From a bacterium (GTDB lineage: Bacteria; Patescibacteriota; Gracilibacteria; Peribacterales; Peribacteraceae), in NCBI GenBank assembly GCA_029558515.1, contig JAKQEM010000028.1, forward strand, positions 1-40,616: 40,616 bases of DNA, in the 5' to 3' direction. Below are positions 1 through 40,616 of the stretch, in pieces. The translations under genes and the position numbers were made by a program. The notes below the pieces were generated by a model, which was not told the origin of the DNA, made no database searches, and saw only the letters and a program-made list of their open reading frames with translations. How positions within the stretch are numbered: position 1 is the first letter of the stretch; every line of letters starts with the position of its first letter.

Positions 1-2892
1 GAATTTACGCAGGATCCGGCGTTCGATGTGAATGGGAAGAATGGCGTGACAGAGATGGACGGGCTCGTGTTCGCGCAGGCGATGTATGGGATCGTCCTCA
101 GCTGCGGGCAGGGTCCGTCTGGCTGCGTCGTGGATGGCATCAAGACCGCAGGCGAAGACTGTGACGACGGGGACAGCGATGACGAAAACGGCTGCTCCAA
201 CACCTGTGCCATTCATGCCGACTATACGTGCAGTGGCGCGGAGGGACAGAAAAGTGTGTGTGTACTCAAGCCTGCCCCTCAGTGCCGCGATGGAGTCGAT
301 AACGACAAGGATGGGAAGATCGACTTCCCGGATGATACGGAATGTACCAGCGCCGATGGCACATCGGAGGCGTTACTCGCGCCCGTCTCGATACTCTACC
401 CTGCGGATGGTTCTGAGTATCTGAACTTGAGAGGGGATAACAGCTTCACAGTGCACTATCTTGTAAGTGAAGCAATGGACAACGATGTGAGGAGCATCAA
501 TGCCGAATGGATTGATGGCAGTGGGAAGAAGATTTCCCTTCAAGGTGATCCGATGAGCACGTCGCTCTACATGAAGTTAGATCCAACCTATGTGGTGACG
601 TGGGCCGGACAGCACACGCTCACTCTCACTACGCGCTACGAAGATGGTTCATCGTATTCCACGATTTCTCGCTTTACGGTGAAGCAGGTGCCTGTCGTGA
701 ATCCTCCCTATCCTTCAATTACTATCGTGGTGAATGGCACATCATCACTCAACTTCTTCCCTCCCGTCTACCGGTATTCTCCGACGTCAAATGTTACGCT
801 CAGCATTCTCTATCCCGAAAAGTGGGAGAGTGTGCAGTCGACTCAAGGTGACATCGATACATGTAACGACGGAATCGACAACAATGCGAATGGGCAAATC
901 GATGAGGGTTGTGTCATCGACTACACGATCAATGGCGTGGCAGGGAAGATGCAATTAACGTCGAATGATTTTAAGGCACGAACGCTCCCCGGTCTTTGGG
1001 AGCCCGGTTCCTACACGATTACGGCGAAAATAGGGAAGGAAACAGTCGTGACGTCTTTCGTGATCCTGCCAACGGCCTGTCACGACGGTCTCGATAATGA
1101 CGGAGATGGCGTGAAGGATTATCCCCAGGATACGGGGTGCAGCCATGCGGGTGATCCTTCGGAGAACGGTGCGATCCTCCGTTCGATTGTCGGCCCCGCC
1201 GGGGTGGTCCGTGGAGATACATCGGCTATCACCCTCTACGGAACCCTCCATGGCGATAATACGTCGATGATCATGCGAGTCCTCGTCGACGGCATCGAAC
1301 GTACGCGGTTCGGTGGAACCGCATGGAATGCGTTGCCCATTCCTCTTGGGACAGCGGGCCAGGGTACCCTGACGATCGCCGTCGACCAAGATCTTCCTGC
1401 GCAGACACCGGGGGTCCGCATCTCCCAAGGAGTGCACGCAGTGAAGGTGGAACTTGGGCGGTACGATGGCACGACGTGGGTGAGCCACGGGTCACATGAA
1501 ACGACCGTCACCGCATACACCTGCGGGAATGGGAAGGTTGATCCCACCGAGCAGTGCGATGGTGAGGCAACATGTGGCACCCTGACATGCCAGACCCTTG
1601 CGGCGTCGCAGTGTTTGGACGGATCGGATAATGACAATGATGGCGCAGCGGATTCTTTTCACGTACAGCAGCTCATGCCACTTGCGACCACTGATGACGA
1701 GCTCATCGCGGAGAATTCGGAAGACGGCCTCGTCTATACCGATGAACGGCTCTTCCTTCCTCTTGACGACAAGAAACTCGTCGACCGAGTTCGAATTCGT
1801 GATCGTGCGGATCCAACGGTCGTGAAGGCCACTGTGGATCTTGGGTACGAATTCCGTAAGTCTGTGTGTGACCAGGACGGCCGGGGAAGTGCACTCAAGA
1901 ATTCGGGTGTTGAGCACGTGCAGGCCGGCACGACAGCCGAGGGTCCGTACGTCCTCTTGAATCTTTGGTGTGCCACGAGTAACAACAGCGGTGTGAATGT
2001 GGCGGTGAAGATGGACGGAATGCTCACGAAGGTGTTGGGCATGTCGCGCGAGATTTTGAGGTATGATCTACGACTGATCGACGGAGGGAAGCAGCTTGTG
2101 TACCCCTCAGACGCAGGAGACGCGTTGTATCTGGTGGATGCCACAACACTCACACTCACAAAAACCATCCCGCTCAAGATGTTGGCAACTCATTTCTCGC
2201 ACATTGCCGGCAATGAGTTCTACTACGTATCCAACCCATATGCAGGGAAAGGGGGACCCCTCTCAATTGTCCGTGTGCGCCTGGAGGATGGGTCCCAGGA
2301 AGCAGTGGCTCTCCCGGAGGAGATCGCCCGCTTTGGAGTGCAAGCTGCAGTTGGGAACGGTCAGGATTTCTATCTTTCGCTCTCGCCGAATTTCTATCCC
2401 TCCGGGCATCCGATCACAACCGATCTTCCACCAGATATCGTTCGTATCGATCTTCGCACACTCACAGTTGCGGGTACGCTCAAGCTCAGTGTCCCGCGCC
2501 GTCTGGATCCGGTGAATCACCTGCAGGATCTCTATATTCAGTTCACCCCTGTGTCCGCAACGGACCGGTATGTCGTTGGGAATGTGTGGATGAAAACCGT
2601 TGGCCAGTTTGCGAAAGCATCGCTCGGCATCCTGGCGGTCCCCAAGCAGAGCATCGTTGGGGTGGTTGAAACGTCGACATCCATGCGAGAGTATGCATCC
2701 GGCTCTAAAGTGGTCGGGAATGGCATGGTGTTCGTCCCACGTACCGATACCTCTCAGTTGCTTCTCTGCTCTGATAAGACGGGAGCAGGCGAAGCGGTGT
2801 GGTGTGGGAGACGAACGACGCCAATACAGTGGACGCTGCTACGGTTCGAAAGTGATACGCAGTGCACATCGGTAGACAGCAATGAGTCCTGA
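1..2892 (+). CDS. Large secreted-type protein with dockerin-like, DUF4215 and MopE-like acidic repeats (5' truncated)
   Basis: The frame is open from base 1, so the gene starts upstream; a GTG at 28 is not a convincing start because it lies inside an EF-hand/dockerin-like motif (FDVNGKNGVTEMDG) that begins before it. Next comes a DUF4215-like Cys-rich unit (GEDCDDGDSDDENGCSNTC) and at least four MopE-like acidic motifs of the form C-x-D-G-x-D-N-D-x-D-G (CRDGVDNDKDG, CNDGIDNNANG, CHDGLDNDGDG, CLDGSDNDNDG), which in known families bind metal, usually calcium. Between them are about 100-residue stretches that look like Ig/beta-sandwich modules. The last 400 residues carry repeated strand patterns such as LYLVDATTLTLTKTI and IVRIDLRTLTVAGTL that suggest a beta-propeller. 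No C-terminal membrane anchor is seen. A hairpin terminator follows 16 bases after the stop. Function inferred: extracellular, calcium-stabilised surface protein; ligand unknown. Confidence 0.85.
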   Translation, partial: EFTQDPAFDVNGKNGVTEMDGLVFAQAMYGIVLSCGQGPSGCVVDGIKTAGEDCDDGDSDDENGCSNTCAIHADYTCSGAEGQKSVCVLKPAPQCRDGVDNDKDGKIDFPDDTECTSADGTSEALLAPVSILYPADGSEYLNLRGDNSFTVHYLVSEAMDNDVRSINAEWIDGSGKKISLQGDPMSTSLYMKLDPTYVVTWAGQHTLTLTTRYEDGSSYSTISRFTVKQVPVVNPPYPSITIVVNGTSSLNFFPPVYRYSPTSNVTLSILYPEKWESVQSTQGDIDTCNDGIDNNANGQIDEGCVIDYTINGVAGKMQLTSNDFKARTLPGLWEPGSYTITAKIGKETVVTSFVILPTACHDGLDNDGDGVKDYPQDTGCSHAGDPSENGAILRSIVGPAGVVRGDTSAITLYGTLHGDNTSMIMRVLVDGIERTRFGGTAWNALPIPLGTAGQGTLTIAVDQDLPAQTPGVRISQGVHAVKVELGRYDGTTWVSHGSHETTVTAYTCGNGKVDPTEQCDGEATCGTLTCQTLAASQCLDGSDNDNDGAADSFHVQQLMPLATTDDELIAENSEDGLVYTDERLFLPLDDKKLVDRVRIRDRADPTVVKATVDLGYEFRKSVCDQDGRGSALKNSGVEHVQAGTTAEGPYVLLNLWCATSNNSGVNVAVKMDGMLTKVLGMSREILRYDLRLIDGGKQLVYPSDAGDALYLVDATTLTLTKTIPLKMLATHFSHIAGNEFYYVSNPYAGKGGPLSIVRVRLEDGSQEAVALPEEIARFGVQAAVGNGQDFYLSLSPNFYPSGHPITTDLPPDIVRIDLRTLTVAGTLKLSVPRRLDPVNHLQDLYIQFTPVSATDRYVVGNVWMKTVGQFAKASLGILAVPKQSIVGVVETSTSMREYASGSKVVGNGMVFVPRTDTSQLLLCSDKTGAGEAVWCGRRTTPIQWTLLRFESDTQCTSVDSNES

Positions 2893-2908
2893 GCTCACCT
2901 ATGAAAAG

Positions 2909-2930
2909 GGTGCATCATGCGCCATTTTTT
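2909..2930 (+). terminator. Rho-independent terminator of the first gene
   Basis: GGTGC and GCGCC form a 5-bp stem (one G-T pair) around ATCAT, followed after one base by six T. It begins 16 bases after the stop of the upstream gene. It also argues against translation of the next gene starting at the ATG at 2901. Confidence 0.6.
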
Positions 2931-3099
2931 GATGAGCGTGCCGCGATGCCGATGATGGTGCGGACAAGAGTCTGCTCTCTGAGCCCTCCCAAGTTCTCCC
3001 GTCCATCCTGCGTAAGAACCTGCTCCTGCGTGAGGCCCGTTTTTTCGATTCGTCCAGAATCCCCCGGCTGTGTGATACGGAACACACACGACTGTCCCC

Positions 3100-3128
3100 T
3101 TGAAAAAAGTCCTTCAATTTGTTATACT
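3100..3128 (+). promoter_or_regulatory. Sigma-70-type promoter for the 118-aa gene
   Basis: TTGAAA (3100-3105), a 17-base spacer, then TATACT (3123-3128): five of six matches in each box. The expected transcript start near 3135 leaves a leader of about 27 bases, which is A/C-rich (cacacccactcacaccc) and has no Shine-Dalgarno motif. Confidence 0.75.
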
Positions 3129-3161
3129 GGTTGGATTTCACAAACACACCCACTCACACCC

Positions 3162-3518
3162 ATGTCCATCGAAACCTGCATCGCCCACGCCATTCACAAA
3201 GATCTCGATATTCTGGAGGCCGTGCCCGATGTGCAGAAAGTGCCGGTGGAGGAACTGGAAACCTACGTGGAGCAGTACATCACGGCGGTGCAGGACATTC
3301 TCTGCACCATCGTGGAGACGAAAGGAGAGTCCTACCTGCGATCCAAGGACGCTGCGGGCCTCTGTGCCGCCTGTCTGGACGCGGGCATCAGCCTGCCGCC
3401 CCGGATGCTCCTGCGCATGTGCCAGACCATCGTGCAGCTCACCACCCTCGACGCCCAGTTCATTCTGGACACGGAGGACGGCACCAGCCTCTACTACGTG
3501 CGGATGGCGGTATCATGA
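3162..3518 (+). CDS. Small protein of unknown function (118 aa)
   Basis: Not recognised. The start is placed at ATG 3162 because a near-consensus promoter lies at 3100-3128 and a terminator lies at 2909-2930, so the open frame extending upstream to 2901 is probably untranslated. The protein (starting MSIETCIAHAIHKDLDILEA) is predicted mainly helical, soluble and acidic, with four Cys (C6, C47, C68, C71 by rough count; the middle pair is in GLCAACLDAG) and no signal peptide or membrane segment. It is a single-gene unit converging on rpsI, the last gene of the ribosomal cluster, with only 70 bases between them. Existence is well supported by promoter, codon pattern and clean boundaries; function is unknown. 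Confidence 0.7.
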   Translation: MSIETCIAHAIHKDLDILEAVPDVQKVPVEELETYVEQYITAVQDILCTIVETKGESYLRSKDAAGLCAACLDAGISLPPRMLLRMCQTIVQLTTLDAQFILDTEDGTSLYYVRMAVS

Positions 3519-3588
3519 GGGCATCGGCGACACCAAAGCAATCAAAGGATCCCAAAACGAACCGTAGAGTGCCGGGAAACCTCGCTCG

Positions 3589-3990
3589 TTAACGCTTGGA
3601 GAACTGCGGCGCGCGGCGTGCACGGTGGAGACCCGGCTTCTTGCGCTCTTTGATGCGACTGTCACGACGGAGGAACCCGGCCTGTTTCAGTACATGGCGA
3701 TAGTCCGGACTCATGAGAAGCAGCACGCGGCTGATGCCATGGCGCACGGCGTCGCTCTGCGCGGACTTGCCTCCGCCCTGCACTTCCACTTCGATGTCGA
3801 ACGATTTCTTCTTGTCCGTGAGTGCGAGCGCCGCAAGAGCGTTTTCAATCTGCACACCGACAAAATACTTGGCAATCGGATGCTTGTTGACGACGACCTC
3901 GCCGGATCCTTCCTCGTACACGCGAACGCGAGCGATCGCATTCTTCCTTTTGCCGACGCCGTAGAAGTACTGTCGCTTGGAGTCCGTCAT
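3589..3990 (-). CDS. rpsI: 30S ribosomal protein S9 (uS9)
   Basis: 133 aa, full length for the family. The N-terminal YFYGVGKRKNAIARVRVYEG-like segment and the C-terminal LKQAGFLRRDSRIKERKKPG followed by the basic tail ending FSKR are diagnostic of S9; the C-terminal Lys-Arg in known S9 proteins reaches the P-site tRNA. Its ATG overlaps the rplM stop by four bases (ATGA), so the two are translationally coupled, the usual rplM-rpsI pair. It is the last gene of the cluster. No clear hairpin-plus-T terminator is seen in the 70 bases before the convergent small gene. Confidence 0.97.
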   Translation of the reverse strand: MTDSKRQYFYGVGKRKNAIARVRVYEEGSGEVVVNKHPIAKYFVGVQIENALAALALTDKKKSFDIEVEVQGGGKSAQSDAVRHGISRVLLLMSPDYRHVLKQAGFLRRDSRIKERKKPGLHRARRAPQFSKR

Positions 3991-4424
3991 GATTGCGTGC
4001 GGGAGAGGGCTAGAGGCTTGGGTTTCTGTGCGGCAAACGGATGCTCGCTCGCCGCAAACACGTGCAGACGCTTGAGAATCTCGCGGCGGAGACGGTTGTC
4101 GTCCAGCATTCCCTTGATGGCGTTCTCGATGGCGAACGTCGGATTCTTCTCCATCATCTGCGTGAGAGAGGTGTGTTTCATATTGCCCGGAAAACCCGTG
4201 TGGCGATGGTACACCTTGCGTATCCCCTTCTTGGGCGGCAGCGCGATCTTGCCGGCATTGATGATGACCACGCAGTCACCGCACAGCTGATGAGGCGAGA
4301 ACGTCGCCTTGTGCTTGCCGCGGAGAACCGTGGCCGCCTTCGCGGCGATCTTGCCGATGGACTGCCCCTCGGCGTCGATGAGGTGCCAGACTGGCGCCGA
4401 TGGGGGAAGGGTGGTGGTCTTCAT
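3987..4424 (-). CDS. rplM: 50S ribosomal protein L13 (uL13)
   Basis: 145 aa, normal length. Recognised by WHLIDAEGQSIGKIAAKAAT near the N-terminus, the segment HQLCGDCVVIINAGKIALPP and KVYHRHTGFPGNMK, all typical of L13, an early-assembling 23S domain II binder. Its start overlaps the end of rplQ by four bases and its stop overlaps rpsI by four bases, so rplQ-rplM-rpsI form one coupled unit. Confidence 0.97.
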   Translation of the reverse strand: MKTTTLPPSAPVWHLIDAEGQSIGKIAAKAATVLRGKHKATFSPHQLCGDCVVIINAGKIALPPKKGIRKVYHRHTGFPGNMKHTSLTQMMEKNPTFAIENAIKGMLDDNRLRREILKRLHVFAASEHPFAAQKPKPLALSRTQS

Positions 4425-4942
4425 GAGGGGGAAGAATCCGAGGGAACCGAAGGAACCGAAGGAACCGAGGATTCCGAGGATTGCTTCGCAGACTTCGTCG
4501 GTTTCTTCGGACTCTTCGGTTGCGTCGGTTGCTTCGTTGTTTTCTTTACCTTCTTCTCAGGTGCGGCTGCAGACGTCGCAACCACCGCATCGACGAGAGA
4601 GAAATCCACCACGGCCGCTCCGTCACCCTTGCGACTGCCCACGGCCGTGATGACCGAGTAGCCTCCCGTACGGGTGGCATACCGCGGGCGCAGCACTTCC
4701 ATCAGCTTGCGGCTGGCGTTCTTGTCAGTGACGATGCGGTTGATGGCCCGGATCGCAATGTGGGCTGGTTTCGTCTTCGCCGTCGTAATCAAGCCGTCCA
4801 CGATCGGGCGAATGACCAGTGCGCGCTTCTTGATCGTCCGAATGGATTCGTAGAGCAGCACGGACGTCACGAGATTCCGCTCCATCGATCGGGCGTAATC
4901 CGGTTTCTGGTTGAGCCGAGAACGATTGCTCTTGTGGCGCAT
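4421..4942 (-). CDS. rplQ: 50S ribosomal protein L17 (bL17) with repeat-derived C-terminal tail
   Basis: 173 aa against about 120 in most bacteria. Residues 1-115 are ordinary L17 (MRHKSNRSRLNQKPDYARSM at the start, then TSVLLYESIRTIKKRALVIR). From about residue 125 the protein becomes a low-complexity tail: a Lys/Pro part (TKQPTQPKSPKKPTK) followed by a Ser/Val/Pro part (SSVPSVPSVPSDSS). That tail is encoded by a palindromic DNA repeat (4437-4535) shared with rplX and rpsQ. The leader is pyrimidine-rich (ccctattttccccgctcc before ATG) and lacks a Shine-Dalgarno motif. Family identity is certain; a role for the tail is unknown and it may be neutral. Confidence 0.95.
   Translation of the reverse strand: MRHKSNRSRLNQKPDYARSMERNLVTSVLLYESIRTIKKRALVIRPIVDGLITTAKTKPAHIAIRAINRIVTDKNASRKLMEVLRPRYATRTGGYSVITAVGSRKGDGAAVVDFSLVDAVVATSAAAPEKKVKKTTKQPTQPKSPKKPTKSAKQSSESSVPSVPSVPSDSSPS
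4437..4535. repeat. In-frame imperfect inverted repeat in the 3' end of rplQ
   Basis: Left arm about 4437-4480, built from units like GGAACCGAAG and ATTCCGAGG; right arm about 4496-4535, built from TCGGTTTCTTCGG-like units. The reverse complement of one arm matches most of the other, with a spacer of about 15 bases, so the mRNA could form a long hairpin. The same design occurs in rplX and rpsQ. Confidence 0.75.
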
Positions 4943-4998
4943 GGAGCGGGGAAAATAGGGAGTGAGAGGATAGGGGGGAGGACGATGCGATGCAAGGA

Positions 4999-5994
4999 TT
5001 ATTCCTCTCCCTCTTCGCCCAGGGTCAAACCGCGGGTCGCGAGGGTCTCTTTCACTTCATCGAGGGCTTTCGCCCCGAATCCGCGGAAGTTGCTGAGCAT
5101 CGATTCGGTGCACTTGGTGAGCTGTTCGATGGAGCCGACGCCGGCGTTGATGAGCGAGTTTAACGTGCGGGGCGAGAGATTGAGAATCTCAATGGGCGTG
5201 TAGCTCTCCTTGGCGGGAGCAGCGGTCCCCGGCTCCTCCACGGCGACGGGGGCCGCACGGGAGAAATCGGCCATGAACTCCGGTTCCACCGTCTTCTGAT
5301 CGGACCCGAAATACTTGAAGTAGCTCTGCAGGAGTTGAGACGCAAATTGCATCGCCTCCTCGGCATTGAGCGAACCGTTGGTCTTCACCTCCATAACGAG
5401 TTTGTCGAGATCGGTGCGCTGGCCGACGCGCGCTGCTTCCACCTCGTAGCGAACGCGCTCCACGGGACTGAACACCGCATCGACGTACATGAGACCCGGC
5501 TCATGGTGCTGCTTATTCCGCTCGGCAGCCGACTCGTATCCCACGCCCTTCTCCACGGTGACATGCATGGACACGGAACCGCCCTTCTCCACGGTAAACA
5601 GCGGGAGATCCGGATTGAGTATGTCGATATCGGAACTCACTTTGAGATCGGATGCCTTCACCTGCTTGGGTCCCTTCACATCCAACGTGATGGTCTCAGC
5701 ATCCTTGCTGTGCTTGCGCAGTTTCAGCTGTTTGAGCGTGAGCATGATATCGACCACGGATTCCTTCACGCCCTTGATCGTCGTGTACTCATGCTGCACT
5801 CCGTCGATGCGCACCGATGTGACGGCGGCACCCGGGAGACTGCTGAGCAGAACGCGACGCAGCGCATTGCCCAACGTCATGCCGAATCCCGGCGGAAGCG
5901 GAGCGATGGTAAAGACAACGTGGGTGTCATCACCCTTGGTGCCCTTGGCCGAGCTGAAGACGGGCAAACCGATTTCTTCCTGAATAATGTGCAT
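4999..5994 (-). CDS. rpoA: DNA-directed RNA polymerase subunit alpha
   Basis: 331 aa, typical length. The N-terminal assembly domain shows PLPPGFGMTLGNALRRVLLS and PGAAVTSVRIDGVQHEYTTI, the dimerisation core that nucleates the beta and beta-prime subunits. After an Ala/Pro/Glu linker (about residues 245-260) the C-terminal domain shows LSPRTLNSLINAGVGSIEQL and FRGFGAKALDEVKETL, the helix-hairpin-helix module that contacts UP elements and activators. It lies between rpsD and rplQ as in the usual alpha operon. The leader is pyrimidine-rich (cctgtcacctccctccctcc). The protein ends in a short acidic tail (GEEGEE). Confidence 0.98.
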   Translation of the reverse strand: MHIIQEEIGLPVFSSAKGTKGDDTHVVFTIAPLPPGFGMTLGNALRRVLLSSLPGAAVTSVRIDGVQHEYTTIKGVKESVVDIMLTLKQLKLRKHSKDAETITLDVKGPKQVKASDLKVSSDIDILNPDLPLFTVEKGGSVSMHVTVEKGVGYESAAERNKQHHEPGLMYVDAVFSPVERVRYEVEAARVGQRTDLDKLVMEVKTNGSLNAEEAMQFASQLLQSYFKYFGSDQKTVEPEFMADFSRAAPVAVEEPGTAAPAKESYTPIEILNLSPRTLNSLINAGVGSIEQLTKCTESMLSNFRGFGAKALDEVKETLATRGLTLGEEGEE

Positions 5995-6046
5995 AGAAGG
6001 AGGGAGGGAGGTGACAGGAATGGGCGAACTGTCGCCCTGGATTATA

Positions 6047-6664
6047 TTAATTCCGAGAGTAGAATTCGACGATCTGGCGCATTTCGACGGCCTGTTCGGC
6101 GTCCTCAGGCGCAGGCAGAGCGGTCATCTCCGCCTTCAAGTTGGCGGCATCCACGGAGAGCCACTTGGGAGCGTGATACTTGGCGTTGCGCTCGCGAATC
6201 GCGGCAAACACCGGGGAATCCTTGGCGCGGGGTCGAATGGAGATCACCTGTCCGGGCTGCAGCCGATACGAAGGCGACGTGACCCGACGGCCGTCGACGA
6301 GGAAGAGACCGTGACCGGAAAACTGACGGGATTGCATGCGCGTCATCGCAAACCCCGCGCGATAGATGGCGTTGTCGAGACGCTGCTCCAACAGGCGCTT
6401 CATCGTGTCGCCCGTCCGGCCTTTGGCCTTGATGGACTCGTCGTAGAGACGGCGGAACTGCTTCTCCGAAAGACCGTACATGTCACGGGCTTTCTGCTTC
6501 TCCTTGAGCTGTTTTGCATACTCGGAATCGCGGCCCGAGCGCGTCTTGGGTCCTTTGCCGGGACCGTAGGGCTTGTGCTGCAGAATCTTGTCGTACTTGT
6601 CTGCCGCAAAGATATTGACGCCATGACGGCGGACGCGTCGTGCTTTGGGACCTGTGTACTTCAT
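6047..6664 (-). CDS. rpsD: 30S ribosomal protein S4 (uS4)
   Basis: 205 aa, full length. It begins MKYTGPKARRVRRHGVNIF and carries the S4 RNA-binding core (RLDNAIYRAGFAMTRMQSRQ, GHGLFLVDGRRVTSPSYRL), followed by a C-terminal segment with WLSVDAANLKAEM. The N-terminal zinc-ligand cysteines found in some S4 proteins are absent, so this is the zinc-independent form. S4 is a primary 16S binder. It lies between rpsK and rpoA as expected; 48 bases separate it from rpsK. Confidence 0.97.
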   Translation of the reverse strand: MKYTGPKARRVRRHGVNIFAADKYDKILQHKPYGPGKGPKTRSGRDSEYAKQLKEKQKARDMYGLSEKQFRRLYDESIKAKGRTGDTMKRLLEQRLDNAIYRAGFAMTRMQSRQFSGHGLFLVDGRRVTSPSYRLQPGQVISIRPRAKDSPVFAAIRERNAKYHAPKWLSVDAANLKAEMTALPAPEDAEQAVEMRQIVEFYSRN

Positions 6665-6712
6665 GAGGTGAGGAAGGTGAGAAAAGACAGGAAAGGCAGA
6701 AAGGTTGATCGA

Positions 6713-7117
6713 TTACACGCGGCGGCGACGGGGGGGGCGACAACCGCCGTGCGGAATGGGCGTGACATCGATGATCGCGTCGAGATTGAGACCAGCTCCC
6801 TGCAGACCGCGGATAGCCTGTTCCCGTCCGGGGCCGAGTCCTTTGATTTCCACTTGGACCGATTCGATACCGAAAGACAGCGCCTTCTGCACCGCATTCT
6901 CCGCTGCGATCTTGGCCGAGTACGGGGTGGATTTGCGTGTTCCGGCAAACCCTGATGATCCCGAACTCGCCCAGGCAAGCACCTTGCCCTCCGGGTCCGT
7001 GAGCGACACGATCGTATTGTTCTCACCGGCATGAATGCAGGCGCGCGCCTGTCTGACCGTACGCTTGACCTTCTTCTTGCGAATCTTGGTGACGGGAGTG
7101 GTGGAGGATTCTGCCAT
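6713..7117 (-). CDS. rpsK: 30S ribosomal protein S11 (uS11)
   Basis: 134 aa from ATG 7117; the frame is open 14 codons further upstream to 7159, but homology starts only at [20 protein letters not shown] and an ATG with the usual C/T-rich leader (ccatttaccccgcatcgttc) lies at 7117. Diagnostic segments are [26 protein letters not shown]-like [20 protein letters not shown] and [18 protein letters not shown]11 lines the mRNA exit channel with S7 and S18. Order rpsM-rpsK-rpsD is canonical. Confidence 0.96.
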
Positions 7118-7185
7118 GAACGATGCGGGGTAAATGGTTGTACAGTGGCAGAGACGCAACGTCGCGCATCTCTACGCATGAATGG

Positions 7186-7566
7186 TTAGGTCTTGGACAG
7201 GGTCGTGCGGCCGGAGAGACCCGTCTTCTTCTTGCCACGCTTGGTACGCGCGTTGCGGCGCGAGGTCTGTCCGCGAACTGGAAGTTTGCGGCGGTGACGC
7301 ATGCCGCGCCACGTACCGATATCCTGCAGACGCTTCACATCCAGCATGGTCTTGCGATTGAGTTCTCCCTCAGTCACCTCCCTCTCCACACGTGAGCGCA
7401 GGCGCGCCTCCTGCTCCTCCGTCAGCTTCTCCGCGGGAAGCATCGGATCGATCTTGAGTTCCGTGAGGATACGTCGTGCAAGCGGTCGTCCGATGCCTTT
7501 GATCGCGGTCAACGCGATGAGAATGTGTTTGGAGCCGGGGAGGTTGATACCCGAGATACGAACCAT
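7186..7566 (-). CDS. rpsM: 30S ribosomal protein S13 (uS13)
   Basis: 126 aa from ATG 7566, where VRISGINLPGSKHILIALTA, the standard S13 start, begins; the upstream open frame (to 7662) has no homology. Other family marks are IKGIGRPLARRILTELKI, GTWRGMRHRRKLPVRGQTSR and the basic C-terminus that in known ribosomes contacts the P-site tRNA and bridge B1. The leader is pyrimidine-rich (cctacaacctcgcact). Confidence 0.97.
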   Translation of the reverse strand: MVRISGINLPGSKHILIALTAIKGIGRPLARRILTELKIDPMLPAEKLTEEQEARLRSRVEREVTEGELNRKTMLDVKRLQDIGTWRGMRHRRKLPVRGQTSRRNARTKRGKKKTGLSGRTTLSKT

Positions 7567-7688
7567 AGTGCGAGGTTGTAGGTTGTAGGCAGTAGGGAGG
7601 AAGAAGGAGTGGGAATCGTAGGAAACAGATGGGGGAGAGGAGGAGCGGTGCAGATTGTACATCCTACCACCTGCTCACTACGCCCTCG

Positions 7689-7817
7689 TTACCCTTGACG
7701 CTGCTTATGCTTGGGCGTCTTGCACACGACACGCACGCGGCGCACGCCACGGCCGTCCCGCCGCAGGATGATGCGGCAATCTTTACACATGCGTTTGACG
7801 GAAGCACGAACTTTCAT
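7689..7817 (-). CDS. rpmJ: 50S ribosomal protein L36 (bL36), zinc-ribbon form
   Basis: 42 aa, read directly from the minus strand between infA and rps[21 protein letters not shown] followed by [20 protein letters not shown] and QG. The four zinc ligands C11, C14, C32 and H37 of the C+ type are all present. The length is slightly above the usual 37-38. Its ATG overlaps the infA stop by four bases. The order infA-rpmJ-rpsM is canonical. Confidence 0.95.
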
Positions 7818-8131
7818 GAACGATGTGGGGAAGAGCGGGGAGAAACGACATCAGTCGGCGCAGGAGCGTAGACGGGATTGCCTTCGTCATCGAACCGCTG
7901 ATCGGAACGGAAACGATACGTGATGCGGCCTTTCTGCAAATCGTACGGCGTCATTTCGATACGGACCCTGTCCCCGGGGAGGATGCGGACACGGTGGACA
8001 CGCATACGACCGGCTAGGTGGCAGAGCAGTACATGATCCTTGGCTTGCGGACTGAGTATTTTGACCTGGAACGTCGCATTCGGGAAGGTCTCTTCCACGA
8101 TGCCGATGAGCTCGATGACGTCCTTCGACAC
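7814..8131 (-). CDS. infA: Translation initiation factor IF-1 with C-terminal extension
   Basis: 105 aa against about 72 in most bacteria. The OB-fold core is clear: [54 protein letters not shown]. The start is a GTG (8131-8129): homology begins exactly there, and no ATG precedes it in frame. The leader (catttcccttttttgcgact) is pyrimidine-rich with no Shine-Dalgarno motif. Residues after about 76 form a hydrophilic tail ([20 protein letters not shown]) without recognisable homology. IF-1 occupies the A site during initiation. The gene overlaps rpmJ by four bases. Confidence 0.95.
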
Positions 8132-8240
8132 AGTCGCAAAAAAGGGAAATGGACCGCAAAAGCCGCCGCATCCTACAGATCGATTGGATCATCAGCAAGC
8201 TTATTCTTCGCAAACCACACAAGAACGGAAAAAATCAGTT

Positions 8241-8272
8241 GCATGAATAATATAATATTGTCTTATAACAAT
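8241..8272 (-). promoter_or_regulatory. Probable promoter region upstream of infA
   Basis: A markedly AT-rich patch between the map stop and infA, containing TTGTTATAAGACAATATTAT on the minus strand. It looks like a promoter for infA onward, but no pair of boxes with good spacing can be fixed. Confidence 0.35.
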
Positions 8273-9010
8273 TCAGGCGATGATGTCACATCCCTGCTCC
8301 GTCACGAGCAGCGTGTACTCACTATGGGAACAGAGCGACCCCTTTGCAGTGACCAACGTCCAGCCGTCGGAGAGTTGTCGCACGTCGTCATCCTCAAGTG
8401 ACACGATCGGCTCGATCGCCACGACCGTTCCCGCAGGGAACACCGGTCCGGTTCCGCGCCTTCCGTGATTGGGAATATCGGGATAGTGATGGACGCTCTC
8501 GCCCAGGCCGTGGCCGGTCAGAGGTTTGATCACCTTGCAGCTGCCCGCACGGACGACTTCCTCGATGGCATGGGAGACATCTCCCACGTGGATGCCTGCT
8601 TTCAGTACCGAAACGGCACGCTCCAGCGCCGCTTGCGCCACCTCCATCACATGCACGGCATCCTCACTGACGCGGCCGATCGGGACGGTGATGCACGCAT
8701 CGGTCACCAGACCCTCGAAGCGCACACCGCAATCCAGCGATACGATGTCCCCTTCACGCAATGCGCGCGCACCGGGAATGCCGTGGACGCATTCTTCATT
8801 CACCGATGTGCAGAGCGTTCCGGGAAAACCGCCGTACCCTTTGAACGCAGGTTCGCCGCCGTGCTCACGAATGAACGCTTCGGCCCATTGATCGAGTTCC
8901 ATCGTCCTCACGCCCGCGACCGCTTTCCCGCGCAACATTTCCAGACACGCGCGTAAAATCTTCCCGCCCTTTCGGAAGGAAGCGATCTGTGCCGGAGTGA
9001 AGGTTTGGAT
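8273..9010 (-). CDS. map: Methionine aminopeptidase type I, probable ATC start
   Basis: Removes the initiator methionine from nascent proteins. The metal ligands of the family are visible: D in SLDCGVRFEG, D in VTDACITVP, H in GHGLGESVHHYPD, E in VVAIEPIVS and E in HSEYTLLVTEQG. The first in-frame ATG (8938) would give 221 aa and remove the conserved N-terminal helix. Upstream of that ATG the same frame reads QTFTPAQIASFRKGGKILRA, which matches the family's TPEEIEKMREAGRI-type start. The frame is closed by a TAA shortly upstream, and between that stop and 8938 there is no ATG, GTG or TTG. An ATC at 9010 sits at the expected place (245 aa) after a C-rich leader. I therefore annotate ATC as the probable start; a frameshift or sequence error is the alternative. 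Confidence 0.85.
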   Translation of the reverse strand: MQTFTPAQIASFRKGGKILRACLEMLRGKAVAGVRTMELDQWAEAFIREHGGEPAFKGYGGFPGTLCTSVNEECVHGIPGARALREGDIVSLDCGVRFEGLVTDACITVPIGRVSEDAVHVMEVAQAALERAVSVLKAGIHVGDVSHAIEEVVRAGSCKVIKPLTGHGLGESVHHYPDIPNHGRRGTGPVFPAGTVVAIEPIVSLEDDDVRQLSDGWTLVTAKGSLCSHSEYTLLVTEQGCDIIA

Positions 9011-9051
9011 GGTGGGGATGGGGATTGGGGATTAGGGATTCGGACTTCGGG
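9011..9051 (-). repeat. AATCCC-type leader repeat before map
   Basis: On the minus strand this reads as tandem-like AATCCC units (CCTAATCCCCAATCCCCATC) preceded by CCCGAAGTCCG, directly abutting the proposed map start. Related copies precede rpsS, rplW and the ABC ATPase gene. Confidence 0.6.
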
Positions 9052-9132
9052 ATCGAAGGAGAATGCTGATCACGTTCATCCGGAATTTTCTTGATCATTT
9101 TGCATTTTACATGTCACATTTTGCATTCCTCT

Positions 9133-9696
9133 TTATTCAATCGCCAACAGAATCCTCTCAAACACCTCCTCCATCCCTCCTTCCCCGTCCACCTCGATCA
9201 CTTTTCCCTCCGCCTCAAATGCCCGGATGGCCGGCTCGGTCTTCTCGTGGAAGAGCGCCATGCGGCGGCGGATCGTTTCCTCATTCGCGTCATCCGCTCT
9301 CCCCTGTTCCCGCGCGCGTCCCAAAATCCGCTGCACCGCGTCTTCCTCGTTGATCGTGATGTGAATGCAGAGGTACTCGCGCTTCAGCGCGTCCATCATC
9401 GCCATGAACGCCTTGCGTTGATCCATGTCACGGGGGATGCCGTCAAACAGGATCCGCTTCCCGCCGCCGTTCAAATCTTCCACGAACCCGCGGACCACTT
9501 CCATGATGATTTCGAAGGGGACGAGATTCCCCTGATCGATGAAGGACTTCACCCGCTCCCCCAGAGGAGTCTTCGAAGCCGCGATCTTGCGCAGCTCCCC
9601 TCCCGCCTCGAAGATGACGTACTCCTTCTCCTCAGCCAATCGCTTGGCCTGCGTTCCTTTGCCGGATCCTTGAATGCCAAAGAGGACGAGATCCAT
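9133..9696 (-). CDS. adk: Adenylate kinase (short, LID-reduced type)
   Basis: 187 aa from ATG 9696; the open frame continues to 9765 but homology starts at MDLVLFGIQGSGKGTQ. Catalyses ATP + AMP to 2 ADP. The P-loop GIQGSGKGT is at residues 7-15, the NMP-binding part at about 30-60, and LFDGIPRDMDQ corresponds to the family's DGFPRxxxQ. The LID region is short (GRAREQGRADDANEETIRRR) with no zinc cysteines, the short-type enzyme. It lies between secY and map as in the classic spc operon, but here secY is separated from it by inserted genes, and adk seems to have its own -10 box at 9757-9762. Confidence 0.95.
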   Translation of the reverse strand: MDLVLFGIQGSGKGTQAKRLAEEKEYVIFEAGGELRKIAASKTPLGERVKSFIDQGNLVPFEIIMEVVRGFVEDLNGGGKRILFDGIPRDMDQRKAFMAMMDALKREYLCIHITINEEDAVQRILGRAREQGRADDANEETIRRRMALFHEKTEPAIRAFEAEGKVIEVDGEGGMEEVFERILLAIE

Positions 9697-9756
9697 AGCG
9701 CGAGAGAGGATAGCGGAGGAAGGAGGAAGTGCAAACGAAAGCATCGACCCTTTCCT

Positions 9757-9762
9757 ATTATA
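9757..9762 (-). promoter_or_regulatory. -10 box of an adk promoter
   Basis: TATAAT on the minus strand, 61 bases upstream of the adk ATG, in an AT-rich intergenic patch. No good -35 box is seen at 16-18 bases. It is divergent to, and nearly overlaps, the plus-strand promoter at 9774-9779. Confidence 0.45.
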
Positions 9763-9773
9763 CATAAAATGAG

Positions 9774-9779
9774 TATAAT
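9774..9779 (+). promoter_or_regulatory. -10 box of the promoter for the 206-aa gene
   Basis: Perfect TATAAT, 26 bases upstream of ATG 9806, with TG four bases before it. The -35 position (TTTCCT) is weak. The resulting leader would be under 25 bases. Confidence 0.5.
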
Positions 9780-9805
9780 ATTATTGTCATTTTCCCCACA
9801 TACAC

Positions 9806-10426
9806 ATGACCGAATCACAGCAAGACAAGCATGCCATTCCGGAACCGATCGCTACACTGGAAGGCTGGTCATGGGAGCAGTTGCCACTTGGCACCCTCGC
9901 ACGATCAAGCAGGGATGGAAAAGTGTACCGTAAGGAAAATGGATCTGAAGGGCGAGAGGTGTGGTGGGATGAAGAGAAACAAGTATGGCATGAAGGTATG
10001 CTCAATACTGCCAACCTCATTGATGGTCAGGGATTTGATGTGCTCGAACTGCCGAGCGAGCAAGAAGTACGGGGGCGATTGCTTCGCGACATAGAATGGG
10101 CGGCAAATGCATCTACCAACGAAGCGGTGGCAGAGAATCTAGACGCTGTCATTGGCATTGCACATCAGCAACAGTCGAAGGTTGCAGACATTCTCGGCCA
10201 CGCGCCGCATGCGGAACCGACGGAAACTGGAAGAAATTTCTTGCGCCGGATGCCATTTTCGGAAGTTCCAAATTTTGGAAAAATTCTGGTTGCTGGGCGA
10301 AGAGGAGTGTGGCGAAAAGAGGGCGACCGATTGACAGCCGATCTTTCTCAAGGGGCAAAGCTCATAAGCCCTTGGTATGAAACAACTATTGCCCCCGATA
10401 CGATCGTGACGTACATCGCGGTGTGA
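9806..10426 (+). CDS. Unknown protein inserted head-on inside the ribosomal cluster (206 aa)
   Basis: Not recognised. The gene is transcribed against the surrounding ribosomal cluster, between secY and adk, with its own TATAAT at 9774. The start ATG 9806 follows a C/A-rich leader (ttttccccacatacac) without a Shine-Dalgarno motif. The protein is soluble and acidic in its first half, with a Trp-rich stretch (REVWWDEEKQVWHEG) at about residues 50-65, a helical middle (about 85-130) and a beta-rich end (LISPWYETTIAPDTIVTYIA). No signal peptide, membrane segment or known motif. Its sequence is visibly more AT-rich than the neighbouring ribosomal genes, suggesting later insertion. Function unknown. 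Confidence 0.7.
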   Translation: MTESQQDKHAIPEPIATLEGWSWEQLPLGTLARSSRDGKVYRKENGSEGREVWWDEEKQVWHEGMLNTANLIDGQGFDVLELPSEQEVRGRLLRDIEWAANASTNEAVAENLDAVIGIAHQQQSKVADILGHAPHAEPTETGRNFLRRMPFSEVPNFGKILVAGRRGVWRKEGDRLTADLSQGAKLISPWYETTIAPDTIVTYIAV

Positions 10427-10568
10427 TGAGATTCTCGATTGCACCGGCAGCTGAGACTGCAAAGTGTGCCCATCTCACTGTGCTCAAGCATGTGGTTCAT
10501 CAATTGGATGAGTGCTGTTTTCCTGCTCATTTCTGAATTGCTGCAAGACCAAGTGGCATTTCTTCCAC

Positions 10569-10739
10569 TTAAGTAAGCAGTGCACGATAAAATTCAACGT
10601 CTTGACCGACCTTATAATGATCCAAATCTACTGCTAACTCAGCAGCTAGGAATCTCAGCTCCTCAAGAAGCTCACCTCTACCATGAGCCATCTCTTCTGC
10701 TTCGCCAAGAACTGTAGTTTGTCCTATTCCCATAATCAT
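10569..10739 (-). CDS. Small unknown ORF downstream of secY (56 aa)
   Basis: Begins 29 bases after the secY stop on the same strand, so it is probably cotranscribed with secY. The start is put at ATG 10739 (MIMGIGQTTVLGEAEEMAHG) because a pyrimidine-rich leader (tatttcttccccacca) like that of the ribosomal genes lies before it; an ATG two codons later is possible. The rest is helical and acidic (ELLEELRFLAAELAVDLDHY). More AT-rich than its neighbours. No family recognised. Coding status is moderately supported by position and leader only. Confidence 0.45.
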   Translation of the reverse strand: MIMGIGQTTVLGEAEEMAHGRGELLEELRFLAAELAVDLDHYKVGQDVEFYRALLT

Positions 10740-10768
10740 TGGTGGGGAAGAAATACAGCACGTATACA

Positions 10769-12046
10769 CTACACCAACTTATCGTAATCGTGCGCCAGCA
10801 TTTGCGCATTCACCTGGCGAATGAGTTCCATGACGACGCCGACGACGATGATGAGTCCTGAGCCGGAGATGAGGAGATCGTTGGCGTTCAGAGTGGAGAA
10901 TTTCGTGAAAATGAGCGGGATGATGGCGACGAGTCCGAGGAAGGAGCCGCCCCACAGGTTCAGACGGTTACTCGTCTTTTCGAGCATGGCCGCCGTCTGC
11001 TGGCCGGGACGGAGCCCCGGGATGAATCCGCCGCGCTTCTGGATGGTTTCCGCCACTTCCTTCGGCTTGAAGGTGACGGAGACGTAGAAGTACGTGAAGG
11101 CGAGCACGAGGAGGAAGTAGAGAATGATGTACGCCCAACCGGGATTCTGCGCGTTGAAGTACGTGTTGATGACGGAGACGAGACCCTGGAAGCGGGGAGC
11201 CGTCTGGAGGAACTGCGCGAGGATGGCCGGCATGGTAATGAGGGAGACTGCGAAAATGATCGGAATCATGCCCGCTTGATTGATGCGGATGGGGATGCCG
11301 CCCTGCACGCCGCGACCCGCACCTTGGTTTGCGTACGTGATGGGAATGAGACGGTGCGCATCGGTGAAGAGCACGACGGCGATGAGGGTGGCGAGCGCCA
11401 CCATGGCAAAGACGACGAACGCTCCCTGCTGACTCTGCCCTGTGAGGATCATGGCACTGACCTGTGCGGGGATATTGGAAACGATGCCTGCGAAGATGAG
11501 CAGCGAGATGCCGTTGCCAATCCCCTTCTCCGTGATGAGTTCTCCAAGCCACATCAGGAATACCGAACCGGCCGTGACGAAGAACATGGGAAGGAGGACG
11601 TTCGGAAACGCGGTCTCCACGAGACTGATGCCGCCGCGCGAGAGGAGGATGAGGAATCCGTAGCTCTGCACGAACGCCAACGGCAACGAGAGCCAGCGCG
11701 TGTAACGATTGATCTGCTGCTGCCCCTGCTGTCCTTCCTTGCTGATGGCTTCCAGCTTGGGAAAGATCACGGTGCACAGCTGCATGATGATGGACGCGTT
11801 GATGTACGGCGAAAGCCCCAGCATCACGATGGAGAAGTTATCCACGGCGCCGCCGGTGAGCGCGGCGAAGACGCCGATGAGTCCGCCCGAGGTACGACTG
11901 TTGAGGAACTGCGAGAGTGCGAAGGGATCGGTGCCGGGCACGGGCAAATGCGCAATGACGCGGTAGAGGATCAGAAGGACGATCGTCATCACGATGCGGC
12001 GGCGCAGGTCCCGGGTGTGCCAGATCTGTCGGATGTAGGAGAACAT
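10769..12046 (-). CDS. secY: Preprotein translocase subunit SecY
   Basis: 425 aa, normal length, ten predicted membrane helices. Starts at MFSYIRQIWHTRDLRRR (ATG 12046); the frame is open further upstream to 12070 without homology. Marks of the family: RVIAHLPVPGTD, the plug/TM2 region GGAVDNFSIVMLGLSPYINA, TEKGIGNGISLLIFAGIVSN, and the cytoplasmic loop FKPKEVAETIQKRGGFIPG that binds the ribosome and SecA. SecY forms the protein-conducting channel with SecE and SecG, encoded elsewhere. It follows rplO by 13 bases as usual, but is followed by a small ORF and a head-on gene instead of adk. Confidence 0.97.
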   Translation of the reverse strand: MFSYIRQIWHTRDLRRRIVMTIVLLILYRVIAHLPVPGTDPFALSQFLNSRTSGGLIGVFAALTGGAVDNFSIVMLGLSPYINASIIMQLCTVIFPKLEAISKEGQQGQQQINRYTRWLSLPLAFVQSYGFLILLSRGGISLVETAFPNVLLPMFFVTAGSVFLMWLGELITEKGIGNGISLLIFAGIVSNIPAQVSAMILTGQSQQGAFVVFAMVALATLIAVVLFTDAHRLIPITYANQGAGRGVQGGIPIRINQAGMIPIIFAVSLITMPAILAQFLQTAPRFQGLVSVINTYFNAQNPGWAYIILYFLLVLAFTYFYVSVTFKPKEVAETIQKRGGFIPGLRPGQQTAAMLEKTSNRLNLWGGSFLGLVAIIPLIFTKFSTLNANDLLISGSGLIIVVGVVMELIRQVNAQMLAHDYDKLV

Positions 12047-12059
12047 GGATGGGAGAATA

Positions 12060-12500
12060 CTACCGCACAATCGTCAGCGTACCACCTGCATCCGCGATGG
12101 CCTTCCTGGCGGACTTGGATGCGGCGTGCGCTTCGATGCTGATTTTCTTGGTCATGGTACCGGTGCCCAAAATCTTCACTCTGCTGTTCCTGCGCACCAG
12201 CTTTCGATCGATGAGATCGGCCAGGACGTAGGTACCTGCATCCAAACGCTGCTCCAGCACCGCAAGATTGAGCGCCTCATAGACGATCTTGCGCGGAGGA
12301 GTAAACCCGCCGAGCTTGGGTTGACGGCGAATGAGCGGCGTCTGTCCTCCTTCAAATCCGAAATGATGACCTTTGCCGGTACGCGACTGCTGTCCTTTGG
12401 TGCCGCGTCCCGCGGTCGTACCGCCCTTGCCGCTGTTGCCGCGAGCAAGACGCTTTGACTTGGGACGGGAGCCCTTGGAGGGTTGAAGAGTGTGCAACAT
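12060..12500 (-). CDS. rplO: 50S ribosomal protein L15 (uL15)
   Basis: 146 aa from ATG 12500 (MLHTLQPSKGSRPKSKRLAR); an open frame of 11 more codons upstream has no homology. Typical Gly-rich N-terminal extension (GNSGKGGTTAGRGTKGQQSR, then HHFGFEGGQTPLIRRQPKLG) that threads into 23S rRNA, then the globular domain ending AIADAGGTLTIVR. Transcribed between an inserted DJ-1-like gene and secY. The gene that normally precedes rplO, rpmD (uL30), is absent. Confidence 0.97.
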   Translation of the reverse strand: MLHTLQPSKGSRPKSKRLARGNSGKGGTTAGRGTKGQQSRTGKGHHFGFEGGQTPLIRRQPKLGGFTPPRKIVYEALNLAVLEQRLDAGTYVLADLIDRKLVRRNSRVKILGTGTMTKKISIEAHAASKSARKAIADAGGTLTIVR

Positions 12501-12566
12501 ACGAAAGTACGGGGAATCATACCCGAAACGCAATCGGGCCGTTATGGTACTGGCAGCTTGGCGGGT

Positions 12567-13103
12567 TCACAAGTGCTTTTTGCCATCCATTTTCGCCAGA
12601 CGTTTCCCGAATGCCCCCGCCGCAGCCGGGCCGTTTCCGGTGAGGAGCAGACCGTCTTCCACCACGGGCGCATCGACGAAAATCGCTCCTGCACGCTCGA
12701 GCTCCCGGATTTGCGTACCGTAACCGTCATCCCACACCGTCGCCTGTTTGCCCTGCAATACCCCTGCGGCGGCCAGAATCAGGGGTGCGATACAGATGGC
12801 GCCGAGAGGTGTGCCCGAAGCAGCGGCCTCACGCGCGATTCGCAGCGCCTCCTCATGCGTCACCAATGCCTCCGCCCCCGGCCCGCCGATGAATGCGATC
12901 CGCTCATACGCATCGATGCGTACGTCCTTCAGAGCAATCGTTGCCACTTCCGATCCGCCGAATTTTCCCGTACACGTCCCCGCTTCGCTGCTTGCCAGCA
13001 CCACATCGAATCCTGCGGCGATCAAACCCTTACGCGTGCCCTCCAACTCGCGATCCTGATAGTTGTTTTGTGCGATGATGAGGAGAGCGGAGGACATAGG
13101 CAT
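12567..13103 (-). CDS. DJ-1/PfpI-family protein at the rpmD position
   Basis: 178 aa (or 176 from ATG 13097). Class I glutamine-amidotransferase-like fold: ALLIIAQNNYQDRELEGTRK at the start, AFIGGPGAEAL at 70-80, and the nucleophile elbow GAICIAPLILAAAG with the candidate catalytic Cys104, followed by the usual QGKQATVWDDG. The residue after the Cys is Ile, not the His of PfpI proteases, so a protease role is not supported; relatives act as glyoxalases, deglycases or chaperones, and substrate cannot be told from sequence. It lies in the same direction between rpsE and rplO, exactly where rpmD (uL30) sits in most bacteria, and is probably cotranscribed with ribosomal genes. Confidence 0.9.
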   Translation of the reverse strand: MPMSSALLIIAQNNYQDRELEGTRKGLIAAGFDVVLASSEAGTCTGKFGGSEVATIALKDVRIDAYERIAFIGGPGAEALVTHEEALRIAREAAASGTPLGAICIAPLILAAAGVLQGKQATVWDDGYGTQIRELERAGAIFVDAPVVEDGLLLTGNGPAAAGAFGKRLAKMDGKKHL

Positions 13104-13173
13104 GCATGTAGGCTAAGTATGTCCTTTCTTGTCGACCGGACAAGTGAAGAACCGCCTTTTCTCACCTTCCTCC

Positions 13174-13803
13174 CTATTCCGCCCTCTTCTCCTTCAACGT
13201 TCCGTCTTCCGCGACCTGCTCCTTGGATACCTCGATGATCTGCGGTGCGGACACATCGGCTGCTTCCTCCCCCGCTTCCGCCACCGGGCTCTCCTCCACA
13301 ACCACTCCACCCTTGACGGGCTTGAGTTTGGCCAAAGCCATGAACGTTGCCTGCGCATTGACGAGTTTGTTGCCCGTGCCAAAACGCTTGCTGAGGACGT
13401 TACGCACGCCGGCGTGATCGAAGATGACGCGCAACGCCCCCCCGGCGATGATGCCGGTTCCCTCGGATGCGGGCATGATGCGCAGTTTCGCCGCCTTGAA
13501 CTTCACATCGACATCATGCGGAATGGTTCCTTTGACGAGCGGCACGCGGATCATGGCTCTCTTGGCAGCCTTGGTCGCTTTCTGCACGGCAGCCTGGACT
13601 TCATTGGCCTTGCCCGTGCCCAGTCCCACCCTGCCTTTCCTGTCCCCCGCCACCACGATGGCGCGGAAGCGCATGCGGCGTCCACCCTTCACCACGCGCG
13701 TGACGCGATCGACCGAGAGCGTCGTCTCGGTAAACTCGGATGGTTCGCGCTTTGAGCGACCGGAGCGATCAGACTTGCGATCAGGACGGGAGGATTTGGC
13801 CAT
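13174..13803 (-). CDS. rpsE: 30S ribosomal protein S5 (uS5) with C-terminal extension
   Basis: 209 aa against about 165. The core is clear: RVTRVVKGGRRMRFRAIVVA, GDRKGRVGLGTGKANEVQAA and SEGTGIIAGGALRVIFDHAG. Residues after about 165 form an acidic Val/Glu tail (ESPVAEAGEEAADVSAP then a Lys/Glu end) unlike the Lys/Pro/Ser tails of L17 and L24, with no palindromic repeat in its DNA. S5 acts in decoding fidelity and the mRNA entry channel. The leader here is AT-rich rather than C-rich. Confidence 0.96.
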   Translation of the reverse strand: MAKSSRPDRKSDRSGRSKREPSEFTETTLSVDRVTRVVKGGRRMRFRAIVVAGDRKGRVGLGTGKANEVQAAVQKATKAAKRAMIRVPLVKGTIPHDVDVKFKAAKLRIMPASEGTGIIAGGALRVIFDHAGVRNVLSKRFGTGNKLVNAQATFMALAKLKPVKGGVVVEESPVAEAGEEAADVSAPQIIEVSKEQVAEDGTLKEKRAE

Positions 13804-13832
13804 GAAAATTCAAATGGAAATAAATGGAAGAA

Positions 13833-14132
13833 TTACGCTGAAAGTATGGATTGTACATCGGGAATCGGAACCACAAAAACTTGGTGACCTTCTCCCAAAC
13901 AAGTAAAATATTTATCATAAATACGATCTACTGTTAATCGCAGCGTTAAGTCAGTTTCTGCATGTGGAGTGTTATTAACGGAAGCTAAATTATGCGGTGT
14001 CTGTCCGCCATTTAGATTTTCAACTGCAAGAAGAACTGCAATGGGACAATCCATGCTTCTTCCAACAAACCCCGCTAGATTAGTGTCATTTATTATTTCA
14101 CCTATGCCGCTTGAAGGTAAAAGAGAAGCCAT
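13833..14132 (-). CDS. Unknown AT-rich small ORF between rplR and rpsE (99 aa)
   Basis: Starts four bases after the rplR stop and ends 29 bases before the rpsE start, so it is almost certainly in the ribosomal transcript. The frame stays open upstream through rplR DNA, but the ATG at 14132 (MASLLPSSGIGEIINDTNLA) is the first start after that gene. The protein contains CPIAVLLAVENLNGGQTPHN and a beta-rich end (GHQVFVVPIPDVQSIL). Base composition is clearly more AT-rich than either neighbour, which suggests recent insertion. No family recognised; not L30, whose conserved N-terminal strand is absent. Confidence 0.55.
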   Translation of the reverse strand: MASLLPSSGIGEIINDTNLAGFVGRSMDCPIAVLLAVENLNGGQTPHNLASVNNTPHAETDLTLRLTVDRIYDKYFTCLGEGHQVFVVPIPDVQSILSA

Positions 14133-14136
14133 AAAA

Positions 14137-14481
14137 TCAGAAGGTGAGTCCGCCTTCGCGGGCGGCGTCGGCGAGCGCCCGGACACGGCCGTGATACTTG
14201 TAGGCATTGCGATCGAAGACGATGGTCGTGATGCCGGCATCTTTGGCTTTCTTCGCGATGAGCGCGCCGACTTTCTTCGCGCCTTCCACCGTCGCCTTCG
14301 CCTTCACTTCCTTGGTGGAAGCACTGCAGAGCGTGCGTCGCGCGACGTCATCGATGATCTGTGCGCTCATGGAAAGCAACGAACGATGCACCGTGAGACG
14401 CGGACGATCGGCCGTGCCGCGTACTTTGGCGCGGATGCGGCGCTTGCGCGCGAGCCGGAGGTTGGTCTTGATCCTGGACAT
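14137..14481 (-). CDS. rplR: 50S ribosomal protein L18 (uL18)
   Basis: 114 aa from ATG 14481 ([20 protein letters not shown]). Family segments: [20 protein letters not shown], the 5S-rRNA-binding strand region, and the C-terminal [21 protein letters not shown]18 binds 5S rRNA with L5. The leader is pyrimidine-rich (cccctttcttcgcaccc). The order rplF-rplR is standard; an inserted ORF follows. Confidence 0.97.
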
Positions 14482-14513
14482 GGGTGCGAAGAAAGGGGGG
14501 AAATGCGATGGGA

Positions 14514-15071
14514 TCACGCAGCGGTCTTGCCGGCCGCCTTGCCCGCCTTGCGACGGACGACTTCATCGATGTAGCGAATGCCTTTGCCTTTGTAGGGCTC
14601 GGGTGGGCGGAGTTCGCGGATCTGCGCGGTCACCAGTCCGACCAGCTGCTTGTCGATCCCGCGGATCATCAGAATGTTCTTGTTGCGCTCATCCTGGGCG
14701 ATCTCGATGCCGACCGGAATGGCGAAATCAATGGGATGACTGAATCCCAAATGAAGCTGCAGCAAGCGAGGTCCCTTGAGAGTCACCTTGTAGCCCACTC
14801 CGATGATCTCGATCTTCTTCTCGTACCCGTCGGAGACACCCTTGACCATGTTGGCGAGGAGCGCTCGCGTGAGGCCATGACGGGCCCGCGCATCTTTTGA
14901 ATCGTTCTTGCGGGACACTTTGACCGATGCATCTTCGACGGCGACCGACACCTCCGGAAGGAGCGCGTACATGAGCTCTCCTCTGGCTCCTTTCACCGTC
15001 ACCGTGCCGGAGGCGACCGAGACGGTCACACCGGAGGGAAGGGCCACTGCTTTACTACCGATTCGAGACAT
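14514..15071 (-). CDS. rplF: 50S ribosomal protein L6 (uL6)
   Basis: 185 aa, normal length, starting [20 protein letters not shown]. Two repeated domains; the second contains the signature [20 protein letters not shown] near the C-terminus. L6 stabilises helix 97 beside the sarcin-ricin loop. It ends with an Ala/Lys-rich tail (GKAAGKTAA). The start lies five bases from the rpsH stop. Confidence 0.97.
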
Positions 15072-15076
15072 GAGTG

Positions 15077-15463
15077 CTAGGAGATGGTACAGAGAACTTC
15101 ACCGCCGATCTTGCGCTTGCGCGCCGAAGCATCCGTGAGCAAACCTTCGCTGGTGGTCAGAATGGCGATTCCGTAGTCGCGCAGCACGGGACGCAGGTCC
15201 GCAGACGAAGAGTAGACGCGACGACCGGGCCGACTGACGCGCCGAAGCCTCAGTTTCTTTTCCGGATGGAACGTGATTTTGAGTGACAGTTTGGGCTCGG
15301 TGCCCGTCACCTCCACCGCCTGCAACCACTCTTCCTTCACCAGAAGCTCGCAGAGTTCCAGCTTGATCTTCGACCAGGGCGCGATGCAGCTCTCCTTGCG
15401 GACAGCCTGCGCATTGCGCATGCGAGTCAGGAGATCGCCGATGGGGTCTGTAACGAATGTCAT
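15077..15463 (-). CDS. rpsH: 30S ribosomal protein S8 (uS8)
   Basis: 128 aa from ATG 15463 (MTFVTDPIGDLLTRMRNAQA); the open frame continues far upstream through rpsN DNA without homology. The C-terminal half shows RVSRPGRRVYSSSADLRPVL and GIAILTTSEGLLTDASARK, the S8 core that binds 16S helix 21 and, in other bacteria, represses the spc operon. The leader is strongly pyrimidine-rich (acaccttcctcctctc). Confidence 0.97.
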   Translation of the reverse strand: MTFVTDPIGDLLTRMRNAQAVRKESCIAPWSKIKLELCELLVKEEWLQAVEVTGTEPKLSLKITFHPEKKLRLRRVSRPGRRVYSSSADLRPVLRDYGIAILTTSEGLLTDASARKRKIGGEVLCTIS

Positions 15464-15501
15464 GAGAGGAGGAAGGTGTAGAGACGCGCTATAGCGCTTC
15501 T

Positions 15502-15726
15502 TTACCAGGAAGATTTGGTGACGCCCGGAATTTCGCCGTTGCCGGCAAGTTCGCGGAAACAGATGCGACAGACACCGAAGAACCGAATGAACCCGTGCCT
15601 GCGTCCGCAGAGACTGCAACGATTGTAGACGCGTGTGGGGAATGCCGGTTTGACCCCGGCTGCCTTCGCCGCGAGGAATGCATCCAGTGCGTTTCGGTGC
15701 CGATTGAGGAGAGCTTTGCGAGCCAT
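15502..15726 (-). CDS. rpsN: 30S ribosomal protein S14 (uS14), short zinc form
   Basis: 74 aa from ATG 15726 ([20 protein letters not shown]). The four zinc ligands C37, C40, C53 and C56 lie in [14 protein letters not shown] and [10 protein letters not shown], defining the zinc-dependent short type. It is somewhat longer than the common 61-residue form owing to an N-terminal insert ([12 protein letters not shown]). It ends GVTKSSW as typical. S14 is needed late in 30S head assembly. The leader is ctgccctccctcctctcc. Confidence 0.96.
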
Positions 15727-15797
15727 GGAGAGGAGGGAGGGCAGATCTGCGATCTGCGGGGAAACGGGGGGGATTGTCGGGAAGGATGACACGAAGG

Positions 15798-16370
15798 TCA
15801 AGCAGTTTTCCGCGTCTCTTTGCGTTCCTGACGGAAGGGGAGACCGATTTTCTTCAGGAGGAGCCGAGCGGAATCATCATCCTTCGCAGTCGTGGTGATC
15901 TGAATCTGCAGACCGAAGATCTTTTGGACGTCATCCGCCGGCAACTCCGGAAAGACGGTCTGATCACGGAGTCCGATGGCGTAATTACCCTTTCCGTCCA
16001 GTTTGACGGAGAGCCCGCGGAAATCGCGGATGCGCGGGAGGACGAAGCTGACCAGTCGGTCGAGGAATTCCTCCATCCGACGGCCCCGCAGGGTGACCAT
16101 GGCGCCAACGACCTGCCCCTCACGGATCTTGAAATTGGAGATCGCCTTCCGGCTCCTGCGCAGCACCGGCTTCTGTCCCGTGATCTTGGAGAGCGAGTTG
16201 GTCACGAGTTCGACCATTTCCTTCCCTTCCATGTGCGTGCGGTTGATGCCGACGTTCACGATCACCTTTTCGATGCGGGGGAGAGCGTGGACGTTGGTCT
16301 CCTTGAGCTCAACTTTGAGCTCTTGGAGAATCGGTCCGCGCAGCCGATCATGGAGCGTTGCGTATGTCAT
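15798..16370 (-). CDS. rplE: 50S ribosomal protein L5 (uL5)
   Basis: 190 aa, slightly longer than average. Marks: [60 protein letters not shown] and [20 protein letters not shown]5 binds 5S rRNA and forms the B1b bridge. ATG 16370 lies two bases from the rplX stop at 16373, so coupling is likely. Confidence 0.97.
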
Positions 16371-16372
16371 GG

Positions 16373-16921
16373 TTAACCGCCTTGGGAACGATGAGCGGAT
16401 GGCATGGATTTGGCGTCAGAGGTACCGGCGGCGAGCGATCCTCCCTCCTCCGCAGTCCCCTTTCCCTTGTCACCGCGCCTCCAGAACGGTTGCTTGTGCG
16501 GTCGTGCAACCGAGGATCCCGAGGAAACCGATGATGCTCCTTTGGCACTCGTCGGTTGCTTCGGACTCTTGGGTTGCGTCGTTTGCTTTGTCTTCTTGGT
16601 TACCGCCACGCCTTTGATCTCCTCGCCGCTCCGCTTGGCGATACGCGTCTTCTTCCCCGTCTTCACATCGATCTTGTACCCGACGCGCGTGGGCTTCTTC
16701 GTCTTGGGATCGAGAATCATCACGTTGGATGCGTCCAAGCTCGCCTCGTAGGAGATGCGTTGACCGGCCTGCTGCACCGTCTTTTTGATGTGGCGGATGC
16801 GCATGTTGGCTCCCTCCACCACCAAACGGTTTTTGCCGGGGAACACACGCAGGACCTTGCCCTGCTTGCCTTTGTCCTTGCCGCTGATGATGACGACGGT
16901 GTCGCCGGTGCGGATCTTCAT
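16373..16921 (-). CDS. rplX: 50S ribosomal protein L24 (uL24) with long C-terminal tail
   Basis: 182 aa against about 103. The KOW-containing core ([60 protein letters not shown]) ends near residue 107. The rest is a tail: a Lys/Pro part ([16 protein letters not shown]), a Ser/Val part ([11 protein letters not shown]), then a Gly/Ser-rich end ([20 protein letters not shown]). The first two parts are encoded by a palindromic DNA repeat at 16506-16590 that is also in rplQ and rpsQ. The ATG overlaps the rplN stop by four bases. L24 starts 50S assembly near the tunnel exit, so the tail could project near emerging peptides; this is inference. Confidence 0.94.
16506..16590. repeat. In-frame imperfect inverted repeat in the tail of rplX
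   Basis: Left arm about 16506-16534 (GCAACCGAGGATCCCGAGGA and on), right arm about 16549-16590 (CTCGTCGGTTGCTTCGGACT and on). The reverse complement of the right arm (CAACCCAAGAGTCCGAAGCA) aligns well with the left arm by eye. Confidence 0.7.
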
Positions 16922-17286
16922 AGGACTTCGGGGGCTTGGGAGATAATCTTCTGGTACCCCTTGGCGCGCAGTTCGCGAGCGACGGGGCCAAAGACACGGG
17001 TGCCTTTGGGCAAACCGTCCTTCTGAATGATGACGCAGGCATTGTCGTCGAAACGAATGCTGGAACCGTCCTTGCGATGGGTGGCGCTCACCGTCCGGAC
17101 GATCACTGCGTGCTCGACCGCCTTCTTCTTCACCGTGCCGCGTGGCGCAGCTTCCTTGATGGAAACGATCACCACGTCGCCGATCCGTGCGTACCGTCGG
17201 CGCGTCCCGCCAAGCACACGGATGCACATCGCCTCTTTGGCGCCCGTATTATCTGCCACAGTGAGATAGGTTTGCTGCTGGATCAT
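16918..17286 (-). CDS. rplN: 50S ribosomal protein L14 (uL14)
   Basis: 122 aa, exact family length, starting [20 protein letters not shown]. Further marks: [32 protein letters not shown] and [21 protein letters not shown]14 forms bridges B5 and B8 and is the RsfS binding site. It overlaps rpsQ and rplX by four bases each, so rpsQ-rplN-rplX are coupled. Confidence 0.98.
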
Positions 17287-17690
17287 TTGAAGGAGGGAAC
17301 CGAGGATTCCGAGGTAACCGAGGCAACCGGAGATCCCGAAGAGAGCTTTTCCATCCTCGTCGGTTTCATCGGTTTCTTCGGTTCCGTCGATTGCTTCTCT
17401 CGATGCATCGCCTCCTCCACACCCTTGCCTTCCGTCATTTCACTCACGCGCGGGACGCGCTTGATAACCTCGATGATGCGGAAGTGCTTTTTTTTGCTGA
17501 GAGGACGACACTCCCGGATGCTCACTTCATCACCCACCCGGATGTCCTCGATCCCTTTGGAATCGACGAGGAACTTCTTGCTCATGCGGAAGCTCTTCTT
17601 GTAGAGCTTGTGCATGACGGAACGGTGCACCGTGACGGTGACCGTATCCTGCATTGATGCCGATGTGATGATACCGAGCTTGGTGAGCAT
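17283..17690 (-). CDS. rpsQ: 30S ribosomal protein S17 (uS17) with repeat-derived C-terminal tail
   Basis: 135 aa against about 85. The OB-fold core: [20 protein letters not shown], then [20 protein letters not shown] and [20 protein letters not shown]. After about residue 88 a tail follows with the same two-part composition as L17: [18 protein letters not shown], then [18 protein letters not shown]. It is encoded by a palindromic repeat at 17294-17395. The start shares one base with the rpmC stop (TGATG). S17 is an early 16S binder. Confidence 0.95.
17294..17395. repeat. In-frame imperfect inverted repeat in the tail of rpsQ
   Basis: Left arm about 17294-17341 with GGAACCGAGGATTCCGAGGT and AACCGAGGCAACCGG units; right arm about 17356-17395 with CTCGTCGGTTTCATCGGTTT and TTCGGTTCCGTCG. 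Third copy of the element seen in rplQ and rplX. Confidence 0.7.
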
Positions 17691-17959
17691 CAGGAACGTG
17701 AACGGGAAGGAGCGGGGATTCTAGAGGTTGCACGCTTGGATTTCAACTCCGGCTGCGCCGCGGCCGAGAGCTGCGTGAGGACCGTCAGCATGCGGGCGAG
17801 CTCGCGCTTGTCGCGGCGAAATCGCGCAGTGTCCTTCTCGGTCCGCATCCCTACGCTCAGGCGCGTCTTGGCAATCTCGAGACGACGGCGGTCGATCTCC
17901 TTGCGGAGTTCATCAATCTGCATCTTGCGGAGCTCGGCGGTGGAAGCACGGGTTGTCAT
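17690..17959 (-). CDS. rpmC: 50S ribosomal protein L29 (uL29)
   Basis: 89 aa from ATG 17959, longer than the usual 65. Two-helix coiled-coil core: TAELRKMQIDELRKEIDRRR, TEKDTARFRRDKRELARMLT. The C-terminal 20 residues are basic and Ser/Pro-rich (KSKRATSRIPAPSRSRS). The upstream open frame (to 18196) overlaps rplP and is discarded. L29 sits at the tunnel exit beside L23 and contacts SRP and trigger factor. Eight bases separate it from the rplP stop. Confidence 0.95.
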   Translation of the reverse strand: MTTRASTAELRKMQIDELRKEIDRRRLEIAKTRLSVGMRTEKDTARFRRDKRELARMLTVLTQLSAAAQPELKSKRATSRIPAPSRSRS

Positions 17960-17967
17960 CGTCGCGA

Positions 17968-18393
17968 TCAGGCGGAGAGAGTAAGAGAAACAATGATCTT
18001 CGTTTTGAGAGGCAGTTTGTGACCGGCCAAGCGCAGTGCTTCGCGGGCACTGGCCTCGGGCAATCCGTCCATCTCGAAGAGGATGGTACCGGCGTTGATG
18101 GTCTGCCCGTAGTACTCCAACGAACCTTTTCCCGCGCCCATCGGCACCTCCGCTGCTTTCTTGGAAACCGGCGTGTGAGGGAAGACGCGAATCCAAATCT
18201 TGCCGCCGCGCTGCACCGAGTGCGTCATCGCTTTGCGAGCCGCCTCGATCTGACGTGCGGTCACTTCGCCGCTCTCCGTCGTCTTCAGTCCGATGGAGCC
18301 GAATGCCAATCTCGCGCCGCGCGTCGCAGCCCCGCGACGTGCGCTACGATTGCGATGCGCTTTCCGATGTTTGAGCTTGGCTGGTTCTAACAT
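17968..18393 (-). CDS. rplP: 50S ribosomal protein L16 (uL16)
   Basis: 141 aa, normal length. Starts MLEPAKLKHRKAHRNRSARR (the family's MLxPKRxKxRK start) and shows ARLAFGSIGLKTTESGEVTA, ARKAMTHSVQRGGKIWIRVF, PHTPVSKKAAEVPMGAGKGS and EYYGQTINAGTILFEMDGLP. L16 organises the A-site tRNA region. The leader is ccgcatccctctcctcccc. Confidence 0.97.
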   Translation of the reverse strand: MLEPAKLKHRKAHRNRSARRGAATRGARLAFGSIGLKTTESGEVTARQIEAARKAMTHSVQRGGKIWIRVFPHTPVSKKAAEVPMGAGKGSLEYYGQTINAGTILFEMDGLPEASAREALRLAGHKLPLKTKIIVSLTLSA

Positions 18394-18444
18394 GGGGAGG
18401 AGAGGGATGCGGAATGGTGGATGCGAGCTGCGGGGTGCATCACC

Positions 18445-19116
18445 TTAGGAAGCATTGGAAGGGAGGACGGAAGATTGGGCCTGCTGCACATTCTTGAACA
18501 CCATGCCCTTGTACACCCACACTTGGATGCCGATGGTGCCGAACTTCGTGACGGCGTGGCGGCGGGCGAACTGGATATTCGCACGGAGCGTCTGCAGGGG
18601 GATGTTGCCTTCTTTGAAGAGGTCGCATCGCGCGATCTCCGCGCCGTTCAAACGTCCGCCGATCGTGATCTTCACACCCTGTGCACCCGCCTGCATCCCC
18701 TTCTCCATCGCCATCTTGCAGGCGCGGCGATACGGCATGCGTCGGACGATCTGCCCCTGGATGGTTTCGGCGATGACGTGCGCGTCGGCATCCGGATTGC
18801 GCAGCTCCTGAATGTCCACCTCGAAGGATCCGTTGAAGGCACGATCGAGTTCCTTGCGCATGTCATCGATGGCCGCTCCTTGCTTGCCGATGATGATACC
18901 GGGCTTGGAAGAGACGATGCTGACATGGATCTTCTTGCCGCGCTCAATGAGAATCTCGCTGATGCCGGCATCGGGGAGTTTCTTGATGATATGGCGGCGG
19001 ATGAGCTGATCTTGGAGGAACAGATCGCGGTACTTGCGACCGCGCGCGAACCATGTGGATGGCCAGGAGTGCGTGATCCCGATCCTGAGGCCGTTGGCGT
19101 TCACTTTTTGACCCAT
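18445..19116 (-). CDS. rpsC: 30S ribosomal protein S3 (uS3)
   Basis: 223 aa, full length. Starts MGQKVNANGLRIGITHSWPS; a KH domain with VSSKPGIIIGKQGAAIDDMR; C-terminal domain with QGQIVRRMPYRRACKMAMEK, GAQGVKITIGGRLNGAEIAR and IQVWVYKGMVF. S3 forms the mRNA entry tunnel and helicase site with S4 and S5. The leader is ccgcctcctaacatct. It is preceded by rplV with five bases between them. Confidence 0.97.
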   Translation of the reverse strand: MGQKVNANGLRIGITHSWPSTWFARGRKYRDLFLQDQLIRRHIIKKLPDAGISEILIERGKKIHVSIVSSKPGIIIGKQGAAIDDMRKELDRAFNGSFEVDIQELRNPDADAHVIAETIQGQIVRRMPYRRACKMAMEKGMQAGAQGVKITIGGRLNGAEIARCDLFKEGNIPLQTLRANIQFARRHAVTKFGTIGIQVWVYKGMVFKNVQQAQSSVLPSNAS

Positions 19117-19121
19117 AGATG

Positions 19122-19625
19122 TTAGGAGGCGGAGGAAGCATCCTTCTTCGCCGAAGCGTCGGAGGTTTTGGATGAAGCACGTGGAGAAGTGTGCTGTGCG
19201 GGAGACACTTTTACCCTATTTTTTGCTCTTTGGGAAGATGCGGACGTCGTTTTTTTCTTCGCCGTCTCCTCCTTCGGAACACTCACGGGAGTCGATGCGT
19301 CCGCGACGCCGAGCGTGAGACTGATGTGACTGAGGAACTTCGTCATGGGACGCACACGGCCGCGGGACATCGGCACACCGCGGCGGTAGCCCGTCCCCTG
19401 GTTCACGACGATGGATTTGATGACAAGCTGCGACGCCGTCTGATGATCATTGTGTGACGCATTGGCCATGGCGGACCGCAGGAGCTGCTCCACCATGCGT
19501 GCACCTTTCTTGTGCGTGCGGTGCAGCGCATCCATCGCGCCGTGCACGGGCATGCCCCGCACCATCTTGGCGATGATGTTTGCCTTCTTGGGAGCGATGC
19601 GGACGGAGCGGAGATGGGCTTTCAT
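19122..19625 (-). CDS. rplV: 50S ribosomal protein L22 (uL22) with C-terminal extension
   Basis: 167 aa against about 112. Core: LRSVRIAPKKANIIAKMVRG, SAMANASHNDHQTASQLVIK, and the tunnel-loop region RGVPMSRGRVRPMTKFLSHI. After about residue 112 a Lys/Ser/Ala tail follows (KKKTTSASSQRAKNRVKVSP, then SSKTSDASAKKDASSAS). Unlike L17, L24 and S17 the DNA of this tail shows no clear inverted repeat. L22 lines the exit tunnel; its extended hairpin senses nascent chains. The leader is cttcatccctctcctccc. Confidence 0.95.
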   Translation of the reverse strand: MKAHLRSVRIAPKKANIIAKMVRGMPVHGAMDALHRTHKKGARMVEQLLRSAMANASHNDHQTASQLVIKSIVVNQGTGYRRGVPMSRGRVRPMTKFLSHISLTLGVADASTPVSVPKEETAKKKTTSASSQRAKNRVKVSPAQHTSPRASSKTSDASAKKDASSAS

Positions 19626-19645
19626 GGGAGGAGAGGGATGAAGAG

Positions 19646-19975
19646 CTATTTGGTGGCGACGGGTGCGGCGGCGGGTGCAGCGGCCTGGGCGGCGCCCTTG
19701 GCCTCGGCATCCGCCATCTTACCGCCGTGCGTCTTGAACTTTGTCGTCCAGGAGAACTCGCCGAGTTTGTGGCCGACCATCTGCTCGGTGACGTAGACGG
19801 GGAGGAACTCTTTGCCGTTGTGAACCGCGAAGGTGAAGCCGACGAATTCCGGCGGGATGTCGCAATCCCGCGCCCACGTCTTGACGATTTTTTTCTCGCC
19901 TTTGTCGACCATGCGCATCACCTTCCGGAGAAGCTTCGGATCGACGTGGGGGCCTTTTTTGAGCGAGCGGGACAT
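19646..19975 (-). CDS. rpsS: 30S ribosomal protein S19 (uS19) with Ala-rich tail
   Basis: 109 aa against about 92. Starts [20 protein letters not shown], then [20 protein letters not shown], and [20 protein letters not shown]. The end is an Ala/Pro-rich tail ([18 protein letters not shown]). S19 binds the 16S 3' head region and faces S13. Its ATG is immediately preceded by three to four AATCCC units instead of a Shine-Dalgarno motif. Confidence 0.97.
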
Positions 19976-20005
19976 GGGGATTAGGGATTAGGGATTAGGG
20001 ATTTG
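19976..20005 (-). repeat. AATCCC tandem leader repeat before rpsS
   Basis: On the minus strand: CCAAATCCCTAATCCCTAAT continuing to TCCCTAATCCCC, ending directly at the rpsS ATG. The unit is TAATCCC. Related leader copies precede rplW, map and the ABC ATPase gene. Confidence 0.7.
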
Positions 20006-20038
20006 GACAGCGGGGGAATTTGACAATTGTCATTCGCA

Positions 20039-20887
20039 TTACTTCTTCTTGTTCTTTTTGATGCGGCGGCGAACGATGAGGGCATTGCTGCGATGTTTGC
20101 GCTTGCGCGTTTTCACGCCGAACGCTTTCTTGCCCCACGGAGTCTTGGGAGCCTTCAAGCCGATGGACGAGTGCCCTTCTCCTCCTCCGTGCGGGTGATC
20201 CACGGCGTTCATGGCAACGCCCAGCACCTGCGGACGACGTCCCATCCAGCGCACGCGACCGGCCTTGCCGATGGAAATCAGATTGTGTTCGGGGTTGCTG
20301 ACCGTCCCGATGGTCGCCGCGCACTCCTTGCGCATCTTGCGCATTTCACTGCTGGGCAGCTGAATAATGGCGAAATCTCCGTCGATACCCACGAGCGTGG
20401 CGGACGTCCCTGCGCTGCGAACGATTTTGCCGCCCTGTCCGGGATTCATCTCGACATTGAACACTTTGTACCCCACCGGAATGTACTGGAGCTGCATGCG
20501 ATTGCCCGTTTTCACTTTGGTGCGTTCGCCGGCCACCACGGAATCACCCGGGCGGAGGTTCTGCGGAGCGAGTACGTAGCGCTTCTCACCGTCTTCAAAA
20601 TGGAGCAGAGCGAGGCGCGCGGAGCGATTGGGATCGTATTCCAACGCCGCGACGACTGCGGGAATGTTCATCTTATCGATCTGCTTGAAATCGACGGCGC
20701 GCTGCAGACGCTTATGTCCGCCGCCGCGGTGACGAACTGCGATGCGGCCGTTGCCGCCACGACCCGAAATACGTCGCTTCCCGCAGACCAGACCCTTCTC
20801 CGGCTTCTTTTTGGAAAGATCCGAGAAGTCCGCAACCGTCATTTGGCGGCGCGCGGGAGACGTTGGTTTCATCTTCTTCATTGGCAT
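20039..20887 (-). CDS. rplB: 50S ribosomal protein L2 (uL2)
   Basis: 282 aa from ATG 20887 (MPMKKMKPTSPARRQMTVAD); an open frame of 12 more codons overlaps rplW and lacks homology. Marks: KRRISGRGGNGRIAVRHRGG, the OB domain ARLALLHFEDGEKRYVLAP, LQYIPVGYKVFNVEMNPGQG and the highly conserved MNAVDHPHGGGEGHSSIG near the peptidyl-transferase centre. Ends in a poly-Lys tail. It follows rplW by four bases. Confidence 0.98.
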   Translation of the reverse strand: MPMKKMKPTSPARRQMTVADFSDLSKKKPEKGLVCGKRRISGRGGNGRIAVRHRGGGHKRLQRAVDFKQIDKMNIPAVVAALEYDPNRSARLALLHFEDGEKRYVLAPQNLRPGDSVVAGERTKVKTGNRMQLQYIPVGYKVFNVEMNPGQGGKIVRSAGTSATLVGIDGDFAIIQLPSSEMRKMRKECAATIGTVSNPEHNLISIGKAGRVRWMGRRPQVLGVAMNAVDHPHGGGEGHSSIGLKAPKTPWGKKAFGVKTRKRKHRSNALIVRRRIKKNKKK

Positions 20888-20891
20888 GGTC

Positions 20892-21194
20892 TTAAGAAAC
20901 GGTACGGAACTGAGCGAGATCAATGCCCTTGCTCTTGGGCGCGAGTGTCACGAGCACTTTTTTGCCGCGTGCCCGTTTGGTAAAGATTTTATCGGCACCC
21001 ACGGCGCGGCTCTTGGGACGCACGCGCATCACGCGCACACTCTGCACGTCGACACCGAAGAATCTCTCCAGGGCGTTCTGCACGTCGATTTTTGTCGCCG
21101 CAGATGCCACCGTCAACGTGAAGACGTTGCTGAGCTTCAGCCGCTCGCTCTTCTCGGTGACGGGGGAGCCTGTGATGACGGAGGAGAGATCCAT
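20892..21194 (-). CDS. rplW: 50S ribosomal protein L23 (uL23)
   Basis: 100 aa, normal length: SPVTEKSERLKLSNVFTLTV, AATKIDVQNALERFFGVDVQ, VRVMRVRPKSRAVGADKI. L23 is the docking site for trigger factor and SRP at the tunnel exit. Only three bases separate its ATG from the rplD stop, and its leader is therefore the end of the rplD coding region, which is AATCC-rich (cctcattcctaatcc). Confidence 0.96.
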   Translation of the reverse strand: MDLSSVITGSPVTEKSERLKLSNVFTLTVASAATKIDVQNALERFFGVDVQSVRVMRVRPKSRAVGADKIFTKRARGKKVLVTLAPKSKGIDLAQFRTVS

Positions 21195-21232
21195 GGATTA
21201 GGAATGAGGAGTTGGGGATTCGGACTTCGGGT
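21195..21232 (-). repeat. AATCC-type repeat at the rplD/rplW junction
   Basis: Minus strand CCCGAAGTCCGAATCCCCAA then CTCCTCATTCCTAATCC, ending at the rplW ATG. It shares CCCGAAGTCCGAATCCC with the copy before map. Here the repeat encodes the last residues of L4 (PKSESPTPHS). Confidence 0.6.
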
Positions 21233-21998
21233 TCTTGGGAGACACCACTTTCTTTGTAGTCTTCGTAGTCTTTGTCATCTTTGCAGTCTTCGTCTTTGTC
21301 GTCTTTGCAGTCTTCGTCTTCTTCGGTTGCGTCGGTTGCGTCGGACTCGTCGGTTGCCCGTCTGACTCTTTCTTTCCAAACAACTTCTCCGCCGCCGAGA
21401 TCGCCTCCTCCAAAAAGATCAGATGGCGCGATCCCAAGATATCCTCGGGGTTGAGATAGGAAGCGCTGACCGTCTTCACGCCGGTAATGTTGCGAGCGGA
21501 CAGGCGCAGTCCCGCATGGGAAGCCGCCGTCACCAGAAGCAGAGAGCGACCCTGCTCCACGGGAAGTTTGCCCAAAAGCGCAACCAGGGACTTCGTCTTG
21601 ACGGTCTCCGGGTAGTTTTCCAGCACGAGGACCGCACCCTTCTTCGCCTGCACACTGAGACAGGACCGAAGCGCTGCATGACGCATCTTCTGCGGCATCT
21701 CCTTCTCATAATTGCGATCTTTCTTGGAACCGAACGCCTTGCCGCCTCCGCGCAGACCCGCCGCGCGAACGGGGCCGCGACGGGCACGACCCGTGTGCTT
21801 CTGCGCAAACATCTTTTTGGTGGAACCCATCACTTCTCCGCGCGACTTGGTGTGTGCGGTGGAGCGGCGACGATTGCTCTGCTGGCGCACGAGTGCCTGG
21901 TGCATCAGCCCTTCGTTCACCGGAGCATCGAAGAGCGACGCGGGCAGCGTGAACGCCTTCACTTTGGAGCCGGTGGCGGAGAAAAGGTCAGTCTGCAT
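21198..21998 (-). CDS. rplD: 50S ribosomal protein L4 (uL4) with low-complexity C-terminal tail
   Basis: 266 aa against about 205. Core: VNEGLMHQALVRQQSNRRRS, TKSRGEVMGSTKKMFAQKHT, GRARRGPVRAAGLRGGGKAF and the C-terminal fold LSARNITGVKTVSASYLNPE. After about residue 212 a tail of x-P-T and T-K units (GQPTSPTQPTQPKKTKTAKT, then KMTKTTKTTKK) ends SESPTPHS. The first part is encoded by the same kind of DNA as one arm of the palindromic element in rplQ. L4 lines the exit tunnel and in other bacteria represses its own operon by attenuation. Two bases separate it from rplC. Confidence 0.95.
   Translation of the reverse strand: MQTDLFSATGSKVKAFTLPASLFDAPVNEGLMHQALVRQQSNRRRSTAHTKSRGEVMGSTKKMFAQKHTGRARRGPVRAAGLRGGGKAFGSKKDRNYEKEMPQKMRHAALRSCLSVQAKKGAVLVLENYPETVKTKSLVALLGKLPVEQGRSLLLVTAASHAGLRLSARNITGVKTVSASYLNPEDILGSRHLIFLEEAISAAEKLFGKKESDGQPTSPTQPTQPKKTKTAKTTKTKTAKMTKTTKTTKKVVSPKNPKSESPTPHS
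21321..21358. repeat. Single arm of the palindromic element in rplD
   Basis: CTTCGGTTGCGTCGGTTGCG followed by TCGGACTCGTCGGTTGCC on the plus strand, matching the right arms in rplQ and rplX. No left arm is present; instead a run of TCTTCGTAGTC/TTTGCAGTC-like units extends to about 21245. Confidence 0.6.
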
Positions 21999-22000
21999 AA

Positions 22001-22603
22001 TCAGGCGTTGGATTCGAGTGTGAGGAAAACGTGCGCGCCATTGGGTCCCGGGACGGGTCCTTTGACGGCAATCATGTGTTCTGCGGCGTCATTCACGATA
22101 ATGGCGCGATGCTTCAACGTGAGATGCTCCAGTCCCATGTGGCCGGCCATGCGATGTCCGCGGAAGATGCGACCCGGCGATGTGCGCATACCCACCGATC
22201 CCGGCTCGCGCTTGAAGTGTGAACCGTGCGTCTTGGGTCCTCCATGGAACCCGTGGCGACGCACGACGCCTTGAAATCCCTTTCCTTTGGAGACGCCGTG
22301 AATGGTCACCATGCTCTCCGCCGGCAACACCTCCGCCGTCACTTCCTTGCCGGGCGCAAATCCTTCCAGAGATTCCACCTGGAACTCCTTTTGGACGCTG
22401 TAGCGCGTGTGCTCCTTTCCCTTGCGTGTCTTCCACTGCTTGGCGCCGATCCCTAGCACCACGGCATCGTACCCATCCTTCTCCTTGCTCTTGGTGCGCA
22501 CGACGGTGTGCGGTTCCACCTTCAGGTACGTCACGGGAACCGCTTCTCCGGTGGGGAGAAACGCGCGCGACATACCGACTTTCTTGGCGATGAGTCCGAT
22601 CAT
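22001..22603 (-). CDS. rplC: 50S ribosomal protein L3 (uL3)
   Basis: 200 aa, full length: MIGLIAKKVGMSRAFLPTGE, KGFQGVVRRHGFHGGPKTHG, SHFKREPGSVGMRTSPGRIF and KGPVPGPNGAHVFL. L3 is an early-assembling 23S binder at the A-site entry. It is the first gene of the cluster: rpsJ, which usually precedes it, is not here. A promoter lies at 22706-22733. Its ATG overlaps by four bases the stop of a 12-codon upstream reading frame. Confidence 0.98.
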   Translation of the reverse strand: MIGLIAKKVGMSRAFLPTGEAVPVTYLKVEPHTVVRTKSKEKDGYDAVVLGIGAKQWKTRKGKEHTRYSVQKEFQVESLEGFAPGKEVTAEVLPAESMVTIHGVSKGKGFQGVVRRHGFHGGPKTHGSHFKREPGSVGMRTSPGRIFRGHRMAGHMGLEHLTLKHRAIIVNDAAEHMIAVKGPVPGPNGAHVFLTLESNA

Positions 22604-22638
22604 ACGGGAACAGTGCGGACAAGAGCTTGGAGGTTCAT
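22600..22638 (-). CDS. Possible 12-codon leader peptide overlapping the rplC start
   Basis: ATG at 22638 reads MNLQALVRTVPV and stops at TGA 22602-22600, which overlaps the rplC ATG as ATGA. It lies in the leader of about 100 bases between the promoter and rplC. No Shine-Dalgarno motif precedes it. It could couple translation into rplC or be chance; one short ORF is weak evidence. Confidence 0.3.
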   Translation of the reverse strand: MNLQALVRTVPV

Positions 22639-22705
22639 CTGGCCTGCTTGGATCCCTTGGGGAGAGCGGCAGGCTGGAACGTAAGCACCTTTAAAGAGTG
22701 CGGGG

Positions 22706-22733
22706 AGTGTAGAACATTACATTGGAGAGTCAA
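22706..22733 (-). promoter_or_regulatory. Promoter of the ribosomal-protein cluster
   Basis: On the minus strand TTGACT (22733-22728), 16-base spacer, TACACT (22711-22706). The transcript would start near 22700, giving a leader of about 97 bases before rplC, long enough for regulation by a ribosomal protein such as L4. Confidence 0.6.
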
Positions 22734-22753
22734 ATGATTTTTGCGCGCTCCTC

Positions 22754-23662
22754 TCAATGCCGGCGTCTCTGATAGATCTCCCGTGACAAAGCTGTCACTG
22801 TCTCCTCTGCAATCTTGGGCACCAAAAGCGTTGCAAAAGAAACCAATGCCCGCTGCTGCGCATCATCAAAACTGATCTCATCATGCAAAATTTGTGGTCG
22901 AAATTTCATCAGTGCCTTACGAAATTCATCGAGTGTCCCTTTCTGCCTCGGTCCAAAACAGCATTGCAGGCCGGCATGGAGCAACGCTTTGGCTTGCGTG
23001 ACAATGGCATCTGCGGTGACATGCGCATGCGCCTTCATGAATCTTATGACACTGGGCAATGTTTCAATGGATTCCCATGGAATGACCGGAGATAGAATGT
23101 TCTCCTGTTCCTCCTTTCTCTTGAGTGCGCATGCAGATTCATTGATGCGTTTGCAGAGGGATACATCCTCTTCGTATGCCGACAGATTCTCCCCAATGGA
23201 TAATCTTTTACGAGCATGATGCGCTGCATTCACAGTACTTTTGCTCAACCCACAATCGAGTGCGAATGTGATCGTATGCTTCTTTCCGCTCTTCCTCACC
23301 ACAGATACCTTGCCGGTGCCAAGATCCTCAAACCACACAGGTTGTCCTTCTTCAAATTGCTCAGCAGCAGCTTGATGTATGGCATTGACCGCTCGTGCTT
23401 CACTTCTAATCCGATTGCCAATTTCTGTGAGTCGTTCCCTGCATGCAGCAATGGCGGCAGGATCACCATCTACAATGCATAAAACTGAATCTCGAAGATC
23501 ATGCAATTCTTGCCGCAATTCCTTCTCATTCAGTACTCTTAACGGAGAATCCGCCAATGCCCCAACGAGTGCTTCACAAGCCTGCCGCGACTCCGCCGCG
23601 GTTGCACCCACATCTTCACCGTGGGGCAACGGATCCCTGTCATGCTGTTCCGGAGATGGCAT
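22754..23662 (-). CDS. Unknown soluble protein upstream of the ribosomal cluster (302 aa)
   Basis: Not recognised. The N-terminal 100 residues are acidic and helical (NEKELRQELHDLRDSVLCIV). A beta-rich central part at about 105-135 (QPVWFEDLGTGKVSVVRKSG) could be a small SH3-like or KOW-like barrel. The rest is helical with basic patches (HHARKRLSIGENLSAYEED). No signal peptide or membrane helix. Codon use is more AT-rich than in the ribosomal genes. It ends about 20 bases before the rplC promoter in the same direction, and is divergent from lysS with overlapping AT-rich promoters at about 23674-23690. Function unknown. Confidence 0.75.
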   Translation of the reverse strand: MPSPEQHDRDPLPHGEDVGATAAESRQACEALVGALADSPLRVLNEKELRQELHDLRDSVLCIVDGDPAAIAACRERLTEIGNRIRSEARAVNAIHQAAAEQFEEGQPVWFEDLGTGKVSVVRKSGKKHTITFALDCGLSKSTVNAAHHARKRLSIGENLSAYEEDVSLCKRINESACALKRKEEQENILSPVIPWESIETLPSVIRFMKAHAHVTADAIVTQAKALLHAGLQCCFGPRQKGTLDEFRKALMKFRPQILHDEISFDDAQQRALVSFATLLVPKIAEETVTALSREIYQRRRH

Positions 23663-23673
23663 ATCACATATAT

Positions 23674-23681
23674 TGTATAAT
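23674..23681. promoter_or_regulatory. Divergent promoter region between the 302-aa gene and lysS
   Basis: A plus-strand TATAAT (23676-23681) lies about 100 bases before the lysS ATG, and the same spot reads TATACA (23679-23674) on the minus strand, 12 bases upstream of the ATG at 23662. -35 boxes are not clear in either direction. If the minus-strand box is used, the 302-aa gene would be nearly leaderless. Confidence 0.4.
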
Positions 23682-23780
23682 AAATCGTGAAGAACGTCTA
23701 TTACAACTCAGGCGGGACAACCATTCCCTCTGCTCATCCTCAACCTGACAAAGGACAAAACACCCGCTATCCTGCCCGCC

Positions 23781-25733
23781 ATGGATCCCATTCGACATCA
23801 GAAAGCGGAGGCGATGCGCGCCAAGGGCACACAACCCTATGCCGCGCGTTTCCTGCGTTCCCACATGCTGCAGGAAGCTAAGGCCGCAGCCGACGGAACC
23901 GGTGTGGCGATTGCCGGGCGGATCGTGCTGTTTCGCGACATGGGCAAGATGACCTTTGCCGTGTTGCAGGATCATACCGGGCGGCTGCAGATCGCGGCGA
24001 AGGCGGATCACATGGACGAAGCGTCCTATCGGGATTTCCTCGCGCTGGTGGACCTGGGTGACTTCATCGGAATCGAGGGGGAACGCTTCACCACGCAGAA
24101 AGGCGAACCGACGGTGCGCATCACCAAGTGGACCATGCTCAGCAAGGCTCTCAGACAGCCGCCGGAGAAGTGGCACGGCGTGAGTGACCCGGAAACTCTA
24201 TGGCGACAACGGTATCTGGATCTGATGACCAATCGCGCGACCTTCGACCGCTTCCTGTTTCGCAGCAAGTTTCTTGAGCGACTGCGGCAATTCTATTGGG
24301 ATCATGACTTCACGGAGGTGGAGACGCCGGTGCTGGTGAACGCCGCATCGGGCGCGCTCGCCACCCCCTTCCGCACACACCACAACGCCTACGATCTGGA
24401 CATGTATCTGCGCATCGCACCGGAGACGTATCTTAAGGAGTGTATCGTCGGTGGATTTGACCGTGTGTTCGAAGTGGCCAGGGTTTTTCGCAACGAAGGA
24501 CTCGATCCCTCTCACCTGCAGGATTTCACCATGCTGGAGCACTACGCGGCGTACTGGGACTACAGGGTGAACATGCAATTCACCGAGGACATGTTGACGA
24601 CGGTACTCAAAGACCTCGTCGGCTCCCTGGTCATTCCCATCCCCGACCGCGACGGGCATCTCCTCGACGTGGACTTCACCCCGCCGTGGCCGCGCATCAG
24701 TTTGCGAGAGACCATCCAACGAGAATGCGGCATTGATTTTGAGCAATATGATTCAGCATCAGCCCTACGGGAAGCCATAAAATCAAAAAATATCCGACTG
24801 GAAATCGACATGGATTCCCTCGGCCGGGGCAACCTGATCGATCAACTCTACAAGAAGGTCAGCCGCACAAAGATCGTTCGCCCTACCTTCATCATCGAGC
24901 AACCGCTGGATCTCTCCCCCCTTGCTCGTCGCAACGATGACAATCCCACCATCACCGACCGGTTTCAATTGGTTGTGAGTGGGTGGGAGATCGTCAACGG
25001 CTACAGCGAACTCGTCGATCCTGTGGATCAAGCGGAACGATTTGCAGAACAGGCGAAAGCGCATGAGGGAGGCGACAGCGACGCGCACCGCAAAGACGAT
25101 GATTTCGTGACGGCGTTGGAATACGGCTGCCCCCCGTGCAGCGGCATCGGCATCGGCATTGATCGTCTGGTCGCACTCCTCACGCAGCAACCCAACCTGC
25201 GCGACGTCATCCTGTTCCCTCTGATGAAACCCGACGAACAGCAACCGAGGGAACCGAGGGGTCCGATGCAACCGATGATGCCAAAGACAGTGCCTTCCTC
25301 CTCCGCATTGCCCGACGAACAATCGAAACGTTTCGTCGCGATTCTGAATAGGAAAGCCGAGCCGGGCAAACTGATGAATGCACTGGGTCACATGACTGCG
25401 GGGCTGAGCAAGCTTGCGAGTGAGCACGATGATCTCTGCTTCCTTCAGTATGAAGATCTAGATGGAGGTGCACATCCGGGAATTTCACATTATCCCTTCA
25501 TCGTGCTGAAAGCGGACAATGCAAATCAGATCCGTCAGGTGAGAAACAATGCGATGAAAGCGGGGGTCCCCTTCACGGATTTCACCAGCACCATGACAGT
25601 CGGCACTTCTCAAAAACAGCGTGATGCGACGAAGGCGATACGAGAGAAAGATTTGGATTACTACGGTATTTGCCTCTTTGGCAGAACGGAAGATCTGGCT
25701 CCCCTCACAAAGAAATTTTCTCTCTTCAAGTAA
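23781..25733 (+). CDS. lysS: Lysyl-tRNA synthetase (class II) fused to a C-terminal DUF2000 domain
   Basis: 650 aa, about 150 more than usual. Residues about 35-120 are the anticodon-binding OB fold (VAIAGRIVLFRDMGKMTFAV). The class II catalytic core has motif 1 near 170-185 (FTEVETPVL), motif 2 at 231-252 (EVARVFRNEGLDPSHLQDFT) and motif 3 at 449-465 (GCPPCSGIGIGIDRLVALL). Residues 483-513 are a Pro/Met/Gln-rich linker. Residues about 515-650 (KRFVAILNRKAEPGKLMNAL, then GHMTAGLSKLA; ends FSLFK) resemble DUF2000, whose known structures have a peptidyl-tRNA-hydrolase-2-like fold. There is no stop, frameshift or restart between the parts. The enzyme charges tRNA-Lys; the role of the fused domain is unknown. 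The ATG at 23781 follows a pyrimidine-rich leader (ctatcctgcccgcc). Confidence 0.93.
   Translation: MDPIRHQKAEAMRAKGTQPYAARFLRSHMLQEAKAAADGTGVAIAGRIVLFRDMGKMTFAVLQDHTGRLQIAAKADHMDEASYRDFLALVDLGDFIGIEGERFTTQKGEPTVRITKWTMLSKALRQPPEKWHGVSDPETLWRQRYLDLMTNRATFDRFLFRSKFLERLRQFYWDHDFTEVETPVLVNAASGALATPFRTHHNAYDLDMYLRIAPETYLKECIVGGFDRVFEVARVFRNEGLDPSHLQDFTMLEHYAAYWDYRVNMQFTEDMLTTVLKDLVGSLVIPIPDRDGHLLDVDFTPPWPRISLRETIQRECGIDFEQYDSASALREAIKSKNIRLEIDMDSLGRGNLIDQLYKKVSRTKIVRPTFIIEQPLDLSPLARRNDDNPTITDRFQLVVSGWEIVNGYSELVDPVDQAERFAEQAKAHEGGDSDAHRKDDDFVTALEYGCPPCSGIGIGIDRLVALLTQQPNLRDVILFPLMKPDEQQPREPRGPMQPMMPKTVPSSSALPDEQSKRFVAILNRKAEPGKLMNALGHMTAGLSKLASEHDDLCFLQYEDLDGGAHPGISHYPFIVLKADNANQIRQVRNNAMKAGVPFTDFTSTMTVGTSQKQRDATKAIREKDLDYYGICLFGRTEDLAPLTKKFSLFK
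25239..25280. repeat. One arm of the palindromic element forming the LysRS-DUF2000 linker
   Basis: CAGCAACCGAGGGAACCGAG then GGGTCCGATGCAACCGATGA on the plus (coding) strand. It is read in the same frame as in the ribosomal-protein tails, giving QPREPRGPMQPMMPK (compare QPKSPKKPTK in L17). Confidence 0.65.
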
Positions 25734-25770
25734 GAGTGCATTTGGCACTGTACATTTTCCACTCATTCCT

Positions 25771-26367
25771 ATGTCCGCACCTCTCCTCGAACACGCTTCC
25801 TACGGCCACCTCCTCCCTTCCGCACACGGTCTCCTGAAGGCACACACCGACCAGACCAAAGCGCATCTGCTTGCAACGGGAGCTGCGATGGCAGCCTTCG
25901 CCAAACGTTTCGGCGGCAACGAACAAACGTGGAGAGTAGCCGGGATGCTGCACGATCTGGATTGGGATCATCTCGACAAAGACGCCGAAGAACACTGTGG
26001 TAAAACGCTGGAACAACTCCTCTCCACGATCGATGCGCCCGCAGAACTCCTCGGCGATATCCGCGCGCATTACGCAACCAAGTACGGCGCTCAGTATCCG
26101 CTCGATTCGATGCTCCGGAAGACCCTCTACTGTGTGGACGAACTCACCGGTTTCATCATCGCGGTCGCGCTGGTGCGGCCGAGCAAGAGTCTCCGTGACA
26201 CCGAAGTGAAGAGCGTGATGAAGAAGTTGAAGGACAAAGCCTTCGCCGCGCAGGTGGATCGCGCGCAGATCCGCGCGTGTGAGGAACTGCTGGAAATGCC
26301 TCTCGATGCATTCGTCGGGGTCACGTTGAATGCAATGAAAGAAGTAGCAGATCAATTGGGTCTGTAA
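25771..26367 (+). CDS. HD-domain phosphohydrolase
   Basis: 198 aa from ATG 25771; the open frame extends 50 codons upstream into lysS but homology begins after MSAPLLEHASYGHLLPSAHG. HD superfamily: H32 in TKAHLLATGAAM and the H61-D62 doublet in VAGMLHDLDWDHLD, with a later His/Tyr-rich segment (IRAHYATKYGAQYPLDSMLR) and ELTGFIIAVALVRPSKSLRD. This resembles the HDIG-type family usually annotated as metal-dependent phosphohydrolases; its substrate (nucleotide or phosphate ester) cannot be told. It follows lysS by 37 bases and may be cotranscribed. A nested hairpin follows 10 bases after the stop. Confidence 0.85.
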   Translation: MSAPLLEHASYGHLLPSAHGLLKAHTDQTKAHLLATGAAMAAFAKRFGGNEQTWRVAGMLHDLDWDHLDKDAEEHCGKTLEQLLSTIDAPAELLGDIRAHYATKYGAQYPLDSMLRKTLYCVDELTGFIIAVALVRPSKSLRDTEVKSVMKKLKDKAFAAQVDRAQIRACEELLEMPLDAFVGVTLNAMKEVADQLGL

Positions 26368-26376
26368 TGCGACTTG

Positions 26377-26421
26377 CCCTGAGCGACCCTGCACCGAATG
26401 TTGTGCAGGGGAGTCGAAGGG
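26377..26421. repeat. Nested hairpin element after the HD gene
   Basis: A perfect 8-bp stem CCCTGCAC (26387-26394) / GTGCAGGG (26403-26410) with an 8-base loop lies inside an outer CCCT (26377-26380) / AGGG (26418-26421) pair. The outer sequence (CCCTGAGCGA ... GTCGAAGGG) resembles the CCTGAGC/TCGAAGG palindrome dispersed in many bacteria. It may act as terminator or REP-like repeat; no T run follows. Confidence 0.5.
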
Positions 26422-26466
26422 TGAAGGGGGTGGCCAAGGAGATCGGTCTGTGAGACGCTGCGTGCA

Positions 26467-28041
26467 ATGGCCTACCGTCTCTTCGCTCTCCTCAAACGCC
26501 TCTGGGTCGCCTGCGGCGAACCGATGCCGACGATCGTGCGCGGCATGCGACGGTATCTGAGCCGGTGGTTTCCCGTCCGTGTGCCGGGATCGTTCCCGGT
26601 GTCGTACCGACGAGGCAGATCACATCCGCTCACACCGGACATCGCCGTCATCATCCCCTGCCACAACTACGGGCGCTTTCTGGCGGAGGCCATCGAGAGC
26701 GTACTCACGCAGTCGCTGCCGCCTGCGCAGATCATTGTGGTGGATGACGCGTCGGAGGATGAAACGATGCGCGTCGCAGCATCCTTTGCGGGTCGCGGAG
26801 TCCGTGCGATACGCATCGAAGCACACGATGTCGCAGCCGCGCGCAATGCCGGAGCTCTGCAGACGAGTGCTCCCTATCTCGTCTTCCTGGATGCCGATGA
26901 CAAGCTGCCACACCACTACCTCGAACGCTGTCGCGAAGCATTTGATGACCCCGCCGTCGCAATCGTCTACGGAAATATGCACGAATACGGAGAAAGACAG
27001 AGGGTGATCCGCACTCCCCCATTCGACAGAGCGTCTCTCCTGCGCAGCAATTACATCTCCTCTCACGCGATGATCCGGCGTCAGGCGTACGATCTGGTCG
27101 GGGGGTACCGCTCGTTGCACAATGCGCATGAAGATTGGGACCTCTACCGCCGCATCCTGCGTTTTCGTTGGACGGCCAAGAAAGCAGATACGTTCGTTCA
27201 CTACCGCATGCACGGGGAAAGCATGCTCCACCGGCACCAACGCAACGCGATTTCCTACTGTACGGACGCCGCACTCCTCACCACTCCCATCACGATTTTC
27301 TCGCCGTTCTGCGGACGGACAGCCATTCTTCCCCGCTTCACGGAAAGCTTACAACAACTTTCGATCGAAGATCGGTCGCTCCTCACGGTCCACTTTCACA
27401 ATACGTCCGCTGATCCCGCGTTCGATGATCTCCTCCGATCGGCACTCAACCAGATCCCCTGCGGACGCATGATCTACACGAGCGCACCGCATCCGGCTCA
27501 CTGGGGCCACACCGCACAGTCACTCGTCGAACATCGCGTCCGTAACGGGCGCAACGCACAGTACTACTACGAGCTGGCCGTGGTGAAAGCCTACAACCAC
27601 CTGCTCATCAGCTGTGACACGGAGTATGCGCTCGTTTTGGAAGATGACGTGCTGCCCGCTCCCGATGCGCTTCGACGTATGCTGCAGACGGTACAAGCGG
27701 ATACGGCGGCGGTCGTCTGCCACTATCCGTGCCACCTGCAAGGGTACAGCATGGTGTGGCGCGCGAACCGGGACGGTACGGTGACACACTTCCCGAAGCG
27801 CCGCCACGGCGTCGAGGAAGTGGGCGGTTCGGGCTTCGGCTGCTCGCTGCTGCGTATGAGCGCTTTCCGCACAATGCCGATCCATACGCGCGTTTACGAA
27901 TCCCCCCCGCGCTGGTACGACTACAATGCGTTCGATCATCTGCGCACACAGGGGAGAGTGCTCTGCAACTGGGACATCGAAGTGGAGCATGTACGCACGG
28001 AGCGTTTCCTCAACCCGACCGCACCCTTCCCTCCTGCGTGA
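26467..28041 (+). CDS. Two-domain glycosyltransferase (GT2 plus second GT-like domain)
   Basis: 524 aa. The first domain (about 57-275) is GT2, GT-A fold: DIAVIIPCHNYGRFLAEAIE, VVDDASEDET at 91-100 and the metal/nucleotide-sugar motif DADD at 142-145, then SHAMIRRQAYDLVGGYRSLH. The second domain (about 276-524) has its own acidic motif (LVLEDDVLPAPDALRRM, 389-405) and GGSGFGCSLLRMSAF, suggesting a second glycosyltransferase-like unit. There is no membrane segment, so it acts in the cytoplasm on a glycan precursor. The basic N-terminal 50 residues could attach it to membrane. The stop overlaps the methyltransferase start by one base (TGATG), so they form an operon. The acceptor is unknown. Confidence 0.88.
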   Translation: MAYRLFALLKRLWVACGEPMPTIVRGMRRYLSRWFPVRVPGSFPVSYRRGRSHPLTPDIAVIIPCHNYGRFLAEAIESVLTQSLPPAQIIVVDDASEDETMRVAASFAGRGVRAIRIEAHDVAAARNAGALQTSAPYLVFLDADDKLPHHYLERCREAFDDPAVAIVYGNMHEYGERQRVIRTPPFDRASLLRSNYISSHAMIRRQAYDLVGGYRSLHNAHEDWDLYRRILRFRWTAKKADTFVHYRMHGESMLHRHQRNAISYCTDAALLTTPITIFSPFCGRTAILPRFTESLQQLSIEDRSLLTVHFHNTSADPAFDDLLRSALNQIPCGRMIYTSAPHPAHWGHTAQSLVEHRVRNGRNAQYYYELAVVKAYNHLLISCDTEYALVLEDDVLPAPDALRRMLQTVQADTAAVVCHYPCHLQGYSMVWRANRDGTVTHFPKRRHGVEEVGGSGFGCSLLRMSAFRTMPIHTRVYESPPRWYDYNAFDHLRTQGRVLCNWDIEVEHVRTERFLNPTAPFPPA

Positions 28042-28979
28042 TGCATCCCTTCTGGGACACCGTCCTCCGGCCGATCCTGACGCTCCTCCGCCCCGACACA
28101 ATCGTGGAAATCGGCGTGGAAAACGGGAAGACGACGGAGAAGCTTCTGGCTTTCTGCACAGAGACGGGCGCCGCTTTACACGGGATCGATCCGCTCCCGC
28201 TGATCGACGAACAGAAATGGAAAGAGCAATGGGGAGAAACGTGGACGCTGCACACGGGCAAGAGTCTCGATGTCCTGCCGCATGTGCCCGGGTTCGACGC
28301 CCTGCTGATCGACGGTGATCACAACTGGTACACCGTCTTCCATGAATTGCAGCTGATGCAACGACACGCCGAACAACACGATCGGATGCCGATTGTCTTC
28401 CTGCACGACATCGACGCGCCCTACGGGCGACGCGACCGCTATGATGATCCCAAAAGCATCCCCGCCGATGCGAGACAGCCATGGGAACGCAGTGACATCA
28501 ACGGACTCAATCCCACTGTCTGTCATGCAGTGCGCGAAGGGGGACCGCACAATGGCGTGCGCACAGCCGTGGAAGATTTTTTACTGGAACGGAGCGATCG
28601 CTATGCATTCTTTGAAATACGAGGCTTCTTCGGACTGGGCATCCTCGTGCCGTATGCACGTTTTGCCCGCCATCCATCTCTTCGAAACTTGCTAACCGAT
28701 CTTTCGCCTTCAGCCCTTCTGCAAGCGCATATGGAGCAATTGGAACAGGATCGCATGCTGCGCATTCCCTGTGCGGACCATCTGGACCGATCTCTCCGGG
28801 AACAGCACGCCCTGCGTGAGGAATGCGACACACTTGCCGGGACCATCGAACAACTGCTTGCGGAACAGGCAAGATATGTGGAGAGCATGCATGCACTCGA
28901 GCATCTCACGCAAACGCGCAGCTGGCGATGGACGGCATGGCTCCGCCACATTGGAGCGTTCGTCACTCGTCACTCATGA
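28041..28979 (+). CDS. SAM-dependent methyltransferase with C-terminal coiled coil
   Basis: 312 aa from ATG 28041. The Rossmann start TIVEIGVENGKTTEKLL (about 20-36) is the SAM-binding loop, with LHGIDPLPL as the acidic strand and DALLIDGDHNWYTVFHELQL near 90-105, a pattern of the Methyltransf_24 family often found with glycan genes. Residues about 225-300 are helical coiled coil (REQHALREECDTLAGTIEQL) ending RSWRWTAWLRHIG, a C-terminal motif common in polysaccharide glycosyltransferases and methyltransferases. Likely methylates a surface glycan made by the upstream enzyme (inference). Its stop abuts that of the convergent ABC gene: the palindrome TCATGA holds both stops. Confidence 0.85.
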   Translation: MHPFWDTVLRPILTLLRPDTIVEIGVENGKTTEKLLAFCTETGAALHGIDPLPLIDEQKWKEQWGETWTLHTGKSLDVLPHVPGFDALLIDGDHNWYTVFHELQLMQRHAEQHDRMPIVFLHDIDAPYGRRDRYDDPKSIPADARQPWERSDINGLNPTVCHAVREGGPHNGVRTAVEDFLLERSDRYAFFEIRGFFGLGILVPYARFARHPSLRNLLTDLSPSALLQAHMEQLEQDRMLRIPCADHLDRSLREQHALREECDTLAGTIEQLLAEQARYVESMHALEHLTQTRSWRWTAWLRHIGAFVTRHS

Positions 28980-29657
28980 CTCACGATCATCCACGACCCT
29001 TCCTTCCTTCAGAAACACCATCCGGTCACAGATATTCTCCAGCTGATCGATCACATGGCTCACGAGCACGACGGTCTTGCCGCGTTCCTTCATGCTCCGC
29101 AGATGCGCGCGACAACGCTGCTGGAACTCACTGTCCCCCACCGCGAGCGTCTCATCGAACAGATAGATGTCCGACTCGATGATGGCTGATGCCGCATACG
29201 CGAGACGCAGCATCATGCCGGTGCTCAAGCATTTCACCGGCACGGCACGATGATGCTCGATGCCCGCAAATGCAATGATCTCATCCATCCGTGCACGGAT
29301 GACCCGCGGGGGAAGCCCGTGTAACAATCCGTGCAGATACACATTTTCCGTCGCCGATCGCTCCGGGTGGAATCCGGCACCCAACCCGAGAAACGCAGAC
29401 AGTCGCCCTTCCGTTCGCACAAAGCCCGCATCCGCGGGCAGCAGACCTGCGATGATCCTGAGCAACGTCGTTTTTCCCGAACCATTGGGACCGTAGAGAC
29501 CGACCCACTCTCCTTTTTGTACTTGCACATCGATATTTGTCAATGCATCCATCGTCCACAGTTGCCGATGCCGCCGCCAGTGCAGCAGGTGATCCTGCAG
29601 ATGCACCGACGGATACACCGCCTGCCGGAAGGTCTTGCAAATGCCGGTGCAGGAGAT
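28974..29657 (-). CDS. ABC transporter ATPase, Wzt-like without C-terminal domain; probable ATC start
   Basis: 227 aa if begun at ATC 29657. Walker A GPNGSGKTT (56-64), signature CLSTGMMLRLAYA, Walker B IYLFDETLAVGD, switch His in VLVSHV. The pattern LSTGM and the DETLAVGD segment are typical of polysaccharide exporters. It lacks the C-terminal carbohydrate-binding domain of long Wzt proteins. The first standard start is GTG 29618, but upstream in frame SCTGICKTFRQA matches the family's beginning (VxxVSKxFR-type). The frame is closed upstream by TAG with no ATG, GTG or TTG between; an ATC at 29657 sits at the expected start after a C-rich leader. Pairs with the permease gene upstream. Confidence 0.85.
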   Translation of the reverse strand: MSCTGICKTFRQAVYPSVHLQDHLLHWRRHRQLWTMDALTNIDVQVQKGEWVGLYGPNGSGKTTLLRIIAGLLPADAGFVRTEGRLSAFLGLGAGFHPERSATENVYLHGLLHGLPPRVIRARMDEIIAFAGIEHHRAVPVKCLSTGMMLRLAYAASAIIESDIYLFDETLAVGDSEFQQRCRAHLRSMKERGKTVVLVSHVIDQLENICDRMVFLKEGRVVDDRES

Positions 29658-29660
29658 GGC

Positions 29661-29697
29661 GGGAGGAATAGGGATTGGGAATTGGGAACTTGGAACG
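29661..29697 (-). repeat. AATCCC-type leader repeat before the ABC ATPase gene
   Basis: Minus strand GTTCCAAGTTCCCAATTCCC then AATCCCTATTCCTCCC, directly before the proposed ATC start. It is a degenerate relative of the repeats before rpsS and map. Confidence 0.5.
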
Positions 29698-29836
29698 AGC
29701 GTACCTGGCTTATTGGACAGGTGCTACTAAGAGCACTATTGCTCATAAGCTATGCAAATGAATAGTATCCCTCAGGCTCCAGCCAAGCGATTGCATATCC
29801 CGCTCCAATACACCAATTCCAAATCCTCAATCTCCC

Positions 29837-30730
29837 TCAGTACTCCTGCAAAAAGTACCGGCTCCTCCATCGGAAAACGGCGACGCCCAGGAGAAAGATG
29901 ACCGCGCACAGCAGCAGGAACGCAAGTGTGTGCGTGACGCTCGGAACGCCGACGGATGCGGCGGGCAGGAGGGCACGGCGCGCATCGAAGAGAAGGATGG
30001 AGAGCGGCTGGAAACGAATGAAGTGATCGAAGAGTGACCAGACGGAGAGGGAAAGCGACCCTGAGAAGAGGTGCACAAAATCCTGCGCGAGCGGGCGCAC
30101 GGGCCGGAACGCATAGAAAATCGGTGTCAGCCAGAAGAGTACCTGCAGCACGATGCTCCACAGGTACGGAATATCGCGAAACTTCAGCGAGAACGCGCTG
30201 AGGAGCATGCCGATGCCAAGTGACAATAGCGTCGCCTCCGTGATGATCACCGGCAGGTACAGAACGCCCAAACCGATTTCCGCGCCCAAGCACCCCATGA
30301 TGAGAAAGAGTATGACAAGGTACCCGCAGAGGATCAGCACATGCGTCCAGCCGACACTGAGAATCAGAAGCAAACGTGGAAAGCGCACCTTCTGAATGAT
30401 CGCCGCTTTCTCCTGCAGCATGTTGATGCACGCGGTGCTCGTCATGGCGAAGTGCTCCCAGAGCAGCAGCCCCAGGAAGAGGTAGAGGGAATAGTGGGGG
30501 ATATCGGTGACCATCCTGCGGAAAATATGGAGGATGACGGCGTACTTCACCAGCGGATAGATAAGCGACCACAGGACGCCCAGCACCGATCCGCGATACT
30601 TCATCCGAAAATCCGCCCAGCCCATGGCCAGGACAACGCGAAGAGAGTGTGCAAGGGAAAAATGGGAGGGCATGAAGTTGGAAATGGAGCGTTCCGCCGT
30701 ACTGCGAATCCTCTGACTGCCACGAGCCAT
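29837..30730 (-). CDS. ABC-2 type polysaccharide/lipid exporter permease (Wzm-like)
   Basis: 297 aa with six predicted membrane helices. Cytoplasmic N-terminus (VVLAMGWADFRMKYRGSVLG) and first loop VLWSLIYPLVKYAVILHIFR fit the ABC-2 family; YSLYLFLGLLLWEHFAMTST is typical of Wzm/TagG. The loop KVRFPRLLLILSV corresponds to the coupling helix that contacts the ATPase. Upstream is one of the few Shine-Dalgarno-like stretches here (gaagaaggacgcatc before ATG). It is transcribed 180 bases before the ATPase gene. That gap is AT-rich with small hairpins (GAGCA/TGCTC near 29740) and no gene seen. Together they would export a glycan or glycolipid across the inner membrane. Confidence 0.9.
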   Translation of the reverse strand: MARGSQRIRSTAERSISNFMPSHFSLAHSLRVVLAMGWADFRMKYRGSVLGVLWSLIYPLVKYAVILHIFRRMVTDIPHYSLYLFLGLLLWEHFAMTSTACINMLQEKAAIIQKVRFPRLLLILSVGWTHVLILCGYLVILFLIMGCLGAEIGLGVLYLPVIITEATLLSLGIGMLLSAFSLKFRDIPYLWSIVLQVLFWLTPIFYAFRPVRPLAQDFVHLFSGSLSLSVWSLFDHFIRFQPLSILLFDARRALLPAASVGVPSVTHTLAFLLLCAVIFLLGVAVFRWRSRYFLQEY

Positions 30731-30762
30731 GATGCGTCCTTCTTCACTCTAAACCCTCCGCT

Positions 30763-32169
30763 CTACACTCTCAACTCTATCTCTTCCTCCACTTCCGGCT
30801 CGAGCACCGCCACCTGCGGATGCGCCGCAGCAATGCGCTCACTGAACGCATGCATGCCCTCTTCTTCGCCGTGCACGAGGATGACACGCTCCAACCCTTC
30901 GACCTTGCTGACGAACGCATCGAGATCCGCGCTGTCGGCATGACCGGAATACGCCTCGATGTAGACGACTTCCGCTTTCTTCGTGTGGAATTCATCGAAT
31001 ATTTTTACCTCCGTAACGGCGGGATCCAGAATGCGCGCCCCCAGCGTATCATGAGCCATGAAGCCGACTGCCAGCACCGTATTGCGCTCGTCTTCGATTT
31101 CGTTCTGCAGGTGATGACGAATGCGCCCCGCCTCGCACATACCCGAGCCCGCCATGACGATGAACGGACCCGGCTTGCCGTTCAGTTCCTTACTGTCCTC
31201 CACGCTCGGCGTGTACGTGGCCAGGGAAAATTGAAACGGATTATGCGCACGAGACAGAAAATCATCGTACATTTCTTTGTCGTAGCACTCAGGATGCTTC
31301 ATGAAGATATCGGTGATCTTGATGGCCAACGGCGAATCGATGAAGATGGGCACGGCGGGGATTTCCTTGGCGTCCCACAGGAGGTGCAACTCGTAGACGA
31401 TCTGTTGCGTCCGCTCCAGAGAGAACGCGGGAATAAGAACTTTTCCGCCGCGTGCAGCCGTCCTGACGACGGTATCCCTCAGTGCGGTCAGCGCGGTTTT
31501 GACATCCGTATGACGACGATTGCCGTACGTCGACTCGCAAATCAGCGTCGTCACGGGCGGCATCTGAGCAGGATCGCGAATGATGGGGAGCGTATTGCGA
31601 CCCAGATCTCCGGTGAATCCGATGCGATGCGTGACCCCGTTTTCCGTCGCCTCGATCACCACCATCGCGGCACCGAGCACGTGTCCTGCTTCGATGAACA
31701 TGGCACGGACGCCGTCGGTGACCGTAAACCACTCGTTGTAATTTTCCCCCGAGAAGAGCTCCATACACGCGACGGCATCGGCCTGCGTGTACAGCGGGCC
31801 CGAGGACGGGAGCATGCTCTTGCGCAGGTGCTTGCGGAAAAACTCTTCGTCTTTCTCCTGGATGTACCCGCCGTCCATCAGCATCACCTCGGAGAGATCC
31901 TTGGTGGCATACGTGCAGAACACGGGACCGCGGTAGCCCTTCTTCCACAGGAGCGGAATGCGTCCGGAGTGGTCCATGTGGGCGTGACTGAGCAGCACCG
32001 CATCGATGTCCTTGGCGGGATCAAACGTGAACGATGCGTTCTTCACCGCAGTCTCTTTGCGCTTGCCCTGGAAGAGTCCGCAATCAAGCAGAATACGCTT
32101 ACCGTTGACCTGCAATTCATGGCAGGAACCGGTGACTTCGCGCGCGGCGCCGTGAGGGATGATTTTCAT
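30763..32169 (-). CDS. Metallo-beta-lactamase/beta-CASP ribonuclease
   Basis: 468 aa from ATG 32169 (MKIIPHGAAREVTGSCHELQ); the frame is open 17 codons upstream to 32220 without homology. Zinc motif HAHMDH at 62-67, further His in FIEAGHVLGAAM, Asp in GFTGDLGRN, beta-CASP motifs in ICESTYGNR, LIPAFSLERTQQIVYEL, VMAGSGMCEAGRIRHHL and EAYSGHADSADLDAF. This is the CPSF-73-like family, in bacteria endo/exoribonucleases acting in mRNA decay or processing. The C-terminus is acidic (EPEVEEEIELRV). The leader is pyrimidine-rich (ctttcccagagtctttc). About 90 bases separate it from the rluB-like gene upstream. Confidence 0.93.
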   Translation of the reverse strand: MKIIPHGAAREVTGSCHELQVNGKRILLDCGLFQGKRKETAVKNASFTFDPAKDIDAVLLSHAHMDHSGRIPLLWKKGYRGPVFCTYATKDLSEVMLMDGGYIQEKDEEFFRKHLRKSMLPSSGPLYTQADAVACMELFSGENYNEWFTVTDGVRAMFIEAGHVLGAAMVVIEATENGVTHRIGFTGDLGRNTLPIIRDPAQMPPVTTLICESTYGNRRHTDVKTALTALRDTVVRTAARGGKVLIPAFSLERTQQIVYELHLLWDAKEIPAVPIFIDSPLAIKITDIFMKHPECYDKEMYDDFLSRAHNPFQFSLATYTPSVEDSKELNGKPGPFIVMAGSGMCEAGRIRHHLQNEIEDERNTVLAVGFMAHDTLGARILDPAVTEVKIFDEFHTKKAEVVYIEAYSGHADSADLDAFVSKVEGLERVILVHGEEEGMHAFSERIAAAHPQVAVLEPEVEEEIELRV

Positions 32170-32259
32170 GAAAGACTCTGGGAAAGTAGTGTAGGTATGA
32201 AAGCAGAACTTTCCTTTCATTGTAGCACAAAAGTGTCTGTTCGTCTTGCGATGTTTCTC

Positions 32260-33060
32260 TCAGCACAGCCCCACAGCCTGCATGAGGTCTTTTCTCTCCC
32301 CTTCCGAAAGCGGCCTCAGTTCCCCCGGTTGCAGCTTGGGATCGGCAAGGGTCAGGATGCGCGTGCGGACGAGGGAAGCGACACGATTGCCCGCTTTCTC
32401 CACCATGCGGCGAATCTGGCGATTGCGACCTTCGGTCAGGACGATGCGGAAGCTGCGCGGATCGATGCGTTGCACCATCGTTTCCTTGGTCTCCTTTCCC
32501 AGAATGATCATACCTGCGGCGATCTGCCGCAGCACGTCATCGGTCACGTCCCACCGGGTGGTCACGACGTACTCCTTCTCGTGATCGAACTTCGGATGCG
32601 TGAGACGGTACGCGAGCGGACCGTCATTGGTGAGGAGCAAGAGACCGCCGCTTTCTTTATCCAGACGTCCGACGGGATAGATTTTTCCCTGCAATGCCGG
32701 GGGCAGCAGATCGCGTGTCGTCTTATCACGCAGAGGTTGCGGTAGGGACGCGGATCCGTCCCTTCGCTTCATCGCCCGCTTTTTCCCCTCCGTCATCGGC
32801 TTGCCGTCTCCCGCCTCCCACCGCTCCACATTGCTGGTCACCACGCCGATGGGTTTCCACAGAAGATAGTAGAGCATCTGCTTGCGCTCCTCGATCACCT
32901 GGCCGCTCACTTCGATGTTGTCCTTCTCCGGATCGGCTTTCTGTCCGAGCTTTGCAACGACGCCATTGACCGTCACGAGGCCCGCCGCGATGTACTCCTC
33001 GGATTTTCGCCTCGACGCGATCCCCCGAGCCGACAGTATCTTCTGAATGCGTTCTTGCAT
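32260..33060 (-). CDS. RluB/RsuA-family pseudouridine synthase
   Basis: 266 aa. N-terminal S4 RNA-binding domain (MQERIQKILSARGIASRRKS, GLVTVNGVVAKLGQKAD), then the catalytic domain with YPVGRLDKESGGLLLLTNDG, where D134 is the catalytic Asp, and the C-terminal RIVLTEGRNRQIRRMVEKAG typical of the RsuA/RluB/E/F family. Residues about 79-112 (within VERWEAGDGKPMTEGKK and a Lys/Arg-rich part) are an insert between the two halves. Members modify 23S or 16S rRNA (RluB: position 2605); the exact target is not certain, so no symbol is given. It lies near the rRNA operon but there is no sign of cotranscription. Confidence 0.92.
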   Translation of the reverse strand: MQERIQKILSARGIASRRKSEEYIAAGLVTVNGVVAKLGQKADPEKDNIEVSGQVIEERKQMLYYLLWKPIGVVTSNVERWEAGDGKPMTEGKKRAMKRRDGSASLPQPLRDKTTRDLLPPALQGKIYPVGRLDKESGGLLLLTNDGPLAYRLTHPKFDHEKEYVVTTRWDVTDDVLRQIAAGMIILGKETKETMVQRIDPRSFRIVLTEGRNRQIRRMVEKAGNRVASLVRTRILTLADPKLQPGELRPLSEGERKDLMQAVGLC

Positions 33061-33111
33061 GCAGACATCCTACGCGCAATGAAGCAAGGGTGATATAAAA
33101 CCGACGACGTA

Positions 33112-36100
33112 TCATTTCCGCCTTCGTCTCACCCACGCCCACCCCGCCGCCGCGCCCGCGGCCATCACGGCGATCGCAGCGGGACCGGTATCGGATGTGG
33201 CGGGCGGACGAGTGGCGTCGCTACCGGGCACGAAGACCGATCCTTCCGGCGGGAGGAAGGGAATATCAAGCACGGAACCGGGATACGGGGATTCTGCCGC
33301 CGAACGTTCCTTCTGACAGAAAGACGAACAACCGTCCCCGTCCATCCTGTTGCCGTCATCGCAACGCTCCAGCGGCGTATCCAAGATACCGTCGCCGCAG
33401 CGGCTTAAGGTGCAATCGGGGCGACAGGGCGCATTGGGTTTGTCGCTGTTCTCCACTCCCGCATCGCACTGCTCGCCGGGATCGATGCGGGTATTGCCGC
33501 AGAAGGGAGGAAGAAGATCAATCTGCGACTCCGTCAGACAACGATGTTGAATGCAGCGTGCACCGGCCGGGCAATCGGCATCCTGTTCGCAGAAGAGTCT
33601 GTCGGCGGGTGTTTCTCCGTCTTGCACCCTAAAGTCATCACGCAGTGCGGATGCCGTGACAGTATCGGTGCAGCGGAAGCAAGGAAGATCGGCGATGGGA
33701 CCGCAGGAGAGTCCGACGGACGCACAGTACGCATCACCGACTGCACACTCGGTCCCCGTACACGCCACCGCATCGGGGAAGGGAGGCTCATAGGGAGCGG
33801 AAGACATGCGGGAACGCACGCTGCCTATCCACGCATCCGCGGAAGAATGAGCGTTGTCGCCGCTGGATCTGCTGCCCGAGAAGTCCGTCACGCATTGGAA
33901 ACAGGGAGGACTCTGTGTTTCGTAGCAGAGACGATTGATTTGAGCGCAGTACGCGGCTGCTCCGCGCACACATGCATCACCATAACACAGAGAGTCTCCA
34001 CTCGACACACCGGATTTGCTGGAACTTCTCGACGAACGCGAACTGCCGGACTTACCGGATGCTTTGGAACTCTTGGAGCGGGAGGCACCGGAGGCGGAGC
34101 GCGAGGAGAGGGAGCCGAACGACGGACCGCCGGAGGAACGGGAGAGGCCGGAGGCGGAGCGCGAGGAGAGGGAACCAAACGAAGGACCGCCGGAGGAACG
34201 GGAGAGGCCGGAGGCGGAGCGCGAGGAGAGGGAGCCGAACGAAGGACCGCCGGAGGAACGAGAGGCACTGGAGGCGGAGCGTGAGGAGAGGGAACCGGGG
34301 AAGACCGAACCGGCGGATCCTCGAGATCCGCCCGAACCTCCGGACGACCCAAAGCAGCAGCACACCTGATCGCCGACCGCCACAGCTCCGGCAGACCCGG
34401 CGCTCACGACAAATCCCGTACTCGCATTGCCACGACTGGTAAGAGCATCAGTACACCAATTCGTCAGATCACAGTAGCCGCCCCACGCATGCGTGCACGC
34501 ATTGGTCGGTTCATCCAACTGCGTCTGCGTGCACTTGTAGTACAGGCACGGATCGCTGGGGATGCCGCAGCTGACGAACACGGACGGCGACCCGGTCTGC
34601 ATGCAACACACGGGTTCTTCGCACTGTTGCGCAACCGTATTGCAGATTTGTCCTTCCGCGCATTCTTCGTTCCCATGACAACAATCTTCAATGGGTGTAT
34701 AGTGGCACGTTTTGTTGTCGACCGGACTGTACCGGGACTGCTGACAGGTGACCGTCTGGCAATCAAACTGCGGACAATCCGCAACGGTGTCGCAGAGCTG
34801 ACTGCTCATGCACGCACCATTCGAAGGATCACAAGCCGTCCCCGCCAAACAGGACATCGGCTCGTTTTCACATCGTGCAAAGCCGACGCAGCGATCCACG
34901 GTGCACGCGTCTCCGTCATCGCAAAGCGGTTGCAGAGAATCATGAACGCATCCCGTACCGCATTGCACATATCCCGTACCGCACACGGTGCACTCGCCAT
35001 CCGTGCACGTACCCCCCATCCCGCACTCGCCGTCGCTCACACACCGGTACTCGCTGCTGACACTACTGCTCACGGCATCGTCCGACGACGGGCAGCAGCA
35101 CGTCATATATGTTTGCGACGGGTTGCCATACGCCCCGCCTTGCAGCACCGTTGTCGTGATGGTTCCCGATGCTTCCTGTCCGACGGGACAGACATGCTCG
35201 CCGATACCGCGCACGATCTCGCACTGCGTGCCAGACGCACCGCACGCGACGGGACAGTATCCCAAATCAATCTCGCCCTGCAGCATGCACGCGTCCCCGC
35301 ACTTCCCGTACCCCGGGCCGCAAGTGCACCCCGCCTGCGTACACGTTCCGCCGGGGCCGCACCAAGCGTTCTGCGGTTGATAGGCGCAGTAAGATTTTGT
35401 CGGATCCAGCGGGATGACGCACACGTCGGCCGTGCAGAGATTGCCTTCCCCCGCGCAATCTTCATTGGAGCAGCACTGCCCTTGTTCGCACGTTTCGCCG
35501 GTCACCTGGGCGAGAGGCAACGTATCGCCCCTGCGGAAGGGAAGAAAATCGAAGCGGAGCAATCCGGCAAGGAAGCGCAGGAAGCGACTGCCAAGGGACA
35601 AGGTGCCCGTTGAGCCACCATCGACGGTTCCCCCCGCCGCGGTGCAAGCATTGGCCGTGGGATACACGGGGCAACCGGGAGGGCAGACGAGCGGCCCCGC
35701 CGACCCGCCGCTCCCGCCATTCCCTCCCGAGCCTCCGCCCCCGCCACTCCCACCGGACCCGTCGCTGCCTCCCGAACCTCCCGATCCACCCGAACCTCCG
35801 CTTCCTCCCGTACTGCTCTTTGTGGAAGCAGCGGATGATGTGACGCCGGTGCCGTCGGGCACGCACCGATAACACTCACCTTCGCAAGTGTCGTTTCCGC
35901 ACGTAGTGATGTCACAGACGGGCTCCTGGAGGAGCGGACCGCAGTACGCCGTGGTCGTGCCATTGGGATCCCCGCAGTCGGTCCACCCTTCGTAGCAACG
36001 CCCCCTGGTTTTGTAGGCCTTGGAAACCGTCCCGTCCGGTTCGAATTTCGCGAAGCAGTGCAGGCAAGGTGAGTACCGCGTACTGAGTTCCGTTTTTGCG

Positions 36101-38553
36101 GTGCAGGTGACATCACACACCGCTTTCGGATCAATGTCTCCCGCACGTTCAAGCGTTGTTCCCTCCGGACAGGTCGGAGGATCTTGCACGCACTTCCCGG
36201 CTTCAGTGCGCACAGGGCAGGAATATGGCTCCTTGCAGTTTTGCCATGGAATCGAACTGGAGGAAATGGAGCTGACGGAAAAGAGAGCAGAATCAGAAGA
36301 GGACGCACGCGAAGAGCTCACGTTGACCGAGGACGATCGTGAGCGAGTGCTTGCCACCGATGATGACACAAGCGATCGAACGCTCGCAGTCGATGACGCA
36401 CTCCCCTTGCTGGAGGCGGAACGCGGTGCGGGTGTGCAGCAGTTCCCCACGTTCCACGGCGGAGTCAGTGCGCCGATGATGCAGCTCTGCGCCATGGTCG
36501 TTCCGCCGATCAACTCGCACTCACGCGGCAGCAGACACCCCTGTCCGGCCGGACACGAGGAAGCGGAGGAGCCGCCGCTGCCGCCTTTGCTGCCACCTTT
36601 GCTGCCGCCGGCAGAAGAGCCGTCGTCGACCGAGGCGGCGTTCGATGCAGCGGAACCGGGCGTGGCTGGGCCGCACTGAAAGACATTCGGAGGACCTATC
36701 ATGCCGGGGTTCGCGCAGACGGGGTTATAGCCGCCCGCGCCGTCCGTCCACGCAAAACATGCTTTCCCGGAAGGACAGGTGACGCCACCGCACGCGCTGT
36801 CGCAGGCCGCATCACCGTCTCCATCTCCATCCCCATCCCCATCCCCATCCCCGTCTCCGTCTCCATCTCCATCCCCGTCTCCGTCTCCGTCTCCATCACC
36901 GTCGCCGTCTCCATCTCCGTCTCCGTCCCCGTCTCCGTCTCCGTCTCCGTCACCACCCATGCCACCACCACCACCACCACCACCGCCACCCGGACCACTG
37001 TCGCATTTGGGAGCCACGACACCAAGTGCTCCTACACATTCTTTTGCATTCACACAACGCCCTGTTGCCATACCGGCGGGCTGGTAGCAACAAACAACAC
37101 CTTTCTCTTTGCCGTCCTCTACTATTGGACGGGTATATTGCCAAAATGTTTGCCCATTTGCTAGTATTGTCTCGTTCCAGTTCGCACTACAATCACTCGC
37201 ATACAAACAAGCACAACTTACATTAGGTTTACCACATGTTTCAGCAAGTGTCTCGACTGGACGACATGTGTATTTGCCAGGACCAATTCGGTTTGTACAC
37301 ACATAGCCTGGTGGACAGCCCTCCTGATTAGCTAAAGTACCCTTCCTGCGCGTACATTCGAATACCTTAAATTCTGTAATCAAACGATGCTCGTCCGTAA
37401 TCTGACGTTTTTTGAACAACAAATCTGAGAGACCGGCAACCAAAGATCGCCACACACCCAAACGACGGTCAGAAGATGCCACCGCACTGACGGAACTTGC
37501 AGCGTCGTCCTCGGAATCGGGGAATTCCTCCTCCGTCGTAAAGCAGCAATGCGGAAGACACTTTCCGTCCCCCGATGCAAAGCACCCGTCTACGCCGGCC
37601 ACCACCGTCTGGCTGTTATCCCCCACCGCATTCGTATCGTTCGGTCCCCCGTCCCCCCAGTCGCAAACTTCTACCTCTCCATCCGCGTTCGACGCCTGTA
37701 CGATGCCGTCCCCGCACCGCGCTTTCTTGCACGCGTTGGAGCAGGCATCGTTGTCCACGGTATTCCCGTCATCGCACTCCTCCATCTGCCCCGCAAGATT
37801 CGGCGCATGCACTTTGCCATCCCCACAGTATGTCGGCACGCAACGGAAGCATTGGCCATCCGTGCCATCGGCGCACCGGTAACCGGCTCCGGCCGTTTCC
37901 ATGATGTGCCCCTCGGGACACGTAATGAGTTCCGGGTCAGACGTGCACTGATCGTAGCCTTCGGGGCAGGACGGATTGGTGCAGCGAAGACATACCCTGC
38001 CGTTCGGGAGCGGACATCCGGAACCGACGGGTTCCGTTGTCTCGAACGTACAATCCATTTGCGAAGGATCTCTATCGTAGAAACCTTCCGGGCATCCGCA
38101 AATAAGATTCGGCGTGCATGCCGTCGTCGTGATTTGGTTGTAACACCCCTGAGGCGGTTCGGACGGCGGATTGCACGTTGCGCCAGCCGTTCGTTCCGGA
38201 TCGCAACTGCACCGATTCCAGCCGCTCCGTTGGTACCAGACGGGATCCAAGCGTGTTTGTGTATTTTCATCCCATGCGCAGAAAGACTCCCACAAACAAT
38301 CTCCCGTGCAGAGAGGGACAATACCGGGATTGCATTCTCCATTGGTACATGTCCCGCTAACACCATCAGTTTCCTCGCAAGACACCCCGTCGGACCGCCC
38401 CGCACAACTCGTCACCACCACCGCGCCAAGATTCGGAGGACGTACGTCGGGGATCGCCCGCACGATCAGCAACGCCGTCACCGCAAGCGCGGCGCCCGAA
38501 ACCAGTCGCATGGCGTGCCGGGCAAGGAAGGTCCGCATGGACGCAAGATTCAT
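33112..38553 (-). CDS. Giant Cys-rich, Ser/Gly-rich surface protein with C-terminal anchor-like tail
   Basis: 1813 aa from ATG 38553; the open frame continues to 38697 but runs into the rRNA terminator. A hydrophobic stretch at 17-31 (LVSGAALAVTALLIV) is a signal peptide or anchor. Then come many Cys-rich modules, including DUF4215-like units (GQMEECDDGNTVDNDACSNA; a second set near the C-terminus with LERCDDGNRMDGDGCSSFCQ), a poly-Gly plus (Gly-Asp)24 run at about 530-582, Ser-rich linkers, Gly/Ser spacers and a 20-residue tandem repeat at about 1418-1491. The end is TSDTGP (1786-1791), a membrane helix and RRRRK, similar to sortase-type sorting signals although LPxTG is not present. A segment at about 370-510 is encoded by more AT-rich DNA. 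Inferred role: long disulfide-rich stalk or adhesin on the cell surface. Ligand unknown. Confidence 0.9.
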   Translation of the reverse strand: MNLASMRTFLARHAMRLVSGAALAVTALLIVRAIPDVRPPNLGAVVVTSCAGRSDGVSCEETDGVSGTCTNGECNPGIVPLCTGDCLWESFCAWDENTQTRLDPVWYQRSGWNRCSCDPERTAGATCNPPSEPPQGCYNQITTTACTPNLICGCPEGFYDRDPSQMDCTFETTEPVGSGCPLPNGRVCLRCTNPSCPEGYDQCTSDPELITCPEGHIMETAGAGYRCADGTDGQCFRCVPTYCGDGKVHAPNLAGQMEECDDGNTVDNDACSNACKKARCGDGIVQASNADGEVEVCDWGDGGPNDTNAVGDNSQTVVAGVDGCFASGDGKCLPHCCFTTEEEFPDSEDDAASSVSAVASSDRRLGVWRSLVAGLSDLLFKKRQITDEHRLITEFKVFECTRRKGTLANQEGCPPGYVCTNRIGPGKYTCRPVETLAETCGKPNVSCACLYASDCSANWNETILANGQTFWQYTRPIVEDGKEKGVVCCYQPAGMATGRCVNAKECVGALGVVAPKCDSGPGGGGGGGGGGMGGDGDGDGDGDGDGDGDGDGDGDGDGDGDGDGDGDGDGDGDGDGDGDGDAACDSACGGVTCPSGKACFAWTDGAGGYNPVCANPGMIGPPNVFQCGPATPGSAASNAASVDDGSSAGGSKGGSKGGSGGSSASSCPAGQGCLLPRECELIGGTTMAQSCIIGALTPPWNVGNCCTPAPRSASSKGSASSTASVRSLVSSSVASTRSRSSSVNVSSSRASSSDSALFSVSSISSSSIPWQNCKEPYSCPVRTEAGKCVQDPPTCPEGTTLERAGDIDPKAVCDVTCTAKTELSTRYSPCLHCFAKFEPDGTVSKAYKTRGRCYEGWTDCGDPNGTTTAYCGPLLQEPVCDITTCGNDTCEGECYRCVPDGTGVTSSAASTKSSTGGSGGSGGSGGSGGSDGSGGSGGGGGSGGNGGSGGSAGPLVCPPGCPVYPTANACTAAGGTVDGGSTGTLSLGSRFLRFLAGLLRFDFLPFRRGDTLPLAQVTGETCEQGQCCSNEDCAGEGNLCTADVCVIPLDPTKSYCAYQPQNAWCGPGGTCTQAGCTCGPGYGKCGDACMLQGEIDLGYCPVACGASGTQCEIVRGIGEHVCPVGQEASGTITTTVLQGGAYGNPSQTYMTCCCPSSDDAVSSSVSSEYRCVSDGECGMGGTCTDGECTVCGTGYVQCGTGCVHDSLQPLCDDGDACTVDRCVGFARCENEPMSCLAGTACDPSNGACMSSQLCDTVADCPQFDCQTVTCQQSRYSPVDNKTCHYTPIEDCCHGNEECAEGQICNTVAQQCEEPVCCMQTGSPSVFVSCGIPSDPCLYYKCTQTQLDEPTNACTHAWGGYCDLTNWCTDALTSRGNASTGFVVSAGSAGAVAVGDQVCCCFGSSGGSGGSRGSAGSVFPGSLSSRSASSASRSSGGPSFGSLSSRSASGLSRSSGGPSFGSLSSRSASGLSRSSGGPSFGSLSSRSASGASRSKSSKASGKSGSSRSSRSSSKSGVSSGDSLCYGDACVRGAAAYCAQINRLCYETQSPPCFQCVTDFSGSRSSGDNAHSSADAWIGSVRSRMSSAPYEPPFPDAVACTGTECAVGDAYCASVGLSCGPIADLPCFRCTDTVTASALRDDFRVQDGETPADRLFCEQDADCPAGARCIQHRCLTESQIDLLPPFCGNTRIDPGEQCDAGVENSDKPNAPCRPDCTLSRCGDGILDTPLERCDDGNRMDGDGCSSFCQKERSAAESPYPGSVLDIPFLPPEGSVFVPGSDATRPPATSDTGPAAIAVMAAGAAAGWAWVRRRRK
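34081..34300. repeat. 60-base tandem repeat, about 3.6 copies
   Basis: Units begin at 34081, 34141, 34201 and 34261 (the last partial) and contain GGAGGCGGAGCGCGAGGAGA. Copies 1-3 differ at only a few positions. It encodes a 20-residue unit read as GPSFGSLSSRSASGLSRSSG in the giant surface protein. Confidence 0.95.
36811..36957. repeat. Hexanucleotide repeat encoding (Gly-Asp)24
   Basis: Twenty-four Asp codons alternate with Gly codons at exact 6-base steps (first Asp codon 36951-36949, last 36813-36811 on the minus strand). Third positions vary, so the array is a diverged hexamer repeat. It is preceded in the protein by a poly-Gly run. Confidence 0.95.
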
Positions 38554-38639
38554 TCTGCGAAAGTGTACCGAAATTCGCCTCGTTCTGCCGTAGACATTTT
38601 TAAATTTCCCACCCAAACGAAACCACGCGGAAAGATACG

Positions 38640-38668
38640 AAAAAAGCACCTCTTGGGAGAAGAAGTGC
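38640..38668 (-). terminator. Rho-independent terminator of the rRNA operon
   Basis: On the minus strand GCACTTCTT (38668-38660), loop CTCCC, AAGAGGTGC (38654-38646), then six T: a 9-bp stem with one non-Watson-Crick pair. It lies about 31 bases after the 5S gene and about 87 bases before the giant surface-protein gene. Confidence 0.85.
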
Positions 38669-38699
38669 GTCGTTTCCGTCTGTGATGCAAAGTACACTG

Positions 38700-38814
38700 T
38701 CCTGGCATCGGCCTACTCTGGCGGCCTGAAAGGCCACTACCATCGGCGCTGGAGGGCTTAACTGCTGAGTTCGGAATGGGATCAGGTGTACCCCCTCCGC
38801 TTCAGACACCAGGA
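38700..38814 (-). rRNA. rrf: 5S ribosomal RNA
   Basis: Minus-strand sequence starts TCCTGGTGTCTGAAGCGGAG, contains the conserved CCCATTCCGAACTCAGCAGT and ends ATGCCAGGA, which pairs with the 5' end to close helix I. About 115 bases. The ends are accurate to a few bases. Confidence 0.95.
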
Positions 38815-38926
38815 CGGTATACTCTGCGTGCACAAGACCGACGAAACACAATCGAACGTCTCAGAGAAGAACCAACCGCAGCATGGGCATTGTCCGCCCG
38901 CTTGTGCCGCGTGAACAGTACTCTCC

Positions 38927-38990
38927 AAAAAAATGGATCTCCCGCCTTCGCTCCTGAAGGAGGTATGGCGGGTGATTTCTTTCAGAAATC
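38927..38990 (-). other. Structured 23S-5S spacer
   Basis: Minus strand: GATTTC/GAAATC stem (38990-38974), then CCCGCC/GGCGGG stem (38972-38941) enclosing CTCC/GGAG, then a T7 run (38933-38927). Probably a processing structure; the T run resembles an intrinsic terminator, but 5S lies downstream. No tRNA is seen in the spacer. Confidence 0.55.
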
Positions 38991-38994
38991 GAAA

Positions 38995-40616
<1,622 letters not shown>

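Follow-up and report, generated by a model that had tools for sequence, protein, structure and literature searches.

What are the palindromes that lie in frame within three ribosomal-protein genes of a Peribacteraceae genome, and how did they come to be there? The window, i.e. the whole stretch of 40,616 nt that was analysed, is a ribosomal-protein region from an assembly of 1.31 Mb in 49 contigs. An earlier note on this DNA had described in-frame palindromes in rplQ, rplX, and rpsQ. All three were recovered: the arrays lie within a few bases of where they had been placed, and the reading frame runs through them to the stop codon (Table 1).

Inverted 9-nt arrays in ribosomal-protein genes

On the mRNA strand of the three genes, a purine (R) array with the unit NGAAACCGA is followed by a pyrimidine (Y) array with the unit TCGGTTTCN. 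Both are read in one frame and encode peptides that are PKSPKKP-like and then SSVPSVP-like. The arms had been described as near reverse complements; the arrays are indeed inverted, with imperfect arms that consist of tandem units. The 3′-terminal placement does not extend to rplX, because about 45 further codons come after its element. The rpsQ stop codon overlaps the rplN start, so that the rpsQ element sits just upstream of rplN. Single arms in rplD and lysS had been missed.

Table 1. Genes and array arms in the window
Feature	Position	Strand	Remarks
rplQ (L17)	4421..4942	(-)	In-frame palindrome at 3′ end; inverted 9-nt arrays at 4429-4537
rplQ element, R (purine) arm	4498..4537	(-)	Read as QPTQPKSPKKPTK
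rplQ element, Y (pyrimidine) arm	4429..4477	(-)	Read as SSESSVPSVPSVPS
rplX (L24)	16373..16921	(-)	In-frame palindrome in C-terminal tail; inverted 9-nt arrays at 16510-16582
rplX element, R arm	16543..16582	(-)	Weakest of the three elements
rplX element, Y arm	16510..16531	(-)	Peptide SSVSSGSS
rpsQ (S17)	17283..17690	(-)	In-frame palindrome; inverted 9-nt arrays at 17291-17399
rpsQ element, R arm	17360..17399	(-)	
rpsQ element, Y arm	17291..17339	(-)	
rplD (L4), C-terminal tail	21314..21353	(-)	Single R arm PTSPTQPTQPKK without Y arm; same array family
lysS	25245..25284	(+)	Single R arm in frame, PREPRGPMQPMMPK

The arms clearly exceed shuffled sequence: the window has 21 matches to the array pattern versus 0.25 expected, and none of 100 shuffles reached 21. 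For the complementary pattern, 25 matches were found versus 0.77 expected. The whole genome contains 55 array matches, versus 0 for a reversed control pattern, and the arrays elsewhere in it are mostly single arms within coding regions.

The fold energies of the tail mRNAs are −45.0 (rplQ), −51.2 (rpsQ), and −31.1 kcal/mol (rplX). For comparison, 300 recoded versions of each tail were generated, with the protein fixed and the codons resampled at the codon usage of the genome. For rplQ and rpsQ, none of the 300 versions was as stable as the native sequence, while 13 of 300 were for rplX, which is therefore the weak case among the three. Altogether, 12 in-frame tails were drawn from eight genomes, and for nine of them no more than one of the 300 synonymous versions reached the native stability. 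Since the inverted structure of these nine tails is lost upon synonymous recoding at constant protein, it is a property of the DNA. An Rfam search at the three elements yielded no family above the gathering score and only sub-threshold matches of the miRNA type, and a scan for terminator-like structures found nothing at any of them.

Dispersed copies in the Peribacteraceae

Among the genomes searched, the arrays are restricted to one family of the Peribacteria. With one mismatch allowed, the pattern was found in the genome of the window and in 16 of 35 relatives of the same family, and in none of the 23 genomes from other families of the class. When a stricter pattern was run against 380 genomes of the phylum, six matched, and these are all Peribacteraceae. 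Four congeners of one genus have 91, 108, 2, and 0 matches, respectively. In the first of these (G013; G-codes denote genomes of relatives and L-codes individual loci) and in G021, most arrays form true hairpins of 70–130 bp, present in many copies between genes. At the loci examined, R precedes Y in 39 cases and the reverse order occurs once.

The intergenic hairpins of the relatives lie between tandem, divergent, and convergent gene pairs. Array DNA reads open on both strands, which confounds ORF-based gene calls, and key flanks were verified by Pfam or tblastn. Both sides were confirmed by Pfam for the divergent pairs Mur ligase/DivIC, Band_7/RpiB, and ProRS/VIT1; for L25 and a divergent ORF without a Pfam match, one side was confirmed. 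Arrays also occur in other reading frames, e.g. as IGFFG, and many single-arm arrays are found in coding linkers.

Several observations bear on mobility. Two loci of one genome, L058 and L070, have 89% identity over a stretch of 127 nt that includes a loop of 55 nt, and the homology ends at GGGA...TCCC. A second pair, L068 and L069, lies in inverted orientation and has 92% identity over 115 nt. Because some copies have common loops and sharp ends, the hairpins are dispersed DNA of a mobile type, and not a terminator. The G013 copies have a common directional consensus (consistency 2467, random maximum 1700). Their loops are similar in length, but the loop sequence is not kept, which counts against a mobile element. 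A pairwise analysis of these copies for a bias towards one replication strand revealed both orientations and no link to GC skew.

Presence and absence can also be compared among congeners. At rplQ, the hairpin is present in G077 and absent in G013 and G067. The map-infA spacer segment is 313 nt long in G013, where it contains a hairpin (+145 nt), versus 169 nt in G077 and 167 nt in G067, and the latter two share a conserved block downstream. At ~77–89% protein identity, the congeners are too far apart for the edges of the additional segment to be located exactly, and those compared yielded neither a base-exact pair of filled and empty sites nor a target duplication.

Hairpins or arms lie in frame within the tails of six ribosomal-protein genes across genera, as a tblastn-anchored comparison of 40 operon stretches revealed: rplQ (G023 and G077), rplV (G013, G016, G017, G018, G021, G023, G067, and G072), rplD (G013, G016, G063, and G072), rplE (G034), rpsQ (G023 and G063), and rplX (a hairpin in the genome of the window). 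In these copies, the Y arm commonly stops 2–20 nt short of the stop codon. The earlier note had proposed a mobile or expanding hairpin element that tolerates or exploits insertion into essential genes; the copy numbers within the genus, the loop-sharing copies, the map-infA hairpin, and the six ribosomal-protein genes support an expanding element that inserts in frame into such genes of a CPR bacterium and is also found between genes.

The note had also held that all three proteins gain their tail from the palindromes, and had named tails conserved at the protein level without a palindrome as evidence to the contrary. Such evidence was found in part. The arrays do encode tail peptides, but nearly all family members have K/S-rich C-terminal extensions of L17 of comparable length without any array, and in L24 the variable part is followed by a C-terminal motif that is conserved throughout the family. 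Because array-free K/S-rich tails occur throughout the family, the elements landed in pre-existing extensions and did not create them.

IVP genes between inverted arrays

The 23S rRNA intervening sequence protein (IVP, PF05635) is known mainly from 23S rRNA intervening sequences, and its role has long been open. At locus L340 of G013, two R arms, an ORF of 120 aa, and a Y arm stand in a row. The ORF matches 23S_rRNA_IVP (PF05635, 118.6 bits) and also TIGR02436, “four helix bundle protein”; the sole solved structure related to it is 2GSC. It lies outside 23S rRNA, between a glycosyltransferase-like ORF and a seryl-tRNA-synthetase-like ORF. The arms of L340 and those of a gene-less hairpin in the same genome, L089, are identical at 40 of 42 and 34 of 36 positions (~95%), and the match covers the arms. 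A PF05635 gene between complementary ends is found at L340, L372, and further loci, while the copies in the window are without the gene.

PF05635 is present in 50 of 57 genomes of the family. Flanking inverted repeats with z>4 were detected at 46 of 50 family loci (one locus is counted twice, L362 being identical with L377) and at 23 of 30 loci sampled across the phylum, compared with 5 of 200 control genes. Each arm repeats a short unit, which in most cases has 7 nt (AGCTTTG, AGTGATT, and TTAGGAT types), in some 8 nt, and in one group 9 nt. The unit length tracks the IVP clade: all 13 loci with 9-nt arms encode an IVP of the VW(Q/K/R)EA type, versus none of the 32 others (Fisher, 1.4e-11). 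The VW(Q/K/R)EA group forms one side of a branch with a support of 97/99 that was found in 98% of bootstrap trees. The association represents a single evolutionary event and therefore does not prove recognition.

CCGA-type arms that resemble those of the window flank IVP genes in G003, G013, G016, G018, G072, G077, and G079. Among the IVP genes examined in G021 and in the genome of the window, none closely matches the CCGA-type arrays, so that past or in-trans mobilisation would need to be assumed for these two genomes. A third sequence class, located in the rpsK-rpsD spacer of the window, resembles the arms of the IVP locus of its own genome (L380) only at chance level (26 versus a shuffle maximum of 25). 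When ribosomal tails were compared with resident IVP arms, the own genome was best in only three of the seven comparisons for which own IVP arms were available. To our knowledge, IVP has no nuclease or recombinase motif.

Explanations for the palindromes and their significance

In our view, a dispersed element with IVP in its full form has probably given rise to the palindromes in rplQ, rplX, and rpsQ, which would be its gene-less, MITE-like copies. The ends of such an element would be the two inverted arrays of the 9-nt unit, and the complete form would contain the gene for the PF05635 four-helix bundle between both arrays. IVP, or a process that depends on it, may recognise the arrays and move gene-bearing and gene-less copies alike, with insertion possibly proceeding via a hairpin or a single strand. 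Individual lineages of the Peribacteraceae would have seen copies spread or disappear, with those that persist lying between genes or, where an operon has no spacer, in frame within disordered protein segments. The C-terminal tails of ribosomal proteins would tolerate copies because the unit equals three codons and the frames (PKK or EET, then SVS) are hydrophilic. The copies in the tails may be merely tolerated.

The arrays could also have grown as tandem 9-nt repeats by slippage and have been inverted by template switching, without any mobile element. Varying unit numbers (e.g. 11 Y units in L069), the duplicated R arm of L340, and the many single arms in coding linkers are compatible with this, and slippage alone could yield the single arms in the genome of the window. 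It is nevertheless an unlikely source of the palindromes, given the common loop and sharp ends of copies, the directional consensus in G013, and the location of IVP genes between the arms. Still somewhat less likely are structured mRNA 3′ ends, i.e. hairpins selected at gene ends as terminators, stabilisers, or operon processing sites. The stems are long and stable, hairpins in tandem pairs lie near the upstream stop codon (median ~18 nt), and many ribosomal-protein copies end shortly before it. However, copies are also found between Pfam-verified divergent genes and inside long operons that need read-through, and the well-oriented G013 copies in tandem pairs have the same orientation as transcription in six cases and the opposite one in five. 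Complementarity at variable positions is 0.511 within a copy versus 0.552 between copies (sd 0.018), and pairing of spacer positions, seen in 31 of 153 cases, is below the expected 0.35; compensatory pairing within copies, as a sign of a functional stem, was thus not found, rather the reverse. At L067, a separate canonical terminator adjoins the hairpin. A general role as terminator, which predicts a hairpin with a U-tract at transcript ends only, was rejected on account of the copies inside operon genes, those between divergent genes, and the two orientations. Stabilisation of mRNA 3′ ends, suggested in the earlier note, is not supported as a general role, given the copies between divergent genes, the two orientations, and the lack of compensatory pairing. 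Single copies may have a regulatory role.

Selection at the protein level for a K/P-rich and then S-rich tail, with the palindrome as a by-product of the amino acids, would agree with the family-wide extensions of L17. We regard it as very improbable, in view of the loss of the hairpin in synonymous recodings, the same arrays between genes and in other frames, and the variation of tails within a genus. REP-type elements moved by a Y1 (RAYT) transposase are likewise palindromic, mostly intergenic, directional, and imperfectly paired, but this origin is the least probable of those considered: G013, with its 91 array matches and a completeness of 99%, has no PF01797 match, and RAYT was rejected as the mobiliser in this genome.

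The favoured element, with an IVP-bearing full form and gene-less copies, shares features with several known systems. Rickettsia palindromic elements measure 105–146 bp and are found in intergenic DNA and, with the frame kept, within conserved protein genes (PMC2229807). The G013 and G021 palindromes share the dispersal, the similar size, and the intergenic as well as in-frame locations. In contrast to the Rickettsia elements, with which they were compared by features, the arms are tandem 9-nt units, gene-bearing forms with IVP exist, insertions recur in ribosomal-protein tails, and the occurrence is confined to Peribacteraceae among the genomes searched. In 23S rRNA intervening sequences, an IVP gene is enclosed by complementary ends, which pair into a long stem, and mobility has been hypothesised but is unproven (PMC4990558). 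The gene-bearing form in Peribacteraceae has the same arrangement, but the elements of this family lie outside rRNA, are dispersed in many copies, have arms of iterated 7- or 9-nt units, and have probable gene-less derivatives inside protein genes. REP/REPIN sequences with RAYT are short, imperfect, directional palindromes that are amplified in some genomes, some of them inside genes (PMC3733652). This resembles the Peribacteraceae palindromes except for the iterated units of the arms and the lack of a Y1 transposase in the copy-rich G013. Bacterial MITEs (Correia/NEMIS, ERIC, and RUP) have 100–200 bp and inverted ends, and some are open in frame and fused to genes (PMC2229807). The inverted ends and in-frame locations are shared, whereas the terminal repeats in Peribacteraceae are arrays, no classical transposase was identified, and no target duplication was shown. 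PARCELs are coding palindromic repeats that are thought to be mobile and encode tandem amphipathic repeats of 25 residues in surface proteins (PMC2996958), in contrast to a unit of three residues and hydrophilic tails in Peribacteraceae.

Although 23S rRNA intervening sequences are built alike, four features are new: the arm is iterated, its unit length matches the clade of the protein, copies are dispersed beyond rRNA, and essential genes contain in-frame derivatives. In the open-access literature, to which the search was confined, we found no paper on these arrays, on in-frame palindromes in ribosomal-protein genes, or on iterated inverted arms beside IVP genes. As a tentative extension, in which we have somewhat less than even confidence, IVP could be part of a widespread, undescribed class of mobile elements. 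Each lineage would read its own 7-, 8-, or 9-nt unit, perhaps with one unit per ring subunit, and would mobilise gene-less hairpins in trans, with ribosomal-protein genes among the targets.

Essential ribosomal-protein genes of a candidate-phylum lineage with a reduced genome have repeatedly tolerated a palindromic element in their reading frame. The tie of the palindromes to IVP would offer a testable role for a long-mysterious protein, and the correspondence of arm units to IVP clades yields a direct prediction of binding. For these uncultured bacteria, L4, L5, L22, L24, and S17 serve as phylogenetic markers, and their tails are fast-changing DNA.

Arrays and large ORFs in the window

Besides the R (purine) and Y (pyrimidine) arms of 9-nt units, further arrays are found in the window (see the table). 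The second array of the rplD tail (KTKTAKMTKTTKTTK) has a unit that differs from that of the adjoining CCGA arm. The pyrimidine array preceding rpsD was considered as kin of the 9-nt arms at L380, another of this genome's IVP loci, and was rejected, as the likeness is only at chance level. The window's large surface-type ORFs are of a kind also reportedly present in Ca. Peribacter riflensis.

Coordinates of arrays, palindromes, domains and ORFs
Feature	Location	Context
Pyrimidine array CTTTCTGCCTTTCCTGTCTTTTCTCACC	window 6650-6720	spacer directly 5′ of rpsD start
Second array, AAGACTACA-like 9-nt units	window 21198-21310	rplD tail
Very large cysteine-rich surface-type ORF	window 28-2892	
Very large cysteine-rich surface-type ORF	window 33112-38697	long GD repeat
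CCCGCCCGATCCGAACGGTCGGATCGTTCGGGCGGG palindrome	L034 1900-1970	window's genome, contig C31
CCCGCCCGATCCGAACGGTCGGATCGTTCGGGCGGG palindrome	L047 1986-2052	window's genome, contig C49
Y1 transposase domain	G000:C8:9514-9849	
Y arm	L069 1592-1685	G021

A second palindrome

A second palindrome, CCCGCCCGATCCGAACGGTCGGATCGTTCGGGCGGG, has exactly two copies in the window's genome, which are identical and are both adjoined by TCGG arrays. One is read as SPARSERSDRSGG within an ORF, and a 465-aa ORF (IGFFGIPRPIRTVG) has the other in its start or signal-peptide region.

Related genomes

In the family's rplX orthologues (L157-L186), a variable linker of L24 is followed by a conserved C-terminal motif, PFWK(K/R)..GFG ... 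HRS.GRGS. The operons of three genomes of one genus (G013, G077 and G067; L205, L221 and L222) carry extra genes, ~3.2-3.6 kb, between rpsE and rplO. Several genomes (G000, G021, G031, G002, G010 and G063) encode a Y1 transposase domain within ORFs of ~1000 residues, unlike a normal IS200-size protein. At a hairpin copy in the array-rich relative G021 (L069), the Y arm comprises 11 near-identical TCGGTTTCT units, whereas the opposing R arm is short, a sign of recent one-sided expansion.

Follow-up and report, generated by a model that had tools for sequence, protein, structure and literature searches.

The LysRS–DUF2000 fusion, a lysyl-tRNA synthetase (LysRS) continuous with a C-terminal DUF2000 domain, is a recurrent architecture in Patescibacteria and not a lone oddity. 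We describe it here from a member of the Peribacteraceae, in a contig of 40,616 nt (the window, by which we mean the whole stretch of DNA analyzed). The synthetase is a class II enzyme, and the appended domain is predicted to have the fold of peptidyl-tRNA hydrolase 2 (Pth2) without itself being a Pth2. We tentatively propose that it may act on acylated tRNA-Lys.

The fusion gene and its neighborhood

Features of the locus are collected in Table 1. The fusion gene is a single uninterrupted frame that translates into 650 aa with one stop, at its end, in agreement with the continuous 650-codon frame of the original prediction; no stop lies at positions 25200–25320, an interval in which the prediction had allowed for one. 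An assembly artefact is very unlikely, as the same architecture occurs in the independent genome STB_185 and in 35 further LysRS–DUF2000 fusions.

The synthetase portion is a complete class II LysRS, as had been claimed. Over residues 4–485 it scores 504 bits against TIGR00499, above the curated cutoff of 427.6, and 570 bits against NF001756. The OB domain (PF01336) spans residues 42–120 and the catalytic domain (PF00152) residues 137–482, the nearest solved chains to the core are LysRS (E about 1e-123), and the class II motif 2 (FRNEG, 236–240) and motif 3 (GIGIDRL, 457–463) are intact. R237, N238, E239 and R462 are invariant across 37 LysRS–DUF2000 proteins. The enzyme is predicted to charge tRNA-Lys. 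A LysX-type fusion was considered and rejected, with a score against NF002821 of 494 bits versus a cutoff of 742. LysX (LysPG synthase–LysRS) is also a LysRS fusion, but its partner is a different one and is joined at the opposite end.

The linker ends in SALPDEQSKRF, which is similar to the way free-standing DUF2000 proteins begin (M..LPDENSKRF). It leads into a domain of ~135 residues that begins at KRFVAILNRK, exactly where it had been placed by the original prediction.

Table 1. Features of the lysS–DUF2000 locus (window coordinates)
Feature	Position	Strand	Basis or remark
rplD	21198–21998	−	Follows rplC; neighbor shared with the G566 locus
rplC (L3)	22001–22603	−	Same ribosomal neighbors flank the G566 class I LysRS–DUF2000–HD locus
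302-aa ORF between rplC and lysS	22754–23662	−	No convincing Pfam match
lysS–DUF2000 fusion gene	23781–25733	+	650 aa + stop; translation, profile matches
Class II LysRS core, residues 1–486	23781–25238	+	TIGR00499/PF00152/PF01336, nearest solved chains, motifs
Pro/Ser-rich linker, residues 487–515 (29 residues)	25239–25325	+	Sequence reading
DUF2000 (PF09391) domain, residues 516–650, predicted Pth2-like fold	25326–25730	+	Profile, AlphaFold2, Foldseek
Asn533, sole residue invariant in all aligned DUF2000 domains	25377–25379	+	Alignments
His537, invariant in DUF2000 types 1–3 (the three largest)	25389–25391	+	Alignments
Stop codon and 37-nt gap before HD gene	25731–25770	+	LysRS and HD continuous here in other family members
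HD-domain protein, 198 aa, HD motif (LHDLD) intact	25771–26367	+	Profile match; LysRS-fused in most family members
Beta-CASP/RMMBL metallo-beta-lactamase, probable ribonuclease	30763–32220	−	
1861-aa ORF, DUF4215 repeats near C-terminus, beside 5S and 23S rRNA	33112–38697	−	

In the window, Rfam identifies the 23S and 5S rRNAs and nothing else, hence neither a T-box nor any other regulatory RNA ahead of lysS. Sequence that looks similar to the beta-CASP/RMMBL protein lies beside lysS in two other genomes (G188 and G539). The HD gene immediately downstream of the fusion was absent from the original prediction.

The original prediction knew of no described example of such a fusion, and our literature search likewise found no published report of one and no paper that mentions DUF2000; with most subscription journals outside the scope of the search, this is weak evidence.

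Fold and conserved residues of the DUF2000 domain

The predicted DUF2000 identity is confirmed by profile search, with no placement in an unrelated family. Residues 516–650 match PF09391 over its full length (1–133 of 133; E 2.3e-34; 118.6 bits, cutoff 25), and this domain is the only DUF2000 copy that the search finds in the 1.31-Mb genome. An AlphaFold2 model of the isolated domain, calculated from an alignment of 59 window-type DUF2000 domains, has a mean pLDDT of 95.6 and a pTM of 0.88 (for the full-length fusion, with an alignment of 3 rows, the pLDDT is 42.7). The Pth2-like fold that had been proposed is upheld by this model: the 13 PDB chains matched by Foldseek at E ≤ 1e-3 are 2gax and twelve Pth2 chains, with nothing unrelated among them and with TM-scores normalized by target of 0.61–0.83. 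The Pth2 structures are 1q7s (human Bit1; 0.75), 1xty (0.69), 2zv3 (0.68), 3erj, 1rlk and 1wn2. The best structural match is the DUF2000 structure 2gax (Atu0240; TM 0.81–0.83), which a profile search also matches (E 5e-16). 2gax is a single-domain protein without known function, whereas the window domain is joined to LysRS.

The case for kinship with Pth2 is structural, because the profile–profile comparison of DUF2000 and Pth2 gives a weak score (probability 2.7%). The window domain scores 13.2–13.5 bits against the Pth2 family PF01981, below the gathering cutoff of 23, and 12 of 64 DUF2000 domains match this profile (best E 6.6e-4), a faint sequence signal that nevertheless agrees with the fold. 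Catalytic roles were reportedly assigned by Fromant in 2005 to Lys18, Asp86 and Thr90 of Pth2 (S. solfataricus numbering). In our profile alignment, for which the S. solfataricus sequence used has one mismatch relative to 1xty, the GK...H helix of Pth2 has a counterpart in DUF2000 and His537 aligns with Pth2 His25. Lys18 aligns with a variable position, occupied by Lys530 in the window and by other residues elsewhere; Asp86 and Thr90 have no aligned equivalent, in a C-terminal half where the alignment is weak. DUF2000 types 4 and 5 lack His537. A functional role for Asn533 and His537 is best regarded as putative. Among window-type domains, the invariant polar residues are N21, H25, D47, H53, S57, N68, R73, R76, Q101 and E110.

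The window domain thus resembles Pth2 in its overall fold and GK...H helix, but differs in its profile score, in the absence of Asp86/Thr90 equivalents and in having an extra invariant Asn. Because the Asp/Thr catalytic motif is not conserved, we regard the modeled domain as having the fold of Pth2 but not as a Pth2, and hydrolysis of Lys-tRNA or peptidyl-tRNA is for the same reason an unproven proposal.

Distribution and history of the locus

PF09391 is present in 35 of 380 Patescibacteria sampled across the phylum and in 61 of 353 genomes of the window's class, some members of which were translated with TGA as Gly. Reading of the genes gives 36 long LysRS–DUF2000 fusions besides the window, from about 18 families of Patescibacteria as counted by family code, and all 37 proteins match both the LysRS models and DUF2000. 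Ca. Peribacteraceae STB_185 (G540, locus L136) has the same architecture as the window at 68% identity. Among the surveyed Patescibacteria genomes, DUF2000 is not fused to any other synthetase; the fusion survey covered this phylum, and beyond it window-type domains only. Such domains also occur in Vibrio, Shewanella, Pseudoalteromonas and Anaerolineae, and the free DUF2000 genes of Vibrio, Shewanella, Anaerolineae and others have no steady neighbor and do not lie beside lysS. Eleven plasmid matches to the domain were found; for seven the annotation says no more than DUF2000 protein, and two inspected entries carry none. A phage origin was rejected, the window-type domain having no match in phages. 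Two further cases are a LysRS with two tandem DUF2000 domains of different subfamilies (G665, L098) and a LysRS–DUF2000 gene split into several frames, by frameshift or sequencing error (G364, L044).

The distribution of the fused state on the DUF2000 tree requires five changes, at least four of them forced by well-supported branches; these are gains and losses together, and the ~139 alignment columns limit branch support. Free-standing domains make up most of the clade in which the window domain groups with that of G540.

In the window's own family, DUF2000 is found on a minority of LysRS. With the window and G540 set aside, 27 of the 28 class II lysS genes examined encode LysRS–HD fusions of 715–834 codons, and in the remaining one (G570) HD is a separate gene. 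In the window and G540, DUF2000 sits at the LysRS–HD junction and HD is the next gene. The DUF2000 domains of these two genomes are sisters (support 97/97) but their LysRS cores are not a clade (p-AU 0.0002), which argues either that capture happened twice, from related donors, or that recombination took place at the junction. The match between LPDEQSKRF and the start of free DUF2000 proteins makes it simplest to suppose that an entire free gene was captured in frame. A free-standing DUF2000 gene would have been captured, in the window's lineage, at the junction of an ancestral lysS–HD fusion, and this capture would have separated HD into the next gene.

In 41 of 42 cases the HD protein has an intact His-Asp motif. 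The protein tracks LysRS in Patescibacteria (loci L218–L284), either fused to a class II enzyme or as the next gene after a class I or class II enzyme; about 30 HD matches are in frames longer than 600 aa, and a further 20 or so lie no more than 1.4 kb from lysS. The class I loci serve as a control for the role of the synthetase scaffold. In G566 (L123, 2343–5033), a class I LysRS is followed by a free DUF2000 gene and then HD, beside rplC/rplD as in the window. Of the 25 class I loci found, about half have HD next to the synthetase, and the HD tree requires at least six changes of the LysRS class label. The companions stay while a non-homologous analogue replaces the synthetase; this links HD to lysylation rather than to the class II scaffold, and the single case of G566 does the same for DUF2000. 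A Cys-rich repeat ORF beside the G566 locus (L123, 5339–8389) is similar to the 1861-aa ORF of the window.

Some relatives carry additional domains. Among the 37 fused proteins, Pfam identifies HD in five, B3/4 in one and AlaXM in one; AlaXM and B3/4 are known aminoacyl-tRNA editing modules. The B3/4 domain (PF03483) is in G281 (L047) and the AlaXM domain in G080 (L062), with HxxxH and CxxxH intact. LysRS proteins without DUF2000 can carry HD alone, B3/4 (G198, L256) or B3/4 plus HD (G039, L254), as assigned by eye. A profile search of the window protein finds neither an AlaX/SAD nor a B3/4 domain. The intact motifs of the G080 AlaXM distinguish it from the AlaX-like part of Plasmodium TrpRS, which has lost both and for which a tRNA-binding function has been proposed (PMC3680381).

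Possible roles of the appended domain

The reading we favor, to which we give slightly less than even weight, is that DUF2000 is a tethered Pth2-fold hydrolase that proofreads or recycles acylated tRNA-Lys. Post-transfer editing is not known for LysRS, nor are we aware of a domain in it that is dedicated to this step. In this model, LysRS would charge tRNA-Lys, and DUF2000 on its flexible linker would receive the acylated 3′ end of the charged tRNA and hydrolyze the ester when the tRNA carries a wrong group (a non-cognate amino acid) or a blocked one (N-acylated or peptidyl). LysRS would thereby have a post-transfer proofreading or recycling site in cis. The model builds on the architecture, predicted fold, recurrence, synteny and HD companion observed or computed here, and on DUF2000 fusions being to LysRS only in the surveyed genomes. 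The sister fusions with AlaXM and B3/4, together with the class I LysRS in the same operon position, lend indirect support to the idea of a tRNA-acting appendage. AlaRS/ThrRS, PheRS with its B3/4 domain and Plasmodium TrpRS–AlaX (PMC3680381) likewise combine a synthetase, a linker and an acyl-tRNA-hydrolase-type domain. They differ in that LysRS, which edits homocysteine, homoserine and ornithine, is described as doing so before transfer only (PMC7373986), and in that DUF2000 is no known editing domain.

Several observations speak against this reading. Free DUF2000 genes elsewhere are not beside lysS, which leaves room for a general role unrelated to tRNA-Lys; Plasmodium TrpRS illustrates that an editing-type appendage may be no more than a relic that binds tRNA (PMC3680381); Asp86/Thr90 of Pth2 are unmatched, the Lys18 position is variable and His537 is not universal; and the genome has a normal Pth1, with DUF2000 on a minority of the family's LysRS. 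Replacement of a missing Pth was rejected as the sole reason for the fusion. Such simple replacement is unlikely because Pth1 is present in 25 of 27 LysRS–DUF2000 genomes, the window's included; no Pth2 of PF01981 is found in 59 relatives.

It is also conceivable, though we think it unlikely, that DUF2000 is a Pth-type recycler and not an editing domain. Its substrates would be Lys-tRNAs blocked at the amino group by an acetyl or peptidyl moiety, such as those produced by acetylating toxins or by drop-off from the ribosome. Enzymes of the Pth1 type can cleave aminoacyl-tRNA that has been N-acetylated and undo the action of acetylating toxins (PMC9241777), and the modeled fold would suit a similar activity, but Pth1 is already in nearly all of these genomes, the Pth2 Asp/Thr residues are not conserved and restriction to LysRS would be odd for a general recycler. 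Nor do we put much weight on a non-catalytic domain that adds tRNA affinity, oligomerization or regulation to LysRS. The Plasmodium TrpRS appendage without catalytic residues (PMC3680381) is a precedent, and strict conservation in DUF2000 is confined to a small core (Asn533). Another is the β subunit of heterotetrameric GlyRS, likewise a bacterial synthetase with an HD domain, which has lost the catalytic HD pair and still affects charging (PMC8464048); the HD protein beside LysRS, by comparison, keeps its own. However, the many invariant polar residues of window-type domains look like an active site, and DUF2000 occurs free-standing too. Least probable in our view is action on a small molecule connected with lysine activation (lysyl-AMP, Ap4A or an analogue of lysine), with the HD protein perhaps serving as a phosphohydrolase. 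LysRS is a known Ap4A producer, and the HD protein follows either class of LysRS through the label switches on its tree and adjoins class I enzymes. Both the Pth2 fold and the presence of AlaXM and B3/4 as partners favor acyl-tRNA instead, and the HD protein has no match to assigned Ap4A hydrolase families.

A broader form of the proofreading model strikes us as possible rather than probable: DUF2000 may be a novel class of hydrolase, one that proofreads or detoxifies aminoacyl-tRNA and has been joined repeatedly, with AlaXM, B3/4 and a putative HD phosphohydrolase, to LysRS of either class in Patescibacteria. If this is true, LysRS would gain a post-transfer quality control that was thought to be missing. 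DUF2000 is a family with a solved structure and without an assigned function, and its repeated fusion to one synthetase, the editing modules and the class I synteny make acylated tRNA-Lys a concrete, testable substrate. The repeated fusion suggests an unrecognized quality-control step for lysine-tRNA, and points to an unrecognized pressure on lysine decoding in the ultra-small Patescibacteria.
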